Shown here: positions 1-42,199 of the stretch, piece after piece | How the letters are laid out: every line of letters begins with the position of its first letter | How positions within the stretch are numbered: position 1 is the stretch's first letter | From: Fragilaria crotonensis | Taxonomy: Eukaryota > Bacillariophyta > Fragilariophyceae > Fragilariales > Fragilariaceae | Direction: 5' to 3' | Length of the DNA: 42,199 bases | Assembly (NCBI GenBank): GCA_022925895.1 | Contig: JAKSYS010000553.1 | Span: forward strand, 1 to 42,199 | Position numbers and translations under genes: made by a program | Notes under the pieces: generated by a model | Databases searched by the model: none | The model's input: only the letters and a program-made list of their open reading frames with translations | Told to the model about the DNA's origin: nothing

Positions 1-356
1 GAATCAAAGTACGGTAGGCACTCCTCTAGCAGTGCTACCGTAGTACGGATGGTTGGAACGGTGACTCGTTTAGTAAAGATGCCACCAGCTCCAAAACACA
101 CCAGTACTGTCACAACCCGAGACTTAGAAACTACATACTTACATACTGCGTCCCGCATAGTCCAACGACCGGCCGCTGAGGCGGGAAAGGCTACGCATCC
201 CGCATCTCTGTGTTTTATACTGTGCCTACAGGAGTTGTACGATATGGAGAATTACGATGAAACAAGCCATATGACATTTGACATAATGAACTACAAGTAT
301 GGCCTATGGCCTGTGGTCCATGCTCTCCCAAGAGGCATAGAAAAAAAACACCGACC
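1..356. other. Intergenic, no gene seen
   Basis: Open frames here are short and show no recognisable motif or compositional support. The stretch precedes the cyclophilin-like gene and presumably holds its promoter and 5' leader. It has several GTAC-containing motifs, as do most intergenic stretches in this window. Confidence 0.5.
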
Positions 357-1189
357 ATGATGAAGGCCTCCAACCCCATCATATCGAATCCCCTTTCACG
401 CTCCAACAAGCGGAGTGGAGATGGACCAATGATTCTTGTCTGGATTGTCTGCTTGGGGGTTGTTTTCCTTTGCTTTTTCTACTTTACAGTTCACCAAGCA
501 ATTTCAGTATCCACTCAAAAGAACAGAATCCAGATCCACGCTCCCCAACGCATCAATGAAGAATCTCAAGTTGATGTTACTACTGTTTCGCATACTGACA
601 AGGTTATCCTGTCGACAACTATGGGAGACATTGTGATCACACTCCTACCCGAGTTGTCTCCTGAGTCGGTTGCCTACATTCATGACATTGTCCAGACTGG
701 TTGTGATCGATGCACTTTCTACAGAATAGAAAAGCCAGGAATCTTTCAAGGAATGATTAAGAGCGAATCGATTCCACCAACAAGTGTCAAGGGCCAATGC
801 CCCCCCAGAAGATCTGGCCAAGCCGCAGCGTTGTCCCGAACATGACAAGAACTGCGGCTGTCACGGCCCGCTCATGACCAAGGGAATGGTCGGGTGGGCA
901 GGTGGTGGAACAGGGCCTGATTTCTTTATTGACACCTATGATGCACCAGCCACTCATTGGGGTAACCAGCACACGTGAGTCGAACAGGATCGCAAAGTGT
1001 TGAAGTAAAAATTGTGCGACAACTGACTTACTCATTCCGTTTTAAATCAACAGTGTGTGGGGAAAGGTTATGGATGGCGAATCACTTGCGATTATTACAC
1101 GAATCTATGATTTGCCAGCGACGAATCGAGGCGGGATGACCTTTTTAGACGAAAACATCAAGTTTACAATGAGTCTAGACACAGCATGA
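357..1189 (+). CDS. Membrane-anchored cyclophilin-like (peptidyl-prolyl isomerase fold) protein, interrupted by a 1-base frameshift
   Basis: The product is a type II membrane protein. A basic N-terminus is followed by one hydrophobic segment (from MILVWIVCLGVVFLC) and then a cyclophilin-like domain. Visible hallmarks are the opening strand (KVILSTTMGDIVITLLP), a CTFYRIEKPG..FQG stretch matching the family's F-x-R...QGG region, a GPDFFI strand, and TVWGKVMDGES, which corresponds to the family's GTVFGKVxxG. A clean GTGAGT...CAG intron of 79 bases lies at 975-1053, and the last exon ends at TGA 1187-1189. The frame breaks at a run of seven C (800-806); reading six C joins both halves of the domain. 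I chose ATG 357 because it has A at -3; ATG 306 is in frame and would add 17 residues. Isomerase activity is uncertain because several active-site positions look divergent. The membrane anchor suggests a secretory-pathway location. Confidence 0.75.
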
Positions 1190-1412
1190 TGAACCAAATA
1201 ACGAAACGTTAATTGCTTCAATCGAGTTACACCAACATAAATAGGATACGCGCTGTGGCTTGGTACCTTGGGTTTGGTCAAGAATTAGGAACTGGCAACG
1301 GAGCCAGAAGTCGATGTTCCCGTGTTGAGCGGCTCGGAATTTCGATTGTTGATGTCAGCCACGATGCGCGCTGCTTGACTAGCAAGGCTTCTCCCGGACA
1401 TGGAGGGATCAG

Positions 1413-4039
1413 TTAGTGATTGAAACACTCCATGAGGAGATACATGCATATGACCAGCGGCAACATTGGCAGTGCCTGAGAATGGAGACATCGCGATCCC
1501 CCTGTCCAGGTGGGTACAGCATAGCCTGCGTTGTTGATTGCAGCCATTTGATGCATCATACGATCATGCAAAGGACCCTGTGCCGAATTCGACACATCCG
1601 CGAGGTTGGGATTAAATGATGACGACTTGAAATGCAAGGGCACTTTACTGGGAAGCTCTCCACCCCAATCAAAACCAACTTCGTTAAGCCTACGAACTCG
1701 TTCCTCCCAGATTGCCGAGCGTTTTGAACCGGATTTACGATTTGATTGAATGAGCCTTTCTTGTTGTCGTTGTTGACATGTCCATTCATGTAGCTCTTTC
1801 ATCTCCTTTGGGACGCAGAACGTATTGTTGCGGATCTTGAAGGCTAGGAGCTGACCAAACATCTCTTCCCAGCTGCGCTTGGGAGGTATCAATGCTTCGC
1901 GACGAGCACCATCCACACCGAATGGAAATGAGACTTCGTCAAGTTTCTTGATCCGAGACTTTGTGAGCAAAGATGGAACTCCGCTCACAAACTTTTTGTA
2001 TTCCAATTTCTGAGTTTCAACCCAGTGCTTCAAATCGTCTTCCCCGTCAGGAATATTGAACGACGAGTTTTCTATGTAGAAAGCAAGAAGGTCGCCGTAG
2101 TAGTCATCCCACCCCTTGCTCGGGGTGTCTGCCGCCGTCCAAACAAACCCAAGCGCCGTCAAATCACGAATTTGGGCTTCAGTGATCGAGCAACTTTTCC
2201 CCCACTTCATTCTAGTATGTTGCACTCGTTGTTCGTCACACCACTCCCGAAGGGCCTTCTTCTTGCGCTGCTTGATGACGTTAACTTGTCCATACTTTGA
2301 CTTATATCTTTGCAGCTCCGCAAAGAACTCATCCCAGGATTTTTCCATTAACTTCATCGCCTCGATTTTGCGTTCTTTTGAAACCTCGAACTCGAAACCA
2401 GCAGCTGCGAGGATTCGACTCTTTTCCTCACTGATACAGATTCAAGAAAATATTAGACTTGCTTACACTGCCAGACTCATCGAACACAAATTTTAACTTA
2501 CGTCATTTGTGACTTCCTGCCCTCCTTCATCAATTTGTACTGACGCTTCTGCGTTTGAACCCAGTTGCTCAACTTTTGGTTCGCGGCATAGGCAGCAGGG
2601 ACGATGCAATGCCCGTGGGATCTCTTGAACTCCATGAGCTCGCTGAAGCGGGCTCCGAATTTACTTTCTCGCAAAGAAAAATCAAGTTCTAGTTCCTTGA
2701 GCAAAGCGAGCTGTTCGGGTGAGAGGCCGCTATCACCATCACCTTCCCGGTATTTTTTGAGGTAGCCGCGCATTTGTTTGATCCAGTCAAAGAGAGGTTT
2801 GTCGGTTTTTTCATCAACTCGGGTGTGGCCATGTTTGTCTTTGAACGCTTTGGCGTCATTGTAACAATCAGTCCATGACGATTCAGCTGAGCCAGCACGT
2901 AGGGACCATTCGAAGCCGATCGAATCCAGCAATTTGATCCTCTCTTCTGTTATTTCTCCGGCCTTCTCTTTGTTTCCAGCTTTGAAATTCTTGTACTGAC
3001 TACGTTGGCGCTTAACCCACACACCCAACGAATCGTACTTGACCTTGCCGCCTTCTTCCCCCTCTTCGACTTCCTCTTCTTCCACAGCATCTGCATCTTC
3101 TTTACCAAGTTTCTTCTGAGATCTCCCTGAGCAGTATGGGACACGGCAGTGGCCGTGCTCTTCTTTGAATCGCTTGAGATCCTCAAAGCGATTGCTCCAA
3201 TGCTGCCGAAATGGTTCCCACTCAATGTTGATTTTTTCCAAGGCTAGAATCTTATATGGCTCCAAACGCTCTGGATCGTCAGCATCTCGGCGATAATCCT
3301 TGCGTTGCTGGACCAGCCAAGGGCCGAGGCGCGCTACAATTGGATCTTTGTCCTTGCCATCTTTCCTCCAAGGCACTCGCAAGTGGCCATTGCGATTGCG
3401 AAAGTCGATCAGATGAAAATACATTTGATTCCAAGTTGTGTTTTCTTCAAGCAATTCGTCGACAAGCTCTTCAGCGGTAGCTAGAACCGTTCGTTCAACG
3501 CTGGCTAGCTTAGCGTTGTTGGCGCTGAGTTGATCATTAATTGTTTTCAGCTGCGCCTCCAGATCCCATATCGACTGGCATAGAGCTCTACGTTTGGAGA
3601 TAACTTCATCCATTTGCCTGCGAGCTCGTGATAATGACTCAACTGGGACGGTCTTGCGCTGCTTTGCAGGCGGCTTGCGTGTATCATCGTCGTCGTCTTC
3701 TGAGTAAGTGTCGTCTTCGAATCCTTTCCTCTTGTTTCCCGAAGGAGTCGATTGCTGTTCGGCAACATCAGCGAGCTCTCTCAGTACATTCCGTGACGTT
3801 GAAGGCTTGTGCTGCTCAACAAGCTCCTGCAGGCGATGTTGCAAAATCGGATCGTCATCATCTGGCAACCCAGCGCCGGTTGCCCACGCTGCACCGTCGG
3901 TCGGAAAATTCTGTGCAATGTAACCCTGCTGCGATGTTGCATCGAAGTTCGCGGCTGGGAAAGATTCATAGAGATTTCCTTCCGAATGCTCCGTTTCTTG
4001 TCCATTCGCAGCCAAATGATCTTGACGTGGTGGAAACAT
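1413..4039 (-). CDS. Protein with seven tandem helicase-associated (HA) repeats, two exons
   Basis: Exon 1 is 4039-2502 and exon 2 is 2430-1413. The intron (2501-2431, 71 bases, GTAAGT...CAG) is fixed because splicing restores an HA repeat across the junction. The product is 851 residues. The N-terminal 130 residues are acidic and low in complexity, with KRKGFEDD and KPPAKQRK as likely nuclear signals. A coiled coil covers about 137-198. Seven HA-type units follow, starting near residues 203, 281, 389, 461, 545, 620 and 700. Each has a pattern like W...(F/Y)..L..FK..(H/N)GH..VP...L..W...QR..Y and ends in ..L..(I/L)GF.W. Repeats 1-4 keep the GHxxVP core, while 5-7 are more diverged. No helicase core is present, so this is a stand-alone HA protein. 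The fold suits nucleic-acid binding, but the function is unknown. The start at 4039 is the first ATG in the frame. Confidence 0.85.
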
Positions 4040-4473
4040 CTTCGCAGTACGGGAGTACTCGGACTAGCTGTTATCAAAGATGCCGGAAACTGTTTTAGTC
4101 AGTGTGATGTGATAGATTTTCCTGGAATAAAGGACAGCGCCACATCGTGACCATCAGATATCACGGCGTTACTTCAGCGACGCAACGCATGATGTCCAGC
4201 GAGCGTTGTACGCAAGCGCGTTAGGATTTCGTTTCGTACTTTTGTCCACATTGCAGCTGTATATGAATAGAATAAGTATGCAGACCATACGGAGTAACTG
4301 TAGAAGGCATTACCGGTACAGGTTGCAGGGTAGCAGTACGCAGGTCGCAGGGTGCCATCTCTATGCATAACAGCTTCGGCAACAATCCTCTACTCCCGTA
4401 CATGTACATCTCCTATACCGTACACGTACATTCCCCACAGTACATACTGTCCGAATACCAGAATGTCATCTGC
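4040..4473. promoter_or_regulatory. Upstream region of the HA-repeat gene, truncated by the LINE insertion
   Basis: No gene is seen. The stretch contains several GTACATGTAC and GTACACGTAC palindromes near 4397-4430. The LINE inserted about 450 bases upstream of the HA gene's ATG, so whatever promoter the gene uses must lie here or inside the element. Confidence 0.4.
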
Positions 4474-4489
4474 TGTCGCATGTACTCCA
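4474..4489. repeat. LINE target-site duplication, left copy
   Basis: The 16 bases TGTCGCATGTACTCCA recur exactly at 13558-13573. Bases flanking the repeat differ on both sides, as expected for a target-site duplication. This copy abuts the 3' end of the element, which lies on the minus strand. Confidence 0.85.
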
Positions 4490-4627
4490 AAAAAAAACCC
4501 CACCTCTATTTTACGTACTGCCGCGTTGTCCGTGGTATATAGACAATCGACCCATACGGTGGAACCTATGCCGTGGTATACAGCTAGACCCCACGACCAC
4601 CGTTCGTACTCACAATTGGTGACTGAT

Positions 4628-7600
4628 TTAAGTGCCGGTCCAGTACTGCCGTAGGGATCGCATCCCTGAGATTGCTAATTTCCGTGCCCTGTTGTAACTA
4701 GCGCGAAGCACTGGTTCGTGGATTGCTAACCATGCTTTTAAATGCCAAGTGGGCTTCATCTCATGATCTCGTATATCTGACATCAACAGGTCCCGTGCGG
4801 AAGGTTCGTAATGATTCCGTAGCGCATACAACTCTCTCAATGTTCGCTGTGCGTTCTGCCGCTCGATGAGTGCTGTTTGCTGCGTGGTGGCACCATGGAG
4901 GGCATGATTTCGACATTCCCATAACAGGTACCATTGGTCCCAAAGACAACTGATAATTGCGACTTGCCATGCCAATCCTGTGCGACCTTTCTTCCGATTA
5001 TAATCTGGACGAGACACATAGTAGGCGTCTTGGACATCGCTCCAACCCCACGTAAACCTGCCCAAAAACAGATGCTTCCACCCAATTTTATTTTGTTGAT
5101 GTATCATTTGACAGAGGTGTACGTCGTCGTAAGGCGATTGATCCAGATTGTAATCGTCGGGATTCGGACACTCCAGCCACCCTCGAATTCCTGCGACAAG
5201 TATGTCACGAAGAAGTGGGCGGGTATTCCATTTATCGCACGTAGCCGTGATTGCTTCCAGCATAGACGTTCTCCACGCTTCGCGGCTTGGGTTTTGGCAT
5301 CGAAGGATATGTGTCCAATCTTCATCGCGGTGAGTGCAACTGGGGCATCCTCGTCGACTTGGGTCATTCCGATGCAACTTATGATTGGTGGGCAATATAC
5401 CGTGGACCAATTTGATATAATGGTCACGCTGTTTCATCCGCTTTTTAAGGCTTGTACCATGTGCCGTCCAGTTTATGTTCCGCATTTCTGTGCCCGACCA
5501 GCGCTGTCGTAACTGAATGTACTCCAATAGTGGCTTGTATGTTGCTTGATGACGAATCGCCTTTTTATAATTGGAAGTGATGCTGCCTTGCGCGGTGACG
5601 AGGTGGACGCCCGCTCCTTCTGTTAAATGTGCGATGGGTCGGATCGCGCCATGATCGCGCTGATAAATATTTGCCAGTTTATCCGCATCGACATTCAATT
5701 GAGCCAATAAACTTAACTGCCGGTATGCTATTCTTCGATCCTGATGACCGCGGACGTGTTGCAATTGTAATCCAGGCATTTCCTTGAGGAGCCGTCGGAT
5801 GTTGACAAGTAAATCCCAATCAGGGATAAAAGGATCAAGTGGGACTTGCGTTGGGTCGTGCGCCAGGTGTGCTGCATCCACTGCGTCCCCCATATCGTGT
5901 CGTGTCACACCGCGGATTGTATCAATTAAACTCAAACTGTCGGTTGCCAGAATCCCCTGCCATGGTTCGTACTGGTACGTGAACTCGGCCAATCGCTTTA
6001 GGAAACATAGGATCGCGAGCATTCCGTATGCTTCGGACCTGTATGATGTGGGAGTTGCCCCTGGTGCAGGACCCATGCCTTCTGCAGCCCGTTCGCCAAC
6101 GTCATTGCTTAAGATCCATCCATATGCCCCCATCTGTTTCAGCCACACGGACCCATCGCTAACACCGCGTAGGCCGTGAGTGAATGCCTCGCTGATGGTG
6201 AAGGCATCTGTTGAACAATCCATATGCGATAATAATTCTGCTTCCCAAGGTGCCAGAGTTTGTACGTATTGATCGAACGTTGCCGGATGGGCCACTTTGG
6301 GAATGAATAGGCTTGAAGCACGGGATACTCGCCAAGTAGTAGGGGATTCAGGAAAAACATCGACTGGTAAGCTCTCACCGGCTATATCTTGCCATGAACA
6401 AAGATTGTTGGTATAATGGTAAACGTCATCGCCATCCGCACTCAACCGACATTGCATAAATTGTTCATGAACGCGAACCCAAAGTCTGCGATGGAAACGA
6501 TACGCTTGGTGTCGTTGTCGTTGCTTCTTGATAGGTTGTATCCATGGACCCAAGGGTTGACGTAATCGGCCTCGTTCATCGCTCCATAACAAGTTTGCTT
6601 TTCGCCAGAGTTTCCATTCTGTATCCGATGGTCGTTCTTGATTGATATGGACGCCATGGGTGACGCTACTCTCTGCGGAAATTTGCCCTGCCAGTTTAGC
6701 GGGATCTAAGGCGTCGCCGGTTATATTCGTAAGATCAGAGAGAGTCTGCGCCTGGAGATATAAACGACAATAATTTATTCGTCGAATCTCGGCAGCGGTG
6801 AATTTTCCCGACGATAGTATTCCGTCCATGATGTATGTATCATGACACCGTTGAAGAGGAGGAATTCCTGGGTTGTCAAGCTGCATAGATGCATCGATAG
6901 ATGCCAAAAAGTCACGTAACGACGCGAGCCACTTCGATTCGAGATGTGGTAGTGGTGGATGAACTCGCTCCAAGATCGAAAAGGACGTACCCACTTGAAT
7001 CTGGAACCATCCGACCGCGATGCGTAATAATTTGCCTGCCATCGAATGAAGTCTCCAATTTTTAATGAATAGACCAATCTGTCCGACTCCTTGTTCTACA
7101 TAAAGATGCCGAAAATTTGCTCCCCCCAATTCGAGTGGGCCATATAAGATTTCGCGTTTGGTATTTCGATTGAAACCGCATCTCGGGACGATAATCGACA
7201 TGGCTCGCCTCTGGACGCTTTCTAACCGCTGCCGAGAAATGGAAGAGCATGAGAGTGGATAAGTCACACTCGGGAGGTAACAAGCATAGTAGAATGTCCA
7301 GGTTTCAAGCTTTGTCAACGGGCACTTCCAAAGAAAGGTTGTGAGGTCGTCGCTTTTTGATTTCAGTCGCTTGTACTGTTCCGTCTGCGTTCCTGCTGGA
7401 TCCTTATAGTGGCCCAATGTCTTGTGTGCTTGATATGGTGAGAGCAACTGAAGATCGTGTAATATCCCGGTTGCTGGATCGTGTACTTTCAAGAACTGCT
7501 GGTGTACATCCGTCTTCGGTGCAAGAACAGGGGCTCCCTGCATGGAGAATAACCACTGCAAAACATGGCATGAGCACTTCGAGAGTTCTAGGGCGCCACC

Positions 7601-9541
7601 ACTGACGTGGAGGAGATTACTCCAGTGCTGTGCATTCGTCTGTGCATGTTGTAGAACACCAGACAATGTCGCTTCGGATCCATCTGAAAGAAACGTATTC
7701 GTTTGTCCGTTACAATCGTCGACAAAACCCACCATGCCGATGGAAACTGACGTTGAGTTATCTGGTGAAACATATGTTGCAGGTTGGGCAATCTCGTCAT
7801 AACTATCGAAAAGGCAGCTTGATAAAAAGCACCAGATTGCCGGGGAGTTTGCGCTTCCTTGGCCCGTACCATAAATTGGCATATCAGCAGAATGAGAGTA
7901 TCCTGTCGGCGCCAGGCCCAACTCGGTTCGAATTCTGTACTCCGCTTGCTCCAAAGTCTCCGCGTTTGTTTGAGTAACTTGGAAAGATACTCCAAATTTG
8001 CGGCTGACTAACATACCAATACTTGGGATGATCCGATCGTAACATGCCGTTGCGTCATAGTTCGTTAAAACGACAGGTTTCCTTGTAGCTCGAGATATCT
8101 CACACTGTAATTCTTCCATAAAAACCGGGTCAGTCGCATTGCGTCGTGGGCGCGACCCAAATTGTCCTTCGTTCAAAACGGCCAGGGCCTCTGCTTGGTA
8201 CATCGCTATTCGCCACTTTATCCCTAGAGCGAGGTTAAAATCCGCCTCATATATATGTATGACTCGTGTCCGATGCAAGCGCACATTGTCCTCGTCTTTG
8301 AAAAGAATAGTGTTGGCGATTATTTGCCATCGCCGATATGAATATCCTCTCTCCAGTGCATAATTTAACAAGGCCAGATGCACGGCCCGCAGTTCGTTTT
8401 GCATTCGATTCAACTCATCTCGATTGTCTCTGAATTCTTGGGAAAGCTCTTCATCCGATGCATCGGAAGAATAAGAGTGACGTGCAATCAGGGCTTTATA
8501 GTGGCCTAGATGCATACCCGACGGTGACGTTGTGGTTGATTCTGCCCACACCCGAAGTTTCGCGCAAAACTCATCATCTGAGATAGTAGGAAACGACGGG
8601 GTCTCCGCTATTTCATGTACATGATGAAGATGTCGCAATAACAATTGCACATTGTCATCTAAGACATGGGAAGGGGAATATGTTCCGTGGAGAATTTCGT
8701 CGCCTATTTTGCCGTCACCTTTGAAACCTAGTTCTTCTGCCAGGGGTGGAATTGTAAACGGTGTGCCATGAGCTTGTCCGAAATGTTTCCGATTCCGTTC
8801 TTGGAGAAGACGCAGTATTTCTGTAGGAACTTCCACTTGTGTCCACTCCGTGCACGTTTTCGGATCGTCAAGCGGATGTAATGGGATCTCAATCCGTGTT
8901 ACTCCTTGTCGAGTCTTTTGCCCTCGGACGTGTTTCAATTTCCGAAACAACTCCTTTAAATCCTCAGCTTTCTTTAAGCGTCGAAGGATCTTTGCTTTCG
9001 TCTTATCAGCGTTGTGTTGGGAGGCTTCTAAGTCTTCGATTTTCTTGCGCCGCTCCTGATCCCTGTGTTGATAACTGTCTGCAACTATCTCTTTGACTCT
9101 TGTTTCAGCTGCTCTGAGGGCTCTCGAACACGTGACTTTTGAAGGTGGTAATTCAAAAGAGACATCTAATTCGGCGATTGCTCTTGTCAACTTATCCGAA
9201 TTATCGTACCCTGTTTTGAGGCTAGAGAGATGCTTTTTCAGGATCGAGACCACTTTGCGGGCTTGTGCGAGTTCCACTGACCAGGCCGGTTCCCCTACGC
9301 GACGTGTCTTTGCTTCTGCTGCTAGACTTGCTGATAACACGTCGGAATCCAATCGCTCCGCGTATTCATGCCTATTGCCCGGAAATGATAGTTGAAGAAC
9401 ACGACGAGAAGCGTTGTGATGGTCAAATAAAATTCGGTGCTTCTCTCGAATATACTCGGTGACTTGATGAACATTGTTGGAGAGCAGACCTCGCTGTGCC
9501 CCCGCGTTGCAAGTTGTTGTGTCCCGGAGCCAAACAACATA
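4628..9541 (-). CDS. LINE reverse transcriptase with RNase H and C-terminal zinc motif
   Basis: The frame is open from just after a TGA at 9544-9542 to TAA at 4628. Meaningful protein starts near 9500, joined to the endonuclease by a -1 shift. Residues are counted from the Leu at 9352. A basic coiled-coil linker covers about 80-140. The RT domain shows a GQFGSRP block, YDATACYDRI (metal-binding Asp about 433), GTGQGSANSPAIW and GFVDDCN (catalytic Asp pair about 545). An RNase H domain starts near 1064, with SDGSVW, RSEAYG, ATDSLS and a later NVDADKLA supplying a D-E-D-D set, plus VRGHQD. A C-x2-C...H-x4-C motif (CPSCTHRDEDWTHILRC) follows. No internal stop is present over about 1,570 codons, so the enzyme is probably functional if the frame junction is bridged. 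Confidence 0.88.
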   Translation of the reverse strand, partial: YVVWLRDTTTCNAGAQRGLLSNNVHQVTEYIREKHRILFDHHNASRRVLQLSFPGNRHEYAERLDSDVLSASLAAEAKTRRVGEPAWSVELAQARKVVSILKKHLSSLKTGYDNSDKLTRAIAELDVSFELPPSKVTCSRALRAAETRVKEIVADSYQHRDQERRKKIEDLEASQHNADKTKAKILRRLKKAEDLKELFRKLKHVRGQKTRQGVTRIEIPLHPLDDPKTCTEWTQVEVPTEILRLLQERNRKHFGQAHGTPFTIPPLAEELGFKGDGKIGDEILHGTYSPSHVLDDNVQLLLRHLHHVHEIAETPSFPTISDDEFCAKLRVWAESTTTSPSGMHLGHYKALIARHSYSSDASDEELSQEFRDNRDELNRMQNELRAVHLALLNYALERGYSYRRWQIIANTILFKDEDNVRLHRTRVIHIYEADFNLALGIKWRIAMYQAEALAVLNEGQFGSRPRRNATDPVFMEELQCEISRATRKPVVLTNYDATACYDRIIPSIGMLVSRKFGVSFQVTQTNAETLEQAEYRIRTELGLAPTGYSHSADMPIYGTGQGSANSPAIWCFLSSCLFDSYDEIAQPATYVSPDNSTSVSIGMVGFVDDCNGQTNTFLSDGSEATLSGVLQHAQTNAQHWSNLLHVSGGALELSKCSCHVLQWLFSMQGAPVLAPKTDVHQQFLKVHDPATGILHDLQLLSPYQAHKTLGHYKDPAGTQTEQYKRLKSKSDDLTTFLWKCPLTKLETWTFYYACYLPSVTYPLSCSSISRQRLESVQRRAMSIIVPRCGFNRNTKREILYGPLELGGANFRHLYVEQGVGQIGLFIKNWRLHSMAGKLLRIAVGWFQIQVGTSFSILERVHPPLPHLESKWLASLRDFLASIDASMQLDNPGIPPLQRCHDTYIMDGILSSGKFTAAEIRRINYCRLYLQAQTLSDLTNITGDALDPAKLAGQISAESSVTHGVHINQERPSDTEWKLWRKANLLWSDERGRLRQPLGPWIQPIKKQRQRHQAYRFHRRLWVRVHEQFMQCRLSADGDDVYHYTNNLCSWQDIAGESLPVDVFPESPTTWRVSRASSLFIPKVAHPATFDQYVQTLAPWEAELLSHMDCSTDAFTISEAFTHGLRGVSDGSVWLKQMGAYGWILSNDVGERAAEGMGPAPGATPTSYRSEAYGMLAILCFLKRLAEFTYQYEPWQGILATDSLSLIDTIRGVTRHDMGDAVDAAHLAHDPTQVPLDPFIPDWDLLVNIRRLLKEMPGLQLQHVRGHQDRRIAYRQLSLLAQLNVDADKLANIYQRDHGAIRPIAHLTEGAGVHLVTAQGSITSNYKKAIRHQATYKPLLEYIQLRQRWSGTEMRNINWTAHGTSLKKRMKQRDHYIKLVHGILPTNHKLHRNDPSRRGCPSCTHRDEDWTHILRCQNPSREAWRTSMLEAITATCDKWNTRPLLRDILVAGIRGWLECPNPDDYNLDQSPYDDVHLCQMIHQQNKIGWKHLFLGRFTWGWSDVQDAYYVSRPDYNRKKGRTGLAWQVAIISCLWDQWYLLWECRNHALHGATTQQTALIERQNAQRTLRELYALRNHYEPSARDLLMSDIRDHEMKPTWHLKAWLAIHEPVLRASYNRARKLAISGMRSLRQYWTGT

Positions 9542-10563
9542 TCAGTGTCGAAATCGAAGAAATATCCACGATGGTCTGAGATGAAGTGGGCATTAAATTC
9601 TTCGTATCCGGCCGAAATTAACGCATCGCTTGCGAGAGGGCTTGCTAACGCGTAATCCAAACGCTTGGATCCTCTTGCATAAGTCGCCGGAGGAGAGGAT
9701 GAATGACGGCTTGCCATAAGGTCGATCAGTCCTAACGTACCCGCAATCTTTACCATTCCCTCGGGATCTGTACCAAGGTGCTCGTTAAAATCGCCAACCA
9801 CTATCAAAAGAGTTCCTTCCTGATTGTATGATTGAAGTGCCGCTAGTAAATCACGCCGAAAAGCTGTCCGAGGATTCTTTACTGTATCTTGTGCGAGACA
9901 TAGCAAGCTCGTTTGTTGAGCTGCGACCGTGATCTTTCCCTGTTGCGAAGACTTATCGATTGGTTGGTACACTGAGAAGAGAACAACGCGTCGATCGCCT
10001 CGTCCAGTGAACTCTTGAATGACCCATCGTCCCCATTTGTCGCGTGATTGTTTTACTACTCGTCCCATTAAACTACCGACTGTCATCATCATTGTTCCTC
10101 CTGGTTTGTATGATGTTTCGACAGTGATTGGTGTAGTTCCCATTGTAATGCAATGGCGGTCCCAATGCTGACGTGCCGTATCGAATATCGAACTTCGAAT
10201 TTTGAACTGAGACGTGTCAAGGTTGTGTTCTTGAGCGCAAAAAATATCGGCTTGTATTTCTTTTACCGATCGACAAATGTCCTCAAATGTTCTGCCTCGT
10301 CGGTCAAGAGAAATGCCGTTGACATTTATCGAGTACAACCGAGTAATTGTTGGATCTTTGGGACCCATTGGATCGCCCCATGGTGAGTTGATTCTGAGAT
10401 TTTTGAGTGTCGGACGGGATTGACGGTGAATACCTATTGGGTCGCTTGGTTCTGATCCTGAAAACAATTGTCGCCATTTTAATTTTGCTTCTTCCAATAA
10501 CGTTGTTGGGGAGGGTGACGCAGATACCGCCTGTGGCTGTACTTCGTCCGAAAGTGAACTCAT
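9322..10563 (-). CDS. LINE endonuclease (APE/exonuclease-endonuclease-phosphatase fold)
   Basis: The frame is 413 residues. An endonuclease domain spans about 70-330. Visible catalytic-type motifs are SINVNGI near the start (usually L-x-x-N-x-x-G), FCAQEHNLD (metal-binding Glu), YQPIDKSS, VVGDFNEHLG (the Asp/Asn pair), RLDYALAS and the terminal SDHRGYF (catalytic His). Its role would be to nick the target for target-primed reverse transcription. The last 60 or so residues after ATRGHSE look like out-of-frame translation, because the minus-one frame there carries a sensible linker into the RT. So endonuclease and RT were probably one polypeptide, separated by one missing G in the GGGGG run at 9499-9503 or joined by ribosomal frameshifting. 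Confidence 0.85.
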   Translation of the reverse strand: MSSLSDEVQPQAVSASPSPTTLLEEAKLKWRQLFSGSEPSDPIGIHRQSRPTLKNLRINSPWGDPMGPKDPTITRLYSINVNGISLDRRGRTFEDICRSVKEIQADIFCAQEHNLDTSQFKIRSSIFDTARQHWDRHCITMGTTPITVETSYKPGGTMMMTVGSLMGRVVKQSRDKWGRWVIQEFTGRGDRRVVLFSVYQPIDKSSQQGKITVAAQQTSLLCLAQDTVKNPRTAFRRDLLAALQSYNQEGTLLIVVGDFNEHLGTDPEGMVKIAGTLGLIDLMASRHSSSPPATYARGSKRLDYALASPLASDALISAGYEEFNAHFISDHRGYFFDFDTDMLFGSGTQQLATRGHSEVCSPTMFIKSPSIFERSTEFYLTITTLLVVFFNYHFRAIGMNTRSDWIPTCYQQV

Positions 10564-13463
10564 GATGCTGACTCCCCGCCTTGAGAGCTTTTGTCGTTGT
10601 ATCGACTCTCAAGGTCGGTGGCGATATCGTCCAACTTTGTTGTTGCGTGTTGCGGGAGATCGGTGGGGTCATCGACAGGTAGTGGTGTATTCACTGCCTG
10701 AGATAAAGGGGCCAAATTATCTGGTTCTTGATGCTGTGATGCAGCTACATGGTCCTCCGCTGGATCTTTTTCTTTGCAACCTGTCCGATATTTCTTTTTA
10801 ATGGGTGACGAGAACGTAACCCTGTCCAGCTGACGGTTTGGAGGTTCAGGAGAGGTGGAATGTTGCATGTCATCGTCATCCTCTGCGCGATCCTCTCTAA
10901 TTGTCATGGGTTCGCTGCCATTCGTCCGACCATTCTGTATGTGTGTCTGGGCTATCATGTCCATGAGTGCCGATATCTTATCGCTGAGTTTGTTCACTGT
11001 GCCCCCAACTCCGGCTTGTGTTTCCATAACATTCATTAGGTTCCCTTGCATCACGTCGAACCTGTGATCTAAATCATCGAATCTTGTAAATTGTCTCTCC
11101 ATGCGTTCTAGTCGCTCAGTGTTAATACGGTCCTTCCGATCAAACTCCTTTTGTTGACGCTGGATTCGAGCGTCGATTTCTTGAAATCGAGCCGTGGACG
11201 TTGACATGGAGGACAACCTGGAATTGATGGAATGATTCGAATCAGTGGACGCCTCCGTTTGAACTGTAGACCGCAGCCCGTATTGATCTCGAAGCGAGTC
11301 CAATGGAGTAGGAGGCATTGTTGGCTTTGACGTTCTGTCCGTATCCACGGATGGACGCGAGTCTCCATGTTGGGAAGACACAGACTTTGTTGATGGGTTA
11401 TGTTCCTCGGATCCTCTAGGTGTTCTTCGGAGAGACTCCGATCTTGAGTCGGATTCGTCGGATGTCTCAACACTTCCGGCTGTTCTTGTTTGTTTCCACG
11501 ATTCAGTTGAAGAGATTAATTTGTCGATAAAAGACAAATTAGCATTTACTTTAGAGACCACGTGTATCACTGTTGGAGGAGGTCCTATAGCGTCTCTGAA
11601 TCGTTCCTCTCTAATCGAAAAAGGAAACACTCGACGGCGGTACTCTTCAAACTCTTTGCGAACCGTGTCTTCGTGCTGAGGAGCCATCAGGAGAAATGAT
11701 TTTTGGTCGTATCCGCCATTAACGACGTCGACATGCGCTGATTCGTGTCCCTCCGCAGATGTAATAGATGCTGCCCAGTCCCTTGTAGTTCTCTCCATTT
11801 TTGTGCCATCCGGGAAAAACTCAGTCCTTACGGTATCCAAATTGTTAATCATTGGTGACAATTGAATGTATCGGAGCGATTTGATATAGGAATCATGCTT
11901 CTCAAACAATTTCATAGCTTCTGCCATGGTCATCTTCGCAAACGCAAATCTGGGAATATAAACGCCGGTACCCGATCCGTCCAAAGCAGAGAGTAGGGTC
12001 TGGCTCAAGGAATGGACATGATTTTTCCCGCATTGGACCACGAGATGATTAATGTCTTGGTCGAAAGGCGTGCGGCGATGAAGAACAATATTAAAGAAGG
12101 GAGTCGTGTCAGGAAGCTTGCTGCGTAAACTCTGCAGAAACCGGGTGCGATGAGTGGTACGAGGAGCTTTGAGGAGGATATATCCTGAGATAACATCTTC
12201 TCCGCTTGTGCTCTTGGAATTTGAAAACGAAGCCGTAACGTTATTCCGCTTAAAGGCTTCCTGAACTCTGGGCTGATTCTTCCAGGAAAAGGACGGTTTC
12301 GTAGTAAAACCAAAACGAATAGGAACGATGATTTGAGATTGGGAAGGTAGAACAGACAGGGAGGGAGCGATGTACGATCGCAGTTCCTCTTGTGACATTT
12401 TTGAAATGGAGTTGCAATGTTCCGTTCCTTCATCTGTCCATCTGTATAGGAGGCCATCTTCATCTCGAAAAATATCATTAAGAAGCGAGTGGATTTCAGC
12501 TGACAAGGCACTCGACTTCTGGGATAAGGCAAGAGCGACCACGTCTGCAGTCGTTTTCCAACGGAGTGAGATACGAATTGTACCATCGTTAATTGGGATG
12601 TTCAGGTTTGGAATAAGTGCAGACATCTTGCCATCCGTAGACGATGTGAATGAATTAGAGTCCTCCTTTCTTTCATTCGCGCGTGTGTGACTAATGGATG
12701 GCATGTTGGTTGCCTGCAAGTTTGACTTAATGGGCGGTCGGTTCGGAGTCAACTGGATCGGTGGGTTTTTGTGAACTGTCTTTTCGGGAATTTGAAGCTC
12801 GACTTCCATTGGTTCGTCATCTTGTTCCTCTGGAATTGGGGGTGTGGTGAATGCAAGTTGCTGTTTGAAGAGATCTGTAGTCTTGAGGACTATAGGCGTC
12901 TTCTTCAACGTTGAGGTTGCTTTCCTAGTCTGAGTACGACGTTTGGCCTTTGCCGAACTGATGACCTTATTCCAGGAATAAATGTTGGACGCACGCTTTG
13001 CCCAGTCCTCGAAACCAATAGTAGTTGTATCCACCGGGAGAACCTTGTCGGTGTGAACGGATAAATAAGGTAGCGAGAACGTATTGGCCCAAACATGAAG
13101 TTTCTGTGGAACATCAATCTTGCGATCGATATGGTACATGTATCGGTACCATACAACCAGATGAAGTTGGAGTTGATCGCTGTCGAAGTTGTTCCAGATT
13201 GGTTCGAACTGGGTGAAGGGCATGATATTGCGTCCGAGAGTAGCAAACCTATGCCAGACAGTCGGAGTGGTATCGTTGCGTTGGACGGTTTCCTCATAGA
13301 TTCGTTTGACGCGTTCGTTCTGCGTTTCAGACAAATGTTCTGGAGGAATGTCGATATCGGGAAAATCCTTCCAATCTTTCAATAAGAAACCAAAGGAATC
13401 GTCAGTGTCAGGTGGAAGAGACATAAGGAGAACTGGGGACGGGGGCTCCGCTGCTTCGGTCAT
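10560..13463 (-). CDS. LINE ORF1 protein (coiled-coil, nucleocapsid-like role inferred)
   Basis: The product is 967 residues. I chose ATG 13463 because the frame is open further upstream (to 13754) but only by reading through the target-site duplication into host flank. The N-terminal half is a compact, charged region. The middle has proline/serine-rich linkers. A long coiled coil (EIDARIQRQQKEFDRKDRIN onward, including LERMERQFTRFDDLDHRFDV) lies near the C-terminal quarter. No zinc knuckle or RRM is obvious to me. Position and coiled coil suggest an RNA-binding chaperone that multimerises, as for ORF1 proteins of other LINEs. The stop codon shares bases with the next start (ATGA), a layout known from termination-reinitiation. 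Confidence 0.8.
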   Translation of the reverse strand: MTEAAEPPSPVLLMSLPPDTDDSFGFLLKDWKDFPDIDIPPEHLSETQNERVKRIYEETVQRNDTTPTVWHRFATLGRNIMPFTQFEPIWNNFDSDQLQLHLVVWYRYMYHIDRKIDVPQKLHVWANTFSLPYLSVHTDKVLPVDTTTIGFEDWAKRASNIYSWNKVISSAKAKRRTQTRKATSTLKKTPIVLKTTDLFKQQLAFTTPPIPEEQDDEPMEVELQIPEKTVHKNPPIQLTPNRPPIKSNLQATNMPSISHTRANERKEDSNSFTSSTDGKMSALIPNLNIPINDGTIRISLRWKTTADVVALALSQKSSALSAEIHSLLNDIFRDEDGLLYRWTDEGTEHCNSISKMSQEELRSYIAPSLSVLPSQSQIIVPIRFGFTTKPSFSWKNQPRVQEAFKRNNVTASFSNSKSTSGEDVISGYILLKAPRTTHRTRFLQSLRSKLPDTTPFFNIVLHRRTPFDQDINHLVVQCGKNHVHSLSQTLLSALDGSGTGVYIPRFAFAKMTMAEAMKLFEKHDSYIKSLRYIQLSPMINNLDTVRTEFFPDGTKMERTTRDWAASITSAEGHESAHVDVVNGGYDQKSFLLMAPQHEDTVRKEFEEYRRRVFPFSIREERFRDAIGPPPTVIHVVSKVNANLSFIDKLISSTESWKQTRTAGSVETSDESDSRSESLRRTPRGSEEHNPSTKSVSSQHGDSRPSVDTDRTSKPTMPPTPLDSLRDQYGLRSTVQTEASTDSNHSINSRLSSMSTSTARFQEIDARIQRQQKEFDRKDRINTERLERMERQFTRFDDLDHRFDVMQGNLMNVMETQAGVGGTVNKLSDKISALMDMIAQTHIQNGRTNGSEPMTIREDRAEDDDDMQHSTSPEPPNRQLDRVTFSSPIKKKYRTGCKEKDPAEDHVAASQHQEPDNLAPLSQAVNTPLPVDDPTDLPQHATTKLDDIATDLESRYNDKSSQGGESAS

Positions 13464-13557
13464 GGTGGTGACGCGCACGAAGGCCTCGGTGGTTTTACTA
13501 CGGTAAAGCGGTTGACGGACGGACTGGTGTTTCAAATTCTTAATACTAGAAATTGTG

Positions 13558-13573
13558 TGTCGCATGTACTCCA
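13558..13573. repeat. LINE target-site duplication, right copy
   Basis: An exact match to 4474-4489. It abuts the 5' end of the element, whose first sense bases run CACAATTTC. Confidence 0.85.
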
Positions 13574-14017
13574 GTCTCCAGTAATAGGGAGTACTGTAGT
13601 AGATTACACGAATGGTATGGCATACATGCATGGTTTCGCTAGAGTACTTCTCTACTGGAGTACTACAACCATGTACGAGGTTTTGGTGTAGTCCGGAGTT
13701 GGGCGTGCGGATTGGGATCTGTGGATTGTGTTTGACCTTGACACGACCGAACACTCATTCCTCACAAAATACTTGCCCATGTCGCGAAGCAAATCAATGC
13801 CTGACTATCAATGGAAGTGACTGAAGATTAATCGCGCTGCACACTCATGATATCAAGCTGAAGGCTAATGCGTAAGTCCAAACGCATGTTGCTGATACGT
13901 GATACCTGAGGCTACAGACAATTTCGCTTGCAAGGATAGGGCAATACAAGGCATGCTAGTTTCGAAAAGATAATTTAATGTCATGAAGCGAGACGCATAA
14001 CCATCATCAGAGACTAA
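13574..14017. other. Intergenic stretch between LINE and crotonase gene
   Basis: No coding support. It contains several GTACT-type motifs (for example near 13587 and 13640-13668) and would hold the 3' end of the crotonase transcript. Confidence 0.4.
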
Positions 14018-14917
14018 TTACTTCCGACTGTACTCATCGAACGTTGGATCCACGCGGCCCACCACAGCATCCAGCCCAGCTCCCCAATCTCCTCGATTGT
14101 AGCAGACAGCTTGTGCATAGGCTTCACGCAGCAAGGTTGACTCTAAACCTTCGTCTTGGCGATGTCGCAAGGTTTGTATCATTGAGCGAATAGACACCGG
14201 GTGCTGGGCCGCAACTTCTTCAGCAAGTTTGTGTGCTTCGTCCTTAACTTTGTCAGCCTCGACCAACCGGTTCACCAAACCCAATTCGAAGGCTTCTTCA
14301 CCGGAGAGGAACCTACCGGTCAGTAGAATTTCATTTACTTTAGCCGACGATCCCAGCGATTGTTGCAGTAGATGTGAAACGCCCATGCCAGTGTGGATAC
14401 CCAATTTGCTAAAGGTGAAGCCGAACTTGCGAGGTCCAGGCGAGGTGACTCGCATATCACATGCCAAGGCCAAGCCAACGCCTGCACCAACAGCTGGTCC
14501 TTGGATTGCGGCGACGACAGGCACCGGTAAGCTTCGAATGCATAGGAAGGATTTGTAGAAACTCAACATGGCATCGGAATTCTTGTGCACAGGATACTTC
14601 CCAAGGGATTGAAGCCAATCAAAGTTTCCTCCAGCAGAAAATGCGAAATCTCCAGAACTCTGAAGCACCATGGCATTGATATTCTTGGAGCCTTCTGTGA
14701 GGTCCGCGTGAATATGTCGGATCGCTGCGGAGAATTCTCTCCCCATCTCCACGGTCAAGGCGTTGTAGGTTTTAGGGGATTCCAACGTTATCGTTCCAAC
14801 TTTTTTCACCTCATCAAGTTCCCAGGAGACCAGCGAACTCGTGGAGAGAAGCCTATTGAGGGTCCGCGGCCTCCAAAGTGCGGTTGATGTTAATTGGCGT
14901 GGGCGCATCATGGTCAT
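14018..14917 (-). CDS. Crotonase-fold (enoyl-CoA hydratase/isomerase family) protein, probably mitochondrial
   Basis: The product is 299 residues in a single exon. The first 25-30 residues are rich in Arg, Ser, Thr and Leu with no acids (RPRQLTSTALWRPRTLNRLL), as in a mitochondrial transit peptide. The crotonase core follows: VGTITLESPKTYNALT, the first oxyanion-hole strand FSAGGNFDWL, and the second GPAVGAGVGLALACD. The two glutamates that catalyse hydration in classical enoyl-CoA hydratases (GGCE and the PE of FAQPE) align with Val and Lys here (GAGVG, FTFSKLGI). So the protein probably binds acyl-CoA but is not an ordinary hydratase; isomerase, thioesterase or another crotonase activity is possible. 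It is divergent from the gene starting at 15300. Confidence 0.85.
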   Translation of the reverse strand: MTMMRPRQLTSTALWRPRTLNRLLSTSSLVSWELDEVKKVGTITLESPKTYNALTVEMGREFSAAIRHIHADLTEGSKNINAMVLQSSGDFAFSAGGNFDWLQSLGKYPVHKNSDAMLSFYKSFLCIRSLPVPVVAAIQGPAVGAGVGLALACDMRVTSPGPRKFGFTFSKLGIHTGMGVSHLLQQSLGSSAKVNEILLTGRFLSGEEAFELGLVNRLVEADKVKDEAHKLAEEVAAQHPVSIRSMIQTLRHRQDEGLESTLLREAYAQAVCYNRGDWGAGLDAVVGRVDPTFDEYSRK

Positions 14918-15299
14918 CGGTTGTTAGCGTGGAGGTTTTGATCAGTTTTCCCACAAAGGATATAATACTTGGATCAACTTCCCACATCAGGGTTCTCATT
15001 TGTCAGCGGAGTACAGTATGCCTACATTGGGGTACTCCAGTACAAGTATGGCTAAGTATAAGATACAGTTCGTGTTTTTTGTGTCCTAGAGTATACACGA
15101 GTCACACAGGAAACGGGAATGCACTTCGGACGCCCGCGTCCCACGCCCCTTGGCGACAGCTTCAATCGCCGGCGCAACAAGCAATCATCCCTGAACACTC
15201 AATGCCCGTTGCGCATTGGCAGACAAGCGACATCGCATTACACTGTTCTGTTGTTTTGATTACGCTCATTCGATTGGAAACTCGATTTCGTTTCTCATC
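14918..15299. promoter_or_regulatory. Shared divergent upstream region
   Basis: A 382-base gap lies between the start codons of two divergently transcribed genes, so both promoters must lie here. GTACT palindromes cluster at 15009-15050. No canonical TATA box that I would trust. Confidence 0.4.
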
Positions 15300-15747
15300 A
15301 TGACATCACCGCTTGAAGTTGATCCAGGTATAGATCCGAATGATTCGCTGCAGCCGACCGGAGGATACCGACGAGGGCAACGTGACCAGGTGTCGGTTCC
15401 TCAGCCCTACTCTCTGAGCGATAACAGACACGTACTGGCGCTGCCTTATGTGTTTCTTATCCTCGTTATGCAATCCATGTATCAGCTCATGAAGCAAATC
15501 GTTGGGGATCCCGCTAACATGGTGCGTGAATTTTTTTGCGGTGAATCAAGAAGTGAACGACATACTGCAAGAACTTCCTGAAGAACAGAAAGAGCAACGA
15601 CGTCAGATCGAAAGTGCCCACGAAGAGCAAATCGACCAACGCCATAGACTGGAGGTACTGCAACGCCGAATACAGACATTTGAGGAACGGAGAGCTGCCC
15701 GGGAAAGCAACTATGAGATTCCAGATTTAAAGATTGCTCCTGAATGA
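15300..15747 (+). CDS. Small single-pass membrane protein with C-terminal coiled coil, 1-base frameshift
   Basis: About 148 residues if the frame is restored. The soluble N-terminus (about 45 residues) precedes one hydrophobic segment (LALPYVFLILVMQSMYQLM) and then a highly charged helical region rich in Glu, Gln and Arg (LQELPEEQKEQRRQ and onward), which looks like a coiled coil. The two halves are in different frames. Removing one T from the seven-T run at 15531-15537 joins them as ...VREFF-AVNQEV... with no other change. A spliced intron does not explain it, because GT-AG pairs there are too short or give the wrong phase. I do not recognise the family. Confidence 0.6.
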
Positions 15748-16151
15748 ATGAAGAACCCTGAATCATCTTGCGCGTGGGGCACAGAATAAGATCGTACTCA
15801 GAGAGCTTGCTATAACATGCGTGCTTACACCGGCGCTACCTCGTTGTAATCTCACTAAAACGCTCATTCTCTATCATTAAGAAAATCACCATTATTCCGT
15901 ATAGCGTATGAAATATAGCATCGCTAGCGTACAGTATTGTTTCCGGGTTCGTGGTACATTACTTCAGCTTTAGCACCGCGGTATGCAGAATCGCTATAGC
16001 TGCAACGTGTTGCACTACCAGTACCAGGTACAACAGGTAGTCACACACACACTCAACACTCGACCTTCAGCTCATCAAATGCGACGACCGGTCTGCCACC
16101 TAGCACACCTTGGCAGAGATATCAACAGTGACGAAGGCCGCAACGTGCGGC
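15748..16151. other. Intergenic, nothing recognisable
   Basis: The short frames here lack support. An upstream non-coding exon of the following gene is possible: a CAG-GTAGTC donor lies near 16037-16043 and an ATCAACAG acceptor near 16127. I cannot confirm it. Confidence 0.3.
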
Positions 16152-16547
16152 ATGGTTACCACCCAGAAACCAGAATCAGCAACAAAGCCAGATTCCTCTT
16201 CCGGACAAGACGAGAAACGATCGTCAACGACGGACGTTGGAAAGCTGAGCAGGGCGTGGAGGTCGTTAGTTTCGTCGATAGTGGTGACGACGAGGTCGGC
16301 TGAAAAGGTGGCGACGAACCCTGACAGTAATTCCAAGGAATTGGAGGACGCAGTTGAACAGACTGTGAAAGCTCGACAAGAGTTTCGACGATGCATCACC
16401 ACACTTGAGGCTCAATTGTTGGGACAGGCGAAAGAGACGGAAGCCCTCCTTGGGTTGCTTCAAAGTCAACCGAGGCTCGGTCACAAGCGAAAGCGACAAG
16501 AACTTGAGAATGGTAATGTCAAGGAAGCCACACTGCATTATAGTTGA
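16152..16547 (+). CDS. Small hypothetical protein with coiled coil and basic tail
   Basis: 131 residues from ATG 16152. The N-terminal third is Ser/Thr/Lys-rich and probably disordered. A helical segment with regular heptads follows (KELEDAVEQTVKARQEFRRC, then LEAQLLGQAKETEALLGLL), and then a basic cluster, HKRKRQE, that could be a nuclear signal. The shape resembles small subunits of transcription or chromatin complexes, but no specific family is recognised. It converges on the acyl-CoA synthetase gene with 72 bases between stops. Confidence 0.5.
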   Translation: MVTTQKPESATKPDSSSGQDEKRSSTTDVGKLSRAWRSLVSSIVVTTRSAEKVATNPDSNSKELEDAVEQTVKARQEFRRCITTLEAQLLGQAKETEALLGLLQSQPRLGHKRKRQELENGNVKEATLHYS

Positions 16548-16619
16548 AAATCCAGTAAGAATTTGCCATTACTATGCAATAATTTACAAGTGTGTCTGTG
16601 AGCGTATTGGAAGGAACGT

Positions 16620-19009
16620 TCAGAGTTTCTCTCCGTAACGTTCCATGACACTGGCTCGCTTCACCTTGTACGACTGTGTGAGAAGACCGTTGACCATGGC
16701 AAAAGGCTCAAGTGTTATGTAGATTTCATTCACTTGTTCCCATGCCCGGAAACCTTTGGTTGCCCTTTTGGTATCTGCCACTAGCGCATTCTTTAAGGAG
16801 TCTGCTTGTCGCAGCCTTTCGGCAGCACTGCTGAGGATAACAGCATTTTGCTTCCAGTCCTCGGGCGTGCACTTTGGATCGTTGATTTTTTCATTTGCTT
16901 TTTGAAGGACCTCCCCGTCCTGTGCTTGCAAGAAACCAGCATTGACCAGTTCACTTGGATTCAGCACAACGATGGCCACTAGCTTCCTCCCATCCTGTCC
17001 CGTCAACATGACCTGTTCGATCAGGTCAGAGGTACTCAAGATGGCATCCTCGATTGGAGACGGTTCAATGTTTTCACCATTGGACAGAACAATGGTATCC
17101 TTCGCTCGACCAGTCAAGATCAGGTCACCAGTGGCTGGGTTGATCATCCCCAAATCTCCGGTATCGAACCAACCAAACTTGTCGATCGCCTTTGCGGTAG
17201 CATCAGGATTCTTGTAGTAGCCTCGCATAACTTGTGGACCTCTACCAAGGATGACGCCTGGAGTACCATTCGGCAAAGCTGCTCTCTCAATGTCTCCAGC
17301 TTTCGCCTCCGGATCCACAACACGTATCTCCGTCTCAAAGGTTGCCTTTCCTGTGCATCCCGCAGTCACTAAGTTAGCATCCTTGCGACGATGCGCCAAC
17401 AGAGGCGAACATTCGGTGAGACCGTATCCAACAATAATGGATAATCCGCAATTCTCATAAAAAGTCTCTAGAGAGCTAGCCAAAGCACTGCCTCCAGAAA
17501 TAATTGTCTTAATATGACCTCCAAAGCCATCTTGTACTTTGCTCCATACCAACTTATTTCCAACAGCGTTCACTGGGGCCAAGCACGCAACAATAAGCTT
17601 GCTCTTGATGCGTGTCAAGGTATCAGGCACGGCACTGCCAACAACAAGACCTTTTGCAATCTTGGAATGCTTGGCCTTCAATCCCGAAGTAGTCGTAAAG
17701 ATCTTTACGAGAGTCTGAGCAACCGCACTTCCTTTGGCGAATTTGTCTTGCACTCCCTGAGCGACCTTCTCCAGAACACGTGGGACCAACACCATCCACT
17801 GCGGTTTGTGCTTGGCCAGGTCATTCTTGAAACTGCGAATAGACGAGTACACAACATTGCAACCACGTGATGCCATCCACAGTTCGAATGTCCTTTCCGT
17901 GATATGCCAAACAGGAAGCAAAGATACCATCGTTTCACCGGGAAGCGGATCACCATCTTCGTAAGGCAGGCTCGGCATAATGCGATGGCCAATCTGATGC
18001 AAGAGATTGCCGTGTTCCAGCATGACTCCTTTCGGGCGACCGGTCGTTCCAGATGTGTAGACTATGGTTGACAAATCGCTCAGCCCTATGGTCGGCAGTT
18101 GGTCATCGGAAGCTGGCGTCGCACTCGCCAGCAATTCAGCAAATACCAGCACCTGGATACCGAGATCTTTTGCCATTTCCTGAATCTGGTCCGCTGATGA
18201 CTTCTCCCGGTGCAACAGAATTACCGTCTTTACTGGTCCAAACATGTCGTTCTTCAAGCCCAACCCGTTGAGGCCCTGAGCCTTTGCATCTCTCGCCAAT
18301 TTCTGCAGTAGCTTAGGACCTTGCATGACAACTAATCCAGCACTGTCCGAGTGTTCATAAATGTATCGCAATTCATCCGGTGGGGCATCGGCGCCACGAA
18401 CTGCGGATGCCCCGCCCGCGAGTTGGATCCCGTGATCGGCCATGAGCCATCGTGCCGAATTCTCTCCCAAAATGGCAACATTCTGTCCCTTTTTGACACC
18501 GAGAGACTGGAACACCGACGCTGATCGTCGCACTAGATCATCCATTTCGGAAAATGTAACATCGACAGTCTCGTCGCACATGTGTTCATCGAACAAGGCG
18601 CGTTTGGAGCCGCATATCTTTGATAGCTCGGACCACAGTTTGGGACAGTTCGTAAGGGTATCGCGCATGCGTCGGAGGTCGTTGATAAGCGGGTCGGAGG
18701 CATAATCGAGAGACCCTTCCTCGAGCAAACTGGCACGAGGTGTATTCGTCTTGGATGCCGAAACCGAGGAAACGCTATCGCCGAACAATATCTCCTGCTC
18801 GTCAGTAGACAACTGCAGGGTGTGAGAGTTTCGAAGAACAAAGCGAAGGTAATGCTTGTATGAAGATGAAAACTAACCTTTTCCGCAGTTGAGAACTGGG
18901 CCATCGAATCACGGTAGGATGATCCCTTCGTCACCATCAATGCTGGTGCGAACCCATGAATGGATGCGACCAACATCAAGAACGGTGTCAACAAGATGGA
19001 TACCTTCAT
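16620..19009 (-). CDS. Plastid-targeted long-chain acyl-CoA synthetase (AMP-binding), two exons
   Basis: Exon 1 is 19009-18878 and exon 2 is 18812-16620, with a 65-base GTTAGT...CAG intron at 18877-18813 in phase 0. The product is 774 residues. The N-terminus is a signal peptide (MKVSILLTPFLMLVASIHG) ending in ASIH-GFAP, followed by a Ser-rich transit-like stretch. This is the bipartite plastid presequence of diatoms, with Phe at the cleavage site. The enzyme domain activates fatty acids as acyl-AMP and then acyl-CoA. Its motifs include the phosphate-binding loop YTSGTTGRPKG, GYGLTECSPL, the hinge-region GWFDTGDLG and LTGRAKDTIVLSNGENIEP. Length and motif order match eukaryotic long-chain synthetases. 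The frame is open upstream to an ATG at 19222, but that start would bury the signal peptide, so I prefer 19009. Confidence 0.9.
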
Positions 19010-20171
19010 TTTTTGCTTCGTTTTTCTTGAGAATTTCCGAGAGCTTGATCCGATTGTCGCAACCTCGTCAATATAACAGGGGGATGGTGGCGGTTGGCGG
19101 TGCTCTTCCTTGGTTACTGCTGGCTCCTGAGCGATGCGAACATCAAACAAATCATCAAGATCTTCAACGCTTGAGGTGCTGAATCCGGGTCCACTTGGAA
19201 CTTCGTATGATTCGAAATGCACATGTCACACCAGACACCAGTGAAGTGCTGGAGTACCCCAGTACTAGTACCTGGTACTCCTCTTTACGGTACAAGTTCA
19301 GACTGTGCCCATGTTGATGTAAAGAAAGCACACACAGTCATAGACGATAAACGATAAACATTGAAGCACCTCGCTCTATGATAGCATTGGACGCAGCCAC
19401 GTAGACAAGTACCGTGGTGTCTGGAACCCAGTAATCTGCTCATGCAATGTCATACTGGTACAAGTACTATAACCAAGTACCAGCGACGTACAAAGACTGT
19501 ACAAATACAGACAAAAAACATGACTGGCGACTGGCGATTGATCGTGATCCGTGATTTAGTGGTCGTGAAGCCAATCTTGCACTACTTGGAGTACTGTACG
19601 AAATATGCTCGCAGTTGATCTCCTTTCACGAGTTACTCGAGTACCTGAGCGCACTATTGGAAACCGGATTGATGACATTTATCATGTATGTACGGAACGT
19701 GATGAAGCTTTTAATCAATTAAATGTTAATTGTCGCGTGTGGTTGGACCAATACGAACATCGACTTTAATGAACCCTTGCCATTCATGTCACAGTTGAAG
19801 GTTGAAGGAGATCTCAAAGCCTTAGGTGCGCTCGAGAACATGTTTCGGAGAGCTTTTTACCCGCTCTATATAGGCCCTTTAAAAAAATATTTATCATCCA
19901 GGATTTTATAGTCGCGGCTGACCTGGCTTGTGTTCACGAGAGGTTTGTCCCGATGCATTTGTGGTATCAAACTCACACCCAAGACCCAAGTCTCAGTTCT
20001 CCATACAAAGTGCGCTAGTGTCACAAGGACTACAAATAACTCGCCAACGCTTGCGTATGCATATAATATTGACGAACAGCCAGTTGGTTTAACATTGGTG
20101 AATCATATCAGAAAGCAGCACAGGTTGTGATTGCAAAGCGCGTGAAGTCTATCGAGACAACGAATACAACG
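19010..20171. promoter_or_regulatory. Long divergent intergenic region with GTAC palindromes
   Basis: The region separates the acyl-CoA synthetase (-) from the gene at 20172 (+). It contains dense palindrome clusters near 19248-19290 (CCAGTACTAGTACCTGGTAC) and 19452-19482. No coding support except short random frames. Confidence 0.45.
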
Positions 20172-20846
20172 ATGCCGTCTCCTAAAGGCGGAGTCTTCTT
20201 GACGACGCCATCATCAGAAGAACGAAGGGCAGGTTCCACTACATCGAAAAGACGATTAGTGAACAAGAATTCTATTCGCGAACTAGTAGAATCGAGGGGA
20301 CACATGAAGGCTGGATCATTACCATTGAATGATGATTCTACCGTGACATCAGCTAGCTCGCTCTTCTCAGATTCGACTGGGAGATCGATGCACAGTCTCA
20401 TGAGTCATGAGTCAGTAGATCGGGAGGTTGGCATTCGAATTTGCACTGGTGCTTCTCATCAGACACAGCCAACGAAACACAAGAGAAAGCGAGTGGGTTT
20501 CGCAACAGTGCAAATTAGAAAGTACGCCGTCACATTAGGAGACAATGCCGAGGCAAGCTATCCGCTAGCGCTCGACTGGGGACACACAAAAACGAAGATT
20601 ATGCCCATTGATGACTTTGACGTGGTTCGAACCGTATGTCCGGCGCGTCTAACTGTTGATGAAAGGATTGCACGATTGAGAAAAATGGGCTATGCAAACG
20701 CTGAATTGCGCGCCATGGAGCGAGATCGCAAGATGAGTCTCCTAAAGGAATGGGAGAACGCACCCTTCAACGAGCTCGAAGACCATACGTTTCCACCGCC
20801 GCCAACGGTTTGGTCGGGTCGGTCGAACAACTCATCGAAGTTTTGA
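20172..20846 (+). CDS. Conserved diatom-type hypothetical protein with LGDN motif
   Basis: 224 residues from ATG 20172. The first 120 residues are Ser/Thr-rich and probably disordered. The core reads KRVGFATVQIRKYAVTLGDN, then a PLALDWGH stretch. This V-x-F-x-x-V-x-(I/V)-R-x-Y-x-x-x-LGDN...P-x-(A/S)-L-x-W pattern is one I know from many uncharacterised diatom proteins. A basic/acidic helix follows (ERIARLRKMGYANAELRAM). The function is unknown. The protein is probably cytosolic or nuclear, as no signal peptide or membrane span is seen. It converges on the aspartic protease with about 306 bases between them. Confidence 0.7.
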   Translation: MPSPKGGVFLTTPSSEERRAGSTTSKRRLVNKNSIRELVESRGHMKAGSLPLNDDSTVTSASSLFSDSTGRSMHSLMSHESVDREVGIRICTGASHQTQPTKHKRKRVGFATVQIRKYAVTLGDNAEASYPLALDWGHTKTKIMPIDDFDVVRTVCPARLTVDERIARLRKMGYANAELRAMERDRKMSLLKEWENAPFNELEDHTFPPPPTVWSGRSNNSSKF

Positions 20847-21152
20847 AGCGGCGTTTCCGAATGCTGAGCGCCTATTCTTTGCATACGGTCAACTGACTAT
20901 GGGGAACGGAATGTTAGCCTATGTATAAATAGCGCGCAATTTACTATTGAACCTCCCGAGTCTTGTTGTAGTCTTTGCTTTTTGCACATGCTATGCGATC
21001 ACTTCCTTCCACGATTCTTGATGCAGCTTTCGGAGAACCATACGGTGTGGAAATGATGATACATGTACTGCACAACGACTAAGAAAAACTCATGCATCAA
21101 CTACTACTCATTACGCTCTACATCGTCAGCGAATTCTCCATCCCGACGTGGC
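20847..21152. other. Convergent intergenic gap
   Basis: A 306-base gap between two convergent stop codons. It would hold both 3' UTRs. No gene or repeat seen. Confidence 0.4.
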
Positions 21153-22829
21153 TCAGAGGAGGGAGCGCGGGACGTCCTCCTGCAAGATATGGTCGTTTGT
21201 ACCATCACTAAAGTTTGTCATGGCGATCTCTTGGAAGACTGCCTCGCGAGATCTCCCACGTCTTCTCACCACCCATAAAACAAGGAGGACTATCGCAAGG
21301 AAAGTCACCCCACTAACTACGCCAACTTTATGCACATCGCTTCCACCATCGCTGACTTGGATTGGCTGGTGCATCATTTCCGTAGTCGGAGACTCGCTAA
21401 AAGTGGTCTCTCCAACCTTGGATTCAATGTCGATTCCGAGGTCCGAGCTGCAAACATCGGAGCTGTTTTCCTCAGACAAGGCAAACCCGACGCGTTTGCG
21501 GACAAAGTCAAAAGCAATGTAGTACTTGGTAAAGAACGGATCACCGAGAACCCAACCATCCAATTCAAGTCCTGCTTGCAATCGAATGATACAGACATCT
21601 CCCTGGTTGGTCTCAATGGTCTTGATTAAGTCCTCCTTCGTGAGATGATAGACCGCTCCATCCGCCTGAAACTCCAAGTCGAAAAAAGGCCGATCGCAAT
21701 CTATAGTAGCGATATCAAAGCCTTCCGTACAGTCGACACTGACAGGGTCAGAATTCCTACCGTCGGGCATATTGAAGCACTCGGCACCGTTGAGCTGGGC
21801 GATGAGTCCAACCGCATCCTTGGGTCCAACAATATTGCTGGACCCAGAATCAACAATTGCAAGCTGGGAGGAGGGCATGGCGGTCCCTCCGACCTCGACT
21901 CCATCCAGCTTGAAGTCCCAATACCCCTGGAATGTTTCTCCTGTGACGCTTTCTTGAAATTGACCCAGGTCGTGCCAATGCAAACACCCTGAGTAGTGCT
22001 TTTGATTCACACCACCAAAGACGATTTCAGAATGATCAGCCGATGTTGGACCATTTCCATCATCCACAATAGGGTAATCGTCTGCTGCACTCAGGTACAT
22101 CCCAAAGATTGGATGCATGAGAGTTTCTTGAAGATTGTTGATGACACTTGGAAAGTAATGCGACGAAAGGAAGGAGAATCCCAATCCCAAGATACCCTGT
22201 TCTCCCTGGCACGAAACAAAGTTTTCGATGCTCGTGGCTTGCGCAAATATTTGATTCTGAACCGTGATGGCTCCGCCCAATTGCAGCACATCTTTAGCAT
22301 GCTGACCTTCCACACGTTCACCGTCGGCATAGGCGGTTTTGAACGCGTTGCCAGTTGCAGACGACGTCGCTCGTTGATAGGTTGAAGATTTTGAGCTATC
22401 ATATCGATGCGAAAATTTGTCACAAGAGGCGTCGCACTGTAGGCTTGGCACCCAAAGATCACTCGAGCCAGTATCGAAATCGACGGTAAACTGCTGAGCC
22501 GGAGTACCCAGGCCGATTTCACCGGTCCACAACACCAAGTGACAATTGGACAGGCCCACAGTGCCAATACCTTCACCCATACGACGATGACGCCAGTGAA
22601 AGAAGCTACCATCATGCTTGCTCTTTCTAGGAAATGGCGTCTCATCATCAGCGGCGGTTGCAGGTACAACAACAGGGCCTTTTCTTGTTTTCTGAAGAGC
22701 ATGCAAGCGACGCTCGCTGTGATGACTGACTTGACCCCAGAACGCATCGAGAGCTCGTTTCGGATCGCGACGGACCTTCACAGCTACCTTTTGCGCCTTG
22801 GCAACGCCATGGTGACAGTCTTCCGTCAT
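21153..22829 (-). CDS. Pepsin-family (A1) aspartic protease with C-terminal transmembrane anchor
   Basis: 558 residues. The prosegment-like N-terminus (about 1-100) is basic. The catalytic domain begins at GEIGLGTPAQQF. The two catalytic Asp are in DFDTGSSDLW (about 119) and AIVDSGSSNIVG (about 327). VLGDPFFTKYYIAFDFVRKRVGFAL marks the conserved C-terminal lobe. A membrane span (VSGVTFLAIVLLVLWVV) followed by RRRGRSR lies about 40 residues from the end, so this is likely a type I membrane protease of the vacuole, Golgi or cell surface. No signal peptide is visible from ATG 22829, so a further upstream exon is likely. The segment just before the first lobe (VGLSNCHLVLW) is unusual, since the usual N-Y-x-D-x-x-Y-x-G lead-in is absent. 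Confidence 0.85.
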   Translation of the reverse strand: MTEDCHHGVAKAQKVAVKVRRDPKRALDAFWGQVSHHSERRLHALQKTRKGPVVVPATAADDETPFPRKSKHDGSFFHWRHRRMGEGIGTVGLSNCHLVLWTGEIGLGTPAQQFTVDFDTGSSDLWVPSLQCDASCDKFSHRYDSSKSSTYQRATSSATGNAFKTAYADGERVEGQHAKDVLQLGGAITVQNQIFAQATSIENFVSCQGEQGILGLGFSFLSSHYFPSVINNLQETLMHPIFGMYLSAADDYPIVDDGNGPTSADHSEIVFGGVNQKHYSGCLHWHDLGQFQESVTGETFQGYWDFKLDGVEVGGTAMPSSQLAIVDSGSSNIVGPKDAVGLIAQLNGAECFNMPDGRNSDPVSVDCTEGFDIATIDCDRPFFDLEFQADGAVYHLTKEDLIKTIETNQGDVCIIRLQAGLELDGWVLGDPFFTKYYIAFDFVRKRVGFALSEENSSDVCSSDLGIDIESKVGETTFSESPTTEMMHQPIQVSDGGSDVHKVGVVSGVTFLAIVLLVLWVVRRRGRSREAVFQEIAMTNFSDGTNDHILQEDVPRSLL

Positions 22830-23412
22830 GGGGGCTTTTTACACTTTCGTTGAACGTGAAAATGCGCTCGAACGTGACACGTTTCAATCTTCGAATCTCT
22901 CGTCGATTGAGTTTATGTGTTGCTCAGTTGTAGAAGGTGGAAGTCATCCATATTACTATGCGAAACAATGTACATATCGAACCATACCGGGGCATGCGAG
23001 CGCGCGGATGCCTGTCCTGAATCACAGATGATAAGTTAGAGTTACCTGCTACTCGGAGCCGTAAAAGTTGCCTATAAATACTCCAGTCGCCGGAGGGTTA
23101 TCTGCGCTCTTTGTCTCAAGGACAGGTGTGGGCATAAATAACATAAGAAAATGTTATCATAAGCACAAAGTCACGAGGAGACATTGAAGGATAACTGACA
23201 TATGCACATGATATCATAAACATGGAGTCACGTTGCAGTACAAGAACCACGTATGAGATTGCAACAGTAAAAGGTAAAGAATATGGCTGGTTTCATCCTG
23301 GACCTACATATAGTAGGGGCATGTAGGCTCAGTATGTTAAAAATTTAGTTGATGCCAAAATTCTTGGAGTTAATTCTGCAATCGACGTTCGCACTTTCTT
23401 TTTGATCGACAT
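22830..23412. other. Intergenic, with an imperfect direct repeat
   Basis: No gene supported. A 20-base imperfect direct repeat (ATCATAAgCAcaaAGTCACG type) lies at 23156-23175 and 23213-23232. The segment holds the protease upstream region and the 3' flank of the transposase-like gene. I looked for a terminal inverted repeat here and found none convincing. Confidence 0.35.
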
Positions 23413-26382
23413 TTACTCATCGATAACGATGACACCATCCTTCAGGTTCGGCACAAAGCCGTAAACGAAGCCCGCATCAAAGTCGATTGCTGCCCGGTGT
23501 GTTTTGAACGCCTTGACAAGGCGTTCGATAAGCGGAAGCGTGAGTTTTATTGTGTCATCGCCCTTGTTTTGACTCTCGTACAATGAATAATATGCACAGA
23601 TGTATGCTCGTGCTCGCCTTGAAAGCTTGCGGACTGTCTCAATTGTGAGGACTTCCCTGCTTGTCACATCACTTACTAACCTTTTGAAAGCGTCCTTGCT
23701 TTTCTTAGAGTTCAGGGGCTTTCTTCTGTAGATTCCCTTTGCGACACCCCAACTGTATTCAACTCCTTCCCCTGCCAATTCGGCATGAAATTTTGGCGTG
23801 ATGATGACTGAAACGCCAAGTTGACTGCCAACATGCTGCAATGCAGTCATTTCTTCGGCGAAATCAAGACAACTGGCCATGAGGTACTTTAAACTCCAGT
23901 CCTCCGCACCTTCCAATGCTTCACCATCGACATCCGTTGCGACATCCATAGTATACTTGTCATGCTGTGCCTCATCGATCCAACCCCTTTCCCAAAGAAC
24001 TTGTAAGAGACCTTTTGGCCGACCCTCCCAACCTTTCTTCTCTCTTATTCTCAGCACTTTTGTTTCTATTCCCTTGTTTCTTGCGTGCTCTTGCAATTCT
24101 ACAAGGCGATAGTTTCGTCGATCATTCAGGACGTCAAATGGTGCAAGCTCTGCCTTCAGTTCTGAAATTGTTTTGTTTCGCATTCGAGAAGGACCAGGAG
24201 GAGAAGGAAGGATTCGGTCATGACGGTTGAGTTCTCTCTCTGCATGATCCATCCAAAATGGCCCGTTGTCGACCGATGAAAATGTAAAAGTCTGAGTGTC
24301 GCCAACTTCTAAGGTACGTGAATGCATCCCAAAATACCCGTCATGCTGTTTCATAATTGACTCACGCATGTTCGGCTGCACTCCACCGTAGCTCTTATTC
24401 ATACTGTGCGCATCTAATCCGTTAGAGAGTTTCTTAGCGTGTCCTTGCGAATGATCAAAAAGGAATGCAAAATCGAAGTGTGGAAAGACAACCTTGAGAC
24501 AATCGACACAATCTTCGAACTGAATGGACATGTGATTGTATGTCCAGTATCCTTCATTATTTGCTCCGAGCTCGAAGTAGATAACAAAAGGTGAGTCCCT
24601 CAAGTCTTTCTTCATTGCTTGTCCATGGATTGCGATTGCTGCGTCAACATCAACGTAATTCTTGTTGCGACGACTCTCGTTTATCTCACTGAGTTGTATG
24701 CTGCTTAGTTTTAGACCGAACCCTGTCTCACGTGATTGAAAGGCCGACAACATTAATCCCAAACCATCTGTCTTTGGAAGAAGCGCCCGCTGTCCCTCGG
24801 GTCCTACCCATTGGCGGTTGCCAAGCAAGTACTGATTGAAGACACTCTCATCCTGACCGAAAATCATTAGTGGTTTCGATGGTGATTCGGGCTTCCTCAC
24901 ACTCAAGTTCCCTCCCATCAAACCGCACCCCATTTCCTTTGCGACGTCATGAAGGAAGTCGTGATCATCGACGTGAAATTCCACCATCTCAATGCCATTG
25001 TCCGAGAGGTAAGAGTATCCTTTGGCGTTGGCGTTCATATTCGAAGGCAATCTCTCATGTTTCCATCGTTCGACAGTCTCTTTTGTTACTTGGATCCAGC
25101 GATGGCATCTCGGTTCGAGCTTTGATAGGTAGTCCTTGCAGAACTGGTTCCTGTGGAAGACAACGTTGGGTCGTTCGTGGCCGTCAACAAAGAATGTTTT
25201 CTTCCGAGAGTCGTACGAGAATCCAAGTCGACGAAGCCAACGCCAAGTTGTAGATAAGGATATTGGAGAGTCTATGTAAACACCCAGTAGACAGTCGGCT
25301 CTAATTCTTTGTAATCTGTGCTTATTGTTGTCACCTGTCTCCTGTGTGTTGTCGTTATTGTCTTCATCGCGTTCGTCACATTGTCGGATTTCTTGTTGTG
25401 TGTCTTCTTGCTCCTCGCCACTCATCATGTTATTGCTTGCTTCGAACGCGGCGGGGATAATCTTTGACACCAGCTCGTTTCGTGCGAACTCAATTGTGAG
25501 ATCAGCGAGGTTTTCAATACAGTAGTGATGCCACGGAACGGTTATCTCGTCTTGAAAGTATTCCAATAAATCTGGAAGAGGTTTCTTTGCCTTGTGAATG
25601 TTTGGGTTCGGATGCGGAAAGCGCTCACGATTTGCCCTCAATAGTATATTCCAACCTGCAACAGTACGTTCATTAGTGCCAGCAGCTTCAATACCCATCT
25701 TGCTGCTATCGAAGATTGCTTGCATGCAACAATCTTCGACCCATCGTGCCGAATTCATCTCCTCCAGTGCCATCGTGTAGGCCAAGCAAAGAATTGACGA
25801 TCTCTGTCTAATTATGAAGATATCATAAGCAGAACAGAGATTGTCTTTATCATGCTTATCTACAAGGTCTCGCCATCCTTCAACTGTTCGATTGACTTGT
25901 TGAAGCCGCTCAATCCTCTGCTGCAGGACTTCGACAACATTGCGATTGTCACTCACACTTCCAAGAAAGAGTTTTTTTGCTTCCGGACTGTCCCAATACG
26001 TCTGTACAACAATCATGGATGATGCAGGGCCGTTTTTAATCTTCTTTGCTTTGTCCTCTGCTTGAAGTTGGGCTTGAACTTTTGTTTGATAGTTGATTGC
26101 TGAGAAATTTGCGTCGTCAAGTCCACAATTTCCGGCATGCCGCGCAACGCTGTATCGATTGTTAATGCTCTCGTCTTGCAGCAACGACAAGAAATTTGTC
26201 TTTCCATCTGGTGGACGCTCAACTAAACCTCCTGGTGTTGTGATATAGTAGCCCCAAATGTTCCTTTTTTCATTGCTGAAGCGACAGAGACCCCTTGCTT
26301 GACGTCGAAATAGGCCAGTTGTATTCGATACCGTAAAATCATCAAGAATTATACCGCCTCCTTTTGAAATTGCTTGGTTCAT
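23413..26382 (-). CDS. Large IS630/Tc1-mariner-like DDE transposase
   Basis: 989 residues in an intact single frame. The N-terminal 340 residues are not recognisable and end in an acidic low-complexity linker (QCDERDEDNNDNTQ). A helix-turn-helix-like stretch (SLSTTWRWLRRLGFSYDSRK) precedes the catalytic region, as in IS630-type transposases. The proposed triad is Asp 511 (FGQDESVF), Asp 643 (FLFDHSQGHAK) and Glu 875 in PKFHAELAGEGVEYSWG. This matches the PKFHCELN-(F/Y)-IE-x-x-W signature of uncharacterised fungal and algal DDE proteins. An inserted helical segment (ISELKAELAP...LQVLWERGW) sits between the second Asp and the Glu, again typical of that group. It would act in the nucleus on its own ends, but I could not find matching terminal repeats. 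A domesticated gene remains possible. Confidence 0.75.
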   Translation of the reverse strand: MNQAISKGGGIILDDFTVSNTTGLFRRQARGLCRFSNEKRNIWGYYITTPGGLVERPPDGKTNFLSLLQDESINNRYSVARHAGNCGLDDANFSAINYQTKVQAQLQAEDKAKKIKNGPASSMIVVQTYWDSPEAKKLFLGSVSDNRNVVEVLQQRIERLQQVNRTVEGWRDLVDKHDKDNLCSAYDIFIIRQRSSILCLAYTMALEEMNSARWVEDCCMQAIFDSSKMGIEAAGTNERTVAGWNILLRANRERFPHPNPNIHKAKKPLPDLLEYFQDEITVPWHHYCIENLADLTIEFARNELVSKIIPAAFEASNNMMSGEEQEDTQQEIRQCDERDEDNNDNTQETGDNNKHRLQRIRADCLLGVYIDSPISLSTTWRWLRRLGFSYDSRKKTFFVDGHERPNVVFHRNQFCKDYLSKLEPRCHRWIQVTKETVERWKHERLPSNMNANAKGYSYLSDNGIEMVEFHVDDHDFLHDVAKEMGCGLMGGNLSVRKPESPSKPLMIFGQDESVFNQYLLGNRQWVGPEGQRALLPKTDGLGLMLSAFQSRETGFGLKLSSIQLSEINESRRNKNYVDVDAAIAIHGQAMKKDLRDSPFVIYFELGANNEGYWTYNHMSIQFEDCVDCLKVVFPHFDFAFLFDHSQGHAKKLSNGLDAHSMNKSYGGVQPNMRESIMKQHDGYFGMHSRTLEVGDTQTFTFSSVDNGPFWMDHAERELNRHDRILPSPPGPSRMRNKTISELKAELAPFDVLNDRRNYRLVELQEHARNKGIETKVLRIREKKGWEGRPKGLLQVLWERGWIDEAQHDKYTMDVATDVDGEALEGAEDWSLKYLMASCLDFAEEMTALQHVGSQLGVSVIITPKFHAELAGEGVEYSWGVAKGIYRRKPLNSKKSKDAFKRLVSDVTSREVLTIETVRKLSRRARAYICAYYSLYESQNKGDDTIKLTLPLIERLVKAFKTHRAAIDFDAGFVYGFVPNLKDGVIVIDE

Positions 26383-26818
26383 AACACATCAGAAGGTGGG
26401 ATATGTTAACTATTTTTTAAGCTTTGAATTGTTACCGGATAATGACATCCCTATCGCAAGTTCTGCACATGTATGTTAAGTGGCTAACACATATGTTGTC
26501 TCAAACATATATTGTATCTTTTCACAATATAGATGCAATATTGTATTCACAATGTGACACATATTGTTACATATCAAATAGTGTATCAACATATTTGTTT
26601 AAATGAAATACATATAAAAAATCACATATGGCGATATCATGCTATATCTTGGACATATATTTTGCCAAGTCACCATATATATTTGTTCTTTACGCATTGC
26701 GGTGTTCTCATTTTAGCATACATTGTATCAACCTAGCCATTTGTTTTCATAACATTCACCATTTTAATGCATTTAATGAACTATGGCTGCCAGCAGCAGC
26801 TGTCGCAATCACAAGCAA
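26383..26818. other. AT-rich non-coding stretch
   Basis: Strongly AT-rich with recurring ACATATATTGT/ACATATGTTG words. No coding support. It separates the DDE gene from the GWS-motif gene; all are on the minus strand, so it may include the 5' flank of the former and the 3' flank of the latter. Confidence 0.4.
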
Positions 26819-28548
26819 CTACGACTCATTTTCGTCATCCGAGTCCCATGCTGCCTCCACAGGTACCTTTGCTACCGCTGTTTCCAATGCATTGTTGTCA
26901 GCACCAGTACCGTCGTGCTGTTCTTGCCGCTCATCGCCACGGGCATTCTTCAATCCTGCCCGTGTCCTGCAGAATGCCAGCAGCTCACGTTCCATGTCTT
27001 TTGACTGCGGGCATGCCCTGTTCTCTTTAACCATTATGCGCAGTGCATTGAACTGTCTTATTCCGTCATCGCTCCACCCACCATACTTGCAGGTTCCTTT
27101 TTCTTTTCAGTGTACTTTCCCGCTTGTCTCTTTGTTTTCTTCGTCGTCATATTCTGCCCATCATCTGCTTCCGTTGGGTTGTCTTTGTCAACCAACTCCG
27201 TGCCGGTTTTCCATTTTTCCAAATAGTTGTCAATCAGCAACAATCAAACGCTTCGTCACTTGTTGTTACCATTTTCGAATTGTCGCTGTGCCGCGCCTCC
27301 GATACAAGCATTGTTTTCTTCGCGATTCTCCACGCATTTGCACCACATACACACTCCAAGAAGTTATTGAAGAAGAAGAAGAAGGCCCTTTTCTCCCTGT
27401 CTGTTGTTGCTGTCCTAAGCACAGAATTCTTCAAACGTGAAGAAGTCTTCGCCGCGTTTTTGAAATCCTTATTGATTGCGCCCCGAACAATTCTGAGACC
27501 AGCTTGTTCACACGTACTCCTTTTCTGGTTCAACGCTGTATTGAAACATTTCTCGTATGTCAACTGAAAAAGGAAATGATTTTTTGGCTTTTCGATTTCA
27601 AGCACCTTTCGAAACGCCCTTCGGAACATAACTGGACTGTTAACAAACTTACATCGACGGAACAACTCGTTTTTGACGTATATCACAATTCGATTTCTCA
27701 CGTGCTTCTCTTCTCGTGGCGGCGCATTGGACTCATTGTCATCGCATACATCGTGCTGAACATGCGTAGACGACACCTTCTTCTTCGCCGTTGGAGTATC
27801 ATTGTCATCTGGAGGATCCTCCGCGCCTTCCTGGGCACAGTGGTTCAACTCCTGACCAAGACGTCGTCTTGCATCCATTGCTGTTTTCCCGACATCTCTA
27901 ACAAACTGATCCATTCTTTGAACAGAGTCGTCATCATCTGACATGTCATGTGTCACCACGTTGTTGTCATCACCCGCATTACTTTTCCCCTCATCCTCCC
28001 TGTCATCATCTGATTCGGACTCTTCATCGTCAACCTCTTCAAACTCTTCATCGTCAACCTCTTCAACTGAGTAAGAGGAGTCATCAATTTCCTCAGGAGC
28101 GCTCCTTCTGCTCACCACCACCACCTTTTTTGGTGCCACTTTCCTCCTCTTCTTCTTACCACGAGGAGGAACAACACGTCGTTTGCGTCCCTTTGCAGTG
28201 ATCTGCACTGGGTCTGGGTTAACTGCTGTCGCGATCTGCACTGGTGGGTCCGGGTTAACTGCAGTCGTCGATGCTTTAACAGATTTAGCTGCAGATTTAG
28301 CCGCAGATTTGGCAGATTTAGCCGCAGATTTAGCCGCAGATTTAGCCGCTGCTTTCTTAGCAGCTGCTTTAGCAGCTGCTTTAGCAGCTTTAGCAGCTTC
28401 AGCCTTTTGCTGTTCCGCCATCTCATTCCTCTTGGCTCTTGTTGTCGGTGTTTCAAGTTCGGCGTTCTTCGTCTTGTTCTTGGTCGCGCGTGGAGGCGTG
28501 GTCAGTACTAGCCACTGAAGGTTGCTTAGTTGGAGATGTTTTCGGCAT
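26819..28548 (-). pseudogene. Lys/Ala-repeat nuclear-type protein with C-terminal GWS motif, several frameshifts
   Basis: Reading from ATG 28548 (MPKTSPTKQPSV), a +1 change near 28510-28540 leads into a basic, Ala/Lys repeat region (AAKSAAKSAAKSAKSAAKSA). An acidic tract (EEVDDEEFEEVDDEE) and a folded-looking region (RNRIVIYVKNELFRRCKFVN and onward) follow. Around 27240 and again near 27080 the sensible frame shifts by -1, ending in YGGWSDDGIRQFNALRIMVK...DSDDENES and TAG at 26819. The GWS-(D/E)-(D/E)-G-x-x-x-(F/Y)-N-x-L motif is one I know from many diatom hypothetical proteins, often near transposons. An alternative start at 28586 keeps the main frame without the first shift. The histone-H1-like tail and acidic tract suggest a chromatin-associated protein. 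Function unknown. Confidence 0.55.
28276..28405 (-). repeat. Short in-gene tandem repeat encoding Ala-Ala-Lys/Ser units
   Basis: Repeated 9- and 12-base units (GCAGATTTAGCC type, read on the plus strand) encode alternating AAK and SAAK blocks. Such a tract is prone to replication slippage. Confidence 0.7.
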
Positions 28549-28586
28549 GAGGACGAATGAATCAAAATGTAAGAAGAAGCAAGCAA

Positions 28587-29560
28587 GGGTTAGAATAGCG
28601 GTCTCAGTGGTTGTATCAATTTGCAGCAAGTATGAGACGACTTGTAATTTTGGGTGATGAATTTGGGATTTTGAATCTCCCACCAGTTTTCAAAATTGTA
28701 TGAGTTGTCCCTGTTTGTTCATTTTCTACCTGTACATGACTTATACGAAAAAATGTATTGCTTACTACTTATATTCACAAAACATGTGCAAGTCGTTTAT
28801 TTTTTTGAATGCACTTACATGTTCACTATTTAGCTTCTGACATTTTCCGTTTATATACTTGTATGAATATGTGTGACTATAAAATTATATATGACATGAT
28901 GATCACTGCAGTCTTGTTTTTGCGTTGACGGACTCGCAATCTTGTTTCACTACCAGTAGTTTGTCGTACTCGAGTATGCAACACCAGTGTTCTTATACCG
29001 GCAGCTAGTTCTTGGTAATCATTCAAGGGTGTCGTGGTGCGTATGCATACATGATGTAAATTGCATATATATGTACATCCATGTATTGAGCAAGCATTAA
29101 ATTTTGTGTTCGTACTGATTTGTTGCTACATACTGGTGCAGTATAGTGTACCTGTACCAGTATGTAGTCCTGTCCTGGGAAACGAATGTATCATCTATAC
29201 ATGAAAATGCTATGTACTGTAATTACTTTTCATTTAACTAAATACATAATTTTAATATAATCGATGGATGTGTATATAACGTAATTCAATGTTATATACA
29301 TCAATAACATATATATGCTGCATTTAGAGGTCTTGGAAAGAAGTCCCAGGTGCAAAATGCCCTACATTCGCCATAGTACTTACAGTACGTCGATTTTGCT
29401 GCTTTTAGTACCTTTGGTGAATGGTGACACCAAAAAGCACAATCTGATGACAGTACTTTCATGAAGTACTCTTGTTTTGGTTGTTTGTTGCAACATCACC
29501 ACGTCGCCGTCGGATAGTTCTCGCTGACTTTTCAACAAATAGATAGTCCACGCCAGGATT
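28587..29560. other. AT-rich non-coding stretch
   Basis: Nearly 1 kb without coding support. AT-rich words such as CATATATATG dominate 29040-29320. GTAC motifs occur at 28965-28975 and 29150-29165. I see no RNA gene. Confidence 0.4.
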
Positions 29561-30272
29561 GCGTGTTGATTGTCTTTGTTGGAGAGCGCTCGCGACAACC
29601 ATCCTCTGTGGCTGGTTGTTGTGAGGTTGGAACAGGCATTGCGCGGCCTTCACCTGCCAGGAAGCAGGAGAGAGCCCGATGTCGCCCGATCGACGTGGCG
29701 TTGATGCTGTGGAAAGGTGGTCGTGGACGGGAGGGATGGGAACGGAAGGTTGGGACGAAGAAGGCTGGGAAGAAGAAGGTTGCGCAGAAGAAGGTTACAA
29801 AGAAGAAGGTCGCGGAGACCGGGAATAAGACTTCCCGAGCGTGACATCCGTGAGAAACCTTGGGAACTCGCCACGTGTTCCGGGAGTCGGTGATGTGGCG
29901 GACGGGGAAGTCCCTCCCCACTCACCGCGATGAGAGGCGGACTCGCCCGACTCATGTGCGCATGATGTCGTTGTTGTCCATGGCCGTTGTTCCGGAGGCG
30001 GAGTGCGTTCCGGCAAAGGTTCAGGACGAGCGGGGTTGGGTGCAACGAATTCTTGTGTCAGACTCCGATCAGCGTCGTTGCCGAAGCTTTCGGATGTAAG
30101 CCGTTCCGACTGCGTTCGGCTGCCGACATGTTCCCGGAGTCTGGACTCCAGTCGGAGTTCCTCAACGAGTTCTACGTGATGGATGTGGTCCTCAACCGGG
30201 CTCCTTCGCCGGCCGCGGTGTCAAACGGTTGTGGGAAGGCGGGGGAGTGCGGCGGTGTCCAGTCTTCTGACG
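29561..30272. other. GC-rich, ORF-dense patch of unknown origin
   Basis: Base composition rises sharply against the AT-rich DNA on both sides. Long frames occur on both strands, which GC-rich DNA produces by chance. The best plus-strand candidate (29563-29844) ends in a Lys-rich repeat (TKKAGKKKVAQKKVTKKK). No known domain in any frame. It could be a separate inserted fragment or part of a decayed element next to the Plavaka remnant. Confidence 0.3.
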
Positions 30273-31740
30273 TCAATTTTGATGAAGTTCGTCACGTCCT
30301 GTCCCGCAAACCAGAAGATGCTGGCCCTGCCATGGATTATTTCTACAGGGCGGCGATTTTGTTCCTGCCTCAGTGTAGTGACCACAAAGACGGTCGTGCC
30401 CCTCTGTGTCACCGATGATGAAGGGTACATACGGGTGGAACACGACGGGGTGGATCTTTCCATTGTAGCTAAGATCCCATCGGAAACCATGATTCTGTAA
30501 TCTCAAAAAACCGGATTCCTCTAGAATGAACTGGATCTGCATGTGTGTCTCGTTCAGGATTAACGTTGACCAACTTACGTCTTTGGGGCACCGAAGCGGG
30601 TCTTCAACACGGGCGGTCCCCTTTGGCAAGTCAGCGGGTGCATTGAACTCGACATCTATTTCGGAATCTGAAGGGAGATGGGCGGGGTGCTGTGATTGAT
30701 GTATCCGAGGATTCGCATGGCAATTGGGAGCCGGCGTATTGAGTGGTTCAGAAGACCATGAGAGATTGTTATTGGCTCCATCTGAGTCTGCCTGCCATGT
30801 CGATGTATGTCTTGTCCATTGCCATGATACAGGGAGGAGCATGTCGACATCAGGCTTCTTAATCAGGGCGTCGTATGTCTTTCTGTAGCAACGGCCTGTG
30901 GATGTCACCCGTGGATGATGTTTCTGGTGCAACAAATGGATCCTTTGCTTTGTCGAAGAAATAATTCCCATCTTGATTGAGCGTGGGACATGAGGTAGCG
31001 ATGCGAATACTTCACTGGCGTCAAAGAATATCAACGAGACGGTCCTCTGTGTATAAGGCAGGTACAATTTCTTCTCTTTTCGGGATTAATCCTTTCATGT
31101 TGTACCTTTCAAATAAATTTGCGATCACCTTCTCACAAGTTGGTTGAAATCCCTCACGGAATGAATGGCCGCTCCCGTTTGATTTAGCAGCCCACTTAAG
31201 TACTAGGGTGAATGCTTTGAGAGGACACTTCAGATCCCTAAGAAGCTGCAACAACTCAATTTGGACTCTTTCCTCGAGCGCAAGACCGAGCGGGTTTGCT
31301 CGCAGCTTGAACAGTTTAAGTACAAATCAAAACGCTGAGATCAGGACCTTCCTCCGATTCAGTTTCTGAAATGTCTTGATCGTCAGCATCGCCTTGCTCA
31401 GGAATACCGTCGTCGTCAAACATAATGTAGTCATCGACTTCGTTGACATCTTCAACACGCAGCTCATCGTCGGCCTTTCCAGCAATTCCCCCACTCTCCA
31501 ATACTGGAAGCAATCCATCGGACAAAGGAGAACTCAAATTTGGACGGAAAGTGCGAGAAGTACCACCTTGCAACAAATTACCGGTTTTCACGTGGCCGAT
31601 GTTTGATACAATGGAGGGCACTGTTGTTGCTGCTTTGTCACTTGCCATGTAATGAGATTTACATGCCAAACTCTGATTAAGGTGGTGCAAAGTCTCTTGA
31701 AACTCTTGTTGCAAACCGTACAATGATCAGGTGTTACCAT
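30273..31740 (-). pseudogene. Decayed Plavaka-like (CMC superfamily) DDE transposase
   Basis: Homologous blocks lie in successive frames. Starting at ATG 31740 there is a split C2H2-like finger (CTVCNKSFKR, then HHLNQSLACKSHY in the next frame) and an acidic spacer. Then come LLRDLKCPLKAFTLVLKWA, CYRKTYDALIKKPDVDMLLP and CIMAMDKTYIDMAGR (first catalytic Asp). MEPITISHGLLN with AMRILGYINH, then HPVVFHPYVPFIIGDTEGHD and RLCGHYT follow. The MDKT...GR / LGYI / GDTEGHDxLCGHY order is that of Plavaka transposases known from fungi and diatoms. At least five frame changes are needed, and nothing recognisable follows GHYT. So the C-terminal half with the remaining catalytic residues is gone. Plus-strand frames over this interval are shadows. 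Confidence 0.7.
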
Positions 31741-32243
31741 CTTGTTGGATGAGAGTGTGTGTGGAGTTAAGACAAAATATCACAATTTTGTTCCCAGCAA
31801 GCGTATATTTGGAAGGAGACAAGAAATGGTTGGTTCATAAAATGCTCGTCTCCCCAAACCAAAAGCTTGAAAATTTCGCAAACCAATACCAAACAATGGA
31901 TGGTCGTAAAAACATGGCTTAAATGTATATGGCGTATGAATATCTAGAGTCTGTTCAGAACAAACAATTTAATGAGCCACATGCGATACTCTTACCACAT
32001 GTATTCAGTATAAAGTAAAAATGTTTAGAGAAACATTGTTACATTTGCAACTGTTAAGGTAAGTTATACGCATAGATGCTACTAGGTAACACACATTGGT
32101 TTAATATAAATATATTTTGCCACAGTATATGACTCTGAGAAATGTCGCAGTATAGAATGACTAAATACATACAAATAGTGATAACATATACGTGACTTCA
32201 AGCAACATATTACAATTTCTTAACAAATAGTTAACATATATTG
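31741..32243. other. AT-rich stretch without a gene
   Basis: AT-rich with ACATATATTGT words like those at 26480-26760. No supported frame. Possibly the 5' flank of the Plavaka remnant. Confidence 0.35.
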
Positions 32244-32420
32244 TCAGTGATACAAAAACCCACCTTCTGATGCACCTCTCTCAAACCCAAGGGACTCAAG
32301 AGAAGGAAACTGAGCCTTCATGACTCGAAAATATGTTTCATCAGAGAGCCATTTGTTGCGATATCGACTCTGCTTGGTGACTTCAAGCCAACACTGGTAG
32401 ATCATTTGTAGCTGCTTCAT
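32244..32420 (-). pseudogene. 58-residue ORF fragment, probably transposon-derived
   Basis: A short clean frame (ATG 32420 to TGA 32244) encodes a protein-like sequence, MKQLQMIYQCWLEVTKQSRY followed by a stretch ending ESLGFERGASEGGFLYH. Composition and codon use look genuine, but it has no recognisable domain. The upstream sequence shows no matching exon. It may be the C-terminus of a lost gene. Confidence 0.35.
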
Positions 32421-32660
32421 GAAGGCCGATCGGCCCGACCTTCCAGGCTAAAGTGCCTCAACCACTTGATGACGAAGCGAAGATTACCCAAAGGGTCGGG
32501 CTGATGAAGATCGGGTGATGATGAAATCGTTGTCAAATTCTCATCGTCGTGAGAGGTGTTTTTGTGTGCTGCCGATCGTGTTATTTGTACTCGCGAGGAT
32601 GCCGGATTTTACTTTCAATCCAGACGTCACAAGATTTTCTACTATTCCTACACTAGTTGT

Positions 32661-32724
32661 ACTACATGTAACTTGGAGGTGAAACCAGCCATACTACATG
32701 TAACTTGGAGGTGAAACCAGCCAT
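32661..32724. repeat. Exact 32-base tandem duplication
   Basis: The unit beginning ACTACATGTAACTTGGAGGT occurs at 32661-32692 and again, unchanged, at 32693-32724. Confidence 0.9.
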
Positions 32725-32930
32725 ACACTTGTATTTGGATTCGTAATCCAAGTACCATGTAGTTTGTACGGTAGAACCGTAGTACTCACAGAATACTAGG
32801 TACGCGCATCTAGTGGCATTCGATATTCAAGGAGAACGTGTGTTCCGCAAAACCACCGTCCAGCGGTCGGAAAGTCCGAGATTGAGAATCGAGAAGGGTA
32901 GACGCAATCCCCCCTGAGATCGGATCCGAT

Positions 32931-32955
32931 TAGGTTTCACCAATTTGACGTCAGC
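32931..32955 (+). repeat. Left terminal inverted repeat
   Basis: Begins TAGGTTTCACC and ends GACGTCAGC. It contains the palindrome TGACGTCA at 32946-32953, a cAMP/CO2-responsive-element core. It is exactly complementary to 35247-35271. Confidence 0.85.
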
Positions 32956-33310
32956 GCCCACGTCATAGTAATAATCTACAGTGAGACCTCCTGTAGAAGT
33001 ATTTTGAAGACATCGGAAATTTGAATGGCTGACAAAACACGGAATCTTTGTTGTTGACTTCTATCAGTGCTTTTCTAATCGCATACCAAACCTTTGTCAT
33101 ATCCAGATAGATAACTGCTAGTAGTACTCTTCTCCTTCTATCAGTAATTCATGTGTTTCCTTTTGAATCTTCATGTGTTTCCCTTTTGAATCACTCAGGT
33201 ACTACACTGTACTGCAACAGTACTACCATACTCAAAGGACTATTTAGTGTACGAATTTTGATCTTCAAATAGCCTCAAATGAACAAGTAACAGTACGACA
33301 GTACGATGGG

Positions 33311-34063
33311 GACTATTTGAAGATCGAATTTCGATCACCAAATAGTTGCCATTGTACTGTACTGGTGATACTCGTACTGTGACAACTATTTGAAGATCGA
33401 ATTTCGATCACCAAATAGTCGCCATTGTACTGTACTGGTGATACTAGTACTGTGACGACTATTTGAAGATCAAATTTTGATCACCAAAGTCGCCATTGTA
33501 CTGTACTGATGTTACTCATACTGTGCGACTATTTGAAGATCAATTTGATCACCAAATAGTCGCCATTATACTGTACTAGTGTTACTCGTACTGTGACGAC
33601 TATTTGAAGATCAATTTCGATCACCAAATAGTCGCCATTATACTGTACTAAGTGATACTCGTACTGTGACGACTATTTGAAGATCAATTTCGATCACAAA
33701 TAGTCGCCATTATGCTGTACTGGTGATACTCGTACTGTGATGACTATTTGGTCAATTCGATCACCAAATAGTCGCCATTATACTGTACTGGTGATACTCA
33801 TTACTGTGACGACTATTTGAAGATCAATTTCGATCACCGAATAGTCGCCATTGTACTATACTAGTGTTACTCGTACTGTGACGACTATTTGAAGATCAAT
33901 TTCGATCGCAAATAGTCGCCATTATGCTGTACTGGTGTTACTTGTACTGTATGACTATTTGAAGATCAAATTTTGATCACCAAATAGTCGCCATTTATAC
34001 TATACTAGTGTTACTTATACTGTGTGACTATTTGAAGATCAATTTTGATCACCAAATAGTCCC
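33311..34063. repeat. Hairpin-forming minisatellite, 11 units of about 71 bases
   Basis: Units start at about 33311, 33384, 33457, 33527, 33598, 33671, 33742, 33811, 33883, 33953 and 34026. Each has an inverted pair, GACTATTTGAAGATC...GATCACCAAATAGTC, followed by a spacer of the type GCCATTATACTGTACT-GGTGATACTCGTACTGTG. Every unit can fold into a hairpin about 36 bases long. An outlying half-diverged inverted copy lies at 33238-33275. Confidence 0.92.
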
Positions 34064-34192
34064 ATCCTACTATTGATGTCGAACAAGAACGAAAGTCTAA
34101 GTCAACATTGTTATTAATTCTAAATGTACTACTTTTAAAAACTCCATGATGAGACATATGTTTTTGCACACCTTGCCAACAGGACACTGAAA

Positions 34193-35000
34193 CTAGGGAC
34201 CCTTTGGGTGGTGGTTTTTCAGAAGCCATGTTGGCTTTCTCAGTGAAGATAATCTTGTCAGTGCCTCCTCAACAAGAAGACCTCTCTCTTGTGGGCTTTT
34301 TGAGGCATCAACAAGACTAACTAGTTCCTTTGCTCTTGGCATAATGCTGTCATACGCATTGTAACGTTCCAATTCAGGTATGTCTTCATGGTGAAGAGCA
34401 CGCGATCCAAAATCAATGCAGTCAGTTTCTAAACTTGTAGATTCCATGAGGATGTTGTCATTGTCGTCATTATGAGTATTCGTGTGCTGTACATCAACAA
34501 AATTATCAGAAACATCAGTTTCATGTCCAGAACAGAGGTTGTTGAGTGCTGGTGCCTCAGGCAAGTGGATCTCTTGTGACATTGATAAGCTAGGACCGAA
34601 TAATGTGCTTGGAACCTTTGTACATAGAAGTAGTGTACTGAAAGAGGTCATACTTGGTTTCCAATGATGCATTGAAATCATCGGTTGCATGACAAAAATG
34701 ACCTTTGAAAGGCAAAGAGCAGTCCATGACATAGCCTTGAGAGCAGATAGAGTCTGATCCACTGGATGTGATCCTGCATCAATAGTCCTTCTTGCTTGTT
34801 GTGGATGATCCTAAAGAGAACACAACAGGGGTTGGTTACAGAATAATGCGGTAGGTGGGTGCTGTAGTAAGCAAAAATGGCAACAGACAGAGAGCAAACA
34901 AGAGCAAAAACAGAACAACAGCAACAAGAGAAACAAAAGCAGCAAGGAGAGCAAGAACAACAAGAGAAACAAGAATGACAGGAGACAAAGTGCATACCAT
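34193..35000 (-). CDS. Hypothetical protein inside the TIR element, probable two-exon gene
   Basis: The main frame runs from 34810 to 34193. A start codon at 35000-34998 sits directly against a GTATGC donor, and a long pyrimidine-rich tract ends in CTTTAG at 34811. Splicing this 187-base intron gives M-DHPQQARRTIDAGSHP... in frame. The product is about 206 residues, with an acidic Asn/Asp-rich middle (NTHNDDNDNI) and a helical C-terminus (YDSIMPRAKELVSLVDASK). No catalytic motif. It may be an accessory or N-terminal part of a transposase that has lost the rest. Without the intron the frame would start at 34762. Confidence 0.4.
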
Positions 35001-35246
35001 CGTTAGTTGTGAAATATCAAAATTATGAGTTTTGTGTGAGTAAACTTGAATCCACTACTGGTACCCTGTTATATACACATCTAGACATGATCATTTTTAT
35101 TTCTATTCAAACAAATGTGGCGCTGATTTATGTTCCTTATCTAGAACGTAGTTTTGCACAAGAGGTGGTTTGAAAAGTGGGCGCTGAGAAAATCAAAGAT
35201 AAAGATTCCGTACAAGTTAAATTCCGCAACAAAAGTGCTGAAAAGT

Positions 35247-35271
35247 GCTGACGTCAAATTGGTGAAACCTA
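35247..35271 (-). repeat. Right terminal inverted repeat
   Basis: The exact reverse complement of 32931-32955, with TGACGTCA at 35249-35256. Confidence 0.85.
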
Positions 35272-35337
35272 ATCGGACCCGATTTTTTCTGGTAGGAATC
35301 TAACCGAGTGATTCCTGTTTCACGGAACATCAAAAGC

Positions 35338-35838
35338 ATGGCAGCATCGTATAGAGATGATGACGTTGCGATCACTCTTCCTCCTGTGGGTTGCATGTTG
35401 CATGTGCTTACATTGGACTAACCATTGCCTTCACGCCCTCCACCCCTCTGTCGATTCGTCGAGAGTGGTATCCTGTTTTGCGCGGACAAGCGAACGATGA
35501 TGACAAACTCGTCGATTACAACGATGATGCCTTTGGACTTGTCTTTCTAAGCTCGTTTGTCGTAGAACATGACAACGTCTTTGCCGGAACCTTTGGAGTT
35601 CTATCGACTGTTGCCGTTATTTTGGTCAGCAGCAAGGTACTCGCATACCGACCCTTGATCCAGGAATTGTAGCGTTGGCGACCGTCTTGACCTTGACAGC
35701 GCCAGAGCCAACATCGTTTCACCGGACAATTTGACACTATTGCAACTGGGTGTCTGCTCAGTATCACTGGCATGGAGCATAATTCAAGAGTACATCAACA
35801 AGGCGAAAGTACGACTGGTAGAAACCCGACCTTATTGA
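35338..35838 (+). pseudogene. Decayed small multi-pass membrane protein gene
   Basis: ATG 35338 opens a frame (AASYRDDDVAITLPPVG) that needs a one-base change near 35395. The next segment is LHVACAYIGLTIAFTPS...FAGTFGVLSTVAVILVSSKVL. A second change near 35650 leads into LDPGIVALATVLTLTAPEP, and a third near 35720 into LTLLQLGVCSVSLAWSIIQE and a stop at 35836-35838. Three hydrophobic segments would make a small membrane protein of about 165 residues. All three changes have the same direction (one base missing each). No family recognised. It ends 41 bases before the convergent DUF1989 gene. Confidence 0.5.
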
Positions 35839-35879
35839 ATTTCTAATGTTTCTCAGGGTGGAGCTAGCAGCTAGTTCCT

Positions 35880-36707
35880 TCACAATCCATGTTTGCCCGT
35901 GTATCCATTCGCCTCACTGGGAGACCATCCATGCGACTCGAGCCACTCTCGTTCGAGCTTGTACACTTGAACTCCGAGTGGATACGTCTGAGGCTCTCCT
36001 CCACCACCGCACGCCAAGCTTACGTCACCCTGTGGACATGTCGACGCGCTGACAAGCAAATCGATTTCGGCCAGGAATTCAATATAATCTCCAACATCCA
36101 CAGGTGAGGGGTTTCGTAAAGTATTGGTGGGTATCCTTCGTAAATCCCGTGCACATGAAAACATTCAATACATCATGAACATCTTCCTCTTTGAGACCAT
36201 CCCGGAACGCTTGACGCGTGAGATTGGGTGGCAACGTGTTGGCGTTACACCCGGTCATTGCAAAATTGGTGTAGGGTCGCATCGACTTCCAATCACATCG
36301 TGAACGCCAGCACCATCTTCATCATACCCATATGCAATGGTGTCTTCCACAATGGTCGCCATGGGTCTCAAAAATGGCATGTTGCTCCAGAGACGGTCAC
36401 CTGTCTGAAGATGCGTGGCATGAATTTGGCGAGTCTTGGAAGAATAGAATCGTTCCTGGGGATTGGACAGCGACCAGCAATTCATGTCGGCAACTTGTGG
36501 TCCTTGGGTGCACACGATCCTCCACAAATGTCCAGCGGGAACCTTCCACGAGCGGGCATCGCAAGCGGGAATTTCCAACTCTTCAATGAGTGTCGCCTTG
36601 CCGTCAGATACAGCTGTTCTTAATTTACTGTAAAGCTCATCGCCACCCTTCTTGTCTGGTAGTGTTGTGACATTATAACAGGAATCGGCGTCGAGGAACA
36701 GGCAAGA
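35880..36707 (-). pseudogene. DUF1989 (urea carboxylase-associated) protein gene with compensating frameshifts
   Basis: The recognisable domain runs from IPACDARSWKVPAGHLWRIV through CTQGPQVADMNCW, ERFYSSKTRQIHATHL, LWSNMPFLRPMATIVEDT and HDVIGSRCDP. After a one-base deletion near 36275 comes NFAMTGCNANTLPP...DVHDVLNVFMCTG. After a one-base insertion in the GGGG run at 36108-36111 comes SPVDVGDYIEFLAEIDLLVS with STCPQGD. These match the DUF1989 order (ERYS..T..Q, GRPM, GxHD, CDPYxN, DxLNxFM, GDYVxLxA, SACP). Family members are linked to urea or amino-acid-related metabolism, but no reaction is established for this protein. The N-terminus is unclear. The frame is open to 36707 with no ATG, while candidate ATGs at 36727 and 36673 are one frame off. 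Confidence 0.75.
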
Positions 36708-36710
36708 TCA

Positions 36711-37159
36711 CGTCGTGTCGATGTCATTCTTGAGGAGATACGAGCTTACTCTCCTTGACGACTGTAGTCACCTTTCAGCCAGGACGACGGTGCGCAGCGG
36801 ATGGGAAGTGAAAGTTGACCTGACCACTTGTACCACTGTGCTGCAAATGATGTGTGTGAAAATGAAAGAATCAAGCTGACTGCCTCGTTCATCTTCCCAA
36901 CAAAATGAAAGAAAAAGTGGTCATTGTTGGGACGGGAATACGGGATTATGGGATGCTGGGAGTACCGGTACATTTTTGTACAGTATAGACGAAACTGGAC
37001 AAACGGACAAACAGCAGACGTACTCACCTTTGCCCTACCGGTACTCTTGTACTAGCATACCATGGTACTGTGGACTCTGGTATCCCGTTTCGTCCGTACT
37101 CGAACTCAACTACTAGTACTGTAGTAGCAGTATGAAAGAACGAATAATAAGATGTATCA
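36711..37159. other. Intergenic, GTAC-rich
   Basis: No gene supported. GTAC and TACTAGTA motifs cluster at 36960-37130. It flanks the Harbinger insertion. Confidence 0.4.
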
Positions 37160-37162
37160 TAA
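37160..37162. repeat. Harbinger target-site duplication TAA, left
   Basis: TAA directly precedes the left inverted repeat and recurs at 40244-40246. A 3-bp TWA duplication is the hallmark of PIF/Harbinger insertion. Confidence 0.85.
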
Positions 37163-37177
37163 GAGCATCTTTAAAGG
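37163..37177 (+). repeat. Harbinger left terminal inverted repeat
   Basis: GAGCATCTTTAAAGG, an exact complement of 40229-40243. Confidence 0.9.
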
Positions 37178-37365
37178 CAAAGCGAATTTCTTGATCAAAT
37201 GACATAATTGTGACGAAAATTTCATCTTTTGTAACGGCTTCTGAACGTCTCGGTTATTTTTCAAGATTGGCTGCCTCGGAACGACTGTCCTGAATAGGCA
37301 TCTTCAAAGGCGCGAAATGCAAATACATTTTTGAGTCGGTTTATCACAGCACCAAATCCGGATAC

Positions 37366-38958
37366 ATGATGACACCTGCTTTTGAGTACAATATCACCAA
37401 TCTAGACTACATTGACATCATGCCTGCAATTGGAAATCATGTCACCGCATTCTTCCTGCTGGTAGGATCTGCATTCCTTCCTCTGCTCCTTACTTATTAC
37501 CATCATCAGCAGCAAGAGCAGCAAGAGGAGCACAATGAGAACGGCCTGGAGGATGCCGTGGCAAAGGTGGTCGAAGTTGTTTGCAAAGTTCGTCGACGGC
37601 TTGAGAGAGGAGGAGGAGCAGAAGAACATGACGAGGACAAGGATGATAACCTGCCACCAAAACGTCGTCGCTCTTCCCGCTTTCAACATCATCGGGCAAG
37701 GCTTGCAATTCAAGAGGATTATTTCTCTCCGACACCAATTTTTGATGACAAGCAATTCGAGAGGGTATTTCGGATTACAAAAACAATGACTGAACAAATC
37801 ATGCTCGTATGCGCACGGTCCGACTCATTTTTCACCGAGATAGAAGATGTCAGTGGTCGATACGGAATCGCCCCCATGGCCAAGATCTTGGTTGCTTTGA
37901 AACAGATTGCGTATGGGTGCTCTCCGAGTGCCTTCCTTGATTACTTCCAGATGAGTGAAGGAACAGCACGACAGTCTCTTCTCAAGGTTTGCCATATTGT
38001 TTCCTCAGACGAAGAGTTGACAAGTGTTTTTTTAAGAGCGATGACGCGAGCCGATGCCCGGAGAGTTTCGTCGCTGCATGAAGCTGAGCACGGTGTGCGA
38101 GGAATGCTCGGATCACTCGATTGCATGCACGTATATTGGAAGAACTGTCCCGTTGCATGGCAGGGCTCGCAGACGGGAAAGTCGAAGAAACCATCAATTG
38201 TACTTGAAGCCTTTGCAGACTACAATCTGTGGTTTTGGCATCATTCCTTTGGATGGCCAGGATCACTTAACGATATTAATATATGGGATCGCAGTTGTCT
38301 CTTGAAAACCTTTCTCGATGGTTCTTTTGCAAACAACGTTGACTTTGAATTCGAGATTGGTGGCAAACAGGTTTTCCATCGACTGTGGCTGTTGGTGGAC
38401 GGTATCTATCCCGAACTATCTCGATTTGTGAAGACAATTCAAGAGCCAGTAGGAAGAAAGGCATCCAAGTATGCTATATGGCAGGAAAGCGCAAGAAAAG
38501 ACATCGAGCGAGCGTTTGGTGTACTCCAGAGGAAGTTTCACGTCTTGGTAAGGAAGATGGAGTTTTGGTACCTTACAGATATATGCAGTGTCGTCAATAC
38601 TTGCATTGTACTGCACAATATGATGGTTGCAAATCGTATTGAAAGTGGCGATGATGAATCCGATGCCTTTTATCTGTATGATACCACTATTGACGACAAT
38701 GCCACAATAATTGAAGAAGCAGAACAAGAGCACGTGAATAGAAGAGTGGCGGAGATGGAGCTACATAAGCACTTGTATGGAATCAATACAGATGAAAGAT
38801 TGCGTCGACACAATGAGGATGTAGCGGATGCATCAATTCTTGAATCCTTGAGATTCCAATATGTTCAGCGTCGGTGGGAATGCTTATACGATGCAAAAGA
38901 GCACCATCGATTGCGGGCGCAATACTGGATGAGATCAACCAGGAGTAGCTTGTGGTAG
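37366..38958 (+). CDS. PIF/Harbinger DDE transposase
   Basis: 530 residues in one intact frame. The N-terminus has a hydrophobic stretch (AFFLLVGSAFLPLLLTYY), a Gln/Glu-rich segment and a basic cluster (PPKRRRSSRF) that could be a nuclear signal. The catalytic core shows the proposed D-D-E residues at about 252 (GMLGSLDCMHVYWKNCP), 345 (LLVDGIYP) and 381 (ARKDIERAFGVLQRKF). The family blocks FGWPGSLNDINIW and VVNTCIVLHNMM are also present. The enzyme cuts and joins the transposon ends; Harbinger transposases need the partner protein for nuclear import and end recognition. It is convergent with that partner, with 53 bases between stop codons. Confidence 0.93.
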   Translation: MMTPAFEYNITNLDYIDIMPAIGNHVTAFFLLVGSAFLPLLLTYYHHQQQEQQEEHNENGLEDAVAKVVEVVCKVRRRLERGGGAEEHDEDKDDNLPPKRRRSSRFQHHRARLAIQEDYFSPTPIFDDKQFERVFRITKTMTEQIMLVCARSDSFFTEIEDVSGRYGIAPMAKILVALKQIAYGCSPSAFLDYFQMSEGTARQSLLKVCHIVSSDEELTSVFLRAMTRADARRVSSLHEAEHGVRGMLGSLDCMHVYWKNCPVAWQGSQTGKSKKPSIVLEAFADYNLWFWHHSFGWPGSLNDINIWDRSCLLKTFLDGSFANNVDFEFEIGGKQVFHRLWLLVDGIYPELSRFVKTIQEPVGRKASKYAIWQESARKDIERAFGVLQRKFHVLVRKMEFWYLTDICSVVNTCIVLHNMMVANRIESGDDESDAFYLYDTTIDDNATIIEEAEQEHVNRRVAEMELHKHLYGINTDERLRRHNEDVADASILESLRFQYVQRRWECLYDAKEHHRLRAQYWMRSTRSSLW

Positions 38959-39011
38959 TTACTAAAGCCGGCGGTACCAGATAAGCCACTCTAATAATTG
39001 TGCGTCGTCTA

Positions 39012-39988
39012 CTACGTGTACTTATTAACGCTGTTGCTTGCTTCATTTTGCTTATTGTTGTCGTTGTCGTACTCAAGCTCAAGGCGACGTCTCTTGCCAC
39101 GCGTCTCGGCCATTCTCAAAGCCAATTGTTCCTTAGCGAATGCCTTCCTATCAGGAGTGTCGAGTGACTGTATCAAACGCATATCCTGTTCTGCCTTCAT
39201 ATTCTCTAACATGGCAGTTCCAACGTTTGCAATAACTTCACTGATGTTCTGCATTATGTCTCCTATTCCTCCACCATTACCACTACCCTCGTTGTTGGTC
39301 AGCACAGACGTAGCACCTCCGGATTCTTGCTTTATAAAGACTTCTGAAACAACTGCCTTCACAATTTTAGCATCGGCTTCTGCCTGACGAGACTTCTTCT
39401 TCCCAAGCGGACGCTTGCTTTCATCTCCGCTGCTCCTCATCAATTTTTGTACGGTAACTTGCAAACTTATTCATGTCCTTCAGGTATTCATAGGATGTAT
39501 AGAAGTCAAACGGGTGACCGTACCTTTGCTTATAACTCCAGACATGCAGCTTTATGGTCATCGGCATTCCATCCACTGCACATCTTCGTTGTCTCGACAA
39601 TACCCATAAACTTCATGACCTCGGCAGCAATCTGACTTTTGAATCGGGTGTAGATTGAGTCTGCACTACGTTTAGGGAATAACCTGCCGACACCTTTCCT
39701 GACGTACTCTTCACGAGTTGCGTGCGAACTCTGCATGAGTAGTTTCTTGTCAGCTGCAACGTGTTCCTTGATGAAATCCACGTAGATGTCGTGCATGTGA
39801 TCCTTGAATACTCTGCCTTTCTGATGATTTCCCGAAATTGCGTTCTCCGAAGCAGCAATGAAGGCACGCGCAACAATGACATCCTCAACATTCGTGTAGC
39901 CCGGTCCACGCGGCTTGGCCGAAGTTGCTGCAGCATCACTACTTGCTGTGGTGGTGGATGTCAACAACAACGCATTCTCGTCATCCAT
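39012..39988 (-). pseudogene. Harbinger Myb/SANT-like partner gene with two compensating frameshifts
   Basis: From ATG 39988, a Myb/trihelix-like domain (GYTNVEDVIVARAFIAASEN...RSADSIYTRFKSQIAAEV, then SGWNADDHKAACLE) matches the DNA-binding partner encoded by PIF/Harbinger elements. Near 39548 one extra base shifts the frame into YKQRYGHPFDFYTSYEYLKD. Near 39437 one missing base shifts it back into DESKRPLGKKKSRQAEADAK and a helical C-terminus ending KRRRLELEYDN. The central segment clearly belongs to this family, so the two changes cancel. Total length would be about 325 residues. Either the partner is damaged and the element depends on others, or these are consensus errors. Confidence 0.75.
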
Positions 39989-40228
39989 TGTGGTGGCGGT
40001 CGGGATGAAGTACGACTCCTAGTACACACGATTAATGGGATTTGCTCCAGATCAAATTATTTGGTATCGTATCAAATCAGGCCTGATTTGGTACGACATC
40101 AAATATTTGATACGCCCGGCCAGCTCGCCCGCGCTTTTCAATTTGATAAGTCAGCCTTTAAAGATGCCACTTCGTGAACTCGTGGAGCTTTCACGCCGGC
40201 CGGTCATTTGAATTTTTTTTGATACCGC

Positions 40229-40243
40229 CCTTTAAAGATGCTC
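40229..40243 (-). repeat. Harbinger right terminal inverted repeat
   Basis: CCTTTAAAGATGCTC on the plus strand, the exact reverse complement of the left end; TAA follows at 40244-40246. Confidence 0.9.
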
Positions 40244-40246
40244 TAA

Positions 40247-40893
40247 GATCATAAGATAAACCAATTGCATACGCCAGTCCGAGTTTCTCATCCAGGGCAG
40301 GCTTCCATACCAGCACTACAAGTACCGGTAGTTCCGTGATTGCGGAGTGCGGATCACGTAAACTACCGGTAGCAACAGTGTATGCATAGCGGTTCAAGGA
40401 TTGGAAGCCAGAAGCGTGTTAACTCTCTTCAGGCAATAGCCAGACCGTCATTTACCGGACCTGCAAAGGAAACCAAAACTGTTCTTGAGTGAGCAGGGAC
40501 TATTGACTGTTGCATCTACTATCTACTGCGGTAGCGACTTTTCTTGCATGAACCCTTGCTACTTGCCACGCTCATCTAATCGACCAACCGTAGCTGATGC
40601 AACTCTCAGTGTTCTTACTCCTACCCCAATGATTTGGGCTTTGTACTTCCAAGCTACTTCCAAGCAGGTCGAACCGATCTGCTCCATTCTCCAATCCACG
40701 TAGATGGACCCTATTCGTGACCACGATGTATCGTAAGTACCTCGTACATCCTACCAGCACGGTAATCAATATTTCTACTCAAAAGCGTTTGTCTACAAGA
40801 GCATTGCACTAGCTTGATACTGGTATGCGTGGTAACCAACAAAACAATCGTTTTGTATCTGTTCCTTCCTGTGGTGTTGTAATCCAACTACCT
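40247..40893. other. Intergenic, nothing recognised
   Basis: No supported gene between the Harbinger element and the dynactin-like gene. ACCGGTAGTT/AACTACCGGTAG inverted words occur near 40323-40371. Confidence 0.4.
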
Positions 40894-41508
40894 CTAAAAC
40901 TTTCCTAATCGGCACAGCTTTTCGTCAATTTGAATCATGCGATTCGAAAGTGCCATCAAAGCTTTTTGGTAGGTGACGATGAGGGAATCCATACGATCGG
41001 CCAGCTCGCCCACCTGGATTTGACAATCGGCTGTATTGACTCTTAGGGAATCCAAGCGGCGTTCCTCGTCGAGCGTTATGACAGGCGCATTCAAAATTGG
41101 TGCCTGAGTTATGTCAGAGAGACTAGATTTTTGAGAAATATGCAAGAGATTCAGAATATCGCCCAAATGGGTCATGTCGCGTCGTAAGGAATCCTGAGAC
41201 GCCAAAACCATTTGCTGGCGATAAATCAGTGGATAGTCCTGAGATCGACCGGACAAAACTTGCTGGTACGTCAAGCCAGCACCAGGCTGCAGTTCTTCAA
41301 GGAGCTTGTCTGATTCATCGCCTGCCCGATTGAAGGTGGCTGTGGTCGACGATTTCCATTGTTGTTCGAGCCTCTCCAAGCGATTGACAACATCGAGTTG
41401 GCTGTTGTCATCGTCCGGTAACTTGTTGTCCGTATTCGGTGCTATCCCCAAGCGTAATTCTAACGCTTGCAAACGAGCGTCAAGCTCTAGATCAGAAAGT
41501 ACAGACAT
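40894..41508 (-). CDS. Dynactin subunit 3 (p24)-like protein
   Basis: 204 residues from ATG 41508. The frame is open further upstream (to 41577), but MSVLSDLELDARLQALELRL aligns naturally with the start of p24 subunits (short leader, then L-x-x-R-(V/L)-x-x-LE-x-x). The whole protein is predicted coiled coil. The C-terminal block LMALSNRMIQIDEKLCRLGK matches the p24 ending (M-L-L-S-K-Q-F-x-Q-W-D-E-L-L-C-x-L-E). p24 sits in the dynactin shoulder, which links dynein to cargo. No catalytic domain is expected. The identification rests on length, layout and these two short blocks, so it is a moderate-confidence call. Confidence 0.6.
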   Translation of the reverse strand: MSVLSDLELDARLQALELRLGIAPNTDNKLPDDDNSQLDVVNRLERLEQQWKSSTTATFNRAGDESDKLLEELQPGAGLTYQQVLSGRSQDYPLIYRQQMVLASQDSLRRDMTHLGDILNLLHISQKSSLSDITQAPILNAPVITLDEERRLDSLRVNTADCQIQVGELADRMDSLIVTYQKALMALSNRMIQIDEKLCRLGKF

Positions 41509-42199
41509 GTTGTAAAGTTCTTTCAAACAAACCAGATAAACGATTATATAATGGCGTTGCGTTGAGAGAGATTTCATCGTTCAAAACCCTGGAAAAGATA
41601 CTACTACCGGTAGATACCGCAACTGTCGCATTGCGTACTGTATAGAGAATAGAGGCCGTGTAGACTACGGTAGTGCAAGACACACGAGCGACAGACGTCG
41701 TACATGTGCAATATCGTCACATGTCATAAGACATACGACTACCTGGTACTCGGAATACGAGCACCGGTGCACTCAGAATGCGTCGTTCTCGGACTGTCTG
41801 AACTCTAAAACCTTGTATGCATAATGCATACACAAGAGCTCAGGCTGGGTATGGGTCATATTGTCATACATTTCTGTGTCATACAGTACATACGCTACTA
41901 GCTACGGATAATAATGCTGTTCTACGCTTGTGGAGTACTCAGTACAAATTAAATGTATCATACATGTCATTCCAGTACACCAGTACTCCTACGCTACAAG
42001 CAATGCAGTACAGTTACGCTGCATAAACGCTTCGAGCGAGAAACGACTTCATACTCCACCCGTCCAGGATTTAAAATACACCGACACCCTCACTGTCGAT
42101 CAGGATCAACGTAGCACTAATGTGTTCTCTTAGTATTCAGTACTAAGTACTGCAATCGAAGGAACACCTGCGTAATGATGTTTCACTTCGCACTTCACA
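41509..42199. promoter_or_regulatory. Upstream region of the dynactin-like gene to window end
   Basis: No gene supported. It is rich in GTAC, AGTACT and CCGGT motifs (for example GAGTACTCAGTAC at 41933-41945 and TAGTATTCAGTACTAAGTAC near 42131-42150). It presumably includes the gene's promoter. Confidence 0.4.

Follow-up and report, generated by a model that had tools for sequence, protein, structure and literature searches.

A full-length APE-type LINE with an oligo-T 3′ end, a conserved 3′ hairpin and a probably exchanged ORF1 in the diatom Fragilaria crotonensis

The DNA analysed (the window; 42,199 nt) is the whole of contig C507 in the Fragilaria crotonensis genome assembly and contains a LINE bordered on both sides by the same 16-mer (Table 1). 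The element reads on the minus strand, from its 5′-end at position 13557 to its 3′-end at 4490, and the genes neighbouring the element carry eukaryotic-type domains. At 1413-4039, two adjacent ORFs on the minus strand contain repeats of the helicase-associated (HA) domain. An ORF at 37366-38958 has Plant_tran and DDE_Tnp_4 domains and likely encodes what we take to be a PIF/Harbinger-type transposase. Elsewhere on the contig there is a tandem array (33311-34065) in which a 73-bp unit, itself containing inverted repeats, is present ~10.6 times, and a pair of inverted 37-bp sequences (32919-32955 and 35247-35283), 97% complementary and 2.3 kb apart, that are perhaps the ends of a DNA transposon.

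Table 1. Positions of the LINE and its component features in the window.
Feature	Position	Strand	Details
Target-site duplication, copy at 5′-end	13558..13573	.	Exact 16-mer; 13558 is possibly the first base of the element
5′-UTR, 94 nt, starting CACAATTTCTAGTATTAAGAATTTG	13464..13557	-	25-base pattern and 15 relatives read
Full-length LINE, 9,068 bp	4490..13557	-	Borders common to other copies; flanks match only themselves
ORF1, 967 aa	10560..13463	-	Stop overlaps the next ATG (ATGA)
ORF1/ORF2 junction, homology break to the C294 lineage	10558..10563	-	DNA identity falls from 90% to 30%
APE-type endonuclease frame, 413 aa as read	9322..10563	-	PF03372, E 1.5e-10; motif strings located
APE-RT linker, both frames open, 220 nt	9322..9541	-	Frame change inside; frame reading and relatives
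RT open frame	4628..9541	-	RVT_1 (PF00078); conserved motifs by string search
FVDD box in RT frame	7726-7715	-	String search, conserved
RNase H-like D/E/D/H/D motifs	between 6160 and 5681	-	String search, conserved
C-x2-C-x8-H-x4-C (CCHC-type finger)	5347-5297	-	String search, conserved
3′-UTR hairpin 1, looser	4559..4594	-	72-76% of cells paired
3′-UTR hairpin 2, 15 pairs	4514..4558	-	97.2% of cells paired; two-sided changes in 8 pairs
T-run at the 3′-end, T8 on the sense strand and A8 on the plus strand	4490..4497	-	Directly abuts the duplication
Target-site duplication, copy at 3′-end	4474..4489	.	Exact 16-mer; two in the assembly

The sequence-only reading of this DNA had proposed that the 16-bp duplication marks both ends of the element. 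The 16-mer, TGTCGCATGTACTCCA, is present in two exact copies with different flanks and has no further match within the window, where 0.02 matches with up to two mismatches would be expected by chance. It is also not a common genomic repeat, as a search of the whole 62.1-Mb assembly returned two forward and no reverse occurrences. When the flanks (13558-14700 and 3300-4489) were used to search the assembly, only self-matches were obtained, and a second copy of neither flank was found. A query with the first 600 nt of the element matched 19 places. Sixteen of these, the window among them, have 77-100% identity and extend to the 5′ border or the base before it; the remaining three are short inner matches. 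Since this query ended at the border, the flanks of the copies were read separately. The 15 other copies have 14 distinct flanks, none resembling that of the window; the sequence starting at the border is CACAATTT in 13 of these 15 relatives and ACAATTT in two. The 3′ border is similarly common to many other copies. Shared element edges, differing flanks and flanks that match only themselves establish that the borders are real. The two copies on contigs C209 and C111 (L065 and L066) share one 5′ flank and those on C258 and C427 (L034 and L035) also share one flank; each pair consists of alleles, haplotigs or duplications.

The 5′ border is ambiguous by one base, because an A is present directly ahead of CACAATTT in 14 of the 16 copies (window included) and, in the copy on contig C294, this A falls outside that copy's own exact 16-bp duplication. 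The element may, therefore, start at 13558 instead of 13557. A 25-base pattern from the 5′-end has 13 matches in the assembly, window included, versus 121 places for the 3′ motif described below, and is specific to the ORF1 type of this element. No direct repeat of 20 nt or longer, as expected for LTRs, was found joining the two ends of the element.

The start assigned to ORF1 from the sequence, at 13463, is supported by relatives that align from residue 1, with MTETAEPPSP in the C294 copy versus MTEAAEPPSP in the window. ORF1 has no Pfam match above the cut-off. PF00078 (RVT_1) matches 9 of 13 aligned members of the family, and the match in the window copy (E 1.3e-4) is below Pfam's cut-off. 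The D, E, D, H and D strings located downstream, which we take to be RNase H-like, are aligned in 11 of the 13 members, the 11 that extend that far, and the last of these motifs reads N-V-D/E-A-D across those members; RNase H gave no Pfam match in the window copy or in the aligned members. PDB sequence searches returned only chance-level matches, a PDB profile search with the RT returned no reference RT, and single-sequence fold prediction for part of the RT had a mean pLDDT of 34.4, too low for use. No relatives were found when viral contigs, other genome contigs, plasmids and phages were searched. With an endonuclease upstream of the RT and a target-site duplication, and without LTRs, the element is an APE-type LINE and, as both borders are common to other copies and the domain order is present, its initial description as full-length holds.

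In sense, the element ends with ...AGGTGGGGTTTTTTTT, followed at once by the duplication. The empty target site, when reconstructed, reads TCCA/GTCTCC and has no A-run, and the T-run must, therefore, have arrived with the element. The 3′ motif is present at 121 places in the assembly (53 + 68), with none for a reversed-pattern control, and AAAAC is at the expected place in 94 of these; the 27 motifs that do not have this exact form are outside the tail readings. A pattern for the opposite, A-tailed form has no matches in the assembly. Tails read directly at 36 places (28 + 8), a sample in which L034 and L035 share a flank and some counts include a target A, are 5 to 17 nt long with a median of 8, and 11 are exactly 8; nine were counted for the window copy, eight of which are within the element. 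The 3′-end of this clade, read in sense, is oligo-T, usually of eight, and not oligo-A; the 3′ poly(A) tail of L1-like, relaxed LINEs is absent from both the window copy and the clade. Eighteen places, for example on contigs C13, C195 and C855, share an identical 3′-end, AAAACCGAATATCTATTTTACGTGCTGCCGC, and constitute a subfamily. The eight of these that were read have flanks that are all different and tails of 7 to 17, and the subfamily is possibly the result of a recent burst.

Alternatively, the T-run might be absent from the RNA and arise when the RT begins the first strand with untemplated A, or through slippage on a primer-terminal A. The variation in tail length from 5 to 17 would be expected if this were so, but the lengths peak at 8 in both divergent and near-identical 3′-ends, directly adjoining the conserved 3′ motif. 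Such a peak fits an encoded run, and we consider an origin at the RT unlikely.

The 3′-UTR has two hairpins that were evaluated in an alignment of 28 3′-ends, 26 of which are distinct. Hairpin 1 was drawn from the window's own fold. For hairpin 2, the window copy alone folds identically, and for 8 of the 15 pairs one or more sequences carry changes in both partners. For both hairpins together, 87.0% of the cells are paired versus 78.6% in shuffled alignments and 35-46% when the partner is slid, and 57 double-change cells are observed versus 23.3 in the shuffles. The covariation score was reached in none of 500 shuffles, whereas the number of further pair types (40 versus 35.5 shuffled) was reached in 20 of 500. 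Four of the five measures are, therefore, beyond all 500 shuffles and all five are above the slid versions; the shuffled controls lose the relatedness among the sequences and the slid controls keep it. The single-sequence fold energy of the window 3′-UTR is unexceptional (z -1.11), the support for the hairpins being that of the alignment, and an Rfam search over 4300-13800 returned nothing up to E 0.1. A conserved, structured 3′-end is also a feature of stringent-type LINEs, and the location of a hairpin with compensatory changes near the T-run suggests stringent recognition of the 3′-end.

As assembled, ORF2 is interrupted; the APE and RT frames are each open but are out of frame with each other. 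Of 25 relatives that retain both the end of the APE and the start of the RT, 23 read through in one frame, several with other stops or frame breaks elsewhere, and two (L011 and L022) do not. The closest copy, on contig C508 (L018; 95.5% DNA identity over 3.8 kb), is one that reads through, and its RT has a stop of its own. Four probes (L071-L074) placed where the 5′ halves and APE-RT junctions of the C258 and C427 copies should lie, and two (L069 and L070) at the expected 5′ positions on C508, gave no element match. The copies on these three contigs, therefore, look truncated or interrupted there, and those on C258 and C427 are uninformative on the frame. On C508, the RT part (27790-29937, L018) and the 3′ part (from 41866, L036), ~95% identical to the window element, are ~10 kb apart, as if this copy had itself been inserted into or two copies were present.

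The frame change in the linker is a mutation or an assembly error, and the window copy, although complete, is probably disabled. It could have been made in trans, or have been intact at insertion and broken later, or the frame change could be an error of assembly. This differs from the initial reading, in which the absence of internal stops from the long frames indicated a possibly active element; the frames are open only singly. An intact and possibly active LINE, with APE and RT joined by programmed frameshifting or by translational coupling, is nevertheless conceivable, as both frames are open across the 220-nt overlap, L011 and L022 also fail to read across, and the dN/dS values point to past constraint. 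For the window versus C508 these are 0.11 for RT and 0.22 for APE and, for parts of the RT, 0.12 versus C427 and 0.11 versus C258; frame change aside, the coding sequence has been under constraint. We regard such an intact element as highly improbable, as 23 of the 25 relatives with both parts, the C508 copy among them, have APE and RT in a single frame and the region 9440-9560 shows no folding beyond that of shuffled sequences (z +1.07), and programmed frameshifting was set aside on these grounds. The description of the insertion as young is also not upheld. The closest copies differ from the window copy by 4.5-4.9% at the DNA level, and the perfect 16-bp duplication limits the age only weakly.

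The 5′-half of the element has a different set of close relatives from the 3′-half. Over 2.8 kb of 5′-UTR and ORF1, the window is 81.6% identical in DNA to the C294 copy. That copy is flanked by an exact 16-bp duplication of its own, and its 3′-end lacks a T-tail. The encoded proteins are 79% identical for ORF1 versus 24% for APE and 28% for RT; taken together, identity to C294 is in the range of 79-83% for ORF1 and 24-28% for ORF2. In 50-nt bins before 10607, DNA identity to C294 is 20, 46, 68, 68, 56, 76 and 74%, the first of these bins being at the slice edge and the last ~400 nt of ORF1 being patchy. Identity is then 90% in 10607-10558 and 30% in 10557-10508, a fall that positions the homology break at the ORF1/ORF2 junction.

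Genome searches, in which only the best candidates were scored (47 for ORF1, 42 for C294-type RT and 30 for window-type RT), identified 12 contigs (C294, C347, C80, C77, C173, C349, C157, C128, C664, C523, C261 and C12) on which, among these candidates, an ORF1 relative is located directly upstream of a C294-type RT in the same orientation. Three further contigs with close ORF1 relatives were typed directly; C537 and C87 have a C294-type RT, and RT typing of C160 gave no match. Among the 30 scored loci with a window-type RT, ORF1 adjoins the RT in the window itself (C507) and on C129, and the C508 copy keeps the last part of the swapped ORF1 type. The presence of the same junction on C129 and C508 establishes that the hybrid is not an assembly chimera, and the divergence of C129 from the window (67% identity in ORF1, 72% in RT) indicates that the swap is not recent. 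C129 is the other hybrid with both ends, and inspection of these by eye did not reveal a target duplication. On C92, APE and RT are 67-69% identical to those of the window and ORF1 is only 36% identical over 372 aa; on C680, the 1.4 kb upstream has no significant ORF1 match. As the C92 ORF1 is missing from the list of 47 candidates, absences from that list carry little weight. The simplest reading of these comparisons is that the T-tailed lineage took its 5′-UTR and ORF1 from the C294 lineage. That ORF1 has instead evolved slowly and vertically in both lineages, as their remotely related ORF1 proteins (36% for C92) might allow, is barely credible given an ORF1 so much closer to C294 than is ORF2, a C92 copy close in ORF2 but divergent in ORF1, and a break in identity at the ORF junction.

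What had been noted from the sequence included neither the T-tail nor the 3′ hairpin nor the ORF1 swap. Jointly, the observations are best explained, with good probability, by a full-length, ORF1-swapped LINE of the APE and stringent types that has RNase H-like motifs downstream of its RT and primes on U-tailed RNA. The transcript would end in ...GGU(~8), typically U8, with no poly(A). ORF2p would bind the 3′ hairpin and nick the target, and first-strand synthesis would then be primed from a 3′-end such as ...TCCA-OH, the terminal A of which would pair with the U-tail. In L1 retrotransposition, a T-primer pairs with an A-tail, and the priming envisaged here would be the mirror image. The swap could have resulted from a template switch, or from a 5′-truncated element having inserted behind the ORF1 of another element.

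LINEs of the I and Tad1-like groups have APE, RT and RNase H, and the window element has APE, RT and RNase H-like motifs in the same order, a likeness of order and not of a tree; it differs in that its RVT_1 match does not reach the Pfam cut-off and RNase H has no match in Pfam. L1-clade LINEs have APE and RT, a separate ORF1 and duplications of ~15 bp, all features of the window element, but the clade documented here differs from L1 in the T end, the conserved 3′ hairpin and the RNase H-like motifs. Among 233 L1 families of flowering plants, the 3′ terminus is (A)n in 224 and without a repeat in 9 (PMC3747384). In the stringent LINEs ZfL2-1, ZfL2-2 and UnaL2, there is a 3′ stem-loop, and the ZfL2 proteins bind tail RNA through the EN-RT region, as described in the part consulted of PMC4176376. 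The window element resembles these in having a conserved 3′ stem-loop and a region intervening between EN and RT, and differs in its terminal T-run and in an RT with no sequence match to any solved structure; its RNA binding is a prediction.

Several plant SINEs, namely p-SINE1, Au and ZmSINE2, have a T-run 3′-end (PMC3747384). The partners suggested for the p-SINEs and Au are unidentified LINEs able to recognise RNA ending in poly(U), and ZmSINE2, with (T)n, is paired with LINE1-1_ZM; in the sections consulted, Table 3 of that study has no (T)n LINE among plants or green algae. These SINEs share the T-run 3′-end with the window element but are short, non-autonomous and from plants. Exchange of a whole ORF1 has been proposed for LINEs of the Jockey superfamily, for example by a 5′-truncated element landing behind the ORF1 of another (PMC4120745, as consulted in part). 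There, as here, a whole ORF1 has moved between lineages, although the hosts are animals; in the window element, in contrast, the break is placed at the ATGA junction of ORF1 and ORF2 and the 5′-UTR has moved too.

A broader proposal, which we judge about as probable as its opposite, is that this clade copies non-polyadenylated, U-tailed RNA, with the hairpin and U8 being recognised and A-ended primers being used, that it is the kind of partner postulated for poly(T) SINEs, and that part of the clade swapped its 5′-UTR and ORF1 with a distant lineage in the same genome. The templates usually attributed to LINEs are RNAs ending in an A-tail or in short repeats. In the parts consulted of the openly accessible literature, that on diatom LINEs included, no description of a T-tailed LINE was found. 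As far as searched, a T-tail together with a covarying hairpin in a LINE clade is new, and the ORF1 swap is an instance of a known process, with clear-cut limits. A large clade with T-tails of ~8 and a covarying hairpin provides a concrete system in which to ask how an RT starts on a U-tailed RNA, and the question of starting on a poly(U) end has already been raised for the poly(T) SINEs in the sections consulted of PMC3747384. With a clean boundary to the ORF1 module, the interchangeability of ORF1p and promoter between distant ORF2 lineages becomes testable.
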